Source of the DNA: Chloroflexota bacterium
GTDB taxonomy: Bacteria; Chloroflexota; Anaerolineae; DUEN01
Direction of reading: 5' to 3'
Assembly (NCBI GenBank): GCA_013152435.1
Contig: JAADGJ010000064.1
Location: 1-60,294 of the forward strand
DNA: 60,294 nucleotides
Of this stretch, positions 1 through 60,294 are shown one piece after another. The translations under genes and the position numbers were made by a program. A model generated the notes under the pieces. It made no database searches, was not told the origin of the DNA, and saw nothing but the letters and a program-made list of their open reading frames with translations. Every line of letters starts with the position of its first letter. Positions within the stretch are counted from its first letter, which is position 1.

Positions 1-1
1 C

Positions 2-604
2 CTGCCGCCTGCGACGCCCACCCCGATCCCCACCCCCACGCCCACGACACGCCCGGGCCCCACGCCGACCTTCACCCCCACGCCAGAGCCGGGGACGGCG
101 CTCATGCCGGGGCACCCGGCGCGGGTGGTCGCGGCCGGCGGGCTCAACGTGCGGGAGGAACCCGGGATCGATCAGCAACGCGTGGGACGGTTGGCGCCGG
201 GTGCCCTTGTCCGGGTGTTGGAAGGCCCCGTGCAGGGGGAACAATACCGCTGGTGGAAGGTGCGGGACAAGCGCGGCCTGGAGGGTTGGGTGGCGGATGG
301 CGACGAGGAGGACGAGTGGCTGAGCCCGCAGATCGGCGAGCCACGGCCGGTGAACCGCCCGGTGCTCCGCGGCGATGAGGTCGTGGTCACCACGCAGAAG
401 GGCAAGGTGCTCACCATGCGGTTCGAGGCGGGGCTGGACTCCGTGGTAGCCCGCCGGTTGCGTCCCGGAACCCGGCTCAAGGTCATCGGCGGTCCCGTGG
501 ACGTGGATGGCTACCGATGGTGGCAGGTGGTCGATCCCAACGGTCGCCAGGGCTGGGCGGCCGAAGGGGACGAGGAGAACCGCTGGCTAACGCCCATCGA
601 GTAA
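2..604 (+). CDS. SH3-repeat secreted protein, 3' part
   Basis: The reading frame is open from the window edge, so the gene starts outside; 200 residues are visible. The first 30 or so form a Pro/Thr-rich linker of repeated P-T pairs, typical of a flexible extracellular spacer. Two bacterial SH3-like modules follow, each of about 75 residues and clearly duplicated: both contain YRWW[KQ]V, then GW-x-A-[DE]GDEE and WL[ST]P. Such modules usually bind cell-wall or other extracellular ligands. An ATG at 104 lies inside the linker and is unlikely to be the true start. The enzyme or anchor domain that these modules serve is not visible. The SH3 assignment is fairly sure; the biological role is unknown. 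Confidence 0.75.
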   Translation: MPPATPTPIPTPTPTTRPGPTPTFTPTPEPGTALMPGHPARVVAAGGLNVREEPGIDQQRVGRLAPGALVRVLEGPVQGEQYRWWKVRDKRGLEGWVADGDEEDEWLSPQIGEPRPVNRPVLRGDEVVVTTQKGKVLTMRFEAGLDSVVARRLRPGTRLKVIGGPVDVDGYRWWQVVDPNGRQGWAAEGDEENRWLTPIE

Positions 605-662
605 TGCATGGAAGCGGCCGAGCGCGGAAGCCCGGCCCGCTAATGCTTGTTGCAGCAGCGCC

Positions 663-704
663 AGCTCCCACGCTGGCGCCATCGTATGGTCGAGCGTGGG
701 AGCT
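663..704. terminator. Inverted repeat between convergent genes
   Basis: A perfect 12-bp stem, AGCTCCCACGCT (663-674) pairing with 693-704 around an 18-base loop, lies between the plus-strand SH3 gene and the minus-strand permease gene. It could end transcription from both sides. There is no T-run, so a Rho-independent terminator is not certain. Confidence 0.45.
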
Positions 705-734
705 CGACCCGCGTGTGTGGCGAGCCGGAGCGAT

Positions 735-1775
735 CTATCGCTGCCAGGGCATGACCTTGCGCTGGACCCACTGCAGCCCCTGGGTCAGCAGGACGCCCAG
801 CCCCATGATCACCAGCAATCCGGCGTACATCTTATCGGTCAGGAGCACCTCCCAGTAGTAGAAGGTGAGGAAACCCACCCCCTTCTTGGCCCGCACGAAC
901 TCGATGGCCACGATGACGATCAACGCCGTGCCCAGGGCCAGCCGCAGCCCGGCGAAGATCACCGGCAGCGCGCCGGGCAGGATCACATGCCGGAACAGCT
1001 GCCAGCGGTTGGCGCCGTAGTTCCGGCCGGCCTGGATGTACACGGGATCGATGTCCCGCACGCCGACCATGGTGTTGATCGCCACCAGGAAGAACGCCGA
1101 AATGGCGACGACGGCGATCTTGGGCCCCTCGCCGAAGGGGTTGGGGAAGATCAGCATCATGATGGGGAAGATGGCGATCTTGGGCAGGACGTACACCGCC
1201 GACATGGCGGTGTCCAGCATGGCCCGCACGGTTCGGTTCATCCCCATGATCATGCCGAGCAAGATCCCCGGCACGGTGCCCAGGAAGAAGCCGGCGAAGA
1301 CGCGCACCAGCGTCGTGAGCACATGGCTCTCCGTGAACAGCCGCCAGGCGCTCTCCCATCCCCCGTTGACCAACGCCTGGGGCACCAGCCAGGGGCGCCC
1401 GAACAGGCTGGTCTCGTTGAAGCGGTCGTAGCTCACCGTCAGATCCCACAGCGCCGCCAGGATCCGGGTCGGCGGTGGAAACCAGCGAGGGCTCAGATAC
1501 TCCGCCCGCACGATGAGCTCCCACGCGACCAACAACAGGATCGGGAACCCGATAGCCAGCGCCCGCTCGTAAAGCGTCTCGTATCGGGCCGGGATCTCCC
1601 GCCCCACCAGGTCCGCCAGCACCACGACCAGGACGAGATCGCCCGACAGCCCCAGCCACCAATGCTCCTCCCACAGATGCATCAGGAGGGTCGCCAGGTT
1701 CCAGAACACCAGGGCGAGGACGACCAGGATAATCTTGTGCGTCGAAGTCAGACGAAATTCCCTCACGGCTCTCAT
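735..1775 (-). CDS. ABC transporter permease, NitT/TauT (SsuC-like) type
   Basis: Integral membrane subunit (346 aa) of an importer for nitrate, sulfonate, taurine or a similar small anion or organic substrate. About seven hydrophobic segments are visible. The cytoplasmic coupling loop reads AGLRLALGTALIVIV followed by a Glu-containing stretch, the usual pattern of the SsuC/TauC permeases. The ATG overlaps the stop of the ATPase gene by four bases (ATGA), indicating translational coupling. It is the last gene of the binding protein, ATPase, permease operon. The protein is about 80 residues longer than typical SsuC, the extra part being N-terminal hydrophobic segments. The substrate cannot be told from sequence. 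Confidence 0.88.
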   Translation of the reverse strand: MRAVREFRLTSTHKIILVVLALVFWNLATLLMHLWEEHWWLGLSGDLVLVVVLADLVGREIPARYETLYERALAIGFPILLLVAWELIVRAEYLSPRWFPPPTRILAALWDLTVSYDRFNETSLFGRPWLVPQALVNGGWESAWRLFTESHVLTTLVRVFAGFFLGTVPGILLGMIMGMNRTVRAMLDTAMSAVYVLPKIAIFPIMMLIFPNPFGEGPKIAVVAISAFFLVAINTMVGVRDIDPVYIQAGRNYGANRWQLFRHVILPGALPVIFAGLRLALGTALIVIVAIEFVRAKKGVGFLTFYYWEVLLTDKMYAGLLVIMGLGVLLTQGLQWVQRKVMPWQR

Positions 1776-2566
1776 GGCTCTCCCGCCAACTGTTCGGACA
1801 TGGCGCGCATCACTTCCTCATGGAGCGCTTCCCAGATGGTGTAGGTCAACCGGCTGAACTCCGGCGTGCCGATCGTCTTGACCGAGCGCGGCCGCGGGAT
1901 GTTCACATCGAAGGTGGCCTTGTTGGTGCCGGGATGGGCCGTCATAAGCACCACCCGATCGCCCAGCAGGACCGCCTCGTCGATGCTGTGAGTTATGTAA
2001 ACTACCGTCTTGCGATTCTCCTCCCAGATGCGCAACAGCTCCTCCTGGAGCACCATACGCGTCTGGGCATCGAGGGCGCCCAGCGGCTCGTCCATCAGCA
2101 ACACCTCCGGATCGTTGGCCAACGCCCGAGCGATGCTGACCCGTTGCTTCATGCCGCCGGAGATCTGATGCGGGTAATAGTCGGCGAACTTGCGCAACCC
2201 CACCCGCTCCAGCCAATCCCTGGCGATCTCGTAACGCTCCTTCTTGGGGATCCCACGCATCTCCAGGCCGAAGGCGACGTTGTCGATCACCGTCTTCCAG
2301 GGAAAGATGGCGTACTCCTGGAAGACCACGTTATTGAGCGGCTTGCTGGGATCATCGCCGGGGATGATCTTGACCTCGCCCGAGGTCAGGGGCTCCAGCC
2401 CGGCCAGGATGCGCAGGAACGTGGATTTGCCACAGCCGGATGGCCCGACGATGCAGACGAACTCGCCGTCCTCCACCGTCAGGTTGAAATCTTGGATCGC
2501 CGTCACCGGCCCGCGAGCCGTCACGTAGGTCTTATGCACGCCACGCGCCAGGATCTTGATCGCCAT
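1772..2566 (-). CDS. ABC transporter ATP-binding protein, NitT/TauT (SsuB-like) type
   Basis: ATPase subunit (264 aa) that powers the importer. Walker A GPSGCGKST is at residues 41-49, followed by a Q-loop (VFQEYAIFPW), the signature SGGMKQRVSIARAL, Walker B VLLMDEPLGALD and the H-loop YITHSIDEA, all intact. The ATG at 2566 was chosen because the protein then begins MAIKILARGV as in relatives; an upstream in-frame start at 2635 would add 23 non-conserved residues running into the hairpin region. The 3' end overlaps the permease start by four bases. Confidence 0.92.
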   Translation of the reverse strand: MAIKILARGVHKTYVTARGPVTAIQDFNLTVEDGEFVCIVGPSGCGKSTFLRILAGLEPLTSGEVKIIPGDDPSKPLNNVVFQEYAIFPWKTVIDNVAFGLEMRGIPKKERYEIARDWLERVGLRKFADYYPHQISGGMKQRVSIARALANDPEVLLMDEPLGALDAQTRMVLQEELLRIWEENRKTVVYITHSIDEAVLLGDRVVLMTAHPGTNKATFDVNIPRPRSVKTIGTPEFSRLTYTIWEALHEEVMRAMSEQLAGEP

Positions 2567-2600
2567 GCACACACCCCAATCATCACCCCATGCGCGCCGA

Positions 2601-2680
2601 CAGGGGCGAGCCGGAGGCCCGCCCCTGCTGCGCACGATCAGGGCGGATCATCCGCCCTGCGGAAGCGCATCGCGCTTCCG
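2601..2680. repeat. Three consecutive hairpins between binding-protein and ATPase genes
   Basis: Three near-adjacent stem-loops fill the spacer: CAGGGGCG 2601-2608 with 2620-2627; CAGGGCGGA 2639-2647 with 2651-2659; CGGAAGCGC 2660-2668 with 2672-2680, the last touching the binding-protein stop codon. They may protect the 3' end of the binding-protein mRNA or attenuate the downstream genes. Confidence 0.6.
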
Positions 2681-3814
2681 TCATTCCGGATACTCGCCCA
2701 ACAGCTCCAGCGCCTTGTCGACGAAGGAGGTGTCCACGACCTTGGACAGGTCGATGGGCTCGGTGTAGTTGGTTCGCCCATTCTCGCGATGGACCCTCTC
2801 GACGTCGGCCAGTCCCTCGACCGGAATCCGCAGGTTCGGATCGTAGATCACGGGCCGGCCTGTCCGGATGGCCTCCTCCGTGGAGTTGACAAACTTCAGG
2901 TAGGCGGCCATGTTCTCGTCCGAGAGGTAGTCATCGCCCTGCATCATGCGCGCCGCCTCCATCAGGGCCAGGACGAAGCGCTGGGCGACCTCCGGCCGAT
3001 TCTTGACGAAGTTGCCGGACCCCACGAAGGCCACGGTCATCAGCCCCGGAGCCAGGTCCTCGGCGATGGGCACGGCATGCCCGGCCTTGATCACCTGATC
3101 CGCATAGGGGGAGCCCAGCAGGCCAGCGTCGATGGCGTCGTTCTCGAAGGCCGCCGGCATGTCCGCGTTGCCGATCTGGACGATCTCGACGTCCCGGATG
3201 GTCAGGCCGCCTCGCTCCAGCGCCTTGGACGCCAGGTACTCGCCGCCGCTCCCGGGGCCGCCGGCCAACCCCACCCGCAAACCGGCGAGATCGGAGATGT
3301 CCTTCACCGTGCCATCATCCACCAGGTCCTTGCGCACCAGGAACTTCGTCGGGCTGTTCTCGAACGGCTCCAGGGCCCCAGGGGCGATGATCCGGATGTC
3401 CAGGCCCTGATTCCAGCCGTTCCAAAGCGACGTGACGATGGCGATGCCGCCCACATCGATGGTGCCCTCGGTGAGGAAGGCGATCGCCTCCGTGCCGGAC
3501 TTGACGCGCTCGATCTCCACGTCCAGCCCGTACTTCTCGAAGATGCCACGCCCCGCCGCCACGTACATGGTGGCGAACTTCATGATGGGCACATAGGCCA
3601 CCTTGACCTTCTCGGGCGGGTCCAAGGGTGGGAGGACCGTCTCCGCCGCCTCTTCAGCCGCCGGCTGTTCCTCCGCGCCGGCGGCCTCCTCAGCCGCAGC
3701 GGGCGCCTGCTCCTCCGCCGCCGGTGGCGCCGCCGGAACGACGCAGGCCGACAGGGCGAGGCTCAAGAGCAGCGTGAGACTCACCAGAACCAACACAGGC
3801 TTCCTGCAACACAT
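2681..3814 (-). CDS. ABC transporter substrate-binding lipoprotein, NMT1/SsuA-like
   Basis: Extracytoplasmic binding protein (377 aa) of the NitT/TauT-type importer. A lipoprotein signal is clear: a hydrophobic core, then LSAC with the lipidated Cys at residue 24. An Ala/Glu-rich linker runs to about residue 65, then the periplasmic-binding fold starts with KVKVAYVPIMKF. The start has a perfect AAGGAGG ribosome site. It is the first gene of the operon; a promoter candidate lies 220 bases upstream and three hairpins follow its stop, as expected if the binding protein is made in excess over the membrane subunits. Sulfonate, nitrate and thiamine-precursor binders share this fold, so the ligand is open. 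Confidence 0.88.
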   Translation of the reverse strand: MCCRKPVLVLVSLTLLLSLALSACVVPAAPPAAEEQAPAAAEEAAGAEEQPAAEEAAETVLPPLDPPEKVKVAYVPIMKFATMYVAAGRGIFEKYGLDVEIERVKSGTEAIAFLTEGTIDVGGIAIVTSLWNGWNQGLDIRIIAPGALEPFENSPTKFLVRKDLVDDGTVKDISDLAGLRVGLAGGPGSGGEYLASKALERGGLTIRDVEIVQIGNADMPAAFENDAIDAGLLGSPYADQVIKAGHAVPIAEDLAPGLMTVAFVGSGNFVKNRPEVAQRFVLALMEAARMMQGDDYLSDENMAAYLKFVNSTEEAIRTGRPVIYDPNLRIPVEGLADVERVHRENGRTNYTEPIDLSKVVDTSFVDKALELLGEYPE

Positions 3815-4039
3815 ACAGCCACCTCCTTAAATTGTATATGAGCGAACGAGAATTCCCTCTGTGGTTCCGAACAGAAAGCCCATTCGGGGATCACGGGCTA
3901 TCCCCGACGAGGAGTGATGCAGGGAGATGAAATGGGCGCATCTCGCGGCGTAGCGAGAGGAAGCAGTCGTTGCTTACAGGTTTGGATAGGTCCTTACAGC
4001 GGAGAGGACATCGCGCAGTCAGGCTGTCGCGATGCCGCT

Positions 4040-4068
4040 ATTTTACCCTCGGTTGTGGGATTTGTCTA
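4040..4068 (-). promoter_or_regulatory. Candidate sigma70-type promoter for the NitT/TauT operon
   Basis: On the minus strand TAGACA (4063-4068), a 17-base spacer and TAAAAT (4040-4045). The implied leader is about 220 nt. I looked for a TPP riboswitch in it and recognised none. Confidence 0.45.
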
Positions 4069-4095
4069 ACATCCCCCCGCCAGGGTAACGTATCC

Positions 4096-4319
4096 CTCAA
4101 AGTGTGTTTGAGAAATGCCGTTGCTCCTGCCATGAGGAGCCCCTTCGGAAAAAGCCCTTCTTCTGTCTTCGACCTGCCCGGCCTCGGCCCGGGCCCTTCA
4201 GAAAGGGCCGAGAAAGGCAGGTGCAGGCCGGAGAAGCGGGGTTTCCGTGGAGGGAAGGCCCCCTCCACACCTCCCCCTGTGGAGTTGGTCGTTGGGGGAG
4301 ACCTTCAGACACGCTCTCA
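4096..4319 (+). mobile_element. MITE-like repeat, copy A
   Basis: About 224 bp. The ends carry degenerate terminal inverted repeats (CTCAAAGTGTGTTTGAG at the left, AGACACGCTCTCA at the right). The interior holds a nested hairpin: ACCTGCC 4172-4178 with 4216-4222 and CTCGGCCC 4183-4190 with 4205-4212. It lacks about 30 bases near the right end that copies B, D and E have. No transposase is encoded, so movement would need an enzyme in trans. Confidence 0.75.
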
Positions 4320-4381
4320 CTCCCCCCGAGGGCTGGCGCCCTTCACGCAAACCCGGCCTGCGCGCGATCGAATGGAAAGGA

Positions 4382-5116
4382 TCACCGCAGGAGGCTTGCG
4401 ATCTGACCGCCGATCTGGCGGAGGCTATCCAGGGGGAGAAAGTAGACGAACAAGACGGGATAAAGGGCGAAAAACCCCAGCTGGAACACCACCAAGGGCA
4501 CCAGGATGAAGATCAAAACGATCATGCGCAGCAGGTCCCGGACGAAGATGAACCGGGTGAAATCGGAGGAATCGACGGAGAGAGCATCCCGGACGTAGGC
4601 CGGAAGCTGGGAGAGCCCGCTGGTGACCAGGAACGGCCAGCGCTCGGTCAACGTGCGGGATAGCGTCGCCGGAAGGGAACGGGTGATGGGCTCCAGAGGC
4701 GCGCCCGTCAGGTCCCACGCGATCATCGTGAAGATGACGTCCAGAAAGCCAGCGAAGATCGCATAAGCGAACAGGAGGAGGAAGAACCCTCCTGCCAGGG
4801 ACTGCAAGGCGCTCGTTATCCTGGATCGCCAGGACGCCTCCTCCTGCCGAAGGGACTCCGCCGCCTGATTGACGAGGAGGTAGATGCCGCCCAACATGAG
4901 CCCCGCCATCCAGAAGCTCCAGGCCAGCTCCCGGGCCGACCAGCGCTGCCGGGTGGCCAGCCACAGGGTCACCAGAAAGGAGGCCAGCCGCACCCACGGC
5001 TCCCATGATTGCGCTCGGGGGAGCCCCATATCCTCATCTGCGATGATCTTTGCGAACACGGTCGGCACGCTCCAGCAGGGCAGCCGGACGGGAGCCCCTC
5101 CCAGGATGCCCCCCAA
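4382..5116 (-). CDS. Integral membrane protein of unknown function
   Basis: Family not recognised. The 244-aa product has about five hydrophobic segments, including a long one near the C-terminus (MIVLIFILVPLVVFQLGFFALYPVLFVYF, quoted only in part as FILVPLVVFQLGFFALY). A mid-region polar stretch carries several Thr/Ser/Arg residues. The chosen start is a TTG eight bases after the aminotransferase stop, consistent with coupling; an ATG at 5029 would give a 215-aa protein and is also possible. It ends the minus-strand run that begins at 9678. Confidence 0.6.
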   Translation of the reverse strand: MGGILGGAPVRLPCWSVPTVFAKIIADEDMGLPRAQSWEPWVRLASFLVTLWLATRQRWSARELAWSFWMAGLMLGGIYLLVNQAAESLRQEEASWRSRITSALQSLAGGFFLLLFAYAIFAGFLDVIFTMIAWDLTGAPLEPITRSLPATLSRTLTERWPFLVTSGLSQLPAYVRDALSVDSSDFTRFIFVRDLLRMIVLIFILVPLVVFQLGFFALYPVLFVYFLPLDSLRQIGGQIASLLR

Positions 5117-5123
5117 CGCCCTG

Positions 5124-5972
5124 CTACGTCATCACGGGGCGATGCGTCGCCAGGTAATCCCGGTAGTACGACTCGAACGCCTCCATGAGGCGTCGGGTGA
5201 TGGGCCCCACCCGGCCGGCGCCGATGGGCTGTCCGTTGATGCGCACCAACGGCATCACGTGGCGGCTGGTGGAGGTGATGAACGCCTCATCCCACCGGGA
5301 GACATTGTCCTCAGGAAGGAGCTCATATGAGACAGGGATACCCTGCTCCCCGGCCAGGCGCAGGACGATCTCTCGGGTAACACCGGAGAGGATCGTCTCC
5401 TCCGGCGGGGTCAGGATACACCCGTCCCGCACGGCGAACAGGTTGCTGCTGGCCCCTTCGTAGATATGGCCGCCGTGGGCCAGCAGCCCCTCGTGCGCCC
5501 CGGCCATCTGCGCCTGTCTGCGCGCCAGGAAGTTCACCAGCGTGTTGAGGGACTTGGCCTGAGGCAACGCCCGGGCGCCGTGGAAAACGATCGCGGTGGC
5601 GCCGACCTCATACAGGGCCCTTGAGAACGAGCGAGAGACCTCGGGCCATATGAAGGCCAGAGCGGGCTCCTGTCCGTTGGGCCCGAGGACATACAAACGG
5701 ATCAGGCAGGTAGGGCTGCGGTTCGCTCGCAGCAGCGGCGGCATCCAGGAGGCGATCGCCTCCAGGCCGGCCGGGAGGGGCATATCCAGGAGATGAGCCG
5801 AATGGGCGAGGCGTTGAAGATGATCCTCCAGGTGGAAGATCACCCCCTCCTCGCACTGAATGGACTCGTAAACGCCAAAGGCCGTATACAGCGCCGGGTT
5901 GAAGACCGAAACCTGAGCTTGATCGGCGGGGATCAGTTCGCCGTTACGACACACGTAGATGGGCAGCGACAT
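5124..5972 (-). CDS. Class IV aminotransferase (IlvE / PabC-like)
   Basis: PLP-dependent fold-type IV enzyme, 282 aa. The PLP lysine is K140 in LPQAKSLNTLVNFLAR, followed by the conserved EGASSNLF (Glu 172) and SGVTRE that anchor the cofactor. These features fit branched-chain amino acid aminotransferase; 4-amino-4-deoxychorismate lyase and D-amino-acid aminotransferase share the fold and cannot be excluded. Length is normal for the bacterial family. It is followed after seven bases by a membrane protein gene and preceded by the CpaE/TadZ-like gene, neither of which hints at its substrate. Confidence 0.85.
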   Translation of the reverse strand: MSLPIYVCRNGELIPADQAQVSVFNPALYTAFGVYESIQCEEGVIFHLEDHLQRLAHSAHLLDMPLPAGLEAIASWMPPLLRANRSPTCLIRLYVLGPNGQEPALAFIWPEVSRSFSRALYEVGATAIVFHGARALPQAKSLNTLVNFLARRQAQMAGAHEGLLAHGGHIYEGASSNLFAVRDGCILTPPEETILSGVTREIVLRLAGEQGIPVSYELLPEDNVSRWDEAFITSTSRHVMPLVRINGQPIGAGRVGPITRRLMEAFESYYRDYLATHRPVMT

Positions 5973-6066
5973 TCACGTATCTCATCATGTACACGCCGGG
6001 TTGGCGGCGAGAGTGGACGCGGATATCCATGCGAGCCCCCGCACAGAGGGCAACGCCAGAGGCAAG

Positions 6067-7200
6067 TCAGGGACCACGCTGTGTCTCTCGCTCAGGCGAG
6101 GCCACAACCTCACGGGCCAGGCTCACGATGCGACGCGCCAGGGCCGACCGCGGGGAGTTCTGCACCAACGGGACCCCCTGGTTAATGGACAGGACCACCG
6201 GCTCCGGCTCATCAGGCAGGCGGGAGCGGGCCTTCGTACGCAGCAGCTCCTCGATCTCACGCGTCCCGATCCCCCCGTGAATCCCCTCGCGATTGATGAT
6301 CAGGTGCAGGCGATCGCCGAAGAGCGCGCGGCGGCTCTCCTGTTCCAGATAGAGGGCCGCCCGCCGCAGGACCGGCAGCTCCGGCGTCACCACGAACAGG
6401 AGCTCATCCACGATCTCCAAAGGTTCCAGCCACTCACGGTCCACACGGAAGCCGGCATCGACGATGATGTAGTCCACCGTCCGTCCCACAATGTCCAATA
6501 CCGGCTCCAGGGCGGACGGGGAAAGGGCGGCCGCGTCGAGCGACTGCGCGCCCGGGACCACCCGGATACCGGAGGCGTGATTCAGGACCACCTGCTCCAG
6601 CATCTGCGTATCCAGGTCGTCGATGGTGGAGGCCAGCTCCTCCAGAGTATGCTTGGGGGTCAGGTTCAACGCGGTGGGGACATCCCCCATGGGCAGGTGC
6701 CAATCCAGCAGGGCGACCTCCCCCTCATCCTGCTGCTTAATGGCCACCGCCAAGTTGATCGCCAGCATCGTGACCCCAACACCGCTCTTGCTGCCCAGCA
6801 CGGCGATGATGCGCGCCGGCCGGGCGTAGATCGGCCGGAGGTGAGTCTCGATACGGGCCAACAGCTCCCGGGAGTCAGCGGGCTTGGTGATGTAATCATT
6901 CGCACCAACCCGCAACCCCTTCACTTTATCCGCCACCTGGTCGGCGGCGGAGAGCATGATTACAGGGATCTCCGCCCCCTCCGGCAGCCTGCGCAGCCGG
7001 CGGCACGTCTCAAATCCGTCCATCTCCGGCATCATGATGTCCAACAGGACGAGATCAGGCCGCTCGGTGCGGATCTTCTCCAACGCCTCAGCCCCGCTGG
7101 CGACCGTGATGACGTCGAAACCGGCCACCTGAAGCGTCAAGGCGAGCAAGCGCCGCAGATCGGGATCGTCGTCTACAACCAGGATCTTGCGCTTAGCCAA
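6067..7200 (-). CDS. Response-regulator receiver fused to CpaE/TadZ-like ParA-family ATPase
   Basis: A two-domain protein of 377 aa. Residues 4-120 are a complete receiver domain: acidic D10-D12, phospho-acceptor D54, S84 and K106 in the usual places. Residues 130-360 are a MinD/ParA-type domain like CpaE and TadZ, which place pilus or secretion machines at cell positions. The P-loop is GSKSGVGVTM at 136-145: the ParA signature lysine is kept (K138), but the normal P-loop lysine is Val 143. TadZ proteins are known for atypical Walker A motifs, so this may be functional rather than decayed. No tad pilus genes are in the window. Confidence 0.82.
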   Translation of the reverse strand: MAKRKILVVDDDPDLRRLLALTLQVAGFDVITVASGAEALEKIRTERPDLVLLDIMMPEMDGFETCRRLRRLPEGAEIPVIMLSAADQVADKVKGLRVGANDYITKPADSRELLARIETHLRPIYARPARIIAVLGSKSGVGVTMLAINLAVAIKQQDEGEVALLDWHLPMGDVPTALNLTPKHTLEELASTIDDLDTQMLEQVVLNHASGIRVVPGAQSLDAAALSPSALEPVLDIVGRTVDYIIVDAGFRVDREWLEPLEIVDELLFVVTPELPVLRRAALYLEQESRRALFGDRLHLIINREGIHGGIGTREIEELLRTKARSRLPDEPEPVVLSINQGVPLVQNSPRSALARRIVSLAREVVASPERETQRGP

Positions 7201-7326
7201 GCAACCCTCCTCGATTTCTCAGGGCCCATGGCGCGCCGTGAAGCCCCCCTCGTCCACGGCCGCAAAGCCCCTCCTCTGTGGATAGCGGCCTCCCGTGAGC
7301 CTCGCCCTGTGCATCCGGCCGCAGGA

Positions 7327-7851
7327 TCACGCAGGCGGGGGAGGCGCAGGCGGCAAATGCACCAGGTCGTCCCGCCGCCATATCTCCCACGGATACACGA
7401 TCCATGCGTTGGTGACGGCCGCATAGTAGTCCGGGCCGGACGAGCTCAACAACGAGCGGCCGGGCTTGTAATGCAACACGGCCAGCTCCGGGTATCCCCC
7501 CTGCGACTCGATGCGCGCCCGCACGGCGGTAATGGTGCGCCCGCTGTCCCAGATGTCGTCCACCACGAGCACGCGCCGCCCGAAGATCTGCTCCTCGGAC
7601 GGGAATTGGAGGAAAGTGGGCCAGGCCAAACGGGCTTCCGGCCGCTGCCCCGCTGGGGGAAACGCCACAGCCGCCGTCAACACATCGCGAATGTCCAACG
7701 CCTCGCTGATGATCCCCCCGGGCACGATCCCCCCACGTGTGATCATGACCAGCGCGTCGTACGGACCGGCCAGCTGTGGCAGAAGATGGTCGATCAGCCC
7801 GTCCACATCCTCCCAGGTCAATACCTCGACATGCTCAGGTTGTTCCGCCAC
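7327..7851 (-). CDS. Phosphoribosyltransferase, xanthine/hypoxanthine type
   Basis: Type I phosphoribosyltransferase of about 174 aa. The PRPP-binding motif VLVVDDIWDSGRT is complete, and the preceding core (YDALVMITRGGIVPG) matches purine-salvage enzymes of the xanthine or hypoxanthine-guanine group. The GTG at 7851 was chosen because it starts the protein just before the conserved EVLTWEDVDGLI and lies 14 bases after the aldolase stop; an ATG at 7893 would overlap that gene by 28 bases. The C-terminus is a run of prolines and alanines. Base specificity cannot be read. Confidence 0.8.
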   Translation of the reverse strand: MAEQPEHVEVLTWEDVDGLIDHLLPQLAGPYDALVMITRGGIVPGGIISEALDIRDVLTAAVAFPPAGQRPEARLAWPTFLQFPSEEQIFGRRVLVVDDIWDSGRTITAVRARIESQGGYPELAVLHYKPGRSLLSSSGPDYYAAVTNAWIVYPWEIWRRDDLVHLPPAPPPPA

Positions 7852-7865
7852 GGCCCTACACTCGC

Positions 7866-8762
7866 TTAGGCAGTTTCCAAAAGCCCCAGGCACTCCAGCC
7901 CCTGTCCCAGCGCCTCACGCTGGCTCGGGCTCAGTTCCACGTTTGGGGGACGCGTGGCCGTCTCGGGCAGGCCAGCGATCCGATGCAAGGCGTACTTCAC
8001 CGCCGCCTGCACCGGGTAATCGGCCAACAGGCCACGAGACCGCGACAGGCGCTTCTGCAGAGATTCAGACGCATCGGTGCCCGCCGCCCGCCGGATCGAC
8101 TGGATGAGGTCCGGCATCAGGTTCGCCATCACCGTGATGGTCCCGGCCGCCCCCTCCGAATACGCAAAAGCGGCCAGATCATCGCTGCCGCAGAAGATCC
8201 GCAGCGATGGATAGCGCTGGATATAGGCTCGCAAGCCCTCCGGATCCCGGCTGGAGTCCTTGAGCCCTCCCACGCACTCCGCATGCGTCTCCATGAGGCC
8301 ATCCAGCAGCTCATGCGTCACCGGCACACCGCTGACCTGTGGGATATGGTAGAGGAAGATCTGCTGCCCGGGCTGCAACGCCTGGTCGCAAAGCCGTCGG
8401 AAGTAGTCGATCAGCCCATCCACCGGGGCGCTGCGATAGTAGAACGGCGGCAGGACCAGCACGCTATCGGCGCCCGCCTGCAGGGCGTGCCGAGTCAAGG
8501 CGACGGTATCCGCCAGGCTGGGTGTCCCCGTGCCCGGGATCACCGCCATCCCATCCGCATGGGACACGACGTAGTCGATCAGCCGACACCGCTCCTCAAA
8601 CCCCAACGACGGGCCCTCGCCCGTGGTACCGGCAGGCACCACGCCATCGCAGCCTCGCTCCCTCAGAAACGCCAGATGGCGCCCCACCCACTCCAGGTCC
8701 ACCTCGCCATCAGGTCGAAACGGGGTCACCGTGGGGCAGAAAACACCGGCCAAATCTCGCAT
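7866..8762 (-). CDS. DapA-family class I aldolase / lyase
   Basis: TIM-barrel enzyme of the dihydrodipicolinate synthase / N-acetylneuraminate lyase family, 298 aa. The Schiff-base lysine is K168 in GGLKDSS, the catalytic tyrosine Y138 in FLYHIP, and the pyruvate-carboxylate loop is GTTGEG at 45-50. The fold and the pyruvate chemistry are therefore sure; which aldehyde is used is not. No other lysine-biosynthesis gene is nearby, so a dapA symbol is not assigned. It lies within the 9678-4382 minus-strand run, downstream of the TPR gene. Confidence 0.87.
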   Translation of the reverse strand: MRDLAGVFCPTVTPFRPDGEVDLEWVGRHLAFLRERGCDGVVPAGTTGEGPSLGFEERCRLIDYVVSHADGMAVIPGTGTPSLADTVALTRHALQAGADSVLVLPPFYYRSAPVDGLIDYFRRLCDQALQPGQQIFLYHIPQVSGVPVTHELLDGLMETHAECVGGLKDSSRDPEGLRAYIQRYPSLRIFCGSDDLAAFAYSEGAAGTITVMANLMPDLIQSIRRAAGTDASESLQKRLSRSRGLLADYPVQAAVKYALHRIAGLPETATRPPNVELSPSQREALGQGLECLGLLETA

Positions 8763-8796
8763 GATGCTCCCTCTCCAAAGGTCCTTTCCATGAGAA

Positions 8797-9678
8797 TCAT
8801 CGGCGCGCCGGGCGGCGACGAGCGCCGGCCAGCGGCTGGCTTAACAGCATGGCGAGCCGCTGCAGCTTATTCCGCCATCCCTCCTGATGCCGACGCACCT
8901 CGCTCAGGTCGTCTCGATGGGCGGCCAGCTCCGCCTCGTTCTCATCCACCGCCCGCCCACGGGCGTAGAAGTTCAGCGCCCGCTCGCGATCGTCCTGTAG
9001 CCAGGCACACAGCCCACGATTGTAAAGCGCCCGCACGAAATCCGAGCGCAATTCCAGCGCCCGATCCAGCAGCCTTGCCGCCTCCTCCAGGTCCCCCATC
9101 AGGATCTCGAGATAACCGAGGTTGTTATGAGGAGTCGCCTCATCCGGCGCCAGGTCGATAGCCCGACGGAAGGCCTCCCGGGACCGCTCCAGCTCGTGGC
9201 GATAATAATACAGGTAGCCCAGGGATGTATACAGATCGGCCGACTCCAGCCCAAGCTCGATGGCCTTCTGGAACGCCTCCAGCGCCTCATCGTAGCGATC
9301 GAGCGACATCAGCACATCCCCAAGATGCCCCCAGAGCTGCGCATCCTCCGGAGCCATCTCCACGGCCCGCTGACAGTACGGCAGGGCCTCCGCATCTCGC
9401 CCCGTCTCGTGCAACACGTGGATCAGGCCCCCCAGCGCGTCCGCCGAGCGAGGGTCCGCCTCCACGGCCAACCGATACGCCCGCACCGCCTCCACATATC
9501 GCCCCAGTGCGCTCCAGGCGTCTCCCAGTGCGCGCTGAGCCTCGGCGGTATCCGGCGCAGCACGGGAGGCCAGGATCGTCGCGCGCCGGGCGGTAACGGG
9601 ATCACCGGAGGCCAGGCTCTCCTGCGCCACCGCCAAAAGCCCCTGCCAGTCATCCCGAGCAACCTGACTCAACCCCAT
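8797..9678 (-). CDS. TPR-repeat protein
   Basis: A 293-aa protein made almost entirely of tetratricopeptide repeats, about seven units from residue 25 to 245, with the usual W/L-G-Y-A-F-A-P pattern (for example ALGDAWSALGRYVEAVRAY). It has no signal peptide or membrane segment, so it is probably a cytoplasmic scaffold. The C-terminus is strongly basic (RRRPARR). The ATG at 9678 follows GGGGGTGG; a longer in-frame start at 9744 has no comparable site. First gene of the minus-strand run; partner unknown. Confidence 0.82.
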   Translation of the reverse strand: MGLSQVARDDWQGLLAVAQESLASGDPVTARRATILASRAAPDTAEAQRALGDAWSALGRYVEAVRAYRLAVEADPRSADALGGLIHVLHETGRDAEALPYCQRAVEMAPEDAQLWGHLGDVLMSLDRYDEALEAFQKAIELGLESADLYTSLGYLYYYRHELERSREAFRRAIDLAPDEATPHNNLGYLEILMGDLEEAARLLDRALELRSDFVRALYNRGLCAWLQDDRERALNFYARGRAVDENEAELAAHRDDLSEVRRHQEGWRNKLQRLAMLLSQPLAGARRRPARR

Positions 9679-9786
9679 TGCAACGACCACCCCCAAAACG
9701 TGATTCGCGCACCAACCAGGATGCGCTATCGGCAGCTGTAACACACCGGTCCATGGAAGAGGGGAACACCAGCGGGGAAACGATCC

Positions 9787-9829
9787 ACAATATCTCGTGT
9801 GATCCGATACAAATCACACGAGATATTGT
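9787..9829. promoter_or_regulatory. Perfect 17-bp inverted repeat, operator-like
   Basis: ACAATATCTCGTGTGAT (9787-9803) pairs perfectly with 9813-9829 around nine bases. It is AT-richer than its surroundings and lies 109 bp before the TPR gene start, on the divergent side. It could be an operator for a dimeric regulator or an mRNA hairpin in the TPR operon leader. Confidence 0.6.
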
Positions 9830-10076
9830 AGAGAAACCTCCGCACGCTGTCCTCCTGACAACCACGACGCGATGCAGAAGTACCTACCAAACGCATTCTA
9901 CCACAAAACACATTTTATGCCCACCATTTTCGCGCAGAGTAGCGCTACGTTTACCAGCCCTCGTCTGCTGCTGCACGAGCGGTCGCACCTGAAAGGGGAG
10001 GTGCGGAGGGGAAGCCCCTCCGAGCTACCCCAGAGATGCGGGGCCACGCATCCATATCGCTTACCTTGATACCAAT

Positions 10077-10098
10077 GGGGCGATTCATGAATCGCCCC
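10077..10098. repeat. REP-like palindrome 1
   Basis: A perfect 22-bp palindrome, half-site GGGGCGATTCA with its exact complement. The core CATGAATCGCCC recurs at 11540-11569 and, in part, at 59432, with a close variant (CGTGAATCGCCC) at 23435-23460. Confidence 0.65.
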
Positions 10099-10124
10099 TG
10101 CCCCGGCAACACCCATGAGGGAGA

Positions 10125-10151
10125 TTGCCTCTGCTTCGCATGTGCTATAAT
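10125..10151 (+). promoter_or_regulatory. Promoter of the radical-SAM gene
   Basis: TTGCCT (10125-10130), a 15-base spacer and a consensus TATAAT (10146-10151) preceded by TGC, an extended -10. The start codon follows 65 bases downstream. Confidence 0.6.
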
Positions 10152-10216
10152 ACGCCCATCCGGCGGCGCCTGATCCATCGGCCCGCCATCCATCCCACAC
10201 CAAGGCACGATGGAAC

Positions 10217-11557
10217 ATGAAACAAGCGATGCCATCATCCATCACCGGCGCATCGACCCACGTCCCCCCGGCCTTCCACGTCATGGTGAAGCCGCGAGGG
10301 GCCATCTGCAACCTGGCCTGTGAATACTGCTACTTCCTCTCCAAAGAGCGGCTCTACCCCGACAGCGCATTCCGCATGTCCCCCGAGCTGTTGGAGAGCT
10401 ACACCCGCCAATACATCGAGGCCCAGCGCGTGCCCGAGGTCACCTTCGCCTGGCAGGGCGGCGAGCCGACCCTCATGGGGCTGGACTTCTTCCGGCTGGC
10501 CGTGGAGCTCCAACAGAAATACCGTAAGCCGGGCATGCGTATCCTAAACGCGCTCCAGACCAACGGCACCACCCTGGACGACGAGTGGTGCCGATTCTTC
10601 CACGAGCACAACTTCCTCATCGGGATCAGCCTGGACGGCCCGCGTGAGATCCACGATGTCTATCGACACGACAAGGGCGGCAAGCCCACGTTCGATCGGG
10701 TGATGCGTGGCGTGGAGTTGATGAAGAATCACGGCGTCGAGTTCAACATCCTGTGTACCGTGCACGCCGCCAACGCCGATCACCCACTGGAGGTTTACCG
10801 CTTCTTCCGGGATGAGGTGGGCGCCCAGTTCATCCAGTTCATCCCCATCGTGGAGCGGGACAACGAGACCGGCTTTCAGGAGGGAGACAAGGTCACCGAG
10901 CGCTCCGTCACCGGGAGACAATACGGGGATTTCCTCATCGCCATCTTCGACGAGTGGGTGCGCCGGGACGTCGGCCGGATGTTCGTGCAGATCTTCGACG
11001 TATCATTGGCCGCCTGGGCCGGGATGCGCCCGGGCTTGTGCGTCTTCGAGGAGACGTGCGGAACGGCCCTGGTCATGGAGCACAACGGAGATCTCTTCAC
11101 CTGCGATCACTTCGTGGAGCCCCGACACAAGCTGGGCAACATCCAGGACATCCCGCTCATCGAGATGGTGGGCTCGGAGAAGCAGCGAACGTTCGGGCTG
11201 GACAAGAGGGACAGGCTGCCTCACTACTGCCGGGAGTGCGAGGTCCGCTTCATCTGCAACGGCGGCTGTCCGAAAAACCGCCTCCTGCGCACGCCCGACG
11301 GCGAGCCGGGGCTCAACTACCTCTGCGAGGGATACAAGGCGTTCTTCACCCACATCGACCGGCCCATGCGGATCATGGCGGCCGAGCTGAGGGCCGGCCG
11401 CCCGCCGGCGAACATCATGCGCATCCTGGCGGAAGAGGAGGCGGAGCTACAGCGCCGATTCGCCCGCGCCCGCCGAAACGATCCCTGCCCCTGCGGCAGC
11501 GGGCTGAAGTTCAAATACTGCCATGGCCGCAAGCGCGCACGGAGGGGCAACTCATGA
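10217..11557 (+). CDS. Radical-SAM/SPASM sulfatase-maturase-like enzyme with SEC-C tail
   Basis: A 446-aa anaerobic sulfatase-maturating-enzyme (anSME) relative. The radical SAM cluster cysteines are C31, C35 and C38 in CNLACEYCYF. The C-terminal half holds the SPASM cysteines, including CGTALVMEHNGDLFTCDHF and CRECEVRFICNGGCP, which bind two more 4Fe-4S clusters. anSMEs oxidise a Cys or Ser of a type I sulfatase to formylglycine. The last 25 residues are a SEC-C zinc motif (DPCPCGSGLKFKYCHG), an addition seen on assorted proteins. No sulfatase is in the window. The stop codon lies inside the loop of a REP-like hairpin. Confidence 0.88.
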   Translation: MKQAMPSSITGASTHVPPAFHVMVKPRGAICNLACEYCYFLSKERLYPDSAFRMSPELLESYTRQYIEAQRVPEVTFAWQGGEPTLMGLDFFRLAVELQQKYRKPGMRILNALQTNGTTLDDEWCRFFHEHNFLIGISLDGPREIHDVYRHDKGGKPTFDRVMRGVELMKNHGVEFNILCTVHAANADHPLEVYRFFRDEVGAQFIQFIPIVERDNETGFQEGDKVTERSVTGRQYGDFLIAIFDEWVRRDVGRMFVQIFDVSLAAWAGMRPGLCVFEETCGTALVMEHNGDLFTCDHFVEPRHKLGNIQDIPLIEMVGSEKQRTFGLDKRDRLPHYCRECEVRFICNGGCPKNRLLRTPDGEPGLNYLCEGYKAFFTHIDRPMRIMAAELRAGRPPANIMRILAEEEAELQRRFARARRNDPCPCGSGLKFKYCHGRKRARRGNS

Positions 11558-11569
11558 ATCGCCCCTCCG
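11540..11569. repeat. REP-like hairpin 2, containing the maturase stop codon
   Basis: CGGAGGGGC (11540-11548) pairs with 11561-11569. The TGA of the radical-SAM gene (11555-11557) is in the loop. It shares CATGAATCGCCCC with palindrome 1 and may act as a transcript end between the convergent maturase and gpsA genes. Confidence 0.6.
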
Positions 11570-11573
11570 CTTC

Positions 11574-12659
11574 TCATGCCGGCCGATGCCACAGCGAGGG
11601 CGCCGTACCCTGGAAGAAATCGTCCAACGGCAGGTCTACCGGCCGGCCGTGCACGACGATATCCACCAGCGCCCGCAACAACGGGAACTCCTCCGGGCCG
11701 ATGACGCCGCGCTCCGTGAGCTTCGGCAGCGCCTTCCCCATCTCACGAATGATCTCCGCCGCCTCCAACGTCTCGCCCGCCATGATCTCCCGAGCCTCGG
11801 CGAAGGTGTGCCCCATGCCCAACAGCCGGCCCAACCGCACCGTCCGCCCGCCCATGCACGTCACGTACAGATCGCCCGGAGCGGGCAGTCCGTAGGCGAA
11901 CGCCCGCGTGCCCCCCACGATCTGCAACATGCGATCGATCTCCGTGCACCCCTGGGCAAACGTGGCCGCGGCCAGATTGTACATGTGCGCGCCGGCCGTA
12001 TCCGGCCCCCCTTCCCGCTCCAACAACCCGGCGGCCAGCCCCACGCCCAGCGTGTACGCGTTCTTCAGCGCCGCGCACACCTCCAATCCCACCAGATCGG
12101 TGGTGGTCCACACGTGATAGTAAGGGGTGCGGAAGATCCCGGCCAGCCGCTCGACGGCCTCACGATCCCGGGAGCCGAAGATCACACAGGTCTGGCGACG
12201 GCCGGCCAGCTCTCCGGCGATGCACGGCCCGCCGATGGCGGCCAGCTTCACCTGGTCCCGGATCCCATCCGGCAGCTCGCCGGCCAGCACATCCGGCAGG
12301 ATCATGGGGTCCCCGTTCTCGGCCGCCTCCAGCCCCTTGGTCACGGCGATGATCAGCTGCCCCGGCCGCAGGTAGGGGCCGATGGTCCGCCCGATCCAGT
12401 GGACGCCCTGGGAGTTCACGCCGCTGACGATGACGTCCACGCCGTCCAGCGCCTGGGCGATCTCCTCGACGTAGTAAGGCTGCACGCCATCGGGAAGCGG
12501 ACGCCTCAGCCGGGGGTGAAAGCGCCGCTCCTTACAGCTCTTGATGATGTCGCCGTCCAGATGGGTGCCGACCAGCCGCACGGCGTGTCCGTTATCGCTG
12601 AGGGGCCACGCGGTGGCCGTCCCCATCAGGCCCGCACCGACGATCGCCACGTTCGCCAC
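11574..12659 (-). CDS. gpsA: NAD(P)-dependent glycerol-3-phosphate dehydrogenase
   Basis: Reduces dihydroxyacetone phosphate to sn-glycerol 3-phosphate for phospholipid synthesis; cytoplasmic, 361 aa. The nucleotide-binding loop is GAGLMG at residues 8-13 (relatives usually have Trp instead of Met). Catalytic lysines are K108 in VTKGLE and K199 in ALKNAYTLGVG; the C-terminal helical domain follows with GDLYVTCMGGRTVRLG. It is slightly longer than E. coli GpsA (339 aa). It lies 14 bases downstream of the Tag-like gene, probably in one transcript. Confidence 0.88.
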   Translation of the reverse strand: MANVAIVGAGLMGTATAWPLSDNGHAVRLVGTHLDGDIIKSCKERRFHPRLRRPLPDGVQPYYVEEIAQALDGVDVIVSGVNSQGVHWIGRTIGPYLRPGQLIIAVTKGLEAAENGDPMILPDVLAGELPDGIRDQVKLAAIGGPCIAGELAGRRQTCVIFGSRDREAVERLAGIFRTPYYHVWTTTDLVGLEVCAALKNAYTLGVGLAAGLLEREGGPDTAGAHMYNLAAATFAQGCTEIDRMLQIVGGTRAFAYGLPAPGDLYVTCMGGRTVRLGRLLGMGHTFAEAREIMAGETLEAAEIIREMGKALPKLTERGVIGPEEFPLLRALVDIVVHGRPVDLPLDDFFQGTAPSLWHRPA

Positions 12660-12673
12660 GATGTCCTCCTCGA

Positions 12674-13123
12674 TCAGCGCTCGTCCCAGCTCGGCACATC
12701 CTCATCCACACACCACAGGAACACGTAGCATCCCGTCCGCCCCAGGTGGCGGAACCGGCGGGTCAGGATGCGCTTGCGTTCCTCGTAGCTCAGGCCGTCC
12801 AGCGAGCGCAGGTAGTTGTAAAAGGAGCCATGTTTTGCGATCAGCTCCTGCATGATCCGGGCGTTCTCGATGGTGGCCATGATCTTCCGGCCGTTGCGCA
12901 CGATCCCCGGGTCGGCCAGGAGCCGATCCAGATCCCGCTCATCATAGGCGGCCACGCGATCCACGTCAAATCCATCGAACGCCCGGCGAAAGTTGGGCCA
13001 CTTGGCCCGGATCACATCCCAACTGAACCCGGCCTGGAAGATGGCCTTCGTCATCTGCTCCAGATAGCCCGCGTCGTCGGCCGGCCGCTTTCGCTCCGGG
13101 ATCTCAATGCTTCGTGGCACCAC
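12674..13123 (-). CDS. DNA-3-methyladenine glycosylase I (Tag)-like protein, probably altered active site
   Basis: 149 aa, HhH superfamily. Similar to Tag over FSWDVIRAKWPNFRRAF, FDVDRVAAYDERDLDRLL and GIVRNGRKIMATIENAR. The protein lacks the N-terminal part of Tag with its Zn-binding Cys and His, and the C-terminal ligands as well. At the place of the Tag residue Glu38 (in LEGQQAG) it has KAIFQAG, so the key acid is missing. True excision of 3-methyladenine is doubtful. GTG start preceded by GGGAGGTGAGG. Confidence 0.7.
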   Translation of the reverse strand: MVPRSIEIPERKRPADDAGYLEQMTKAIFQAGFSWDVIRAKWPNFRRAFDGFDVDRVAAYDERDLDRLLADPGIVRNGRKIMATIENARIMQELIAKHGSFYNYLRSLDGLSYEERKRILTRRFRHLGRTGCYVFLWCVDEDVPSWDER

Positions 13124-13252
13124 ACCTCACCTCCCGTTCCCGCCGAGCCTCTCTTTCGGCAAGCTGCCTCGTCGGCGGTCGTGTATCTTTTTCGGTGAAA
13201 ACAGGCGAGGGTCATATCTCGAGTCTTTACACCCACCCATACGCGCTCAAAG

Positions 13253-13291
13253 CGGACAACAGTCCGCCCTGTGTCGCCGGACTGTTGTCCG
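13253..13291. repeat. 14-bp perfect inverted repeat
   Basis: CGGACAACAGTCCG (13253-13266) pairs with 13278-13291 around 11 bases. It lies ten bases to the left of MITE-like copy B. Function unknown. Confidence 0.5.
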
Positions 13292-13301
13292 GCGGAAGCT
13301 T

Positions 13302-13560
13302 GGAGTGTGCCTGAAAAATGCCGTTGCTTCTGCTGCGGGGAGGCCCAGAGGGGCTCCAGCCCTCCGGAAAAAGCCCTTCTCCCGCCTTCGACCTGCCTGA
13401 CCTCGGCCTGGATCCTTCGGAAAGGGCCGAGAAAGGCAGGTACAGGCCGGAAAAGTGGGATTTCCGTGGAGGGGAGACCCCCTCCACACCTCCCCCGTAG
13501 AGCTGGTAGCTGAGGAAGACCCTCGGACACCTTGTCGGTAAATTTTCAGGCACGCCCTTA
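13302..13560 (+). mobile_element. MITE-like repeat, copy B
   Basis: About 259 bp. Terminal inverted repeats are well kept: left GTGTGCCTGAAAA, right TTTTCAGGCACGCCCTTA. The interior hairpin region is present (CTTCGGAAAGGGCCGAG). It is fused directly to copy C on its right. Confidence 0.75.
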
Positions 13561-13712
13561 GAAAATGCTGTTGCTTCTGCTGCGGGGAGGCCTGGAGGGG
13601 CTCCAGCCCTCCGGAAAAAGCCCTTCTCCCGCCTTCGACCTGCCTGGCCTCGGCCCGGGCCCTTCGGGAAGGGCCGAGAAAGGCAGATGCAGGCCGGAAA
13701 AGTGGGTTTCCC
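13555..13712 (+). mobile_element. MITE-like repeat, copy C, truncated
   Basis: Starts within or at the right end of copy B and follows the family sequence from TAGAAAATGCTGTTGC to GTGGGTTTCCCG, then stops matching near 13712. The right third and its terminal repeat are gone, so this copy should be immobile. Confidence 0.7.
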
Positions 13713-13766
13713 GCAAGTTGATGCGAATGGAACCTTGTTGGATACACCCCCTCGTCGACATGAAAG

Positions 13767-13790
13767 GGCCCCTGCCATAGGACAGGGGCC
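13767..13790 (-). terminator. Terminator of the ferredoxin gene
   Basis: GGCCCCTG (13767-13774) pairs with 13783-13790. Read on the minus strand it is followed by CTTTC, 24 bases after the ferredoxin stop. T-run short, so moderate strength. Confidence 0.5.
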
Positions 13791-13813
13791 TGGGGTCGAA
13801 GAGGACGAACAGA

Positions 13814-14089
13814 TCAGACCATATCCAGCGCTGCGTAACCCGGTCCTTCCGAGAAGAAGCGGGCATTGATCTCAGCAAAGTGCTGCATGTCCTCCGGCAA
13901 GTCCTCGATGGCCATGATGGCCCCGGTCTCGCACTCGGCCTCGCAGGCGCCGCAATCAATGCACGACTCCGGATCGATGTAGTACGTCGGCCACTCGTCC
14001 TCCGGCATCCCGGGGACGATCCCATCCACCGGACACACCTCGGCACAAGCTCCATCGCGAATGCAGGCATCGGTGATGACATGCGGCAT
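13814..14089 (-). CDS. 7Fe ferredoxin ([3Fe-4S][4Fe-4S])
   Basis: Small electron carrier of 91 aa. All seven cluster ligands of the Azotobacter FdI type are present: C9, C15 and C53 for the 3Fe-4S cluster, C19, C43, C46 and C49 for the 4Fe-4S cluster (CIRDGACAEVCP and CIDCGACEAEC). The non-ligand Cys after CPVD is Gly. The C-terminus (DLPEDMQHFAEINARFF) is that of the long-chain ferredoxins found in many Gram-positive bacteria and Chloroflexota. It stands alone with its own terminator. Redox partner unknown. Confidence 0.9.
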   Translation of the reverse strand: MPHVITDACIRDGACAEVCPVDGIVPGMPEDEWPTYYIDPESCIDCGACEAECETGAIMAIEDLPEDMQHFAEINARFFSEGPGYAALDMV

Positions 14090-14231
14090 GATCTACACTC
14101 CTTGGGTGGGATTGGTGGTCTTCACGGCACATTCTATCGATGCCTCCCCACGTGAGCTATGATCTAGCGCACCTTCCGGAGAGTTCCCATCCCCCACCCG
14201 AGGAATCCGAGAGACCTCGCCGCGCGGCCGA

Positions 14232-15905
14232 TCAGACCAACTCGATCGACACGGAGATCGGATCATCGCGCAAGGGCACGCTTAGGACGGCCACACCCTC
14301 GTCGAGCGGGGCCGCTCCGTCCTTGGCATAGGGATTAAAGGGCAGGACGGGCCAGGTGAACGTGCTCTCCGACGGCATGTGGAGCCGCCAGCCATGATGC
14401 GACACCCAACCGCCCGCGCGCTCAGCGCTCAGAGCCAGGCGCTCGCTACCCAGGACGAACTCCCCACCAGCGCCTGTCTGCAGCGCCTCCCCGGGGTGCA
14501 GTTTGAACAGCAACTGCCCGCGAGCACCTCCCGCAGGAGCGCCATGCAGGCGCACCTCGATGCGGTCCTGATCCACCACGCTCGCCTTCACGGAGCAGGG
14601 TCGGTCTGCGTACGTGAGCATCACAACGTCATCGGCATCCCCCGGATGCAGCGCGGCCGCGCTGGGCAGGTACACCGCATTCGATCCCTCGCCGATCACG
14701 AACGTGCTCCACTCCGGCTGCCCCTTGGAATTGCCTCCCCCCACGATGAGGCCGGTGCGCTCGTGCCAGACGCTGATGAAGTTCTGCCGATCCTGGCCCC
14801 AACGGTTGTCCACCGGCGGGGTGACGATGCCGCTCAGACAGTAGAACCATCCACGCGAGCGCCGGATGATCGCATGCCCTTCGTCGTGGATATGATACTC
14901 AGGACGATCCTGTGGGATCGGCTCCTCCGGGCCCACACGATAATGGGCATAGGCGGATGCGAGTCGGGGGCTGAGGCCGTAGTCGACGTTCACGATCCGC
15001 TTGCCACCCGGGGTCACCACGTAAGACACATGTGGCCCCGGCTGCTCCTCTCTCCGCCGCAGCATGTTCTCCACCAGAAGGCGCACATACCGCCGGCCAC
15101 GAGGGAAGAGGCGGAAGGCCACTTGAGCGGTATCCGGGATCCGGTCGTGGTACTTGACCCGTCCATCGATGGTCTCAACGGCGCGGCCGTCAGGATAGGT
15201 ATAGCGGATATGGAACTCCGTCGCCCGCTCCAGACAGGGGAGGACGCCCTCATCGCCGGAGAAGATGTGGTACAGGCCAATGGCGTGCACATATACGAAG
15301 TTGTACGTGGTGGTGGGGCCGTGATGCTCACGCCAATATCCCTGGGGCGTCTGCTCCTGCACCGCCCTGTAGATCACCTCCCGCCCCTGGTCCTGCCACG
15401 CAGGCCGCTCAAAGACCTGCCCGGCCCGGTAAAGCGCCATGCCATTCCAGGTGGGTATGTTGTGTACGGCGGCCTTCTCCAGCTCGCCGGCGATGCCCGT
15501 ATAGGCGAGGATCAGGCCATCCTCCCAACGAGCGCGCCGCTGCGGGTCCAGGAGATTCTGCAGCAGGGCATACGTCTCCAGCCAGTGATACATGGACCAG
15601 GGCATATATGTGGGGCCCCACTTCGACCCATCCACCTTGACGAACTCCACCCGGCCGTCGGGGTATTGAAAGTCACGCCAGGCGTCCGCACCCCGAAGGA
15701 CATAGCGCAAGATGCGCTCATCGCGATAATAGGGGTTCCCTATGTCATCGGTGAGATAGAGCAAGGCCAGGGGATAGACGATGTCCTGGTTGGTCACAGC
15801 CCAGCCGCCATCGGTCAAAAAGCGGCCGGTACGCTCATCAAAACGCTCCAGATTCCGCTCGACGTCCCGCGTCAGGATACGGAGGTACGCCCGCCGCACG
15901 TCCAT
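14232..15905 (-). CDS. Putative alpha/alpha-toroid glycan lyase-like protein
   Basis: 557 aa with no signal peptide, so cytoplasmic. The N-terminal 350 residues are rich in Trp, Tyr and His within helix-like repeats (WGPTYMPWSMYHWLETYALL, HHGPTTTYNFVYVHAIGLYH), as in the (alpha/alpha) toroids of heparinase II/III and other polysaccharide lyases or unsaturated-oligosaccharide hydrolases. The C-terminal 200 residues look like a beta-sandwich (EYHIHDEGHAIIRRSRGWFY onwards), again as in heparinase-type lyases. I cannot name the family or catalytic residues with certainty. A good AAGGAGG site precedes the ATG. The upstream Opp-type importer suggests intracellular processing of imported oligosaccharides. 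Confidence 0.55.
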   Translation of the reverse strand: MDVRRAYLRILTRDVERNLERFDERTGRFLTDGGWAVTNQDIVYPLALLYLTDDIGNPYYRDERILRYVLRGADAWRDFQYPDGRVEFVKVDGSKWGPTYMPWSMYHWLETYALLQNLLDPQRRARWEDGLILAYTGIAGELEKAAVHNIPTWNGMALYRAGQVFERPAWQDQGREVIYRAVQEQTPQGYWREHHGPTTTYNFVYVHAIGLYHIFSGDEGVLPCLERATEFHIRYTYPDGRAVETIDGRVKYHDRIPDTAQVAFRLFPRGRRYVRLLVENMLRRREEQPGPHVSYVVTPGGKRIVNVDYGLSPRLASAYAHYRVGPEEPIPQDRPEYHIHDEGHAIIRRSRGWFYCLSGIVTPPVDNRWGQDRQNFISVWHERTGLIVGGGNSKGQPEWSTFVIGEGSNAVYLPSAAALHPGDADDVVMLTYADRPCSVKASVVDQDRIEVRLHGAPAGGARGQLLFKLHPGEALQTGAGGEFVLGSERLALSAERAGGWVSHHGWRLHMPSESTFTWPVLPFNPYAKDGAAPLDEGVAVLSVPLRDDPISVSIELV

Positions 15906-15939
15906 GAGGTCGCCTCCTTTTCACATCTCACCGGGCACA

Positions 15940-15970
15940 AAAAACAACCCGGAGTCCCAAAGCCTCCGGG
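15940..15970 (-). terminator. Rho-independent terminator after the Opp operon
   Basis: CCCGGAG (15948-15954) pairs with 15964-15970; on the minus strand the hairpin is followed by TTGTTTTTTG. It lies just after the small membrane protein gene and before the lyase-like gene. Confidence 0.75.
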
Positions 15971-15993
15971 CAGGGGCCGAACCCCTCTCCGCA

Positions 15994-16338
15994 CTACAGT
16001 GTCAGCACGTGAACCCCCCACGCCACGGCCAGGATGGCCAACTCGATCAGAGTCACGCGCAGGAATCGCCTGGCCAGCACACCCTTTGCGGCGCCGGTAC
16101 GATAGTAGGACTCCATATACAGGATCCCTACCAGCCAGATCAGGCCGAAAAACACGAACAACCACTTGTCCGCAGCGCCATAGCCCCACTTGCCGAGGCG
16201 CAACATCACGTACAATCGCAGGATGGCCTCTCGGGCGCCGATGAGGTCGGCTATCCCCAGGGCGCCAGTGATCCCCCACGCCAGATAGATCGCCGCGTAT
16301 CGCGCTGCCGTTCGAATCGTCGTCGCCCTCCATATCAC
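15994..16338 (-). CDS. Small membrane protein of unknown function
   Basis: A 114-aa protein with three hydrophobic segments (about residues 14-32, 57-76 and 93-112), for example WLFVFFGLIWLVGILYMESY. The GTG at 16338 comes one base after the stop of the OppF-like ATPase gene (TAG-C-GTG), which argues for coupled translation and decides the start; no better site exists. A terminator follows. Family not recognised; it may be an accessory of the importer. Confidence 0.65.
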   Translation of the reverse strand: MIWRATTIRTAARYAAIYLAWGITGALGIADLIGAREAILRLYVMLRLGKWGYGAADKWLFVFFGLIWLVGILYMESYYRTGAAKGVLARRFLRVTLIELAILAVAWGVHVLTL

Positions 16339-16339
16339 G

Positions 16340-17368
16340 CTAGTCGACGCCCCGCAGGGACAGCTGATCGGCGAGGTGGCAGGAGACGAAATGATCGGGC
16401 GAGATCTCCCGCAGAGGCGGCTCCTCCACCGAGCACACCTCCTGCGCGTACCGACAGCGGGGGTGGAAGTAACAGCCGTCGGGAGGGTTGGAGGGATCAG
16501 GCACATCGCCGGTGAGGATGATCCGCTCCCCCTTCGCCATGGGGTCTGGACGACGCACGGCGGAGAGCAACGCCTCCGTATATGGATGCTTGGGGCTGAA
16601 GAACAACTCCTCCGTCTCCGCCGTCTCCACCAGCTTGCCCACATACATGACGGCCACGTGGTCGCTCACATGCTCCACCACGCTCAGGTCATGGGCGATG
16701 AAGATGTAGGACAGGTGAAGCTGCTCCTGGAGGTCCTGCAGCAAGTTGAGCGTCTGCGCCTGAATGGACACATCCAGGGCCGACACCGGCTCATCCGCCA
16801 CGATCAGCCGCGGGTTGAGAGCGAGCGCCCGGGCGATCCCGATCCGCTGCCGCTGGCCGCCGCTGAAGGCGTGCGGATACCGGCGCATATACTCGGGGCG
16901 AAGGCCCACCAGGCGCAGCAACTCCGCCACCCGGTCTTCCACCTCCTTGCCTCGCGCCACATTGTTGACGATCAGGGGCTCGCCCACGATGTCAAGCAAG
17001 GTCATACGGGGGTTCAGGGAGGAATAGGGATCCTGGAAGATCATCTGCATGTTGCGGCGCAGGTAGCGAAGCTGCTCCGGATCCGCCTGCACCACATCCA
17101 CCGGGCCCAACCGCTCATCATGAAAGATGATCTCCCCGCTCGTCGGCTGGACCGCCCGCAAAATGCACCGCCCCGTCGTCGTCTTCCCACACCCGCTCTC
17201 CCCTACCAGGCCCAGGGTCTGGCCCTCCGGCACCATGAACGTCACCCCGTCCACGGCCTTCACGTAACCGACGACGCGGCGCAGAAAGCCGCGCACGATC
17301 GGGAAATGCTTCTTCAGATTCCGAACCTCCAGGATGGGCCTGTGGTTTCTCTCCCCAGACTCAGCCAT
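16340..17368 (-). CDS. ABC transporter ATP-binding protein, OppF-like
   Basis: 342 aa, one of two ATPases of a peptide/oligosaccharide importer. Walker [10 protein letters not shown] at 56-64, signature [14 protein letters not shown], Walker [14 protein letters not shown]-loop FIAHDLSVV. The C-terminus has the Opp/Dpp-type zinc or cluster motif with Cys residues ([14 protein letters not shown]). ATG at 17368 after GGAGGGGG; an upstream start at 17488 would overlap the OppD-like gene. Confidence 0.92.
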
Positions 17369-17376
17369 TCCCCCTC

Positions 17377-18402
17377 CTAATACAGGAAACACTTCACCAG
17401 ATGCCCATCCCCCACGTCCACCATCGGAGGGTCCTCCACGTCGCAGACGCCGGGCATGAAACGGCGGCATCGGGTGTGAAAGGCGCATCCGGCCGGGATG
17501 TTGTACGGGTCCGGCACCATCCCCTCGATCGTATCCAGCCGGGTCCTCCGCTTGCGTCCCAGCTTGGGAATGGAGCGCAGGAGAGCCTGCGTATAAGGAT
17601 GCTTCGGATCGTAGAAGAGCGAGTAGACATCCGCCCGCTCCATGAGCTTGCCCAGGTACATCACGATGACCTCTTGCGCCATCTCCGCGATCACCCCCAG
17701 GTCATGGGTGATGTACAGGATGGCCATGCCCATCTCCCGCTGCAGCGTCTGCATCAGGTCCAGGATCTGGGCCTCGGTCGTCACATCCAGAGCCGTGGTG
17801 GGCTCGTCGGCGATGAGCAGGCTGGGCTGACAGACGAGCGCCCGGGCGATCATGGCCCGCTGGCGCATGCCCCCCGAAAGCTCCCACGAATACCGCCTCA
17901 GGACGTCCTCCGCTCGCGGCAGCCCACAGCGGGATAACATGTCAATGGCGATCTCTTTTGCCTGTTCTTTCGTCACGTCCCGATGAAGGAGGATGCTCTC
18001 CATGATCTGATTGCCGATGGTATGCACGGGTGAGAAGGAGGTCATCGGCTCCTGGAAGATCAAAGCGATCTCAGCGCCTCGAATGGAGCGGATCTTCCTG
18101 CCACGCGGGTCAAGCTGGGTCAGATCCACCACCACATCCACCTCGCTACCGCCATTGCGCCTCACGCGCCGGTGGAACAGGATCTGCCCCTCGACGATGC
18201 GGCCGGGAGGTGGCACGATGCGCAGGATCGACTGGCCGGTCACGCTCTTGCCGCAGCCGCTCTCCCCGACGACCCCCAGGGTCTGACCATGCTGGATGTC
18301 GAAGGTCACCCCATCCACGGCGCGTACCGTCCCCTCATCGAGGAAGAAATAGGTCTTGAGGTCCTTCACCTCCAACAGGAGGTCCTTGCCGCCATCAGCC
18401 AT
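17377..18402 (-). CDS. ABC transporter ATP-binding protein, OppD-like
   Basis: 341 aa. Walker [10 protein letters not shown] at 46-54, signature [16 protein letters not shown], Walker [14 protein letters not shown]-loop [12 protein letters not shown]. The C-terminal Cys motif is [16 protein letters not shown] segment after Walker A ([17 protein letters not shown]) is longer than in E. coli OppD. Eight bases separate it from the OppF-like gene. It pairs with that protein to form the heterodimeric motor. Confidence 0.92.
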
Positions 18403-18407
18403 CTTCT

Positions 18408-19604
18408 CTACCTCGCGTACGGATCAGCGGCATCACGGAGGCCATCCCCCATGAAGTTGAAGGCGAGAATGGCGACCACCACGAAGAGGGCCGGGATGAG
18501 AAGCCACGGCGCCAGGGCCACGGTCTGCAGATTCTGCGCTTCCTGCAACAGAACCCCCCAGCTGATCGTCGGCGGCCGCAAGCCCAGGCCGAGAAAGGAG
18601 AGGCTGGTCTCGCCCAGGATCATGCCCGGGATGGCGAGCGTGAGCGAAGCGATGATGTAGCTCAGGAAGGAGGGCAGCATGTGCCGCACGATGATGCGAA
18701 ATTCGCTGGCGTTCACGATCCTCGCCGCCGTGATGAAGTCCTCCTCCCGTACGGCCAGGAAGCGCCCGCGCACCACGCGGGCCAGTCCCGTCCAACCGAT
18801 GAGCGAAAGGAGCACGACGATCGCGAAGTAGCGCTGCACGGACGACCACTCGCGGGGTAGGGAGGCGCTCAACGCCATCCACAGCGGGATGGTGGGGATC
18901 GACCGCAGGAATTCGATCACCCGCTGAATGATGATGTCCGGCATCCCTCCCCAATAGCCCGAGATCCCCCCCATCAGGATGCCGATGATGAAGCTGAGGA
19001 ACACGCCGATCAGGCCGATGGAGAGGGAGATGCGCGCCCCGTAGAGGATCCTGGAAAACATGTCCCGCCCCAGCCGATCCGTGCCCAACAGGTGGATCCG
19101 CATGTCCTTCACATCCGGCCCCAGGCCGAACAGATGCACGTCGGTCTCAAAGAGTCCCCACATCTTGTACGGGTCACCGCGCACGAAGAAGTAGATCGGG
19201 TATATCCGCTCCGGATCGCTCTCGTAACGGATCACGTACGTCTCGGGATCCCGAGTGCGCTCAAGCCCGTACACGAACGGACGTAGGCGGAATTTGCCCT
19301 CATGGACGAAGTGGATTCGCTGAGGGGGCACGAACGTGAACCGCCTCGCGTAATCGTTCGGATCATACGGGGAGAGAAACTCGCAAAAGATGGCGAGGAG
19401 GTAGAAGATCAGGATCACGACCGTGCCCACGTTGGCCAGCTTATGCTTGCGGAAACGCCACCACATAAGCTGCCACTGGGAGGCGACGAATATCCTCTCC
19501 TCTTCCTCCACCCGTGGTCCGACCGGGGAGATCGGCTCTTTTTTCAATACCTCGCTGACTGCAGGTGGCATCTTCGTCGACAGCTCCTTATCTGGACTCG
19601 ACAT
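18408..19604 (-). CDS. ABC transporter permease, OppC/DppC-like, with periplasmic insertion
   Basis: 398 aa, about 100 longer than E. coli OppC. After the first membrane segment (VGTVVILIFYLLAIFCEFLS) and the usual LSPYDPND comes an insertion of about 80-90 residues before LLGTDRLGRDMFSRILYG, probably facing outward. The remaining membrane segments and the EAA loop (IVRHMLPSFLSYIIASLTLA) are normal. The first 17 bases overlap the OppB-like gene. The insertion may dock the large binding protein. Confidence 0.9.
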   Translation of the reverse strand: MSSPDKELSTKMPPAVSEVLKKEPISPVGPRVEEEERIFVASQWQLMWWRFRKHKLANVGTVVILIFYLLAIFCEFLSPYDPNDYARRFTFVPPQRIHFVHEGKFRLRPFVYGLERTRDPETYVIRYESDPERIYPIYFFVRGDPYKMWGLFETDVHLFGLGPDVKDMRIHLLGTDRLGRDMFSRILYGARISLSIGLIGVFLSFIIGILMGGISGYWGGMPDIIIQRVIEFLRSIPTIPLWMALSASLPREWSSVQRYFAIVVLLSLIGWTGLARVVRGRFLAVREEDFITAARIVNASEFRIIVRHMLPSFLSYIIASLTLAIPGMILGETSLSFLGLGLRPPTISWGVLLQEAQNLQTVALAPWLLIPALFVVVAILAFNFMGDGLRDAADPYAR

Positions 19605-20586
19605 GCTCGAAACGAATGCGCGGATCGACGATCACCAACAGGATGTCGGAGATCAAAGTGCCGATGACGGTCAACACGCTCAGGAGCATCACGAAAGATC
19701 CAGCCAGGTACATATCCTGCGACAGCAGCGCCTTCAACAGGAGCGGGCCGGTGGTGGGGAGGCTTAACACGATGGCGACGATGGTGGTGCCGGAGATGAG
19801 GCCGGGCAGCATCCAGCCGATGGTGCTGATGAACGGGTTCAGGGCCAGGCGCACCGGATACTTCAGGAGGAGTCGGGTCTCGGAGAGCCCGTTGGCCCGG
19901 GCCGTGATGACGTAGGGCTGCCGCAGCTCGTCGAGGAGGTTGGCGCGCATGGTGCGGATCATGCCAGCCGTGCCGCTGGTGCCGATGATGATCATCGGCA
20001 CCCAGATGTGCTTCAGGGTATCCGCGATCTTGGCCCAGGTCCACGGCTGGCCGATGAATTCGGGGCTGTACAGCCCCCCGACGTTGACACCGAAAGAGCT
20101 CCACACCCACCACAGGATCACCAGGGCCAGGAGGAAGTCGGGAATACCAATGCCCAAGAAGCCGATAAAGGTGAAGATATAGTCACTGAGGGAATACTGA
20201 TGAGTTGCCGAATAAATGCCGATGGGCATGGCCACAGCCCAGATGAAAAGCGTGCTGGACAGCGAGATCAGAGCGGTCAGCCCGACACGATCCAGGACCA
20301 GCTCCCGCACCGGCCGGTTCCATTCGAAGGAGACACCGAAGTCCCCGCGCACGAAACGGCTGATCCACTTCCAGTAACGCACGTAGATGGGCTGCCCAAG
20401 GCCATACTTCTGTCGCAAGGCCGCCAACTCCGCCTCGTTCAACTGCTCTCCCTGCTCCTCTAGCTGGGCCACATAGCTGCTGAGATAGTCGCCCGGTGGT
20501 AACTCGATAATGGCATACGAGACGATGGAGATCAGGATGAGCGTAGGGATCACATAGATAATGCGACGCACGATGAATTCCAACAT
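19588..20586 (-). CDS. ABC transporter permease, OppB/DppB-like
   Basis: 332 aa with six membrane segments. N-terminus MLEFIVRRIIYVIPTLILIS is typical of the family; the EAA loop is TARANGLSETRLLLKYPVR. A soluble stretch of about 60 residues after the first segment (DYLSSYVAQLEEQGEQLNEA) holds a short coiled-coil-like region. Partner of the OppC-like permease; the order in the operon is binding protein, B, C, D, F. Confidence 0.92.
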   Translation of the reverse strand: MLEFIVRRIIYVIPTLILISIVSYAIIELPPGDYLSSYVAQLEEQGEQLNEAELAALRQKYGLGQPIYVRYWKWISRFVRGDFGVSFEWNRPVRELVLDRVGLTALISLSSTLFIWAVAMPIGIYSATHQYSLSDYIFTFIGFLGIGIPDFLLALVILWWVWSSFGVNVGGLYSPEFIGQPWTWAKIADTLKHIWVPMIIIGTSGTAGMIRTMRANLLDELRQPYVITARANGLSETRLLLKYPVRLALNPFISTIGWMLPGLISGTTIVAIVLSLPTTGPLLLKALLSQDMYLAGSFVMLLSVLTVIGTLISDILLVIVDPRIRFEHVESR

Positions 20587-20637
20587 ACCGCTTTCCTCCT
20601 GGTGAGGCCTCGTGGATCGCCCACCCGACTATGTGGG

Positions 20638-20683
20638 AAAGTGGAGGGCACAATGAACCCCAACGGGATGCGCCCCCCACTTT
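20638..20683. repeat. Hairpin between binding-protein and permease genes
   Basis: AAAGTGGAGGG (20638-20648) pairs with 20673-20683 with one mismatch. As in the NitT/TauT operon, it follows the first (binding-protein) gene and may favour its expression over the rest. Confidence 0.5.
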
Positions 20684-20741
20684 CATCGAAGGGGGAGAAC
20701 GGAAGCCCCCAGGCGCATACGGCCATCGCCCCAGGGCGGAC

Positions 20742-22706
20742 TCAGGCCTGTCGGATGAAGTACTGCTCCGCCCACGCATCCGAGTCATGCAGCACGCAGT
20801 AGTTCACCTCGGGCACGTTGCGGAAGTTGTTCTTCACGATGCGGATATTCGGACCGGGGCCAAGGGTCAGGACCTCCCACACGTTCTTGAGGTCCAGGCG
20901 CTCGATCTCGGACAGCAGCTCCACCTGCTTCGCCGTATCCACGGTGACCTTCGCCTGATCGAACAGTTCCTGAGCGCGCCGGGCATCCCCCGTGGGCTCC
21001 ACGCCCTGGGTCCCGCCGCTCTGGTACCACAGCCCCCACGCCGGCGCCCAGTACGTGCTGTGGGCCACCGGAGCATAGGATCGCAGGTACACGAAGCGGG
21101 CCAGGCCGCCGATGCTGTCCTTCACGTAGGCGCAGAAGGCATACTCGTGGGAGAAGATGCGCGGCCACCACAGATCGTAGCTGATCTCCTCCAGGGAGGT
21201 TCTGATCCCGATGGCCTCCCAGTAGCTGGCGACGAGCTCCGCCGCGTCCATGAGGGTCTTGTTGGAGAACACGTCGACCTTGGCGACCAGCTGCTCCCCA
21301 TCCGGGCGCAGGCGATAGCCATCCGAGCCCATCTCCAGCCCCATCTCGTCCAGGAGCGCCTTGGCCTGCTCGGGGTCATAGGTCAGGTGGGCGAAGAGTT
21401 CGGACTCGTCCCGGATGTTGGGGAAGGCGGCCTGCACGGGAGCCCGCTCGCCGAGGTAGATCAGGTCATTCACCTCATCCCGGTCGATGGCCAGGTTGAG
21501 CGCCTTGCGGAAGCGGATGTCCTGAATGATCGACAGCATCACATCATCCCCGACCAGGGTCTGGTTGGGGAAGATGGTGAAGGCCATGGGATGCTCCGCC
21601 AGCGCCTTGATGACCCGATAGTCGCCCTTCTCACGGTTCTCCATGAAGAGCGGCAGATCGCTGAACGACAGATTACGCCACTGCGCGCTCAACTCGCCCG
21701 CGATCACCTTGAGGGTGATCATCTGCTTGTCCTCCACGGCCTGCAGGCGGACGCGATCGATGTAGGGTAGCTGGTTGCCCTCCGGGTCGATCTTGAAGAA
21801 GTAGGGGTTGCGCTCGAAGATCCAGGGCGGCCCCAACTCCTTCAGCTGCCACGCCCGCAGCACGGGCAGATCCGGGTTGGTGGTGGGGCTCATCTTGTCC
21901 CAGAACAACTGGTCCCACGTCTCAAACCCGGCGTCCTTGACCATCTGATCCAGCTTGCCCTGATCCGCATACTTGGCGTGGAACTGCTTCAGGTAATGCG
22001 CCGGATACTCCAGGCCGCCGCGGCCGCCCCACACATAGGCCATATAGAGCAACAGCAGGCCGTGAGGCTTGGCGAACTTGTACTTGACGGTATAGTCATC
22101 GATCTTCTCCACCACGCCCAGCTCATCGCCGGACTGCATCCAGGAAGGCTTGGCTGGGGAGAGATCATCGTTCAGGACCACATCCTCATACCAGAAGAGG
22201 ATATCGTCTGCGGTGAAGGGTTCGCCGTCAGACCACCGATGGCCCTCACGGAGATAGAAGGTGAACTCCGTGCCATCCTCGGAGACCTCCACCTTCTTCG
22301 CCACATTGGGTCGATAGGTCTGACAGGCCTCGTCGAACGTGATCCACAGCTCGTTGTCATAGCTCATGGCGCCGTTGACGTCCGCCTGGCCGGTCACCGC
22401 CTGATCCCAGATGCCGCCATACTGGCCGATCTCCTCGATGACCTGGACGACGACCGGATCATTGGGCAGGCGCTCATCCACCGATGGCAACTGGCCCGCC
22501 TTCACCAGCTCGGCCAGCATCGGCGCCTCGTTGTATTGCGTCGTGGGCATGGCCGGGGCAGCCGGGGCAGCCGGCGCCTCAGGGGTCGGTGTGGGAGTAG
22601 GTTCCGGAGCCGGGGTTGAGGGGGCACACGCCGCCGATACCATTCCCGCCGTCACCACCGCGGACAGGCGAAGGAACTCCCTACGGCTAAGCTCTCGCTT
22701 CGGCAT
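20742..22706 (-). CDS. ABC transporter substrate-binding protein, OppA-like (Tat lipoprotein)
   Basis: 654 aa solute-binding protein of the peptide/nickel/oligosaccharide class (SBP_bac_5 type). The N-terminus carries a twin-arginine motif SRREFLRL and then a lipobox VSAAC with Cys 27, so it is probably a Tat-exported lipoprotein. A Thr/Pro linker (TPTPTPEAPAAP) precedes the binding fold, which contains the family pattern REGHRWSDGEPFTADDILFW. It is larger than E. coli OppA (543 aa). In thermophiles many such proteins bind oligosaccharides rather than peptides; the neighbouring lyase-like gene favours that, by inference. Confidence 0.9.
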   Translation of the reverse strand: MPKRELSRREFLRLSAVVTAGMVSAACAPSTPAPEPTPTPTPEAPAAPAAPAMPTTQYNEAPMLAELVKAGQLPSVDERLPNDPVVVQVIEEIGQYGGIWDQAVTGQADVNGAMSYDNELWITFDEACQTYRPNVAKKVEVSEDGTEFTFYLREGHRWSDGEPFTADDILFWYEDVVLNDDLSPAKPSWMQSGDELGVVEKIDDYTVKYKFAKPHGLLLLYMAYVWGGRGGLEYPAHYLKQFHAKYADQGKLDQMVKDAGFETWDQLFWDKMSPTTNPDLPVLRAWQLKELGPPWIFERNPYFFKIDPEGNQLPYIDRVRLQAVEDKQMITLKVIAGELSAQWRNLSFSDLPLFMENREKGDYRVIKALAEHPMAFTIFPNQTLVGDDVMLSIIQDIRFRKALNLAIDRDEVNDLIYLGERAPVQAAFPNIRDESELFAHLTYDPEQAKALLDEMGLEMGSDGYRLRPDGEQLVAKVDVFSNKTLMDAAELVASYWEAIGIRTSLEEISYDLWWPRIFSHEYAFCAYVKDSIGGLARFVYLRSYAPVAHSTYWAPAWGLWYQSGGTQGVEPTGDARRAQELFDQAKVTVDTAKQVELLSEIERLDLKNVWEVLTLGPGPNIRIVKNNFRNVPEVNYCVLHDSDAWAEQYFIRQA

Positions 22707-23275
22707 AATTCACCTCCTGACCTCCTGACAACCGGGAGAGCGATGCCCTCCTCGGATCGGACAGCCGCTAGGGTCACACCTTATCCCATCACCTCCTCTC
22801 GCCAGCGCCATGATGCAATCCCCGGCTCGAGGTGCTCCACATCCCCACCATCTCCCGCGGGCGGGATGCCCCAGGGATACAGCGCAGCACGGAATTGCGG
22901 ACACGAAACAGGGGGAGAGCTCTCTGGCCGTCCCTTCCCCGGCACAAGAACGGGGAGGAAAGACCCTGGAACAGGATCGCTTGTCTAATCTGGCTATGGG
23001 GTTTCCGATGCAACGACGCGTACAGCCGCCTGAACCGACAGACAGAAGGATATGCCTCTGTTGCGCAAGGGAGTCACCGATGCCGACGAACCCTGCTCGC
23101 CCGGAGTGACATCGGCGAGAGCTCTCTTCGTCTTACGGCGTGGAGTGTATGGCTTTAGCGGCTGATCGAGGAGGGCATCCGTTTGTCGGATGCCGTGGTG
23201 GTGTCAGGAAGTGTATCCCCCTCAAAACGAAGAGAACGCCTAAAGCTGAGCGACAAAAAAGGCGAGCTCGTATCC

Positions 23276-23304
23276 AATATAGCATAGAGGTTGTGGAAAG
23301 TCAA
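23276..23304 (-). promoter_or_regulatory. Promoter of the Opp operon
   Basis: On the minus strand TTGACT (23299-23304), a 17-base spacer and TATATT (23276-23281) preceded by TGC. A near-consensus sigma70-type site. Confidence 0.7.
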
Positions 23305-23434
23305 CAGCCGATAGGTTTTCAGCTCATTCTCCGCCCACGAAGGGATGGCGAGTAGCGCTGCATGGGAACGTGAGACGTGGAAGAGGGCGCAACGGCCGTC
23401 ATGGGTGTACCCCACGGGAGGCTTGGAGGGGCAA

Positions 23435-23460
23435 GTAGGGCAATGCGTGAATCGCCCTAC
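23435..23460. repeat. REP-like hairpin 3
   Basis: GTAGGGC (23435-23441) pairs with 23454-23460; the loop and right arm read CGTGAATCGCCC, related to the palindromes at 10077 and 11540. It lies downstream of the DegT aminotransferase gene (minus strand). Confidence 0.55.
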
Positions 23461-23541
23461 CCGCAGGGGCAGGCAATCCTCGTCCTCCTGGCCCCGGCCT
23501 GAATCTTCGTGGGTCTGGGCGCGGCAGGCCGCCCCCCACGG

Positions 23542-24807
23542 TCAGGATCGAAGATAAGCCGCCTCCACCTTCCGGAAGATGGCGATGGCGTCGGCGATCT
23601 CCCGGTCCCCCCAATTCTCATGGCAGGAGAGGTTGAAGTGGGCCTCCATGGCCGCCTCCGCATTGGGACAGGGGAACTGTCGATCGGGGTCCCCGTGATA
23701 CAGAGGGCTCGACCAGGGGAGACGGCTGCGGCCGAACACGCGGCGATGGACGAACCAGTCCATCGTGTGGGGAAGGGCGGCCCGATAATGCGGGACGACG
23801 GGGAGCCCCTCAGCCTGGAGGGCCTGACAGAACGTCTCCTTATCGCAGGTCGCCCGGTCGGCATGGAAGCGCATCCGCAGGAACCAGTAGCTCGGCTCAG
23901 CGCCCTCGATGGGCGAGGGGACGGAGACGGTCTGCAGATCCCGGAGGCCGTCTATCAGCCTCGCCACAACGGCGCGCCGCCGCTCGACGATCCCGGGCAA
24001 CTTCCTTAATTGCACCCGCCCGATGGCCGCGGCCAATTCATTGAGGTTGAAATTCAGTGAGGCGACGCAATTGGTCGCGCCGGGGGGAAGGCCAAAGGGC
24101 TTCCCTCGATCTGATGCCCGCCGCACCGCATCATACAAATCCTCGCTCCGGGTATAGACGAGCCCTCCCTGGCCGCCAGAGCAGTGATGTTTGCCAAACA
24201 TGGTGGAGAACACCGCGATGTCCCCAAAGGTGCCCACCGGGCGGCCGTGAAGCATGGCACCGTGCGCCTGGGCGCAATCCTCGATCACGGGGATGCCGCG
24301 CTCCCGGGCGACGGCCACGATCCCCTCGATATCCGTCGGCTCGCCGCCGATATGCGCGACCACGATGGCGCTGGTGAGCGGGGAGATGAGGGCCCGCACC
24401 TGATCGGGGCCGGTATTGTAGGAGCCGGGAGCCGAATCGGCGACGATCGGGATACAGTTCAAGAGCGGGATGGGCATCATCCCGCCCGGATCGGTCACGG
24501 CGCCCACGATCACCTCGGTAAACGGCTCCACCTCCAGGGCCTTCAAAGCGACATAGATCCCTGCGGTGCCTGAGCTGACCGCATCCACATAGCCACCGCC
24601 CATGAACTCGGCGAACTCCTCGCAATAAGCGGTCTCCTCCGGGCCACCATAGCCGAAGGCCTGGCCGCTGGCGATCGCCTCGTCGAACAGGGCGTCCACG
24701 GCGGCCTTCTCTTCCGGGCCGATCAGCCGGCGCGGCGGCCAGGGATCGGTACGTACCTTCTCCCCGCCGTGAATGGCCAGTTGAGCCCTTCGATCCCGTC
24801 CCGCCAT
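23542..24807 (-). CDS. DegT/DnrJ/EryC1/StrS family aminotransferase
   Basis: PLP-dependent sugar aminotransferase-type protein, 421 aa. The expected PLP lysine is K206 in STMFGKHHCSGGQGG, with D177 in VIEDCAQAHGA contacting the ring nitrogen; both are intact. Members usually aminate nucleotide-linked keto sugars for surface glycans or antibiotics, and some work on scyllo-inosose. No nucleotide-sugar gene is adjacent; the upstream neighbour (69 bases) is phosphofructokinase. A GGAGGAG site precedes the ATG. Confidence 0.87.
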   Translation of the reverse strand: MAGRDRRAQLAIHGGEKVRTDPWPPRRLIGPEEKAAVDALFDEAIASGQAFGYGGPEETAYCEEFAEFMGGGYVDAVSSGTAGIYVALKALEVEPFTEVIVGAVTDPGGMMPIPLLNCIPIVADSAPGSYNTGPDQVRALISPLTSAIVVAHIGGEPTDIEGIVAVARERGIPVIEDCAQAHGAMLHGRPVGTFGDIAVFSTMFGKHHCSGGQGGLVYTRSEDLYDAVRRASDRGKPFGLPPGATNCVASLNFNLNELAAAIGRVQLRKLPGIVERRRAVVARLIDGLRDLQTVSVPSPIEGAEPSYWFLRMRFHADRATCDKETFCQALQAEGLPVVPHYRAALPHTMDWFVHRRVFGRSRLPWSSPLYHGDPDRQFPCPNAEAAMEAHFNLSCHENWGDREIADAIAIFRKVEAAYLRS

Positions 24808-24876
24808 CGCTCTCCTCCTCCCCCCCGCTCCCGGGGCAGGCGCGCCCCGAGAGCCATGCCAGGCGCTCCGGGCCCG

Positions 24877-27117
24877 TCACCCGGAGCCTGTCTCCCGCAG
24901 GAAGCCGGGATAAGGCTGGGCTAGCGTGCGTGCGAGAGATCGCAAATTCATCCACCACTGCTGCTTGGGGCGCTGATACTCCATGTCCACCAGACGGGGG
25001 ATATCCTCCAGGCTGGTGAACCGGATCTCCCCGCCCATCAGCCCGATGCAGACCGCCCCCGGCTCGGTCCGCATCGCCTCCTCGTGCAGGAACTCCATAC
25101 AGTGCACCGCCAGCCGGGTGGCCAGGATCCGATCGAAAGGCGTCGGATCCCCACCTTGCTGCAGATGCCCCAACACGGCCTGGCGCACCTCGAACAGATC
25201 GCCGCCCTCCTCCTCGAACAGCGCCCGGATGAAATCGGTCGTATACAACGGGTTGGCCCGCTCGTTGCGGATCATCAACCCCAACCGCTTCCCCTCCCGG
25301 AACCCGGAGACCAGCAACTCCAAGTCCTTCTCCAAATCACGGAGCGTGATCCCCTCCTCATGCAGATAGACCCGCTCCGCTCCGGTGGCCAGGGCGCTCA
25401 TCAAAGCCAGATACCCACAGTAACGCCCCATGACCTCTACCACGAAGCAGCGCCGCGACGCCACCGCCGATTGCTTGATCTTGTCCACGGCGTCCATGAT
25501 GTTGTTCAGGGCGGTGTCCGCCCCCACGCTGAGCTCGGAGCCGGGCAGATTGTTGTTGATGCTGGCCGGGAGACACACGATCGGGATGTTGAAGGAGGGA
25601 AAGTTTCCTCGCTCCTGGTACAATCGCAGGGCGGCCATATACCCGGCCCAGCCACCGATCACCAACAGGCCATCGATGGCCAGGTCCTCGATGTTGCGAG
25701 CGATGGCGTACAGGTCCCTTCCGCTCGGGATCATGCGGCTGGTCCCCAATTCGGATCCCCCGCGACGCACCCAGCCGCTGACGCTCATCCACTCCATCTC
25801 CCCGACGGTGCCCTCCACCAGGCCACGGAACCCGTTGTAGACGCCCAGCACGGTGTGCCCCCGATCCAGTCCGAGGCGCACCGCAGCACGCACGGCGGTG
25901 TTCATCCCGGCCGCCGGCGCCCCGGCCGTCAGCACCGCCAATTGCAATCGCCGCTGGTCCGGGGGCGGCGGATGCGGCACGGCCCGCAGGAGCGTGCGCA
26001 GGGTGCGGAATGCATCCTGGAACCCTCGGCCCCGCAGCGCCATCGCTGTATCGTAATCGCCCGACTTGAGCGCCTCGTTGACCGCGTGCGTCTTCGCCAC
26101 GCACTCCATGAGCGGCTCCCGCACGACTCGGTTCCCACGCAAACCCACCAGATAGGCCGGGCTATCCGGGGTGGCCGCTAGGATCTCCTCCACGGCAGCC
26201 GCCCCCAACAGCGTGCTCAGGTTACGATCGAAGGCGCTGGGCGACCCGCCCCGCTGCACATGTCCCAGGATCGTCACCCGGACCTCCTCCCCCATGCGCT
26301 CCTCCAGCGCCTGCCGCACGTACTCGGACGTGATCGGGTTGCCGTGACGATCCTGCGCACCCTCCGCCACAATGACGATGCTGTCGCGCCGGCCGGCCTC
26401 CCGCCCGGCTCGCAGCACCTCACACATCCGGTCCTCCCAGTTCTCCAGGTCCGGCGGGCTCTCGGGGATCAAGACCCAGTCGGCGCCGGTGGCCAGCGCC
26501 CCCATGAGCGCCAGGTAGCCACAGCGCCGCCCCATGACCTCGATCACGAAGGTGCGCTGATGGCTGGCCGCCGTGCTCCCGATCGCGTCCACCGCCTCCG
26601 TGATCCGGTGCAGAGCGGTATCGGCGCCGATGGTCATATCCGTCCCAAACATGTCATTGTCAATGGAGCCCACCAGCCCAACGATGGCCAGATAGGGATG
26701 ATGTTTCGCCATCTCTGCGCTGATCCGCCCTTCCTGGACCAGCTCCGCCACCAGCTCCGGCCACTCCTCCCGCAGGATATTGGCCCCCGTCAGGCTGCCA
26801 TCGCCGCCGATAACGATCAGATGGTCGATGCCGCACTCCAGCAGGTTGTACACCGCCTGCCGCCGCCCCTCCCGCGTGCGAAAGGCGGCGCATCGGGCCG
26901 TGCCGATGATGGTGCCCCCTCGCTGAAGGATCCCCCCCACCGAGTTCCAATCCATGCGACGGATGCGATCGCCGCCATCCACCATGCCCTGGTATCCCTC
27001 GTAAATCGCATAGACCTCCATGCCCCGATCCAGGGCGACGCGCACGACCGCGCGCACGGCCGCGTTCATGCCGGGCGCATCCCCGCCGCTTGTCAGCACT
27101 CCGAGACGTTTGACCAT
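24877..27117 (-). CDS. Fused, duplicated ATP-type 6-phosphofructokinase
   Basis: 746 aa made of two PFK domains in tandem (about 1-385 and 390-746), the layout of animal and fungal enzymes; ordinary bacterial PfkA is about 320 aa. The N-half is complete: GGDGS at 104-108 and GSIDNDMFGTD with the catalytic D153, and Gly at both positions that separate ATP- from pyrophosphate-dependent enzymes. The C-half has lost the active site: GGWAG replaces GGDGS (488-492) and INNN replaces IDND (520-523). Its continuation KIKQSAVASRRCFVVEVMG is like the regulatory half of eukaryotic PFK. Likely role: glycolysis, with the C-half as an effector-binding domain. Confidence 0.9.
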   Translation of the reverse strand: MVKRLGVLTSGGDAPGMNAAVRAVVRVALDRGMEVYAIYEGYQGMVDGGDRIRRMDWNSVGGILQRGGTIIGTARCAAFRTREGRRQAVYNLLECGIDHLIVIGGDGSLTGANILREEWPELVAELVQEGRISAEMAKHHPYLAIVGLVGSIDNDMFGTDMTIGADTALHRITEAVDAIGSTAASHQRTFVIEVMGRRCGYLALMGALATGADWVLIPESPPDLENWEDRMCEVLRAGREAGRRDSIVIVAEGAQDRHGNPITSEYVRQALEERMGEEVRVTILGHVQRGGSPSAFDRNLSTLLGAAAVEEILAATPDSPAYLVGLRGNRVVREPLMECVAKTHAVNEALKSGDYDTAMALRGRGFQDAFRTLRTLLRAVPHPPPPDQRRLQLAVLTAGAPAAGMNTAVRAAVRLGLDRGHTVLGVYNGFRGLVEGTVGEMEWMSVSGWVRRGGSELGTSRMIPSGRDLYAIARNIEDLAIDGLLVIGGWAGYMAALRLYQERGNFPSFNIPIVCLPASINNNLPGSELSVGADTALNNIMDAVDKIKQSAVASRRCFVVEVMGRYCGYLALMSALATGAERVYLHEEGITLRDLEKDLELLVSGFREGKRLGLMIRNERANPLYTTDFIRALFEEEGGDLFEVRQAVLGHLQQGGDPTPFDRILATRLAVHCMEFLHEEAMRTEPGAVCIGLMGGEIRFTSLEDIPRLVDMEYQRPKQQWWMNLRSLARTLAQPYPGFLRETGSG

Positions 27118-27139
27118 GACGTTATCCCCCTCCCGCTAT

Positions 27140-27402
27140 CTCAGAGCGTGTCTGAGCAATCCTGTTGCTCCTGCCATGGGAAGGCCCGAGGAGCTTCGCC
27201 CCTCTGGACGAAACCCTCCTTCCGCCTCTGCCCTGCCCATCTCGATCCCAGTCTCTGCGAAAAGGGCCGAGAGAGGCAAGTGCGAGCTGGAAAAGTAAGA
27301 TTCCTGTGGAGGGGAAATCCCCTCCATACCTCCCCCTGTGGAGCGTGTCGCTGAGAGAGGCCCCAAGACACCCGACCAGTGAATCTTCGGGCACGCTCTC
27401 AG
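27140..27402 (+). mobile_element. MITE-like repeat, copy D
   Basis: 263 bp, the best-preserved ends: left CTCAGAGCGTGTCTGA, right TCGGGCACGCTCTCAG, inverted complements with two mismatches. The central hairpin is more degenerate than in copy A. The left end is 22 bases upstream of the pfk start codon. Confidence 0.8.
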
Positions 27403-27423
27403 CTTCGCCTTTCCCTCCGCCAG

Positions 27424-27452
27424 ATTATAGCACGACTCCCTTCCTCTGACTA
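27424..27452 (-). promoter_or_regulatory. Candidate promoter of the phosphofructokinase gene
   Basis: On the minus strand TATAAT (27424-27429) preceded by TGC, with TAGTCA (27447-27452) 17 bases upstream. Transcripts would run through the whole of copy D before reaching the start codon. Confidence 0.55.
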
Positions 27453-27540
27453 CGAGCGCCCTCTAGCGGCCCCCATCCCCACTTCCCCCGAGCCCGGGAG
27501 AAGGCCGCTCAGTAGAAGAGAGGGGAAAACTCAGCCCAAT

Positions 27541-29274
27541 CTATCTCCTCAGGATCACGGGCAGAAAGGTCTGGCTCGGGCTCGCCGCCACCACCGTCAC
27601 CTTCGCAGCCGCCGTCCCGATGACGTCGCTCCCCTGAGTGAGGACGGCCCGATTCCACAGGGTGGTATCGGAGGAGGCGGTGACCGTGACGGCATAGGTC
27701 AGAACGATCCGCTCCCCCAGAGCCGGCCGGCCACTCCAGGTCAGACGATGCGGCGTGTAGGTCAACCCGGAGCTGGACGAGAAGGGACGGCTCACACCCT
27801 CCGGAAGCTCATCAACTAACGAGAGAGAACGGCCATTGCCCTCCACGGTCAGCGTGTAAGTGAGCGCCTCTCCCGGTGCCGCCACAGACGACGAGACGCT
27901 TTTCCTCAATCCGCCCACACGATCCCCCCAGCGCACCCGCAACGTGGGCCTCCCCTCCGCGTTCCAGTCCCCGGCGTCCGAGGACACGAAATACTTCCCG
28001 CTGTGATAGGCGGCGTCGGCCTCATAGAGGGCCAGGCGCAACGGGGCACCCGCCGCGTACGCCAGCGCCACCGCCCGGCTCACATCCCAGGTAAAGGGCG
28101 TGCCAGGCCACCCGGAAAATGCAACGGGATCCACCCAGGTGGCGGAGACGTTCTCCAACGCCAGAGGGGCATTATTCCAGGTCAGCGTGGACTCGTCCCA
28201 GTCGTCGGCCACCCGGAGCACCTGGATGAGGGAAGGCTGAGGCTGCGCCGACTCCCCAGCATGCCCGAACTTGTGCAGCGTGAGGGTAGCCGAGATGATG
28301 ACCTTGCCGGACGGGATGGCATCCAACGGGAAGGTGACGTAGTATTTGGAAAAACAGGGCCAATCGGCCACGTCGGCCTGGTTCTGGATGTTGAAGTAGT
28401 CCAGGCCAGCGTAGTTGGCATCCCCCCACTGGGTCCAATAATTCAGCCCCTGTCCGCAGGTCGTCCCTCCGCCCACGGCCCCGTCCACCACCGTCGCGCC
28501 GTTCAACTTGTGGCGGATGGTGACGACATCCCTGGCGATGGCAGGCGGTGGGGTATATCCCGGCAAGCCGAAGACCAACTGCCCCCAGGTGCTCGGCCGC
28601 ATGCCATCGGCCCCCTCGGGCCAGGTCTGATCGGCTATCGGCGTACCCTCACGATCGTCCCGATCGTGCAGCACGACCGCCATCCTCCAGATCGTCCCTT
28701 TAGACGGAGGGCCGGAGAGCCCCAGGCTGGAGAACGGGATGCGGAAGGCCATGGCCCATCCTCGATCGTCGGTATCATCATTGGGAGCGTTCCCCCGCCA
28801 GCCGGAATCAGCGGTGAAGGGGATGGCAGCGCTCACCCAGCCGGAGCCATTCCCCCGGTAGGCGGCCTGGAAGCCATCGCGCGGCTCCCACCAGTTGAGC
28901 TGGGCGTCGAAGCGATAGGCGTTGGCGCCGGGGGCGTCCCCCGCACTGCCGCCCACGTTCAGATAGAGGGTGACCGCATCCCAGTCGGTCAGATCATCCG
29001 GGGAGGGGGAGGGATCGTACCACAGCCGCCGATCGAAGGCGGCCAGGCGAAGGTAGAGATGATCGCCGTTGTAGCCCACCCGGACGTCCGCATAGTTCTC
29101 CATATAGTTGACCCGCCCGAACCAGAAGATGGCCGTCTCCGAGAAGCGCACATTCCCTTCGAAATAAGGGGCATTGACGCGACGAGGAACGGAGGCGGAA
29201 GCCTCCGCAAGGGGATGCGCACCGAGAAGATAGGACACGACCAGAGAGATGACCATCAACCATCGAGCTGTCAT
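27541..29274 (-). CDS. Secreted multidomain protein (DOMON/CBM9-like, DNRLRE-like, DUF11-like)
   Basis: 577 aa with a signal peptide in the first 26 residues (MTARWLMVISLVVSYLLGAH). Residues 30-240 look like a carbohydrate-binding family 9 / DOMON sandwich (VRVGYNGDHLYLRLAAFD). A second domain around 265-440 resembles DNRLRE-type repeats (LNGATVVDGAVGGGTTCGQG), and residues 450-560 a DUF11/Ig-like adhesin repeat (APGEALTYTLTVEGNG). The C-terminus is FLPVILRR. It is probably displayed or released outside the cell and may bind glycans. ATG at 29274 after AGGAG; the longer frame to 29442 lacks a signal peptide. Confidence 0.7.
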   Translation of the reverse strand: MTARWLMVISLVVSYLLGAHPLAEASASVPRRVNAPYFEGNVRFSETAIFWFGRVNYMENYADVRVGYNGDHLYLRLAAFDRRLWYDPSPSPDDLTDWDAVTLYLNVGGSAGDAPGANAYRFDAQLNWWEPRDGFQAAYRGNGSGWVSAAIPFTADSGWRGNAPNDDTDDRGWAMAFRIPFSSLGLSGPPSKGTIWRMAVVLHDRDDREGTPIADQTWPEGADGMRPSTWGQLVFGLPGYTPPPAIARDVVTIRHKLNGATVVDGAVGGGTTCGQGLNYWTQWGDANYAGLDYFNIQNQADVADWPCFSKYYVTFPLDAIPSGKVIISATLTLHKFGHAGESAQPQPSLIQVLRVADDWDESTLTWNNAPLALENVSATWVDPVAFSGWPGTPFTWDVSRAVALAYAAGAPLRLALYEADAAYHSGKYFVSSDAGDWNAEGRPTLRVRWGDRVGGLRKSVSSSVAAPGEALTYTLTVEGNGRSLSLVDELPEGVSRPFSSSSGLTYTPHRLTWSGRPALGERIVLTYAVTVTASSDTTLWNRAVLTQGSDVIGTAAAKVTVVAASPSQTFLPVILRR

Positions 29275-29314
29275 CACCGTACTCCTGTTGCAGGATAGAT
29301 GCGATCGAATACGC

Positions 29315-30562
29315 TCACAAGCGAGAAGGGCGCAGGATGAGCGGCAGATAGATGTCAAGATACGGCCGAGGGTGAGCGCGGTACTCATCGGCGCCCACGT
29401 CGGGGGCCGGGCCGAGGGGGCGAGCATCGCCGTCGAAATCATCCCGTACTGCCGCCAGCGCGGCCGCCCGATCGATCGCAGAGGTGGCTGTGGGAAGCAG
29501 ATGCAGATCGCCCGAGGAGGCGTCCACGAACCAGTCGCTCCGGGCGTTCGTCACGTTTCCCGTCAGGATTCCCCGGGCGCCATCCCGATCTCGCCAGATC
29601 TCCATGTTAGTCAGGTTATAGGCAAACGTCCCCTGACTCTCCGGGTAGCGAGCCTCCATCCCCCAGGTCAGGCCGGAAGCAGGATTGAGGAGCAACGCCG
29701 TATTGTGGGCCACCAGCCAACCCTGAGCCCGGGTCATCTCAACGGCGACATCGTGCCGCAGGCTGCTATAGATGAAGTTATTGCGCACGACCCCGCCGGT
29801 ATGGTTTACGCCGCCCTGGCTCGGATTGCCGAAGGCGATCCCCCGGTAACAGTCCACGAGCAGGTTGCGCTCCACGACCGTATCCGAGGAGCCGCTCCAG
29901 AACAGGATCGTGGGGCCGGTATACCCCGCAGGCCCCCGAATGCGATACCACTCGTTATCTCGAATCACCCAGCGATGAGCGCGATGGGCGCTGATGCCGT
30001 TGGTATAATCATCGGGCGCATGGGTCGTGTATTCCAGACGGGAGCACGCCAACACCCCGTCCTCGCTCCCGTTGCTCCCGTCGGTAGGCGGGTTGACCTT
30101 GACCAACTGATCCCCGATATCCTGGATATGCAGGTTATAGAGCAGGGGACGATCGCGTCCCTGAATGGACACGCCGTGATCGCGGGCGTTGCGGATGGTG
30201 AGATCGGCGATCGTCACGTCATCCGCCTCGACGAGGATGCCGAAATGGCCGCTCTCCATGCCCCCGAAGTCCAGGATCACGTCGTCCCGATCCCCGGTGG
30301 CGCCACGAATCGTCACGCCATCGTGGACCACGTACAGGAAGTCCTGCATGGGATACACGCCGGCGGCGACCAGGATCGTGGTGCCGGACGCCGCCTGATA
30401 GGCCTGGCTGCGCAGCTCGGCCTCCGTGGAGACGGTGATGACCTTCCCGGTGGGTGGAGGCAGCGGCGGGCAGAAGCCGCCTGCCGAGACCTGGGGCATG
30501 AACGGGGACAAGCTCAGGATCCAGGAGAGGGCCAACGCCAGGGACAACACCCGAGCACTCAT
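29315..30562 (-). CDS. Secreted right-handed beta-helix (pectate-lyase-like) protein
   Basis: 415 aa with a signal peptide (MSARVLSLALALSWILSLSP, cleavage near QVSA). The body has the periodic pattern of a parallel beta-helix: TTILVAAGVYPMQDF, VTIRGATGDRDDVILDFGG, ADLTIRNARDHGVSIQG, VVRNNFIYSSLRHDV. This fold is used by polysaccharide lyases and glycoside hydrolases; catalytic residues cannot be assigned. The common end motif GPAPDVGADEYR is followed by a Pro-containing link and the tail YLPLILRPSRL, similar to the tail of the downstream neighbour. ATG at 30562 after GGGGGAG. Confidence 0.75.
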   Translation of the reverse strand: MSARVLSLALALSWILSLSPFMPQVSAGGFCPPLPPPTGKVITVSTEAELRSQAYQAASGTTILVAAGVYPMQDFLYVVHDGVTIRGATGDRDDVILDFGGMESGHFGILVEADDVTIADLTIRNARDHGVSIQGRDRPLLYNLHIQDIGDQLVKVNPPTDGSNGSEDGVLACSRLEYTTHAPDDYTNGISAHRAHRWVIRDNEWYRIRGPAGYTGPTILFWSGSSDTVVERNLLVDCYRGIAFGNPSQGGVNHTGGVVRNNFIYSSLRHDVAVEMTRAQGWLVAHNTALLLNPASGLTWGMEARYPESQGTFAYNLTNMEIWRDRDGARGILTGNVTNARSDWFVDASSGDLHLLPTATSAIDRAAALAAVRDDFDGDARPLGPAPDVGADEYRAHPRPYLDIYLPLILRPSRL

Positions 30563-30647
30563 GGAACTCCCCCCTTCAAACCATCGGCTGTGGGCCCGCA
30601 CGACCGCCGGCGAGCAGATCGAGCGGCCGTCGGCGACGGGCACGCCC

Positions 30648-32114
30648 TTATCCTCGAGGCTCCGGCTCCCGCAGCATCGACCCCATCAGGCTGCCCCATA
30701 ACGCCACCCCCGCGATGAACCAGAAGACCAAGCGGTAGGCGGCCGCCGACGCCAGGCCACGGTTCAACGCCTCCTGAAGGAGGACGCTGCCCAGGGCCGT
30801 CCCCAACACCATGCCGCCGAAACGGATCATGCTATAGAGCCCGGCGGCCACCCCGAGCTGCGCCGAGGGGACATCCCCCATGGCCGCGCGATGCAGCGGC
30901 GCCAACGCCAGTCCGGCCCCCAGCCCATGCACCACCAGCCCCGGCACGACGGCCGCCAGGGAGGCGTCGCCCGGCAGCAATCCCAGATAGACCATCACCC
31001 CCGCCTGCGCGGACAGGCCGTACACGACCGGGCGACGGCTTCCCCACCGATCCGCCAGCTGTCCCCCCAGCCGCATGGTGACCAACAATGCGCCGGCGTG
31101 GATCATCAACATGAACCCGGTAGACACGCCCCGGAGCCCCTGCACATCGGCCAGGTAAAGCGGCATGAGGAAGATGATCCCGCTCATCGTGAACATGCGC
31201 ACGCCGGAGCAGAACGACGCCAGGATAAACGTGCGATGGGAAAAGAGATCCAGCGTCACGAACGGATCAGCCAGCCGCTTCTCCCATAGGATAAACGCCC
31301 CCAGCGACAGCAAAGTCACCACCAACAGCCGCCAATCACGCAACGGCTCCCGGCCGGTGATGGGCTTGCTGGAGATGTAAAAGAGCAGCATCGCCACGAT
31401 CATGCTGAGCAGCGCGACGCCTCCCCAATCAAAGGTGTGCAGGAAACGCGGCCGCGCACGCCCCCGCGTGACCGGCACCCACCTCCGCACGGCCAACGGG
31501 GCGAAGAGCCCGACGAGCAACACGGGGAGAAAGATCGTCTGCCAGCTCAGATGATCGACGATCAACCCGCCCAGGAGGGGACCGATCATCCCCGTAGCCG
31601 GCCCGATGGAGTTCCATGTCCCCAGCGCCCTTCCTCGCTCATCAGCCGGGAATATCTCCGAGATGATGGCCATCGAGAGGGGCACAATGCCGGCGGCTCC
31701 CACCCCCTGGATGGCACGTCCCACCATCAAAAGGCCCATCCTATCCGCCAGAGCGCAGACGACCGTCCCTGACAGGAAGATCAGGATCCCGATCAGATAC
31801 AATCGCCGCTTGCCCAGGCCATCACCCAGCCGCCCGTACAGCGGCATCAACGTCACATACGGCAGGGTGTAGATGATGATCACCCACGCCACCAGGTCGA
31901 TCGGGGCATTCAGGGCCGTGCGGATCGTCGGGAGGGCGACGCCGATCATCGATTGGTTGGCCAGCACCATGAGGCTGGACATCATCAGCGCCGGGAGGAC
32001 CATCCACGTCCCCCGGGCGATGGCGCCGACGCCACCCGTCGATCCCCCGGACGAGAGGGAGCCCTGCGACCAGCGGGACGAGGAAGCACATCGGGCAGGT
32101 GACGAAGGTTTCAC
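30648..32114 (-). CDS. MFS transporter, DHA2 (EmrB/QacA) type
   Basis: About 488 aa with roughly 13-14 membrane segments, the size and pattern of drug:H+ antiporter family 2. The motif-A-like loop is PLYGRLGDGLGKRRLYLIG, and motif C-like GPATGMIGPLLGG is seen in segment 5. The substrate is unknown. Start is uncertain: the GTG at 32114 has GAGGAG nine bases upstream; GTG at 32162 would add 16 residues, and ATG at 32003 would remove the polar N-terminus. The downstream genes encode secreted proteins. Confidence 0.85.
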   Translation of the reverse strand: MKPSSPARCASSSRWSQGSLSSGGSTGGVGAIARGTWMVLPALMMSSLMVLANQSMIGVALPTIRTALNAPIDLVAWVIIIYTLPYVTLMPLYGRLGDGLGKRRLYLIGILIFLSGTVVCALADRMGLLMVGRAIQGVGAAGIVPLSMAIISEIFPADERGRALGTWNSIGPATGMIGPLLGGLIVDHLSWQTIFLPVLLVGLFAPLAVRRWVPVTRGRARPRFLHTFDWGGVALLSMIVAMLLFYISSKPITGREPLRDWRLLVVTLLSLGAFILWEKRLADPFVTLDLFSHRTFILASFCSGVRMFTMSGIIFLMPLYLADVQGLRGVSTGFMLMIHAGALLVTMRLGGQLADRWGSRRPVVYGLSAQAGVMVYLGLLPGDASLAAVVPGLVVHGLGAGLALAPLHRAAMGDVPSAQLGVAAGLYSMIRFGGMVLGTALGSVLLQEALNRGLASAAAYRLVFWFIAGVALWGSLMGSMLREPEPRG

Positions 32115-32636
32115 GGATGACGACTCCTCACCGAAGGATGGGATGGCGACACAGCCACACACAGCGAATTCAAACTTCCCCCATCATACACGCCCTGGAG
32201 CAAAGCGCAAGAGCCCGTTGAAGGGGGTGGCAGGGCTTTTTCAAAGTCAGTGATGGAAATCGGGGTGGTAGGAACACCCCGCGTGTCGCCCGACGCAAGA
32301 CATTCCCCTGATCATCGGCCGAGGGAAAACGGCCCTCATCCCCCAAACCCCCTTCTCCCGAGCCCCCCTCCCAGCGAAGCGAATTGGGGAGGGGGGACGA
32401 CAGGGGGGTGGGGTACGTCTGGCCACGTCGTGTGCTGGGGGAAGCCGAGAAGATGCGTATACAGACACAACACCTTGCCTCGTCCCTGCAGGCGCCATGT
32501 ATGCCAATATGGACGTTGGACTTTGAAAAGGCCCTACTACCCTCTGTGAAATCGATTGACACCCCCATCCAACGCGGTTACAATAACGCTCGTCTACTTG
32601 CTGCGGAGCAAGACCCCTACTGGCATGAGGTGGTTC
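32115..32636. other. Divergent intergenic region before tyrS
   Basis: No gene seen. It has several GC-rich hairpins (for example CGGGGTG / CACCCCG near 32263-32283 and CCCCTCCC with GGGGAGGGG near 32366-32397) and the tyrS promoter. The leader from that promoter is too short to hold a T-box. Confidence 0.5.
32556..32584 (+). promoter_or_regulatory. Promoter of tyrS
   Basis: Consensus TTGACA (32556-32561), exactly 17 bases, then TACAAT (32579-32584). The expected transcript start is about 45 bases before the ATG. Confidence 0.75.
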
Positions 32637-33863
32637 ATGGGACTTACCATCGATGAGCAAATGGAGATCTTGATGCGCGGCGTCGATTATGGCGACCCGC
32701 AGATCAAGGAGCGCATGGAGGAGGAGCTACGCGAGCGGCTGATCGAGTCACAGAAGACCGGACGTCCGCTGCGCGTTTACCTGGGAGTGGACCCCACAGC
32801 CCCGGATCTGCATCTGGGGCACACCGTTCCGATGCGGAAGCTGCGGCAGTTTCAGGACCTGGGGCATGAGTGTATCTTCCTGATCGGCAACTTCACCAGC
32901 CTGATCGGTGATCCCAGCGACAAGGACAGCGCTCGCCGTCAGATGACGCCTGAGGAGGTGGAGGCGAACGCCCGCACGTATACGGAGCAGGCGTTCCGCA
33001 TCCTGGACCCGGAACGGACCATCATCCGATACAACGCGGAGTGGCTGGCGTCGTTGACCTTCGCCGATATCATCAAGCTGGCGTCCAACTTCACGGTGCA
33101 GCAGTTCCTGGCCCGGGAGAACTTCGCCAAGCGCATGGAGCGGGGGGATCCCATCTGGCTGCACGAGTTCATGTACGGCCTGATGCAGGGGTATGACGCG
33201 GTCGCGCTGAAGACCGATGTCCAGATCGGAGGCGTGGATCAGCTGTTCAACCTGCTGGCCGGCCGCAAGCTCCAGGAGTACTTCGGGCAGCGCCCCCAGG
33301 TGATCATCACGTTGCCCATTCTGGTGGGCACCGATGGCACGCTCCGCATGTCCAAGACCACGGGCAACGCCATCGGCATCAACGAGCCGCCCGAGGAGAT
33401 GTACGGCAAGATCATGAGCATTCCGGATTCGGCGATGCTCAACTACTTCAATCTGCTCACCCGCTACCCGCCATCGCGCATCCGCGAGATCGAGGAGGGG
33501 TTGCGCAGCGGGAAGTTGCACCCTCGCGATGTGAAGATGGAACTGGCCCGGGAGATCGTGAGCATCTACCACGGCGATGAGGCCGTTGGCCCGGCCGAGG
33601 AGCACTTCAAGCGGGTGTTCCAGCAGCGCAAGTTGCCGGAGGACATGCCCGAGTATCGATTGGCTCAGCCCCAAAGCGTGCTGGACGTGCTGGTCGGGGC
33701 CGGGTTGGTGTCCTCGCGCAGCGAAGGTCGCCGTCTGATCCGACAGGGGGGCGTTCGCCTGGATGGGCAGGTAGTCCAGCAGATCGACATGCCCATCACC
33801 CCGAACGGGGAGCGAGTGCTCCAGGTCGGCCGTCGCCGGTTCGTGCGTATCGTCAGCTCCTGA
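32637..33863 (+). CDS. tyrS: Tyrosyl-tRNA synthetase
   Basis: Charges tRNA-Tyr; class I synthetase, 408 aa. The HIGH motif is HLGH at 59-62 in [14 protein letters not shown], and the KMSKS motif is RMSKT at 237-241. An S4 RNA-binding domain forms the C-terminus ([20 protein letters not shown]). The sequence is of the longer bacterial TyrS type. ATG at 32637 was chosen because AGGTGG stands three bases ahead and the protein then begins like relatives; ATG at 32625 lacks a ribosome site. Confidence 0.93.
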
Positions 33864-33971
33864 TCTCGGCATGCGCCGCGCGCCGGTCCTCGTCGTGATC
33901 TGGACTCGTGCGGCGGGGACGTGCCTGGGGGGGCGATGCGTCGGGCGGCTCAAATTGGGAGGGGGAGGGCT

Positions 33972-34934
33972 ATGACCGCGACCGAGGCTCAGGTTCAACC
34001 AAGACGACGAAAGCGCTGGCCGTGGGTGGCCGGGGCCGGCTTCGTCCTCATCCTGTTGTGTGGCCTGTGCGTGATGGTCGGCCTTGTCCTGGCGGCGACG
34101 GGCCAGACGGTGACGTTGGGGCCCGCCGTTGCCCTGATCCGTGTCGAGGGGGTTATCGCCAGCGGTCCCGCCCCCAACGCGTGGGCGCAGGGGGCGTACA
34201 GCGAGCGCGTGATCCAGCAGTTGAAGGAGGCCGACCAGGACGATAACGTGAAGGCGATCGTGTTGTATATCAACAGCCCGGGCGGCAGCGTGGTGGGCTC
34301 CGATGAGATCTATAGGGCGCTGCGCCGGGTGCACAAGCCGGTTGTGGCCTCCATGAGCGAGATGGCGGCATCCGGCGGGTACTACATCGCCTGCGGGGCG
34401 GATTACATCTACGCGAATCCCAACACGTTCACCGGGAGCATCGGCGTTATCGCGACCATCCCGAACGCGGCCGATCTGTTCGAGAAGCTGGGGATTGAGG
34501 CGGTGATCCTTCGTAGCGGGCCGCGCAAGGCGGAGGGGAACATCTTCGAGAAGCTGAGCCCGGAGGCCCGGGAGATCTTACAGCGCCTGATCGACGACGC
34601 GTTCGGCACGTTCGTGAAGGTGGTAGCCGAGGGGCGTGGCATGGAGGAGGAAGAGGTGCGGGCCCTGGCAGACGGCCGGGTGTACAACGGCCGGCAGGCG
34701 TTGGAGCTCGGCCTGATCGACGCGCTAGGGGATCTGGACGCGGCCATCCAGAAGGCTGGGGAGATGGGAGGGATTCGCGGCAAGCCTCGCGTCCTGGAGT
34801 ATCGCCGGCCGCCCAGCCTGTGGGAGGCGTTGCTGTCCGGCCTCGGCTTCGTGCCCCGGCTGCAGAACCCGTGGACCGAGGCGTTGTCGGTGCCCAACGG
34901 TCCCGTGCTGGAGTATCGGTACGTGGCGCCGTGA
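33972..34934 (+). CDS. sppA: Signal peptide peptidase SppA, S49 family
   Basis: Membrane-anchored serine protease (320 aa) that degrades cleaved signal peptides. One N-terminal membrane segment (about 15-40, GAGFVLILLCGLCVMVGLVL). Catalytic dyad: S134 in SEMAASGGYY and K186 in SGPRKAEGN, as in the short Bacillus-type SppA. ATG at 33972 follows GGGAGGG. Same strand as tyrS, 108 bases downstream; convergent with the next gene with 16 bases between. Confidence 0.9.
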   Translation: MTATEAQVQPRRRKRWPWVAGAGFVLILLCGLCVMVGLVLAATGQTVTLGPAVALIRVEGVIASGPAPNAWAQGAYSERVIQQLKEADQDDNVKAIVLYINSPGGSVVGSDEIYRALRRVHKPVVASMSEMAASGGYYIACGADYIYANPNTFTGSIGVIATIPNAADLFEKLGIEAVILRSGPRKAEGNIFEKLSPEAREILQRLIDDAFGTFVKVVAEGRGMEEEEVRALADGRVYNGRQALELGLIDALGDLDAAIQKAGEMGGIRGKPRVLEYRRPPSLWEALLSGLGFVPRLQNPWTEALSVPNGPVLEYRYVAP

Positions 34935-34950
34935 GGGGGAGCCGCTCTGC

Positions 34951-35715
34951 TCAGATCTTGATTAGCATGCCATCGTAGGCGATGCTTACGTCTTCATACT
35001 CACCCACATAGGCGACCAGCTCGTCGTGTGGCAGATTGTGGTGGTTGATGTGCGTCAGGATGAGGTTCCTGATCCCCAACTCCTCCTTCCACCGGAGGGC
35101 CCCTAGCACATCCAGGTGGTGATTCCCATCGCTCTCGAAGAAGGGGGTGCTCGCGATGAGCAGATCGGCGCCCCGGATCAGGCGGCGCGCGTAGTTCGTG
35201 AGCTGGCCGCTGCTGTCGGCGGCGTGTACGATCTTTCGTCCCTCGTGATAGATGACCAGGCCGAAACAGGGGACGCTGTGTAGCACGGCGAACGGGGTGA
35301 GGAAGAAGCCATCGAATCGGATCGCCACCCCCTGGCGACAGACCACGTGGAACCCCACCTTTTTCAGGCCGCTTAACAGCCCCTGGTGTTCCAGGCGCCG
35401 GTAGAGGTCCTTCTCCACCAGCAGGTCAACCCGGTCGCTCCAGTAGGCGAAGTCTGCCAGCCCGCTCGCGTGGTCATAGTGCTCGTGGGTCAGGAAGATG
35501 CCATCGATGCGCTCCACGCCATGCTTGGCCAGCAGATCGCCGATGTGGGGCGGCGTATCCACCAGCAGCTCGTAATCCGGCAGTGAAAAGAGGACCGCGC
35601 TACGCTCACGGGCCAGTTTCCCGCCGCGCGTGCGAGCGCGCGTGCAGTGCTCGCATCGGCAGTTGATGGCCGGGATACCCTCGGCGGCTCCTGTTCCCAG
35701 AAACCGAATGTACAT
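34951..35715 (-). CDS. PhnP-like metallo-beta-lactamase-fold hydrolase, intact
   Basis: 254 aa. The N-terminus FLGTGAAEGIPAINCRCEHC has the CxCxxC structural zinc motif of PhnP-type phosphodiesterases. The catalytic site is complete: H77, H79, D81 and H82 in THEHYDH, H146, D167 and H222. PhnP cleaves cyclic ribose phosphates in phosphonate use, but no phn genes are here, so the substrate is unknown. ATG at 35715 chosen from the conserved N-terminus; longer frames run to 35817. Second gene of a tandem pair. Confidence 0.85.
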   Translation of the reverse strand: MYIRFLGTGAAEGIPAINCRCEHCTRARTRGGKLARERSAVLFSLPDYELLVDTPPHIGDLLAKHGVERIDGIFLTHEHYDHASGLADFAYWSDRVDLLVEKDLYRRLEHQGLLSGLKKVGFHVVCRQGVAIRFDGFFLTPFAVLHSVPCFGLVIYHEGRKIVHAADSSGQLTNYARRLIRGADLLIASTPFFESDGNHHLDVLGALRWKEELGIRNLILTHINHHNLPHDELVAYVGEYEDVSIAYDGMLIKI

Positions 35716-35832
35716 GGTCGTGATCCCCCTGTTCGTCTCAGGGGCGGTGTCATCGCGAGCGAAGAGGACGTGATGGCAGGGGGCGTGTGCCGCCTGTTCG
35801 GAGCCCATCCCCGGCATGATCCGGGCGGATCG

Positions 35833-36597
35833 CTAGACCTCAACGGTCATGCCATCATAGGCCACTCGTACTCCCTCAAATTCCTGGGCATAGGCCACGA
35901 GTTCGTCATGTGGCTTGTTGTGGTGGTTGATGTAGGTCAGGATCAACTCGCCCGCCTGGACCTCTTCCTTCAGCGCGATGGCTTCTACCACCGTGATGTG
36001 GTCTTCCTTGGGGGGCTGGAAGACCGGCGTATTCACGATCAGCAGATCCACGTGCCGCATGAGACAACGGGCGTAGTTGGTCAGACGCGCCGGCGTGTCC
36101 GACGTGTACACCACGCGGCGCCCCCCCTCCTTCAACGAGAATCCGAAGATGGGGAGGTTACGTCGGACGGCGAATGGGAGGATAGAGAAGTCGCCGAAGT
36201 AGAGCGCAGCGCCGGGATAGTAAGGGATGTAGAACATCACCTGCTCCAGCCGCTGGGTCCAGTGCTCGCGCTTCACGATCTTGAAGAGCCGCTCCTCGGC
36301 CAGGAGATCCAGACGTTCCTGCCAGTATTCGAACTCCTTGATGCCGCCGACGTGCTCGTAGGCTGCGTGGGTGATCCAGATGCCCTCCAGCTGGTGGACG
36401 TTGTATCGGTTGATCATGTTGCGCACATCCGGTGGGGTGTCCACCAGCAGGTTGTAGCCGGGAAGCTCAAACAGGATCGCGTTGCGCTCTCGCGTTAACG
36501 GCGGGCCTTCCCTGCGTGCCCGCCGACAGTGATCACACTGACAATTGATGGCCGGAATCCCTTCCGCGGCGCCGGTGCCAAGAAAGGTGATCTTCAT
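35833..36597 (-). CDS. PhnP-like metallo-beta-lactamase-fold protein, metal site lost
   Basis: 254 aa, the same length as its neighbour and alignable with no or few gaps. The N-terminal zinc knuckle is kept (NCQCDHC), but the catalytic ligands have changed at four places: H79 to Ala and D81 to Glu (THAAYEH), H146 to Arg, H222 to Tyr. D167 and H77 remain. Hydrolase activity is therefore unlikely; it may bind a ligand or partner the intact copy. First gene of the pair, with a strong promoter. Confidence 0.8.
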   Translation of the reverse strand: MKITFLGTGAAEGIPAINCQCDHCRRARREGPPLTRERNAILFELPGYNLLVDTPPDVRNMINRYNVHQLEGIWITHAAYEHVGGIKEFEYWQERLDLLAEERLFKIVKREHWTQRLEQVMFYIPYYPGAALYFGDFSILPFAVRRNLPIFGFSLKEGGRRVVYTSDTPARLTNYARCLMRHVDLLIVNTPVFQPPKEDHITVVEAIALKEEVQAGELILTYINHHNKPHDELVAYAQEFEGVRVAYDGMTVEV

Positions 36598-36657
36598 CCT
36601 TGTCCCATCCTGAACTCCAGGGCGTCGCCATACGCCCCTGTGATTCTATATGTCCCC

Positions 36658-36686
36658 AGTATACGAAGGGATTTCGTCCCTGTCAA
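36658..36686 (-). promoter_or_regulatory. Promoter of the PhnP-like pair
   Basis: On the minus strand consensus TTGACA (36681-36686), 17 bases, TATACT (36658-36663). The spacer contains GGGACGAAATCCC, a small inverted repeat. Confidence 0.7.
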
Positions 36687-36908
36687 CGGTTCTGTGTTCC
36701 CGGTAGCGCATCCTTTCGAGGGAATCTCGCCTGTCTGGACCTTCCCACATGTTACTCAGGTGGGGACGCCGCCGTATGTATCCTCAGATACGATCTGGCG
36801 CATCTTTTGCGATCTTCCCCGTTCGCCCGCTCAGGGCTGACGCCCACCCCACGCCCGAGAGCCGTACCCCTTTCGGCCGATTTCCAGCGGGCGTCGTCTC
36901 TCCCGCAC

Positions 36909-36917
36909 TGCTATAAT
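36909..36917 (+). promoter_or_regulatory. Extended -10 promoter candidate of the VWA/tubulin-like operon
   Basis: TGCTATAAT (36909-36917) with no convincing -35. It implies a leader of about 110 nt. Confidence 0.5.
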
Positions 36918-37036
36918 GCCTTGTAGACATATTCTTTATGGGCTCAAGCAGGTGTTCCGGTGGCTCGGCGTTTGCGAGCGTGGGCTCGCGTGCGTGCGAT
37001 GTCATCGGTTCTAGGCTTGGTCGAGGGACGGAGGAA

Positions 37037-40000
37037 ATGACGTCAGCTTACTCTCGCGTGTGGGTCGCGGCGCTTCTGGCTTTGGCCATCCTGTTGCCGG
37101 GCGTGCACGTGTCCGCCCAGCCGGCCGCGCAGACGGCCGATCCTTATGCCCCGATCGATGTGGTGCTTCTCATCGATGACTCGGGCAGCATGAGCGATTG
37201 GTGGGCCGATGGGCGGCGCCCTCCGAACGATCCTGAGGGGCTGCGTCACAGCGCCGCCCGGCTGTTCGTCGATCTGGCCCGCCCGGGAGATCGCATCGCG
37301 GTCATCTCGTTCCACACGACGCCGACCGGCTACGGGGCGGCCGCGGAGGGTGGATTCGACGTCATCTCCGACCAGGCTTCCCGAGATCGGCTGAAGGCCG
37401 CGATCGTGCAGCCCACGGAGCCTGAAGATCCCATGGAGCGGCTGACCGATATGCGGCTCGCCCTGCGCATGGCCCAGGACATCCTGCGACGGAACCAGTC
37501 GGGCAATCGTCAGTTTATCGTCTTCCTGACGGATGGTCGCCCCTATCCCACCGAGCAGCGACCGGAGTTGTTCCAGGTCATCTCCGAGCTGGGCCAGGCC
37601 CACGTGCCCATCTTCCCCATCCTGCTGGGTAAGGACGCCGACCCCAAGGTGGCGGAGCGGATGGCCCTGGATACCCAGAGCGTGGTGCAGGAGATCGATA
37701 GCCCGTCCGATCTGCTGCGCGCGTATGCCACGATTTATTCGTATATCCAGCCGAATCGATACGTGGACATCCTGGACCTGGTCGGCGGCCAGATTGGGAC
37801 CGTGAAGACCAGCGAGGAACAGGGGGTAACGGAGCTCAACATCGTCCTGCCCAAGGCGCGGGATGCCGCCGCCGCGTTCGCCGATCTCACCCATGACGGC
37901 ACATCGATCCTCGGCCTGGATCGCCTCGATAACGGGGCGACGATCAGCCGGGTCACCGATCAGCATTACGAGATGGTCACCATCTCCCACAACAGCCCGC
38001 TCACGGGCGAATGGATCGCGCACGCCCTGCAGGCCGTCGGGGCCAGCGGGCTGGTCGTCGCCGAGTCCGTCACCACCATCAATCTGGTCTATCCGCATCC
38101 GGCTCCGGGGGCGGACTCCACCGCCACGCCGCGCTACTATCCGGTGGGGAAGCCGATCTTCCTGGGCGCCACCGTGCAGAGTGGAGGTGCCCTGATGACC
38201 GATCTCCCGCTCTTCGCCCGCGTGGAAGGGGTGCAGTACCCGATGTCCACCGAGGGGCTGATGAAGGATGGATCGCTGTACTGGGCGATCGTGCCCGCGC
38301 AGCCGGGCATCCAACCTGGGCAGCGGACCCGGATCCAGATTCAGATCGGCGATCAGGTGACCCCGCTGCGGTTGCGGAAGGAGTTCGTCCTGGAGGCGGG
38401 CGAGTTCCCGCCCTTGATCGCGGACAGCCCCACCGAGCGCTCGGACGGGATCCTGGAGGAGGGCAAGCTGCATCTGCGTGTCCATTTCGAGGGATCGCCG
38501 CCGCCCACGGAGGCCCGGGTGGAGGCCTTCATCCAGGACACGAACACGGGGGACGTCGCCCGCATCCTCCTCGCCTGCTCGGAGGGGGTGTGCGAGGATA
38601 AGAGCTTCACGCCGACTCAAGGGCGACATTACCAGGTGCTGTTCCTCGCCACCGCTACGACAGCGGACGGGGTGGTGTACAACGATTTCGCCGAGGGCAG
38701 CCTGACCATGCGCGATGCGTTGCGCCTGGAGTCATTGCCCTCGATCCTGGATCTGGGGCGTGTGCCTCTCTATCAGGACTCCGTGGAGCGGGAGTTGACG
38801 TTCTCCGCCTATACGGAGCAGCCCTTCCAGCTGAAGGCCAGCGTGGAGTTGCAATCGGCCACATCGGGCATGCGGCCGGGCCAGTTGACGGTCAGCCTGG
38901 CCCGTCCCACCCATGAGGGGGGAAACCGCTACAAGACGCTGCTCACGCTCAGCGGCTTCGATCAGCTGGCCCCGGGACAGTACACGGGCACCATCACCTT
39001 CCATGCCGGGGGCGATCTGGATGTGCAGCCGTCCAGCGTGCCGCTCAAGTTCAGCATCCCGGAGCCGGAGATCCGGCTGACGATGCCCGGCTCCGTCGAT
39101 CTGGGCGAGATCCAGCGGCCGCGTGAGCCGCGTGAGTTCAAGATCAAGGCGGAGTTCACCGAGGGCACAGTCTCGGAGCTGGAGGGGGTGTTGGCCAATC
39201 TGACCCGGGATGGGCAGCCCGTAGATGCCGATCACTTCACCGTGCTGGTCGGACAGCCCGTTCCGCAGGGGGATGACAGCCACATCTACACGATCCCGGT
39301 GCGGCTCTCCGCCATCGCCCGGCCGCCGGCCGGCGTCTATCGCGGCGAGATCGTCTTCTCGTCGCCGTCCGGGCTCTCCATTGAGCCGCGCCAAGTGCAA
39401 GTCGTCTTCAACGTCCCGCAGCCGGAGGTGATCCTGACCCTCAGCGGCGATGTGCTGGACTTCGGCGACGTGGCCGATCTCACGCGGCCGACCAGCGTGC
39501 CGGTTTACATGGAGCTGCGGTACATCGACAGCCCGCCTCGGATCGAGGCAACCCTGTCCGACGTGCGGCATTCCGGCGGCAGCGTGCAGGCGGCCAGCGC
39601 CCTGACCGTCCGGACGGGCGTGATCCAGCAGGACGGCGAGGGCTATCGCGTGCCGCTGCTCCTGAGCGCCGAGGGGAAGGTACCCCCCGGCCTGTATCAG
39701 GGCACGATCGTCTTGCAGGCCGGCGAGGGGGTTGCCGTCCGGCCGTCCAAGATCAGCTTCACTGTGCGCCAGCTGACCACCTTGCAGGCGTTGGGGCGTC
39801 GGCTGGCCCCCATTGGGACGTTCCTGCGCACCTGGTTCTGGCCGCTGCCGCCGATCCGGCTCACCGGGTTCGTGGGCTGGCTGGTGTTGTTGGTGCTCAT
39901 CAACACCGGGCTGCGGCTGCGCCCTGCGGCGCCCCGGGAGGGCGGCGTGGTCATCGCCGACGCCACCGGGGAGACGGTCACCGTCCCGCGCAATCGCCCG

Positions 40001-40309
40001 CTGTATCTGGTGATGGGGCGGGATGGCGTGGGCTTCAGCACCAAGCAGGCGGATCGGACGCGGGCTCTGGCGATCGTGGACCTGGAGCAACGGGTGACCG
40101 GGCAGTCCACGAGAGCGAATTGGCGGGCCGTGCTACGCGCGAACCCAACCGCCCCCACTCAGGTTCGCGTGGCCTATTGGCGCCCGGAGACCGGGCGTTG
40201 GCGCCTGGTCGGTGAGCAGGGGCGTGTGCTGAATCCCGGCACCCGCTTCCGCATCCGGCTGGTCGAGAGCGGCGATAAGTTCTATTTCCGTTACATGGAT
40301 GAGGGATGA
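37037..40309 (+). CDS. Large VWA-domain surface protein with C-terminal membrane anchor
   Basis: 1090 aa. Signal peptide 1-27 (VWVAALLALAILLPGVHVSA). VWA domain about 38-225 with a full MIDAS start D47-x-S49-x-S51 (LLIDDSGSMS). A long extracellular part follows, including three tandem beta-sandwich-like repeats of about 120 residues, each opening with DLGRV, DLGEI or DFGDV and closing with a G-x-Y-x-G-x-I strand (PGQYTGTITF, AGVYRGEIVF, PGLYQGTIVL). A membrane segment is at about 942-965 (FVGWLVLLVLINTGLRL), then a cytoplasmic tail of about 125 residues. Fifteen bases separate it from the tubulin-like gene. The architecture suggests an external sensor or adhesin linked to an internal partner. 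Confidence 0.8.
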   Translation: MTSAYSRVWVAALLALAILLPGVHVSAQPAAQTADPYAPIDVVLLIDDSGSMSDWWADGRRPPNDPEGLRHSAARLFVDLARPGDRIAVISFHTTPTGYGAAAEGGFDVISDQASRDRLKAAIVQPTEPEDPMERLTDMRLALRMAQDILRRNQSGNRQFIVFLTDGRPYPTEQRPELFQVISELGQAHVPIFPILLGKDADPKVAERMALDTQSVVQEIDSPSDLLRAYATIYSYIQPNRYVDILDLVGGQIGTVKTSEEQGVTELNIVLPKARDAAAAFADLTHDGTSILGLDRLDNGATISRVTDQHYEMVTISHNSPLTGEWIAHALQAVGASGLVVAESVTTINLVYPHPAPGADSTATPRYYPVGKPIFLGATVQSGGALMTDLPLFARVEGVQYPMSTEGLMKDGSLYWAIVPAQPGIQPGQRTRIQIQIGDQVTPLRLRKEFVLEAGEFPPLIADSPTERSDGILEEGKLHLRVHFEGSPPPTEARVEAFIQDTNTGDVARILLACSEGVCEDKSFTPTQGRHYQVLFLATATTADGVVYNDFAEGSLTMRDALRLESLPSILDLGRVPLYQDSVERELTFSAYTEQPFQLKASVELQSATSGMRPGQLTVSLARPTHEGGNRYKTLLTLSGFDQLAPGQYTGTITFHAGGDLDVQPSSVPLKFSIPEPEIRLTMPGSVDLGEIQRPREPREFKIKAEFTEGTVSELEGVLANLTRDGQPVDADHFTVLVGQPVPQGDDSHIYTIPVRLSAIARPPAGVYRGEIVFSSPSGLSIEPRQVQVVFNVPQPEVILTLSGDVLDFGDVADLTRPTSVPVYMELRYIDSPPRIEATLSDVRHSGGSVQAASALTVRTGVIQQDGEGYRVPLLLSAEGKVPPGLYQGTIVLQAGEGVAVRPSKISFTVRQLTTLQALGRRLAPIGTFLRTWFWPLPPIRLTGFVGWLVLLVLINTGLRLRPAAPREGGVVIADATGETVTVPRNRPLYLVMGRDGVGFSTKQADRTRALAIVDLEQRVTGQSTRANWRAVLRANPTAPTQVRVAYWRPETGRWRLVGEQGRVLNPGTRFRIRLVESGDKFYFRYMDEG

Positions 40310-40324
40310 GTAGGGGAGTGTCCT

Positions 40325-42922
40325 ATGGCAGGACTTATGCGCATTTCATCAAACGGTGATCGATCCTCCAAACCCACGCTTCGCCCCACGTTGGTGCTGG
40401 GGTTAGGGGGCACGGGCGTCGACGTGTTGCGCTTCTTCAAGCGACGCCTGCGTGAGGCGTGGGGGCTCGGGCCGGCGGAGGAGATCCCGGGCATCATCCA
40501 GCTTTTGGGCGTCGATACCATGCCCTGGGCGAATCTGCCCGGCCAGGAGTACCTCCATCGCCACGAGTACGCCTATATCGGCGGTTACAATGCCACTCAG
40601 GTCCTGCGTCATCTGGACAACCATCCCGCCATCAAGGCGTGGTGGAACTGGCCGCCGGAGATGGTGCCGCTGGGGCAGATCCACAGCGGCGCCCGGCAGA
40701 TCCGCTGCGTCGGGCGGCTATCCTTCTTCCGCCGCTATCGCACCTTCTGGAGCCATCTGGAGCCCAAGCTGAGCCGCATGGCCGCCGTGGCCACCATCGA
40801 GGAGACGGAGAACCGGGGCTATCCGGTCATCCGGGAGGGCGGGATTCGCCACATCTACATCGTGACCTCCCTCTGCGGCGGCACCGGAAGCGGCATCTTC
40901 CTGGACGTCGCCCACAAGATCCGTCACCTGTTCGGCGAGCAGGCCATCATCACGGGCATCCTGGGCATGCCGTCGATCTTCATTGAGGAACTGGACAGCG
41001 ATTTGCAGAAGCGTCGGATCCAGGCCAACGCCTACGCCGCCTTGAAGGAGCTGGACGCCTTCCAGAGTGGCCACGACTTCACCGTCCAGTATCCCGGCGA
41101 GGACCCGATCACGGTCAGCCGCCCCTTCGATCGCATCTACCTGATTGAGCGGCGGAACATCGCGGGTGAGGTCCTGGACACCCTGGACGACGTCAAGCAG
41201 ATGATGGCCCACCAGATCTTCCTGGAGACGGTCTCCCACATCGGGTCTCGGATCTGGTCCTACGATGTGAACATCTCCCAGGAGCGCCACCGTGACGGGA
41301 CCAGCATGTTGGCCTACAGCTCCTTCGCCACCTCCGCTCTGGTGGTGCCCAAGGAGCGCATGTTGGAGTATTGCGCGCTGAAGTACGCGGAGCGCTTGCT
41401 GGACCTCGGCCTGCTGCGGGAGTTGGAGCCCGAGGACAAGAATGCCCTGATGGCCGAAGCCCAGTCCGTGATCACCTTCGTGCAGGATACGATCATGGGG
41501 CGCAAGCAGCGGCCGGCCACCACGACCGCCCCCGCGGCGTCCGATGTGGAGGAGGAGGTCTTCGAGGAGGAGGACGACTTCGAGTCCTTTGAGGAGGAGG
41601 AAGAGGAAGAGGAGGAGTGGGAGCACGAGGGGCGGCCGGCGCCGACGCTGTGGAATGAGGCCGCCTACGATCGGCTGCTGCAGGACCTGCGTGACCTGCT
41701 GCACCAGATCGTCCGGCACTACGGGCTGCGAGGGGTTCATTTCTTCGTGGACACGCTGCATCAGTCGCTGGTGGCCCAGCGTGAGCAGGCGCGTGAGGAC
41801 GAGGACAACCTGACCCGCCGTATCGAGGCCCTGGAGGTGAACCTGGCCCGGGTGCGTGATCCCTTCATCGTCAACCTCCTCAACTTCTGGCCCTTTGACA
41901 TGCTCTTCGTGGACAACCTCAAGCGGGCGACCCGCCGGGAGCGCGCCGTGCTGGGCGAGCAGATGACGCGCCTCACCCGGGCTCGCAGCCGGGTGCAGGC
42001 GATGCACGGCGTGTGGGATCAGCTCATCCCCGTCCTGGAGGAGCTGCGCTGGGAGGTCGAGAATCGGATCGGCGATGTGGAGGCCGCGCGGGAGAAAGGG
42101 ATCGTCGAGCCCCTAGGGCTCTTCTTCCGGCTGGGCGGCCGCGCCACGTGGGAGAACGCGTACGCGTTGACCAGCGAGGCCGTGGACGATCGCTACATCG
42201 CCAACGAGTTCGAGCGGCGCAACTGGGATCGCGTCCTGCGCCATCGCCTCAGCGATTCGCTGAATCACCTGGCGGAGGATCCGGTCCTCTTCCGGGTGGA
42301 GGTGGAGATCAGCGAGCAGCGGATGTTCGGGGAGACGGTGTATGCCAAGTCGCTCAAGCTGCTCTCGCACCTGCCCGACAATGAGGATCAGCCGCTGACC
42401 TGGTTTGATATCCGCGATCGGCTTCTGCGCCACAGCCGCTACGAGGTGGTGGACGTATCGATCCAGGATGAGGAGTTCCACTTCGCCCGCATCCTGGCCA
42501 CGAATCGATCACTGCTCCAGGAGCGGGTCAAACAGCTATTCGCTCGTTGTCATCCCTTCTGGCGTTACGATCTGGATCGCGGCGGGCTGGATGAGCAGGA
42601 TCTGGAGCACACTATCCTGGTGGGCGTGGATGACGCCATCCGTCACATGAAGCTGTATGACGATCTGCTCCGGGATTACAGCGAGTACGAGCGCGTATCT
42701 ACCGGCGATCCCCTCCGTATCGAGGCGTGTAAGATCAGCCACGGCCTGCCGATCATGTACGTCGAGAACATCGAGACGTTGCAGCGCCACTACCAGGAGT
42801 TCATCACACGCAGCCCGGTCCATCTCCAGATGGACTGGCAGAACCTGCCCGAGATCGTCTTGGCCGATGCCGTGACCCATCCGGCGCGCGAGGCTTCTGG
42901 GCGCCGTTCGAGGCTGGCGTAG
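40325..42922 (+). CDS. Tubulin-like GTPase domain protein (Tubulin_2-like)
   Basis: 865 aa, no membrane segment. N-terminal third resembles the tubulin/FtsZ-like family known in Pfam as Tubulin_2: a first glycine loop VLGLGGTGVDVLRFF (24-38) and the GTP-binding signature SLCGGTGSG (182-190). An acidic stretch of Glu/Asp lies at about 408-435. The C-terminal half is largely helical with predicted coiled coil (about 490-520 and 540-590). It is in the middle of a three-gene operon between a VWA surface protein and a membrane protein with a similar glycine loop. Polymerisation and GTP use are inferred from family only. Confidence 0.75.
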   Translation: MAGLMRISSNGDRSSKPTLRPTLVLGLGGTGVDVLRFFKRRLREAWGLGPAEEIPGIIQLLGVDTMPWANLPGQEYLHRHEYAYIGGYNATQVLRHLDNHPAIKAWWNWPPEMVPLGQIHSGARQIRCVGRLSFFRRYRTFWSHLEPKLSRMAAVATIEETENRGYPVIREGGIRHIYIVTSLCGGTGSGIFLDVAHKIRHLFGEQAIITGILGMPSIFIEELDSDLQKRRIQANAYAALKELDAFQSGHDFTVQYPGEDPITVSRPFDRIYLIERRNIAGEVLDTLDDVKQMMAHQIFLETVSHIGSRIWSYDVNISQERHRDGTSMLAYSSFATSALVVPKERMLEYCALKYAERLLDLGLLRELEPEDKNALMAEAQSVITFVQDTIMGRKQRPATTTAPAASDVEEEVFEEEDDFESFEEEEEEEEEWEHEGRPAPTLWNEAAYDRLLQDLRDLLHQIVRHYGLRGVHFFVDTLHQSLVAQREQAREDEDNLTRRIEALEVNLARVRDPFIVNLLNFWPFDMLFVDNLKRATRRERAVLGEQMTRLTRARSRVQAMHGVWDQLIPVLEELRWEVENRIGDVEAAREKGIVEPLGLFFRLGGRATWENAYALTSEAVDDRYIANEFERRNWDRVLRHRLSDSLNHLAEDPVLFRVEVEISEQRMFGETVYAKSLKLLSHLPDNEDQPLTWFDIRDRLLRHSRYEVVDVSIQDEEFHFARILATNRSLLQERVKQLFARCHPFWRYDLDRGGLDEQDLEHTILVGVDDAIRHMKLYDDLLRDYSEYERVSTGDPLRIEACKISHGLPIMYVENIETLQRHYQEFITRSPVHLQMDWQNLPEIVLADAVTHPAREASGRRSRLA

Positions 42923-42939
42923 GTCAAGGGGGAGAGACC

Positions 42940-45900
42940 ATGGGGGCGGCTGGAAGCAACCGGGCAGCGCTCATCGGCCTGGGGGGATGGGGATGTCGCG
43001 TGTTGGCGCATCTCTGGCCTCGTTTGCGCCAGGCGGACGAGCGTCGGGCGCTGGTGACATCGAATCTCACCCCGATCCACTACACGGTGAGCTTCGCCCT
43101 CGTGATGCCGGATGATGACCATCAGCTTACCATCGCCCGGCCTCGCCCGGGCCGTTGGGATACCCCCGAGTTCTCCGAGACGCCCTGGCACGCCCTGTCC
43201 GACCTCTCGCGCGGCGGTCAGCGGCATAGCCGCGCCTGGCGTGAGGAGACGTATCGGCGGCTTCAGGACGCCATTGATGTGTTGGAGGCGCACCTTCCGC
43301 CGGAGGGGAACGCCGGCGTCGGCCGGATGGCCATGCTCCGCACCCTGATCGCCCACGAGTCGGCCATCGCCCAGCAGCTGGTCTGGATCATGGACCAGGC
43401 GCGTATCGATCGGGGTGAGCCCACGGCCGAGATCGCCAAGCTCACGATCTACATCCTGGCCTCGTTGGCTGAGGACATCGCCTCCGTGCTGATCTGGCCG
43501 CTGGCGGCGATGATCCGTCAGGCGGTGGGCACCTATACCCCCATCGAGGTGGTCGGGCTCCTCCAGGCGGACTCCTTCGCCTCGTCACCGGAGCGCTTCT
43601 ATGAGTTGGCCGGCGTGCACTTGGCCCTGCACGAGATGGCCGTCCTGGAATCCTCCGACCCTGAACAGCAGGATGCGGTGCGGGCGTCCCTGCCGCGCGG
43701 TCAATGGCTGGAGGCGTTGGGGACGCACCCTCTGGATTATCGATATCTGATCAGCCGTGAGAAGATCGGGGGCACCACGGCCGAGGGCGAGGGCGAGATC
43801 ATCACCATGATCGGGAATGCCCTGGAGGCCTTCCTGCTCTCCGATGTCGATCGCTGCCTCAGCGAGCGGTTGGCGCCGGATCTGCCTGCGCTGCACGAGC
43901 GGAACGGTTATAGCAGCCTGGGTGCCGCCTCCGTCTACGTGCCGGTGGACCAGATGCGCGCCCGCAGCCGGGATCAGGTGCGCCTGCGGGTATTACGCGA
44001 TCACTTCCTGACCCCTCTGGTGCCCGAGCAGGCGCGGCAGGTGGAGGAGCTGGCCCATACCCTGGGGCGTGACCTGCTCTCCGTTGTGCGGCTGGAGCAG
44101 GCTTTGATCGGCAGCGGCCCCATTGAGCTGGATAAGGACACGTGGCATCCGCTTTCCGATGACGTGGGGCCCTTCGTGCCCGTGCGCCTGCGAGAGAGTG
44201 AGTTGCAGCCGCCCCTCAGCGGAACGGAGGGGCTGGGCCCCGTCGCCCGGTTGGAGTTCATCCAGCAGCACTTCGATCAGCTGGAGGGGGCTCGCCTGCC
44301 ACGTTGGCGGCAGGAGCTCCTGGTGCGAGCCGGGGTGATCCCAACGCCGGACGCCGAGGATCTGGCGGACGCCCGGGAGGAACCCGAGCAGCCGTCGGAG
44401 GCCCAGGCGGATGCGTCGGAATCCTTCGCTGAGGCGCCGTCTCCCGGACAGACGGCGGTCCACCATCTGCTGGATCAGGTGGATCGCTTCCTGCTGGGGC
44501 TTGTGCGAGAGGGAGGGCGTGGTGGGCTGCGCATGGCGATCCACTGTGCGGAGCGGGTCGCCGAGCTGGTCCAACAGGACAGCGTGGGGCTTTCGGCGCA
44601 GCGCAGTCAGATGGCTATCCCGCCCGCGCTGCGCAACCTGAGCACCTCGACCGAGGTCAACCGATTGACCCGCCTGATGGAGAGCTGGAGTCAGGTTCAG
44701 AGCCACCCGGGGTGGGTCTTCCTGATCTCGTTGGTCCTCAGCCTGGTGGCGGGCACGGCCGCCGCGCGGGCCAACGGCATGGGGCCCGGAGAGCTGCAGG
44801 CGGCGGGCCTGGTGTGGCTGGTTGTCAGCGCCGTGGTCTTGGGCGTGATCGTGGGGGCCAGCGTCCTGGTGTTGGCTCGGAATCAGCTGGATCGGCTGAC
44901 GAATCGGCTCATGCGGGCCAAGGCCGCCGTTATCAACCGCCAGCTGAACGACCTGGTATATGAGCTGACCGTGAACGCGCACGCCGCCTTGCACGAGCAG
45001 ATCCTGGCGCGCGTGGGCTATCTACAACGTACACTGGCCGAGTTGGAACGGGAGCAGGCGCAACTGGCCGCCGCGCTCGCCCGCCCGATGACGGCGGAGT
45101 CCTCCTTCGTGCGCTCAGCCATCCTCGATAGCGCCATCTACGATGGCATCTGGGCCAGGGCGCAGCGCTGGATCAGCGGCGATATCGCCCCGCGGCTGTG
45201 GACCAACGGCAACGGGCCGCCCGACGAACTGCTGGCTGCCTGGCGGGATACGCTGGAGGGAGTGGCCGCCGAGCCCACGCTGGCGCAGCTGGGCCAGCGG
45301 CCGGCGTTGAGTTATACGGACGAGACGGGGGCTCGAACACCGCTCGCGGAGGCGATCTCGGGGGCGGTGGCTCGCTACGCGGCCATGGTCTCTCAGCCCT
45401 ATCTGCCCCCAGGTGCCAGTGTGGAGTCTTCCCTGATGCGCTTGGCAGGGCCGCATGATGGTGAGGGGAAGCACGTCGACGCTGGATGGCAGCTGGATGA
45501 CCTTTGCGTCCGGGCCCGCCCCTTCATCGGGCTGGAGGAGACGGAGCATGACATCGGTGCGGTGGTGAGCATCGATCTGGCTGCCGTGCCGTATACCATG
45601 AGCCAGTGGCTCGGCCGGGAGACGGGGGCCGCGCTGCACGTGCATCCCGTTCCCTCCTCGGACCCCTTCTCCATCATTGTGGTGCGCACGTTGCATGGCC
45701 TGTTGCGGGATCACCTGCCTCAACTGCGGCGTTATGCGACGGCCTTCCAGGGGCTCAACGCCGAGGAACGCAGCCGGTTGATCGTCAGCCCCATCCTGGC
45801 GGGCGAGCCCCCCGCGCCGGAAGATGAGGGACAAGAGGTCCTGGTAGATGAGGAAGTCGAGCCCGCACCGGCCGGCGAGGGGGAACCCTCCCCTGAAGGG

Positions 45901-46074
45901 GATGCGACGGATGGGGAGGACTCCTCGGAGATGGACCAGGCGGCCGACGAGGCTGAGCCTGTGATGACGGATGAGGAGCCCACCTCCGCGGAGGCCAGCG
46001 AGGAGGAACCCACGGAGCCAGGCCGGGCGGCGAGCGAAGCCGAGCCGGAGCCCACCTCCTCCTCGCACGCGTGA
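42940..46074 (+). CDS. Large membrane protein with diverged tubulin-like N-terminus
   Basis: 1044 aa. It opens with AALIGLGGWGCRVLAHLW (9-26), a glycine loop like that of the upstream tubulin-like protein, but I find no second GGTGSG signature, so GTP binding is doubtful. Two membrane segments at about 588-612 and 621-647 (WVFLISLVLSLVAGTAA; GLVWLVVSAVVLGVIVGASV) are close together, with both large parts probably in the cytoplasm. A helical stretch (660-720) follows, and the last 90 residues are very rich in Glu, Pro and Ser. Seventeen bases after the tubulin-like gene. Likely the membrane receptor of the system; exact role unknown. Confidence 0.65.
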   Translation: MGAAGSNRAALIGLGGWGCRVLAHLWPRLRQADERRALVTSNLTPIHYTVSFALVMPDDDHQLTIARPRPGRWDTPEFSETPWHALSDLSRGGQRHSRAWREETYRRLQDAIDVLEAHLPPEGNAGVGRMAMLRTLIAHESAIAQQLVWIMDQARIDRGEPTAEIAKLTIYILASLAEDIASVLIWPLAAMIRQAVGTYTPIEVVGLLQADSFASSPERFYELAGVHLALHEMAVLESSDPEQQDAVRASLPRGQWLEALGTHPLDYRYLISREKIGGTTAEGEGEIITMIGNALEAFLLSDVDRCLSERLAPDLPALHERNGYSSLGAASVYVPVDQMRARSRDQVRLRVLRDHFLTPLVPEQARQVEELAHTLGRDLLSVVRLEQALIGSGPIELDKDTWHPLSDDVGPFVPVRLRESELQPPLSGTEGLGPVARLEFIQQHFDQLEGARLPRWRQELLVRAGVIPTPDAEDLADAREEPEQPSEAQADASESFAEAPSPGQTAVHHLLDQVDRFLLGLVREGGRGGLRMAIHCAERVAELVQQDSVGLSAQRSQMAIPPALRNLSTSTEVNRLTRLMESWSQVQSHPGWVFLISLVLSLVAGTAAARANGMGPGELQAAGLVWLVVSAVVLGVIVGASVLVLARNQLDRLTNRLMRAKAAVINRQLNDLVYELTVNAHAALHEQILARVGYLQRTLAELEREQAQLAAALARPMTAESSFVRSAILDSAIYDGIWARAQRWISGDIAPRLWTNGNGPPDELLAAWRDTLEGVAAEPTLAQLGQRPALSYTDETGARTPLAEAISGAVARYAAMVSQPYLPPGASVESSLMRLAGPHDGEGKHVDAGWQLDDLCVRARPFIGLEETEHDIGAVVSIDLAAVPYTMSQWLGRETGAALHVHPVPSSDPFSIIVVRTLHGLLRDHLPQLRRYATAFQGLNAEERSRLIVSPILAGEPPAPEDEGQEVLVDEEVEPAPAGEGEPSPEGDATDGEDSSEMDQAADEAEPVMTDEEPTSAEASEEEPTEPGRAASEAEPEPTSSSHA

Positions 46075-46169
46075 GGCCCGGATCCCCGTCTGTTTCTTCC
46101 TTTTCTGCTTTCCCCCTGGTGGAGTACCCAAACACAAATGGCGAAAAAGTCATGGGATGGGGCATTAAG

Positions 46170-46198
46170 TTGCTCCGGGCCAACCGCCATGGTATAAT
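46170..46198 (+). promoter_or_regulatory. Promoter of the crp-like operon
   Basis: TTGCTC (46170-46175), 17 bases, consensus TATAAT (46193-46198). The start codon is 62 bases further on. Confidence 0.7.
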
Positions 46199-46260
46199 CC
46201 CCCCCGATTAGGCCGACCTAGCGGCGCCAATCCCATTTGCGCTCGCGACCGGGGGAGGGA

Positions 46261-46962
46261 ATGGATAAGCTTCAGTTCAACATGGTACAGATCGTGAAAT
46301 CTGTACCATTATTTCTGTCGCTGACCGAAAGGGATTGGGAAGATGTTGCGCATATGCTGGTCGGTCGATGCTACCCGAAAGACGCCTACATCATCCACGC
46401 AGGCGACCCCCCGGACGCTCTGTATATCGTTTGGATCGGCCAGGTCAAGATCTTGCGCCACTCCGAGGAGGGACGGGACATCGTCCTGGACGTGATCGGG
46501 CCGGGGCACATGTTCGGCGAGATGGCCGTCTTCGATGGGATGCCGTACAGCGCCAGTGCCCAGGCCATGGAGGATGTGGCCGTCGTCTCCATCTCTCGCC
46601 CTGACTTCTTCCGCCTGTTGGAGCAGTACCCGGGCGTGTCCCTGGCCGTGATCAGCGAGCTCAGCCGCCGCCTGCGCAACGCCAGCGATCTGGTGCACAG
46701 CCTGGCTGTGGAGCGGGTGGAGCGTCGTATCGCCCGCATGTTGCTCAAGCTGGCGGCCTCCAGCGCCCGATACAAGGACAACGGCCTGGTGATCGATCTT
46801 CCCCTCACACGTCAGGACATCGCCGACATGACCGGAACCACCGTGGAGACGGCGATTCGCGTGATGAGCCGGTTCCGCAAGGAGGGGCTCATCACCACTG
46901 AGCGCGGCCGCGTGGTCGTCCTCGACCCGGAAGGATTGCGTGCGGTCGCCGAGGAGCGCTGA
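46261..46962 (+). CDS. Crp/Fnr-family transcriptional regulator
   Basis: 233 aa. Cyclic-nucleotide-binding-like beta-roll at about 15-125 (IIHAGDPPDALYIVWIGQVK; GPGHMFGEMAVFDGMPYSAS) and a C-terminal winged helix-turn-helix (LTRQDIADMTGTTVETAIRV). The GE-x-x-[VL] phosphate-binding region has FGEMAVF but the next residues (PYSAS) only partly match the cAMP pocket motif RSA, so the ligand is uncertain. No N-terminal cysteines as in Fnr. ATG at 46261 follows GGGGGAGGG. First gene of a five-gene operon. Confidence 0.87.
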   Translation: MDKLQFNMVQIVKSVPLFLSLTERDWEDVAHMLVGRCYPKDAYIIHAGDPPDALYIVWIGQVKILRHSEEGRDIVLDVIGPGHMFGEMAVFDGMPYSASAQAMEDVAVVSISRPDFFRLLEQYPGVSLAVISELSRRLRNASDLVHSLAVERVERRIARMLLKLAASSARYKDNGLVIDLPLTRQDIADMTGTTVETAIRVMSRFRKEGLITTERGRVVVLDPEGLRAVAEER

Positions 46963-46968
46963 GGCCGC

Positions 46969-47754
46969 GTGGTGAAGACCTGGCAGTGCTTCGTGGAGGG
47001 GTTGCAGGCGCTCGGCCCCGGCTTTCTGCTTCACCTCCGATGTCCTACACTCCCTCATGACCTTGGCTCCCCCGGCCAGTTCTTCCTGGTGCGATGTACT
47101 CCCCTTCCTGATGTGTGGGATCCCTATCTGCGTCGCGCCTTGTTCCCCGTCCTGATCGAGCCCGGGCGTTTGGCTTTGTGGTTGGCGGACGCGAAGGATC
47201 GCGGGGTGGCATGGCTGGTGGCGCGGCCGGAGGGCGCGCGGCTGGATCTGCTGGGGCCTGGCGGCCATGGGTTTTCGCTGCCTCCCTCGCCCGGGCGAGT
47301 GCTGATCCTGGCGCAGGATGAGGGGATCGGGCCGGTGTGGCCGCTCATCACGCGGGCGCTATCGGCGGGACATCAAGTGGCGCTGGCGTTGGGCGTGACG
47401 CAGAAGGATCGTGTGATCCCCCCCGATCTGCTACCAGTGGAGATCGAATATCGGCTGGCCACCCTGGATGGCTCGGTGGGACGGCGCGGCGATGTCCTCG
47501 CCTTGCTGGGGGGCCTGGAGGGATGGCCGGATCATATCTGCGCCGCGCTGCCGCGAGCGCAATGGTCGCGATTGCGCTCCTGGATCGAGGGATGGCATCC
47601 CGCTTTGCAGCCTGGCTTCGTCCAGGTGCTGGCCGAACCGGATATCTTTTGCGGCACTGGCGCCTGCCTGGCCTGCGTGGTCGAGCGACGCGATGGGCGG
47701 CTCACACGGGCGTGCGTACACGGCCCGGTCATGGACCTGATCGACCTGGCCTGA
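46969..47754 (+). CDS. PyrK-like flavin/[2Fe-2S] electron-transfer protein, diverged
   Basis: 261 aa, GTG start six bases after the regulator's stop. The C-terminal 2Fe-2S binding pattern of PyrK is complete: C228, C233, C236 and C249 (CGTGACLACVVERRDG). The FAD-binding domain is altered: RRALFPVL stands where RRPFSI is expected, and DEGIGPVWPL replaces the GG-x-GIAPL loop. PyrK normally passes electrons from dihydroorotate dehydrogenase to NAD+. Followed after seven bases by a PyrD-like gene, so a two-subunit enzyme is likely, but not certainly for pyrimidines. Confidence 0.72.
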   Translation: MVKTWQCFVEGLQALGPGFLLHLRCPTLPHDLGSPGQFFLVRCTPLPDVWDPYLRRALFPVLIEPGRLALWLADAKDRGVAWLVARPEGARLDLLGPGGHGFSLPPSPGRVLILAQDEGIGPVWPLITRALSAGHQVALALGVTQKDRVIPPDLLPVEIEYRLATLDGSVGRRGDVLALLGGLEGWPDHICAALPRAQWSRLRSWIEGWHPALQPGFVQVLAEPDIFCGTGACLACVVERRDGRLTRACVHGPVMDLIDLA

Positions 47755-47761
47755 GGCGGGA

Positions 47762-48619
47762 ATGGCGATGATTGAACTGGCTCCCCATCACAAGATGGGC
47801 CTGGCGCTGCGATCCCCGTTGATCCTGGCCGTGGGGATGATCGGCTATGGGGATGCGGTCCCGCGTGCGCTGGATCTGGGCTGCTGTGGGGCCTGGGTGA
47901 CCGGGCCCATTGGGCTGAGATCGCGCGGGGGGGTCCCTCCGCCGCGCTTGGCCGAGGTGCGCGGCGGCGTCCCTCCGCCGCGCTTGGCCGAGGTGCGCGG
48001 CGGCGTCGTGCTGGCGGAGACGGGGCAGAACCCGGGCGTGGATCAGGTGATCCGCCGCCACAGCGCCGCATGGGAGCGGTGGGAGGTTCCCGTCATCGCC
48101 CGGCTCTGGGGCGCTCCGGAGGAGCAGGCAGCCGTTGCGCAGCGGCTAGAGGGGGCGGGAGGTGTGGCCGCGTTGGAGCTGGCACCGGATGATCGCCTGG
48201 GTCCTGAGGCCGCCGCCGATCTGGTGGAGGCCGTGCGCGGGGCCTGCGAGATCCCTCTGCTGGCCGTCCTGCCCTTGGCTTCCAACGTGGTCGATTGGGC
48301 CGTCGCCTGTGTCGAGGCCGGCGCGGATGCCCTGGTCGTGGGGAGGGCGCCGCGAGCGTTGGGGATCGCCCGGGATGCGCAGCCGGTGCGCGGCCGACTG
48401 TACGGCCCGGCGGTGGCCGCGTTATCCATGGCCGCGCTGGAGGCGGTCGCCCTGGCCGATCTGGGAGTGCCCCTGGTCGGCTCAGGGGGCGTTCACCACG
48501 TGAGCGATGTGCACGCTTTCCTGCGGTTGGGCGCGATGGCCGTTCAGATCGACACGGCCGTCTGGGTGGATCCGACCCTGTTGGAGCGGATCGGCAAAGC
48601 TTTGGAGGACATTGGGTGA
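47762..48619 (+). CDS. PyrD-like dihydroorotate dehydrogenase-family protein, diverged, with internal duplication
   Basis: 285 aa TIM-barrel FMN-type protein. It follows the class 1 pattern: SPLILAVGMIGYG at the start, GPIGLRSRGG, then PPRLAE and TGQNPGVD. The usual K-[LV]-[ST]-PN segment reads AVLPLASN, losing the lysine. A 36-base unit encoding VPPPRLAEVRGG is present twice in perfect tandem (residues 58-69 and 70-81), so the loop is 12 residues longer than in relatives. Phosphate-binding GSGGVHHVSD is kept. Activity on dihydroorotate is doubtful. Confidence 0.7.
   Translation: MAMIELAPHHKMGLALRSPLILAVGMIGYGDAVPRALDLGCCGAWVTGPIGLRSRGGVPPPRLAEVRGGVPPPRLAEVRGGVVLAETGQNPGVDQVIRRHSAAWERWEVPVIARLWGAPEEQAAVAQRLEGAGGVAALELAPDDRLGPEAAADLVEAVRGACEIPLLAVLPLASNVVDWAVACVEAGADALVVGRAPRALGIARDAQPVRGRLYGPAVAALSMAALEAVALADLGVPLVGSGGVHHVSDVHAFLRLGAMAVQIDTAVWVDPTLLERIGKALEDIG
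47933..48004 (+). repeat. Perfect 36-bp tandem duplication within the pyrD-like gene
   Basis: Unit 47933-47968 is repeated exactly at 47969-48004 (begins GTCCCTCCGCCGCGCTTGG). It keeps the frame. Absence of any difference implies a recent event or ongoing homogenisation. Confidence 0.9.
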
Positions 48620-48625
48620 GGGGAG

Positions 48626-49087
48626 ATGAGAGCCGTTGTACAGCGAGTCAGTGAGGCGTCCGTTGTGGTGGATGGGGAGGTCATCAGCTCCATTGGGTGT
48701 GGCTTCCTGATCCTGCTGGGGATCACCCATAGCGATGGCGAGGAGGAGGCTGCCTATCTCGCCCGCAAGATCGCCGGGTTGCGGCTCTTTGAGGACGCGC
48801 AGGGGAAGATGAATCTGTCCCTGATCGACGTCGGCGGCGAGGCGCTGGTGGTCTCTCAGTTCACGCTGTACGGTGATGCTCGCAAGGGGCGTCGGCCCAG
48901 CTTCACCGCCGCAGCCCGGCCGGAGCACGCGGAGCCGCTGGTGCGGCGCTTTGTGGAGCATCTGCAGGCAGCCGGGGTTCCCACGCAGACGGGGCGATTC
49001 CAGGCCCACATGGCCGTTCATCTGTGTAATGATGGGCCGGTCACGTTAATTCTGGATACGGCGCAGATGCGCCCTTCGTCTTCATGA
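48626..49087 (+). CDS. dtd: D-aminoacyl-tRNA deacylase
   Basis: 153 aa. Removes D-amino acids (and glycine from tRNA-Ala) from mischarged tRNA. The two signature motifs are present: SQFTLY at 77-82 and GPVT at 137-140 (the cross-subunit Gly-cisPro). N-terminus [20 protein letters not shown] is typical. Its last four bases overlap the next start (ATGA), so the operon continues. Confidence 0.95.
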
Positions 49088-49713
49088 TGCGAGAGGGGAT
49101 TGACGGGCTTATGAACGGATATACCTCAATTCAGCCGGGACAGGAGAACGTCGATCTGGTCGTCCTGCAAGCCATGGCGAAGCGGTTGGACGACTATCTC
49201 TCCCGGGATAAGGTTTATCAGCCTATCGCCGTGGAGACCTCCAGGGGCACGCAGTGGCCCACCATGTCCATCGGGGCGATGTTGGCTCGCCTGAGCCGCC
49301 TGCATGCCCTGGACGATCGTCTGACGCCGGAGCAGCGGCGCATCCGGGAGCAGGTGGAGAGCGAAATGGAACGGGCGCGGCGCTGGTATCCGGAGGCCTA
49401 TCGAGCCCACGCGATCCGGGAGATCTCCAGCCTGGTCAATTCCTGGCGGTGGTTCCTGGACGACTGTCAGACGGATATCGAGAAGTGCGCCGACACATAT
49501 CCCGCGGAGGCGCGCACCCGCACGACGATCCAATTGCTCATCGATCACATCGGGAGCGATCAAGTGCCTGCGGAGCTATTGGATCAGGTGTGGGCTCTGG
49601 ACGATCGCCTGCGCAGGCGATTTCGGGAGGGGGACTTCATCTGGCCCGCCGAGCTGGCCGCCGTATTTCCCAAGGACCGGTTCTGGTGGCTCTACGGCAC
49701 CCCGGCGATGTGA
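49084..49713 (+). CDS. Conserved-looking helical protein of unknown function
   Basis: 209 aa, not recognised. Largely helical and charged, no membrane segment, with three Trp-rich spots ([39 protein letters not shown]). The start overlaps dtd by four bases; ATG at 49111 is an alternative. Last gene before the terminator. Its tight coupling suggests a real gene, but no function can be given. Confidence 0.65.
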
Positions 49714-49749
49714 GGCGGGGAAGGGGCGAACTCGCCTGTAAGGGACAGC

Positions 49750-49784
49750 AAAAGGGCCCGGACTGATAACGTCCGGGCCCTTTT
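49750..49784. terminator. Strong bidirectional terminator
   Basis: AAAAGGGCCCGGAC (49750-49763), loop TGATAAC, perfect complement ending in TTTT (49771-49784). The 14-bp stem with A and T flanks can stop both the plus-strand crp-like operon and the minus-strand chelatase operon. Confidence 0.9.
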
Positions 49785-49813
49785 GCCGTCCGGAGATGAG
49801 ATGCGTTGGGATT

Positions 49814-51055
49814 CTATTCCGCCTCGTCGCCCTCGTCGGAGGAGGGTTCTGGGCCCTCTGGCTCCTCATCAGGGGAAGGGGCGGTCTCCTCCGCTGTTTG
49901 GTCGGGGGAGGCCTCCGGCTCCTCTGCCGCCTCTGCCTCGCCGGCGGGCGCCGGCTCTCCCTCCACCGCGAAGAACTTCCGCAGCTCTCGCTTCAGGTCC
50001 TCGTTGGATACGAGCTCGTCGAACTCATCCCACAGGTCGACAGGCAGCCGGGCCCAGGGGCCGAACGTCTGTCGATGCGTGCGCAGCGCCAGGTCCAGGT
50101 TCGCCTGGGCGCCCCCCAGGCTGTCGGAGATGGCCCAGGCCAGCGCGGCTACGGCATACACCCAGTCCGTGGCATATCCCTGCTGGGTCAGGTCGTTGAG
50201 GAAATTCAGCGCCGTCCGGGCGTTGCCGAGCCGGATCTGCGCCAGCGCCCACGCCTCCCTGCCGACCTGATATTCATGGGGCGACTCCTGCGCCACGCGC
50301 TGCCAGGATCGCCTTGCCCGGGCCTCACGCCCCTGGCGGTGGGATACCAGGCCATGGTAATAGCCTTTCAGCAGCGGGTTCTCCTCCTGTTCGAGGTACG
50401 CCAGCGCATTGGAGTAGTCCCCGGCGGTGATGAACATTCGGTACACCGACTCCACGGTGTACCGGTAGTAGGGATCGTGCTCTCGCGCTTCCTTCCAGGC
50501 TTGCGCCGCCTCCAGGTACTCGCCACGCTCGCGCAGCAGGCGGAAGCGGATCCAGTGCGCCAGTCCCCGCTCTTCCTCGTTGCGCGCTCGGCGGGAGGCC
50601 TCATCCAGGGCGGACTCCGCCTCATCCAGACGGCCTAATTCCAGGAGCCGCGCGGACAGCTCCACCTGGGGCCAGAAGTCCTCCGGGGCCTCCTTCGCCA
50701 TCTGGCGCAACTCCTCCAACCCCTCCTCGATCTCCCCGGCGTAGATGCGCTCCGTGGCCGCCCGCCGCCGCCAGACCTCGGGCTCATCCGGATCCAATTC
50801 GGCCACCTGTTGACATATGGCCCAGGCGTAAGTGTGATCCCCCATCCAGTCCAACACCATATGGAGCTCGTCGGCGGCGGTGATCAGGTAGTCCAGCAGT
50901 TGTTCGTCTCGTGTTTCCGTCCCGGATAGCACCATGTTGATCCGCTCGATGATCCGGCTGTACAGCCAGACGGCGAGATCTGCCTGGCCCATCGACCGGG
51001 CCTGGCGGGCCTTCTCCAGCAGATCCTCATAGCTTCCTTGAATGCGCATCTTCAT
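49814..51055 (-). CDS. TPR-like repeat protein with acidic C-terminus
   Basis: 413 aa. About eight helical repeats of TPR type between residues 10 and 330 (ARLLELGRLDEAESALDEAS; LRQMAKEAPEDFWPQVELSA). The last 55 residues are nearly all Glu, Ala, Pro, Asp and Ser, a disordered acidic tail. ATG at 51055 has GAGGAG seven bases ahead; a longer frame to 51526 is the antisense-free extension into the EamA gene and is not used. Last gene of the chelatase operon. Confidence 0.75.
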   Translation of the reverse strand: MKMRIQGSYEDLLEKARQARSMGQADLAVWLYSRIIERINMVLSGTETRDEQLLDYLITAADELHMVLDWMGDHTYAWAICQQVAELDPDEPEVWRRRAATERIYAGEIEEGLEELRQMAKEAPEDFWPQVELSARLLELGRLDEAESALDEASRRARNEEERGLAHWIRFRLLRERGEYLEAAQAWKEAREHDPYYRYTVESVYRMFITAGDYSNALAYLEQEENPLLKGYYHGLVSHRQGREARARRSWQRVAQESPHEYQVGREAWALAQIRLGNARTALNFLNDLTQQGYATDWVYAVAALAWAISDSLGGAQANLDLALRTHRQTFGPWARLPVDLWDEFDELVSNEDLKRELRKFFAVEGEPAPAGEAEAAEEPEASPDQTAEETAPSPDEEPEGPEPSSDEGDEAE

Positions 51056-51084
51056 CGGTCGCTCCTCGGTGGTCTCCTGATGTC

Positions 51085-52017
51085 CTACAGCTCCTGCGCC
51101 AGTCGGCGCCGTCCGCTCATGCCCCTCCAGAACAGATCCCCCAATTCGGCCGCCAGCATGCCCAACAGGATCAGCGCGCTGCCCACGAGGGCCTGTCCCG
51201 TCAGCCTCTCGCCGATGAGGATGCGGCTGGACACGACCGCGAAGACGGGTTCCAGGGAGAAGATGAGTGCCGTATGCGTTGGGCTGGTAAAGCGCTGGGC
51301 GAAGGTTTGGGCCGCGAAGGCGAATGACGTCGCCAGCACGCCGGTGAACGCGAAGGCGAAAATGGTCTGCCCCCCTATGGCTGGCCAGGGGCGCTCCCAC
51401 AGGAGGGAGACGATCAGGCTCAGCACGGCGACGGTGGCGATCTGCACCAGCGCCAGGCGCATCGCCGGCTGGCCCGGCGCGAAAGCGGCCGTCAGGATCA
51501 CCTGGGCGGCGAAGCTCACCGCGCACCCCAACACGAGCAGGTCGCCTAGGCCGGTGCTCGCATCCCCGTCAAAGGAGAGTAGAGCCAGCCCGATGGTCGC
51601 CAGAGAGACCCCGGCGATGGCGGTGCGCGAGGGTGGGCGTCGCAGGAACCAGGCGGACCCTATGGGCACCAGCACTACGGAGAGCCCGGTGATGAATCCG
51701 GCCCTGGCTGGGGTGGTGAGGCGCAACCCCAGCGTTTGAAGGCCATATCCGGCGAAGAGGGCCAATCCCATCAGGCTGCCCTGCAGGATCAGCCGCCGGT
51801 CAGGTCGCCGGTGGGGGGCTTCCCTCCAGGCCAGCGGCAGCAGGACCACCGCCGCCAGGCCGAAACGCAGGCTCAGGAAGGCGAAGACCGGGAAGTCGGT
51901 GACGGCGTCCTTGACCAGCACAAACGTCGCGCCCCAGATGGCGACCACGACCAGCAGGGTCAGATCGGCCGCGAGCTGGCGGCGCGATGCGGCGCGGGAG
52001 ACCATGGAGGCCATCAT
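51085..52017 (-). CDS. EamA/DMT-family transporter
   Basis: 310 aa, ten membrane segments in two five-helix halves, each with the EamA pattern (VVAIWGATFVLVKDAV at the start, LIFSLEPVFAVVSSRILIGE near the end). Members export amino acids or other metabolites; the substrate is unknown. Starts three bases after the chelatase stop and 29 bases before the TPR gene in the same operon. Confidence 0.88.
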   Translation of the reverse strand: MMASMVSRAASRRQLAADLTLLVVVAIWGATFVLVKDAVTDFPVFAFLSLRFGLAAVVLLPLAWREAPHRRPDRRLILQGSLMGLALFAGYGLQTLGLRLTTPARAGFITGLSVVLVPIGSAWFLRRPPSRTAIAGVSLATIGLALLSFDGDASTGLGDLLVLGCAVSFAAQVILTAAFAPGQPAMRLALVQIATVAVLSLIVSLLWERPWPAIGGQTIFAFAFTGVLATSFAFAAQTFAQRFTSPTHTALIFSLEPVFAVVSSRILIGERLTGQALVGSALILLGMLAAELGDLFWRGMSGRRRLAQEL

Positions 52018-52020
52018 GGG

Positions 52021-54099
52021 TCAGTCCTGATGGCCGAGATCGGGCCAGGAGAACAACTCATCACGGACGGTCCGGACCAAGGATTCCGCTCCTAGTTCGG
52101 GTAGGGTGTAGCAGGGGGCGCCCATGGCGTCGGCCAGCTTCTGAGCCAGGCCCCGGTCAAAGGCTACGTGTTCCATGTTGATGACCACGCTGCGCAGGTG
52201 GGCCTGGCGCAGCAGGTCTGCCACGCGCAGCGCTTCCTCCTGCGCGGGGAGGCCGGCGATCGAGACGTTCCCGGCGCCGTCGGTGAGCAGGATGATCAAC
52301 GGCACGATCTCGGTGTCGCGACGCTTGGCGGCCATGCACACCCGGTAGGCCAGCAGCAGCCCGCTGGACAGGGGCGTCTTCCCGCCGACGGGGATGTCTC
52401 GCAGGGCGCGTTGGGCGAGCTCCACGCTGGATGTCGGCGGCAGCACGATGCGCGCCCGGTCCCGCTGGAACACGATCAGGCCTACCTGATCGCGCCGCTG
52501 GTAGGCGTCCATGAGCAGCGACATGATCGCCCCTTTGGTGGCCTCCATGCGCTCGGCCGCCGCCATGGACCACGACGCGTCCACGACGAAAAGGATCAGG
52601 TTCGCCGCCCTGCGGACCCGGATCTTGCGCTGCAGGTCCTCCTTGTGCACCAGCAGCGCAAGGTCGCTGTCCTCGATCTCGCGGCGGCGCTTCTGGAAGG
52701 GAGCTGCTTGACGGAGCGTCGCGTCAAAGGCGATGTCGTCCACGCGATCGCCCGCCGGCCTGGCGCGCACATAGCGCCCGCGCTTGCGCTCCGTGCGGGT
52801 GATCGAGCGCTTGCCCGCCTTGCGGCGCGTCAGACGGTCGAGCGGGGTGTCCAGGCGCTGAGGCTGAAAGGTTGGGCCGATCTGAACCGGGCGCTGGATG
52901 CCCCGGTCGCTGCCTGAGGAGGCGGCGTTCTGGCTGGCGTCGTGGACGGGAGACGGCGAGGAGGGGATATCCTCCGCGTCGCCTTCCTGCGCCTCACCGC
53001 TCATCTCATTTTTTTTTACATCTGCGGCGGTCGATTCCGCCTCGCTTGTATCGCCCTCATGTTGCTCGGCGCGGGCGCGCGCCTCCTCCAACCTTTGGTG
53101 GAGCTGGTGAAACTCCAGGGATGTCTCCTCGAACGGCTGTCGTTTCAGGCGGTGCGGCAGCGCCAGCTCGGCGGCCAGCAGGATATCGCGATCCGTGATG
53201 GCCAGCCGTCCCTCGAACGCGGCGTGGGCCCGCGCCGTCTTCAGGATGACGATATCCGCCCGGTGGCCGTCCACATGCAGCTCGGCGGTGAGCTGGGCGA
53301 TGGTGTACAGATCTCGCTTGGTGTAGGTGACCATGTCCAGCCGTTCGCGAGCGCGAGCGATCTCCCGAGAGAGCTTCTCCTCCTCCGCGCGCCACGCCTC
53401 CCGGAAGCCCTCCGGGTCCTGCTCAAACTGGATGCGGCGCTCCAGGATCTGGACGCGCTGCTCCGCGTCCATCAGCCCGTGGATATCCACGGAGAGGGCG
53501 AAGCGATCCAGTAGCTGCGGCCGCAGATCGCCCTCTTCCGGATTCATGCTCCCCACCAGGACGAAGCGCGCCGGGTGGGAGAAGCTGATCCCCTCTCGCT
53601 CGACCACGTTGACACCCATGGCGGCCGAGTCCAGCAGCAGATCCACCACGTGGTCATCCAACAGGTTGACCTCGTCCACGTACAGGACGCCTCGGTTGGC
53701 CGCGGCCAGCACGCCGGGCTCGAAGTGGCGTTCCCCTCGTTGGATCGCTTTCTCGATGTCCAGCGTGCCGACGACGCGGTCCTCCGTCGCGCTGACCGGC
53801 AGATCGACGAAACGGGTGCGCCGCCGGGCCACGGGGAGCTCCTCCCCGCGCTCCAGGCGGGCCCTGCATTCGTCGCAGAAGGTGTCCGGTCGGTTGGGAT
53901 CGCATTGGAAGCGGCAATCCGCCACCACCTCGATCTCGGGTAGCAGGGCCGCCAGCGCGCGGGCGGCCGTGGACTTGGCCGTGCCGCGCTCGCCCCGGAT
54001 CAGCACGCCCCCGATTTGGGGGTGGATCGCGTTCAGGATGAGCGCACGCTTCATGCGCTCCTGGCCGACAATCGCTGTAAATGGGAAGATAGACGCCAT
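52021..54099 (-). CDS. Magnesium/cobalt chelatase, fused ChlI-ChlD type
   Basis: 692 aa. Residues 1-335 are the AAA+ ATPase half (ChlI/BchI-like): Walker A GERGTAKST at 36-44, ANRGVLYVDEVNLL as Walker B. A charged linker (about 335-490) and a VWA domain follow (500-690) with MIDAS D507-x-S509-x-S511 in VVDASWSM. Such genes serve metal insertion into tetrapyrroles, here more likely cobalt for B12 since no chlorophyll genes are seen. Within the linker lies a run of nine A with an immediate -1 stop (see site at 53006-53019). ATG at 54099 chosen; a GTG nine bases earlier is possible. Confidence 0.88.
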   Translation of the reverse strand: MASIFPFTAIVGQERMKRALILNAIHPQIGGVLIRGERGTAKSTAARALAALLPEIEVVADCRFQCDPNRPDTFCDECRARLERGEELPVARRRTRFVDLPVSATEDRVVGTLDIEKAIQRGERHFEPGVLAAANRGVLYVDEVNLLDDHVVDLLLDSAAMGVNVVEREGISFSHPARFVLVGSMNPEEGDLRPQLLDRFALSVDIHGLMDAEQRVQILERRIQFEQDPEGFREAWRAEEEKLSREIARARERLDMVTYTKRDLYTIAQLTAELHVDGHRADIVILKTARAHAAFEGRLAITDRDILLAAELALPHRLKRQPFEETSLEFHQLHQRLEEARARAEQHEGDTSEAESTAADVKKNEMSGEAQEGDAEDIPSSPSPVHDASQNAASSGSDRGIQRPVQIGPTFQPQRLDTPLDRLTRRKAGKRSITRTERKRGRYVRARPAGDRVDDIAFDATLRQAAPFQKRRREIEDSDLALLVHKEDLQRKIRVRRAANLILFVVDASWSMAAAERMEATKGAIMSLLMDAYQRRDQVGLIVFQRDRARIVLPPTSSVELAQRALRDIPVGGKTPLSSGLLLAYRVCMAAKRRDTEIVPLIILLTDGAGNVSIAGLPAQEEALRVADLLRQAHLRSVVINMEHVAFDRGLAQKLADAMGAPCYTLPELGAESLVRTVRDELFSWPDLGHQD
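53006..53019 (-). other. Predicted -1 frameshift (slippery) site in the chelatase gene
   Basis: Minus strand GTAAAAAAAAATGA: codons 361-364 are GTA AAA AAA AAT. Slipping back by one base on the A9 run gives GTA AAA AAA AAA TGA, that is a stop right after Lys 364. The shorter product is the AAA+ half alone. Confidence 0.65.
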
Positions 54100-54131
54100 C
54101 TCTCTCACGCCTCACACCAACATACGATCAA

Positions 54132-54152
54132 AAGCGGCCGTCTCGGCCGCTT
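54132..54152 (-). promoter_or_regulatory. Attenuator-like hairpin in the chelatase leader
   Basis: AAGCGGCCG (54132-54140) pairs with 54144-54152 around three bases. On the minus strand the stem is followed by TTTTG, 33 bases before the ATG, so it could end transcription early. Confidence 0.5.
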
Positions 54153-54193
54153 CTCTGCCTGGGCCACTCATCCCTTTCTGAATGACTCGGTCG

Positions 54194-54222
54194 ATTATAC
54201 CCTACATGCGCAAAGGTGCAAA
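54194..54222 (-). promoter_or_regulatory. Promoter of the chelatase operon
   Basis: On the minus strand TTTGCA (54217-54222), 17 bases, consensus TATAAT (54194-54199). Confidence 0.65.
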
Positions 54223-54266
54223 GTCTTCTCTTCCTTCCAAGGGTGATTGCGCCCGAAACGGGAGGA

Positions 54267-54514
54267 TCAGAGCGTGCCTGAGAGATCCCGTTGCTCCTGC
54301 TACGGGGAGACCCGGATCGGAAGAAGCCTTTCTTTCGCCTCTGGACTGCCCGGCCTCGGCCCAGGTCCCTGCGGGGAGGGCCGAGAGGACAGGTACAGCC
54401 TGGGAGAGTGGGGTTTCCGTGGAGAAGGATTCCCTCACATCTCCCCCTATGGAGCATGCCGCTGAGGGCTCCCCCCAGATCCCTTGCCGGTGAATTTTTC
54501 AGATACGCTCTCAG
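54267..54514 (+). mobile_element. MITE-like repeat, copy E
   Basis: 248 bp. Left end TCAGAGCGTGCCTGAGAG, right end TTTCAGATACGCTCTCAG. The right end runs into the ThuA-like gene and supplies its stop codon. The interior is shorter on GC hairpin than copy A. Confidence 0.78.
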
Positions 54515-55236
54515 ATCTGCTCCAACGGTTTGACGTTGCCGAAGGTGGGCGCGGGGCCGCGCGGCGAGGCCGCCCAGCGAACGGCGTTTCCGATCACCCG
54601 CTGGACTTCCGGCTGATGATAGATGGGCAGGGTCTCATGTCCCGGGCGGAAGTAGAAGATCTTCCCCCGGCCGCGGTGGAAGCAGCAGCCGCTTCGGAAT
54701 ACTTCACCGCCCTGGAACCAGCTGATGAACACCAGCTGGTCGGGTTGTGGGATGTCAAAGCGCTCGCCATACATCTCCGTCTGGGGGATCTCGATATACT
54801 CTCCTAGCCCCTCCGCGATGGGGTGACTGGGATCGACCACCCATATACGCTCGCGCTCGTTCGCCTCCCGCCATCGGAGGTTGCACGTCGTCCCCATCAG
54901 CCGCTTGAAGATCTTGGAGAAATGGGCGGAGTGCAGCACGATCAGGCCCATGCCGTCCAGGACGCGAGCGTGCACCCGGTCGACCACGGCGTCGCTGACC
55001 TCCCGATGGGCCATGTGCCCCCACCAGATGAGCACATCGGTGGCAGCCAACACCTCCTCCGTTAGCCCGTGTTCCGGCTCGTCCAGCGTGGCCGTCCGCA
55101 CCTCGATGCCGGGCAGGGTGCGCAGGTGGGCGGCGATGGCCCCGTGGATGCCCTGGGGATAGATCCGGGCGATCTCCTCGCTCTTGCGCTCGTGGCGATA
55201 CTCGTTCCAGACGGTGACGCGAATGGTGTGTTCCAC
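54511..55236 (-). CDS. ThuA-like domain protein
   Basis: 241 aa class I glutamine-amidotransferase-like fold of the ThuA family (linked to trehalose or other sugar use, biochemical role unclear). Typical stretches: [82 protein letters not shown] start at 55236 after GGGAGGGG; longer frames to 55431 have no site. The TGA belongs to the terminal repeat of MITE-like copy E, so the C-terminus (KPLEQI) may have been set by the insertion. Confidence 0.83.
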
Positions 55237-55323
55237 GGAATACCCCTCCCTGACTTGATGATCGCTTGATGATCGTAGGAAACCGGGGCACATGGATTCG
55301 GTGGGAATGCCCCCTCGCCTCGC

Positions 55324-55329
55324 AGTATA
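55324..55329 (-). promoter_or_regulatory. Extended -10 candidate for the ThuA-like gene
   Basis: Minus-strand TATACT preceded by TGG, 88 bases before the GTG. No clear -35. Confidence 0.4.
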
Positions 55330-55515
55330 CCACCAATCCATAGCCGTGGCACGCCGCCAGAAGCACGACCGGAAGCGCTGTCTTGGATGGGAAATCGCCC
55401 TCTTTGTGGTAAAATACGGGTGCCGCCGCATGGTGTTGTGCGATCGCTACGCCCGTTCATCGCGGGGACGCCCCCGGCGCTTGTGGACAGCGGACATCAC
55501 CCTATCGAGGACGAC

Positions 55516-56889
55516 ATGCACTGGCTCGACATCCTGACCCTGGTTACGGCCGGGGGGCTCTTCCTCGGCCTGGCCTTTTTCGCCATCACCTCGTGGCGAG
55601 AGGGCGAACGACGCGCTGCCCGCCGGGCGGCGTGGCTGGCCCTTCTGCTTCCCCTGCCCTATCTTTTGGCCGCCTTCTTTCCCTTTGCGGCGCAACGTTG
55701 GGTGCAGATCGCCCTGCTGGCGCTGTGCTACGGCGGCTTGGGGTTCCTCCTGATCCCGCTGGGCAACCCGCACCCTGAATCCGGGGAGCCGGCTGCTCGC
55801 GTGGATGAGCGGGACATCATCTTCGCCCGCATGCGGCTGCGCCCCGACACCTCGGAGTACAGGGCCTACTACGCCATGCGCCCGGAGAACCAACGCGTGG
55901 ACGATCAGCTGCGCGCTCGGCCCGGGCTCCTCTCGCCGGGCTCTCGCCTCTATGATCCGTTGGCGATGCCTGCTGCCGGGGCCAGCTTTCAGGTGATCGA
56001 TCATCTGCGCTCGTGCGCGGACGGCCTGGTGACGGAGGAGCGTCTGCCCGTCTCCGCGGAGGAGATGACCCCCCTCATCAAAGGGCTGACCCGATACTGG
56101 GGAGCCCACAGCGTGGGGATCGCGGAGCTACGGGATTACCACGTGTATACGCATATCGGACGCGGCGAGGGGCCTTATGGCGCTCCCATCGAGCTCGATC
56201 ATCGGTATGCCATCGCCTTCACGGTGGAGATGGATCATCGGATGGTGAGCGCGGCCCCCACGGCGGCCACCACCATGGAGTCGGCCCGGCAGTATCTGGA
56301 GGCGGCGCGAGTGGCTTTGCAGCTAGCCGCGTACATCCGTGCGCTCGGATATCCAGCGCGGGCGCATATCGATGGGAACTATCGGGTCATCGCGCCGCTG
56401 GTGGCGTGGGACGCGGGGTTGGGCGAGATCGGCCGCATGGGGTTGCTGATGACGCCGGACCTGGGGCCGCGTGTGCGCGTGAACGTGGTCACTACGGACC
56501 TGCCCCTGATCCCTGACGCCCGACGAAGGGATCCGACGGTGTTGGATTTCTGTGCGCAATGCCGGAAGTGCGCGGAGAACTGCCCCAGTCGAGCGATCCC
56601 CATGGGGGATCCGATACCGGAGGGGGACCTGGAGCGTTGGAAGATCGACCCCGTGGCCTGCTTCCGCTATTGGGCGACGGTGGGCACCGACTGCGCCGTC
56701 TGCATGCGGGTCTGTCCGTACTCTCACCCGGATACCTTCGCCCACAGCTTAGTGCGCATGAGCCTCCGATGGTCCCGGCCGGCCCGGATCGTGGCCCTGG
56801 CGCTGGATGACTTCTTCTATGGGCGGCGTCCGCCGCCGCACGGCCCGCCCGACTGGCTGCCCGCCCATCCGTCGGCGAAGGGCCGTTAA
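55516..56889 (+). CDS. Membrane-anchored reductive-dehalogenase-like iron-sulfur protein
   Basis: 457 aa. Three N-terminal membrane segments (about 5-26, 37-57, 62-83) replace the Tat signal of classical RdhA. The rest resembles the cobamide-binding reductive dehalogenase domain and the related epoxyqueuosine reductase, ending in two 4Fe-4S motifs: C346, C349, C352, C356 (CAQCRKCAENC) and C382, C393, C396, C400. The three segments recall the RdhB anchor, so it may be an RdhB-RdhA fusion; N-terminal-helix RdhAs have been reported from genomes. ATG at 55516 after GAGG. An extended -10 (TGGTAAAAT, 55407-55415) precedes. Confidence 0.72.
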   Translation: MHWLDILTLVTAGGLFLGLAFFAITSWREGERRAARRAAWLALLLPLPYLLAAFFPFAAQRWVQIALLALCYGGLGFLLIPLGNPHPESGEPAARVDERDIIFARMRLRPDTSEYRAYYAMRPENQRVDDQLRARPGLLSPGSRLYDPLAMPAAGASFQVIDHLRSCADGLVTEERLPVSAEEMTPLIKGLTRYWGAHSVGIAELRDYHVYTHIGRGEGPYGAPIELDHRYAIAFTVEMDHRMVSAAPTAATTMESARQYLEAARVALQLAAYIRALGYPARAHIDGNYRVIAPLVAWDAGLGEIGRMGLLMTPDLGPRVRVNVVTTDLPLIPDARRRDPTVLDFCAQCRKCAENCPSRAIPMGDPIPEGDLERWKIDPVACFRYWATVGTDCAVCMRVCPYSHPDTFAHSLVRMSLRWSRPARIVALALDDFFYGRRPPPHGPPDWLPAHPSAKGR

Positions 56890-56895
56890 GCGGCG

Positions 56896-57148
56896 GTGGC
56901 TTGAGAAATGCCATTGCTTCTGCTGTGGGGAGCCTCTCTGGAAAAAGCCCTTCTTCCGCCTTCGACCTGCCCGGCCTCAGCCCAGGTCTCTGTGGAAAGA
57001 GCCGAGAAAGGCAGGTGCAGGACGGAAAAGCGGGTTTCCCGTGGAGGGGACTTCCCCTCCACACCTCTCCCTGTGGAGCTGGTAACTGAGGGAGCCCCTC
57101 AGACACGCTCTTGGTGGCTTCGTGGTGTGTGTTTCAGACACATTCTCA
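56896..57148 (+). mobile_element. MITE-like repeat, copy F
   Basis: About 253 bp. The left end is degenerate (GTGGCTTGAGAAATGCC), the right end carries TTCAGACACATTCTCA after a 25-base segment not seen in the other copies. Interior hairpin arms (GACCTGCCCGGCC and GAGAAAGGCAGGT) are kept. Confidence 0.72.
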
Positions 57149-57187
57149 TCGGGTAACCCTATCATTGAGATTGCCCTTCCTGCTCGC

Positions 57188-57215
57188 TTGGCAAACCTCT
57201 CACCTTAAGTACAAT
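57188..57215 (+). promoter_or_regulatory. Promoter of the DJ-1-like gene
   Basis: TTGGCA (57188-57193), 16 bases, TACAAT (57210-57215). Confidence 0.6.
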
Positions 57216-57302
57216 AGAAGATGTGATCTCAGGAGCGGGCTTCGTCCTGTTCGGCCCCGATCGCTCTTTTCCAGCCAATCTCGTTTGGGAGGTGGTTCTA
57301 CC

Positions 57303-57809
57303 ATGGCGTCCAAGAAGATCCTGGTCGTGCTGCCCCCTCGAGGCTTCGATGAGAACGAGTACTTCACCCTGAAGCGCACATGTGAGGGACGGGGGCACAA
57401 GGTGTTCGTGGCTTCCATTGCCTCTGGCAAGGTGGAGTCCAGCAGTGGCTTTTCGGTGCCGGTGGATGTCAGGTTGCACGAGGTGAAGACGTATCAGTAC
57501 GACGCCGTCGTCTTCCTGGGAGGTGAGGGCGCCCATATCTACTTCGACGATCCCCAGGCGCGCAAGCTGGCCTCTGACGTCAAGTACAAGACCATTGGCG
57601 CCACGGGCAACGCGGCCGTGCTGCTCTCCCAGGCCGGCGTTTTGGAGAAGAAGAAGGTGACCGCTCCCTATGAGTACGCGGAGTGGGTCGTGCGGGGCGG
57701 CGCCTCATACACGGGACGCCCGCTGGAGGTCGACGAGAAGTTGATCACGGCGCAGGGTCCCACCCTGGCCGAACCGTTTGCCAACGCGCTCATCAAGGCG
57801 ATTGAGTGA
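57303..57809 (+). CDS. DJ-1/PfpI-superfamily protein lacking the nucleophilic cysteine
   Basis: 168 aa, one compact domain. The fold markers are clear (KKILVVLPPRGFDENEYF; YDAVVFLGGEGAHIYFDD). The nucleophile elbow, A-[IT]-C in active members, reads KTIGATGNAAVLL, with Gly 102 at the cysteine place. Protease, glyoxalase or deglycase activity by the usual mechanism is therefore not expected. ATG chosen after GGGAGGTGG and promoter; longer frames lie in the repeat. Confidence 0.85.
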   Translation: MASKKILVVLPPRGFDENEYFTLKRTCEGRGHKVFVASIASGKVESSSGFSVPVDVRLHEVKTYQYDAVVFLGGEGAHIYFDDPQARKLASDVKYKTIGATGNAAVLLSQAGVLEKKKVTAPYEYAEWVVRGGASYTGRPLEVDEKLITAQGPTLAEPFANALIKAIE

Positions 57810-57814
57810 TCGTC

Positions 57815-57850
57815 AGAAAAAAGCGAGCCCCTCTCCCAGGAGAGGGGCTC
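57815..57850 (-). terminator. Terminator of the DUF4139 gene
   Basis: GAGCCCCTCTCC (57825-57836) pairs with 57839-57850. On the minus strand the stem is followed by GCTTTTTT. It lies between convergent genes; T-run only on the minus side. Confidence 0.85.
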
Positions 57851-57900
57851 ATGCGTTTGTGTCCGCCCTGTGGCCATGCCTCCCTTATGCGGGAGGGTTT

Positions 57901-59334
57901 TCACCAGCGATACAGGACCGTATAGGTCACCTTTTGCTCGCCGTTGGCCGGGATGGCCACGCTCCACCTGATCGTCTGGGCATCCAGCTTGACATACTCC
58001 GCCGGGCTGGCCTCCACGATCTCCCACTCCGACCAGCGCTGTAGGTGCTCGATCACCTGGACTTCTACATCCTCGCTCTTGTGGTTGCGCAGGGTGATCT
58101 CGAAGCTCTCCTGCAGGGCTCGATCGCCCAACTTCTTGAAGTCGGTCTGTCGGCGCTCGCCGACGATGTCGAAAGCGTTGCCCAGCCGGAGACGTACCTG
58201 CTCGCCCTTGGGAGTGTGGTCGATCGTGTCCTCGCCCACCAGCAGAGGGGCGCCGTCCACATCGGCTTTGTACACCCGCACGATGCCGCGTGGTAGCTCG
58301 CTGTCCAGATTCGATTCCGGACCGGTGGTGAACTCCAGCATGACGGCGACCTTGGTGTCACCATAGGTGCCGAATCCCGGATCCGTGATGGGCTGGCTGG
58401 GGCGGTAGTATCCCCCCGGCGAGCTCTCGTACACGAACACCTTCTGCACCGGGATGTCCGTTCCCTGCACGAACTCGATCTGCTTCGTCTGGTTGTCCTT
58501 GACCGTGACCGGCCGCTTCACCTCGTACAGGTGATACTCGAAGAAGGGGCGCGCCTCGACCTGCGGGGCCTCCGCCGGGCGGGCCATGGCGACCTCTCGC
58601 TTCACCGCCCGTTGGAATTGCTCGACGACGTTGACGTCTCCCGCCACCAGCTTCAGCCGGGCGTCCTTGTACGTGGCCCCGCTGCGGTTGTCCAGCGTGA
58701 CCCATCCGTTCAGATCCATGCGGGTCTCATCGGCGGCCAGCAGGATCACGTAATCAGCCCGCCAGGAGATCCCACGCGTCAGATAGGTGATCTCCACGTC
58801 GTGGGTGCCCGCCGTGCTGGCGTCCACCAGCCACACCAGGGTCGGCCGGGTGATCAGGCCCTCCGGCAGCGCGGGGAAGGAGAAGGTGCGGATCTGATCC
58901 CTCTGCAACACGGTTACGCCACCGTCCTCCCCTTGCAGGATCAGGTCCCCGGCCCCGCTCAGGAGGCGCCCCGTGTAGGTGCTCCCATCCTGCATCACCA
59001 CCTCGATGGGCTGATCGATGTACTTCTCCAGCAATCGGCTGGAGCCCACCAGGTCGTACTCGAAGTTTTGCTCCAGCACGGTGGTCCCGGCGGGGTCGGT
59101 CAGCGAACGGAAGTGTACGCTGGTAGGGTCGATCTGTGCCGCCACGTCACTGATGGCGACCTGATTCAACCCCTCCTGTAAGGTCAGCGTTCGTGGATCC
59201 CGCACCAGGGCCAGCCCCTGATTATAAACGGTGAGCTCGGGCGATCGCTCCCCCGCTTGCACCTGCAGCAGGCCGCCCATCAATGTCAGCAGGGCCAGCA
59301 ATCCGAAGGTGATCCATAACCGCATGCGTTTCAT
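57901..59334 (-). CDS. Secreted DUF4139-type protein
   Basis: 477 aa with a signal peptide (LWITFGLLALLTLMGGLLQV, cleavage near VQAG). The body matches the DUF4139 type: early ELTVYNQGLALVRDPRTL, then ISWRADYVILLAADETRMDLNGWVTLDN (quoted in part as WRADYVILLAADE), and late VYKADVDGAPLLVGEDTIDH. Mostly beta strands. Function unknown; probably outside the cytoplasmic membrane. Terminator directly downstream. Confidence 0.8.
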   Translation of the reverse strand: MKRMRLWITFGLLALLTLMGGLLQVQAGERSPELTVYNQGLALVRDPRTLTLQEGLNQVAISDVAAQIDPTSVHFRSLTDPAGTTVLEQNFEYDLVGSSRLLEKYIDQPIEVVMQDGSTYTGRLLSGAGDLILQGEDGGVTVLQRDQIRTFSFPALPEGLITRPTLVWLVDASTAGTHDVEITYLTRGISWRADYVILLAADETRMDLNGWVTLDNRSGATYKDARLKLVAGDVNVVEQFQRAVKREVAMARPAEAPQVEARPFFEYHLYEVKRPVTVKDNQTKQIEFVQGTDIPVQKVFVYESSPGGYYRPSQPITDPGFGTYGDTKVAVMLEFTTGPESNLDSELPRGIVRVYKADVDGAPLLVGEDTIDHTPKGEQVRLRLGNAFDIVGERRQTDFKKLGDRALQESFEITLRNHKSEDVEVQVIEHLQRWSEWEIVEASPAEYVKLDAQTIRWSVAIPANGEQKVTYTVLYRW

Positions 59335-59429
59335 CTCGTACTCTCCCTTCCGGCCGTAGGTTGGAGTCTGGCTGTCTTTTTGTCCGCCTCATAGACGCTC
59401 CTGGCGGAATCGATGTTCCCACCCAACCC

Positions 59430-60203
59430 CTATGAATCGCCCTCTCGTCGTCGAGCGACGAAGATCATACGTTCTGATTCGGATTCGAACGGATCCAGAT
59501 CCCAGGACCCGTAGATCGCCTCGATGGCGTATCCCGCCTTGTCCAGCAGAAGCTCCATCTCAAAGCGTCCCAGATAACGCATGATGAACGGCGCCAGGGT
59601 GCGTCGCACGGCGCCGTCTGGGGATACCTCATCGTAAATGAAGTGCACGTGGATCTGTTGCTCGGCGAAGTCCACCTGCTGCGTCTGCTGCTTGACGATC
59701 GTGACCCCTCCCTCGGCGTGATCCCAGATGTGTTGGACGATCAGCTGCCTGTCTCTCTCGGCCAGTCGCTCCGGATACGGAGGGAAGAGGTCGATGATCA
59801 GCAGGCCGCCCGGCCGCAGATGATGGCGCCAGCAGCGCAGGGCCGCCAGCTGTTCCGCCTGCGTCTTCAGATGCATGAAGGAGTTCAGCGCGCAGAGGGC
59901 CATGTGGAACCGTTGATCGAGCGTGAACTCCTGCATCTCCGCCCGAATCAAGGAAACGCGATCCTGGACCCCTGCAGCCTCCGCCTTGCTCCGGGCGATA
60001 TTCAGCATGGCCTCGGAGATGTCGATGCCGGTCACCTGAAACCCGGCCCTGGCCAGAGGGATCAACAGGCGGCCGGTGCCGCATGCCAGCTCCAGGATCG
60101 GGCTGCCCGCTCGTTCTGCAAAGCCCCGGTACATGGGGATGTCGGCGTCGAACTCGCCGTATTCGTAGTCATAGAAGCGGGCAAAGCGGTCGAAGTCGAT
60201 CAT
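59430..60203 (-). CDS. Class I SAM-dependent methyltransferase
   Basis: 257 aa. Motif I ILELACGTGRLLIPLA and the following VTGIDISEAML bind S-adenosylmethionine; FHMALCALNSFMHL is motif II-like. Substrate unknown. ATG at 60203 chosen because FARFYDYEYG follows, as is usual; a start at 60254 lacks a site. The last codons and TAG fall in a CATGAATCGCCC-like repeat fragment (GGCGATTCATAG on the minus strand). Confidence 0.87.
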   Translation of the reverse strand: MIDFDRFARFYDYEYGEFDADIPMYRGFAERAGSPILELACGTGRLLIPLARAGFQVTGIDISEAMLNIARSKAEAAGVQDRVSLIRAEMQEFTLDQRFHMALCALNSFMHLKTQAEQLAALRCWRHHLRPGGLLIIDLFPPYPERLAERDRQLIVQHIWDHAEGGVTIVKQQTQQVDFAEQQIHVHFIYDEVSPDGAVRRTLAPFIMRYLGRFEMELLLDKAGYAIEAIYGSWDLDPFESESERMIFVARRREGDS

Positions 60204-60291
60204 GGTGTGTCGTCCTGATATAGGTTTACAAAGAAAGGGGGAGTTTGCTAACATAGTCGTATACTAACACGTCCACACCAAGGAGATCAGG

Positions 60292-60294
60292 ATG
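60292..60294 (+). CDS. Start codon of a plus-strand gene leaving the window
   Basis: The last three bases are ATG, with AAGGAG seven bases ahead (60279-60284). Divergent from the methyltransferase gene. Nothing of the product can be seen. Confidence 0.55.

Follow-up and report, generated by a model that had tools for sequence, protein, structure and literature searches.

A conserved Chloroflexota gene triad encoding a VWA protein, a tubulin-fold protein and a predicted membrane-inserted tubulin paralogue

A three-gene locus of a Chloroflexota bacterium encodes a surface binding protein and two tubulin-shaped inside proteins, making the triad a candidate bacterial link between the cell surface and the cytoskeleton. 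Family alignments and a structural model show the second product to be a soluble protein of predicted tubulin fold, in which the T1/T4 GTP site is complete and a long coiled coil is inserted. The same kinds of evidence show the third to be a predicted second tubulin-fold subunit that has lost T4 and is anchored in the membrane through a hairpin within its coiled coil. The most likely reading of the triad, held with moderate confidence, is a membrane-anchored tubulin-type scaffold of the FtsZl1/Tubulin_2 kind coupled to an external VWA sensor. VWA-FtsZl1 operons are already known; the T4-less membrane-inserted partner and the natural single-chain fusions appear to be new.

Gene order and conservation of the locus

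The window, the whole 60,294-nucleotide stretch of contig JAADGJ010000064.1 that was analysed, carries the triad at 37037-46074 on the plus strand. The first-pass annotation had described three genes in line, of 1090, 865 and 1044 codons with intergenic gaps of 15 and 17 bases, and the open reading frame coordinates agree.

37037..40309, plus strand: gene 1, exported VWA protein, 1090 aa (longest open reading frame begins at 36938, 36938-40309)
40325..42922, plus strand: gene 2 (TUB), soluble Tubulin_2/FtsZl1 protein, 865 aa (PF13809, 214-218 bits)
42940..46074, plus strand: gene 3 (TUBM), membrane-inserted T4-less tubulin paralogue, 1044 aa (PF13809, 31.6 bits; hhalign; model)

The start of gene 1 is set at the internal position 37037 because homologue alignments begin at residue 34 of the longer frame. 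The single upstream promoter once proposed for the operon is not borne out: the sole strong sigma-70-like upstream site, TTGACA-17-TATACT at 36686-36658, lies on the minus strand and faces divergent hydrolase genes.

The three genes co-occur, contrary to the refuting outcome named in the first-pass annotation. In 25/25 genomes of the class sample gene 3 directly follows gene 2 in the same orientation. The VWA gene stands directly upstream at 40 of the 42 testable loci, and at the remaining two it lies farther upstream. This conservation across species rules out chance for the triad.

A soluble tubulin-fold protein and its membrane-inserted paralogue

Gene 2 is a clear member of the Tubulin_2/FtsZl1 family, its PF13809 score standing far above the cut-off of 27. 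Both tubulin-type glycine loops reported earlier are present, with their glycines invariant across 42 homologues.

40400..40417, plus strand: T1 loop GLGGTG (G26, G28, G29 and G31 invariant in 42/42 homologues)
40877..40894, plus strand: T4 GTP loop GGTGSG (all four glycines invariant in 42/42 homologues)
41429..42274, plus strand: long coiled-coil insert between both tubulin domains (model helices 369-650)
42296..42865, plus strand: C-terminal tubulin-type domain (strands 658-808; CetZ1 1-367 against model 20-828)

The catalytic residue of T7, whose position was assigned by eye, is partly conserved: N316 is invariant and E320 is found in 28 of the 42 homologues. Searches by sequence for solved structural relatives gave none that was convincing, the best matches being coiled coils. 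The AlphaFold2 model (pLDDT 80) matches CetZ and tubulin with Z scores of 22-26 over both domains, and the match covers residues 19-847, flanking the coiled-coil insert on both sides; a tubulin fold is thus predicted where its absence had been named as grounds for refutation. A role as the division FtsZ was rejected, as gene 2 scores 22 bits with PF00091, under the cut-off of 33, and a canonical FtsZ is encoded separately on contig C81 of the same genome (PF00091, 179 bits). As a separate point, the coiled-coil insert might hinder polymerisation.

The gene 3 product also passes the PF13809 cut-off, and profile-profile comparison with the gene-2 family is strong (hhalign probability 99.6, E 7e-25). 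Its model matches CetZ1 with a Z score of 20.5 over 294 residues, and the tubulin-type match extends over both domains. It has a T1-like sequence, GLGGWG, but is classed as a degenerate paralogue because the T4 glycine loop is missing from all of its homologues (33/33). Membrane topology throughout is assigned from hydropathy.

43462..43485, plus strand: degenerate T4 site, SLAEDIAS replacing the glycine loop (family alignment)
44707..44874, plus strand: predicted membrane hairpin in the coiled-coil insert, two segments at about 590-611 and 627-645 (hydropathy; continuous model helices)
45565..45780, plus strand: C-terminal tubulin-type domain (strands 876-921 in model; match reaches residue 941-956)

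The similar first loop and two hydrophobic segments earlier noted in this protein are therefore both found. Its suggested role as an anchor is plausible, and its identification as a tubulin paralogue that lacks T4 and carries a predicted membrane hairpin goes beyond that claim. All 38 of the 38 gene-3 proteins form one clade (support 0.735). Third genes in Clostridia and Methylorubrum, which encode two membrane segments, and in Meiothermus were considered as homologues and rejected, their profile matches not being significant; L125, from an Acidobacteria bin, gives a weak gene-3 profile match, at the right place only. Even if the coupling proposed below is wrong, a T4-less membrane-inserted tubulin would be out of the ordinary for the superfamily.

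The VWA protein and its proposed link to the tubulin fold

Gene 1 was described as encoding an exported protein with a MIDAS-complete VWA domain and, at its end, a membrane segment followed by a cytoplasmic tail, and Pfam, motif search and hydropathy uphold each part. An N-terminal signal segment is present, and both VWA profiles match above cut-off (PF13519, 35 bits; PF00092, 33 bits).

37157..37678, plus strand: VWA domain (PF00092 residues 74-247; PF13519)
37175-37189, plus strand: MIDAS DxSxS, with DDSGS present (motif search)
39845..39901, plus strand: single membrane segment (hydropathy, residues 970-988 of the long open reading frame; position conserved in homologues)
39902..40306, plus strand: predicted cytoplasmic tail of about 135 aa, after the membrane segment

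From its signal segment, its single membrane segment and the positive residues after the latter, the protein is predicted to have the VWA domain outside and the tail inside. The tail of the window protein has no Pfam match, and an FHA domain there, suggested by a relative (L054) whose VWA tail carries one, is unsupported by hhalign or Pfam.

Is the outside domain physically joined to the inside one? Such a link is supported by single-chain fusions and by a conserved C-terminal motif. VWA, membrane spans and Tubulin_2 occur in one polypeptide in eight related genomes, three of the fusions being confirmed by Pfam; the fusion proteins form part of another, related branch, where most retain a GG-rich loop. 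A giant two-tubulin fusion of 3513 aa in L061 was discarded, since its reading frame crosses an assembly gap of N, but the gap-free part at 12730-18840 is a real VWA-membrane-Tubulin_2 fusion. The motif, PW, is carried by the VWA tail in 32/33 Caldilineaceae VWA proteins; the tail in the window's own clade is of a different, apparently folded type that does not carry it. The first-pass interpretation, a VWA protein coupled to a tubulin-type polymer across the membrane, is partly supported.

A proposed sensor and scaffold across the membrane

FtsZl1/Tubulin_2 proteins, known since 2010, have had neither an assigned function nor a subunit model, nor an answer to a reviewer's question of how a cytoplasmic FtsZ-like protein could work with exported VWA proteins. 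The evidence offers candidate answers: the VWA protein may be a single-pass anchor whose cytoplasmic tail serves for docking, one tubulin subunit is predicted to sit in the membrane, and in natural fusions the two sides belong to one chain. In the favoured sensor-scaffold reading, the VWA domain would sit outside the cytoplasmic membrane on its single-pass anchor, with the tail inside. The gene 2 protein probably forms GTP-dependent filaments, by analogy with characterised relatives, and the gene 3 protein, fixed in place and free of nucleotide, probably acts as a seed or end-cap and brings the gene 2 protein to the membrane. The VWA tail would dock on this cytoplasmic tubulin complex, coupling ligand binding outside with assembly inside. 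The module might serve adhesion, for example, or the shaping of the envelope or movement over surfaces. A bolder version, possible but held tentatively, is an outside-in tubulin receptor, in which the nucleotide-free membrane tubulin seeds a GTP-driven gene-2 filament under external VWA control, receptor and tubulin being a single polypeptide in some lineages.

Makarova and Koonin's published proposal for VWA-FtsZl1 operons (PMC2875224) is membrane remodelling or vesicle formation. The tubulin pair would bend or constrict the cytoplasmic membrane, with the VWA protein as a partner in assembly and not as a receptor. The gene 3 hairpin, which would tie filaments to the membrane, suits this proposal. 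It is nonetheless the less likely account: no conserved neighbour has a known remodelling role, and both the size of the external domains and the VWA-Tubulin_2 fusions speak for a ligand outside the cell.

Many members of the Chloroflexota grow as multicellular filaments, which fits an improbable reading of the VWA and tubulin parts as a thresholded assembly in a defence or self/non-self response, of the kind proposed for GAP1-N2 systems. Those systems, proposed for multicellular bacteria, include tubulin-coiled-coil and extracellular VWA proteins (PMC7159879), and in the relative L054 the operon also encodes PP2C, Ser/Thr kinase and FHA proteins. However, neither GAP1-N2 nor GAP1-M occurs in the window genome, and 11 of the 12 other genomes tested lack them as well; the triad has no match in phage or defence libraries (PADLOC included), and the window operon encodes no effector domain.

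A transport or secretion scaffold, in which the tubulin pair would organise a machine for export whose outer part is the VWA protein, was suggested by a reviewer in PMC2875224. In its favour are the HerA-like ATPase gene after the triad in L108, a similarly placed gene in L055 and the DsbA-like gene close to the triad in 27 Caldilineaceae loci. This reading is also improbable, as HerA-like and DsbA-like genes are absent beside the window triad and in most lineages and the operon has no channel protein.

Comparison with known systems

The sensor-scaffold reading builds on a known kind of operon. VWA-FtsZl1 operons were described in 2010 by Makarova and Koonin (PMC2875224), so the system is less new than the first-pass annotation implied; the T4-less membrane partner and the fusions are what appears new. 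Gene 2 is a member of that family, and the locus shares with it a neighbouring VWA gene with intact MIDAS and a coiled coil following the FtsZ-like domain. The C-terminal domain could not be related to tubulin in the 2010 paper, whereas here the models of both gene 2 and gene 3 have the architecture of FtsZ-like domain, coiled coil and C-terminal domain, with the tubulin match over both domains. The consulted text of PMC2875224 describes no T4-less membrane-inserted paralogue that is constant as the third gene, and a search of literature that covered few subscription journals found no later paper on a membrane-inserted Tubulin_2 protein. OmpA-like, kinase and P-loop GTPase neighbours are frequent but not required in FtsZl1 operons; none was found among the scanned neighbours of the window triad.

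GAP1-N2 systems (Kaur et al. 2020, PMC7159879) likewise have proteins with tubulin domains and coiled coils, two in Firmicutes, adjoining membrane VWA proteins, but the triad is not flanked by their GAP1, zinc-ribbon GTPase or FNIII proteins, and the GAP1 domains PF20013 and PF20014 are absent from the window genome. As for the MoxR-VWA ternary conflict system, no AAA+ (MoxR) protein is encoded among the scanned neighbours in the window.

The archaeal tubulin-like cytoskeletal protein CetZ is the top structural match (Z 24-26 for gene 2, 19-21 for gene 3), although its sequence identity to the triad proteins is 12-15%. CetZ is not known to carry a coiled-coil insert or a membrane hairpin, nor to have a VWA partner. 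Integrins offer a functional analogy only, with a MIDAS VWA domain outside, a short tail inside and a proposed cytoskeleton link; no homology is claimed past the VWA domain, the partner is tubulin-type rather than actin-type, and coupling in the triad is a proposal. If that coupling is true, the triad would be a bacterial, tubulin-based counterpart of integrin-like linkage.

A conserved triad of VWA and tubulin-type genes

Three genes stand in line on the plus strand, separated by 15 and 17 bases, as the first-pass annotation had stated:

37037-40309, plus strand: gene 1, ORF for a VWA protein, predicted to be exported
40325-42922, plus strand: gene 2, ORF for a Tubulin_2 (FtsZl1) protein
42940-46074, plus strand: gene 3, ORF for a tubulin paralogue that has lost the T4 (GTP) loop

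The gene 1 ORF has a possible earlier start at 36938, but the start at 37037 is favoured because homologues align only from residue 34 of the longer frame. An upstream promoter had also been proposed, and none was found on the plus strand; the sole good sigma-70-like site, a strong match (11/12) at 36686-36658, lies on the minus strand and faces the opposite way, ahead of two divergent metallo-beta-lactamase-fold genes located upstream of the triad. About 160 bases downstream of the triad lie Crp-type regulator and dihydroorotate dehydrogenase-like genes, the latter containing a 36-base tandem repeat (2.4 copies, 95% match, 47923-48007). Neither set of flanking genes appears to belong to the triad.

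Gene 2 matches Tubulin_2 strongly (214-218 bits). The 42 homologues show no variation in the glycines of T1 and T4 or at D64 and N316, and next to none in the stretch N235-E242. The top structural matches of its AlphaFold2 model (mean pLDDT 80) are CetZ and tubulins (Z 22-26), with ~300-340 residues aligned at 3.7-3.9 Å in most comparisons. Since these matches cover residues 19-847, the C-terminal part is predicted to be of tubulin-type fold as well, and the coiled coil would be an insert between two tubulin domains. Canonical FtsZ is encoded separately in the genome.

Gene 3 had been noted for its two membrane segments and a first loop resembling that of gene 2; the likeness extends to homology with gene 2 over the entire GTPase domain (hhalign probability 99.6, E 7e-25). 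It passes the Tubulin_2 cut-off at 31.6 bits, and 15 of 33 homologues match Tubulin_2 by themselves at E 0.01; the T4 loop is lost in all 33. The gene 3 model (pLDDT 78.5) aligns with CetZ1 over 294/330 residues (Z 20.5, range 7-941) and puts the membrane hairpin within the coiled-coil insert. Foldseek alone finds CetZ2 at no better than E 0.006, so the assignment of a tubulin fold rests on the second aligner and the sequence profile. A tree built from the N-terminal domains places 38/38 gene-3 proteins together on the same side of a split (support 0.735). This fits a single ancient duplication, although long-branch attraction could produce such a grouping. At two other loci (L154, 7612-11244; L155, 3509-7672) the Tubulin_2 protein, encoded beside a VWA gene, retains its T4 loop and itself has hydrophobic stretches within the insert, which suggests that a hairpin is possible without T4 loss.

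Conservation of the neighbourhood

A named scan returned 80 loci, chiefly from Caldilineaceae and other Chloroflexota. In the Chloroflexota loci gene 3 directly follows gene 2 in 37 of 40 testable cases (the other three have a gap or small ORF between), and the VWA gene directly precedes in 40 of 42 (it is further upstream in the other two). In a class sample of 298 genomes, 64 have Tubulin_2, and the 31 with gene-3 profile matches all fall among these; where the match is strong (25/25), both lie on the same contig and strand, match starts 2.5-2.8 kb apart. The window's family has one copy in 4/4 genomes, and gene-3-like proteins are recognised in other Chloroflexota families too.

No further neighbour gene is widely common to the triad loci. 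A DsbA-like thioredoxin gene lies near the triad in 27 Caldilineaceae loci (e.g. L076, 3249-4802), which may be plain synteny. After the triad, L055 (G238) and L108 have genes for a small protein (128 aa) and for one of 393-397 aa, then a longer gene, which is HerA/DUF87-like at L108. Two Meiothermus loci (L122, L124) pair a VWA-type gene with gene 2; the third gene there lacks a membrane segment, has no Pfam match (L122) and aligns just weakly with gene 3.

The VWA protein, its tail and natural fusions

The gene 1 VWA domain scores above the cut-off of both Pfam models, with DDSGS as its MIDAS motif. An N-terminal signal segment, a single membrane segment close to the C-terminal end and, after it, a ~135-residue tail make up a plan found again in most homologues. 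Caldilineaceae tails vary in length and end in [DSN]PW in 32/33 proteins, which looks like a candidate docking motif; the tail of the window's own clade is conserved, of another type, and without a match in a Pfam scan. At L054 (G283:C41:46000-65000, 258-14010) an FHA domain forms the tail, and the genes run PP2C phosphatase, Ser/Thr kinase, two FHA proteins, FHA-tailed VWA, gene 2 and gene 3, apparently a phospho-signalling version of the triad.

Eight related genomes (L061, L151, L152, L161-L165) encode one long protein of about 1800-2360 aa, in frames all free of N, that combines a VWA domain, membrane segments and a Tubulin_2 domain. Three were confirmed with Pfam, and the Pfam-checked cases have a PD40 propeller. 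The fusions mostly adjoin separate VWA and gene-2-type genes. Since a GG-rich loop is retained in most of their tubulin domains, a plain joining of gene 3 to gene 1 does not account for them. Those with a signal and three spans would, by membrane count, place VWA outside and tubulin inside. Of all the observations, the fusions speak most directly for a joint action of the two sides. The L164 and L165 fusions have two VWA domains, the second apparently cytoplasmic, before the tubulin domain.

A possible trans-membrane assembly

How could the two sides be coupled? The first-pass annotation had proposed an outside ligand, bound by VWA, coupled through the tail to a GTP-driven polymer anchored by the third protein. 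Its architecture holds up in domain content, predicted folds and co-location, joined now by T4 loss and the fusions; on topology, filament assembly, docking, coupling and a role in the cell we infer the following as most likely. The exported VWA protein would sense or bind a ligand, and its tail would touch a cytoplasmic tubulin-type assembly. Gene 2 would be the source of GTP-dependent assembly, and gene 3 a nucleotide-free subunit holding it in the membrane. Chloroflexota are generally held to have a single membrane. If the host is single-membraned, the exported VWA domain would be directly exposed to the outside, and a reviewer's objection to such systems, which concerns the periplasm (PMC2875224), would be weaker.

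Comparison with known systems

A membrane-inserted, T4-less Tubulin_2 partner is provisionally new: the literature searched, without supplementary files and most subscription journals, held no description of one. GAP1-N2 systems likewise include tubulin-coiled-coil and VWA genes (Kaur et al. 2020, PMC7159879), but GAP1 is absent in 12 of 13 genomes tested, and the triad is therefore not assigned to them. VWA-FtsZl1 operons, with a proposed membrane-remodelling role, were published in 2010 by Makarova and Koonin (PMC2875224), who were unable to link the C-terminal part of FtsZl1 to tubulin, whereas the gene 2 model predicts a tubulin-type fold there.
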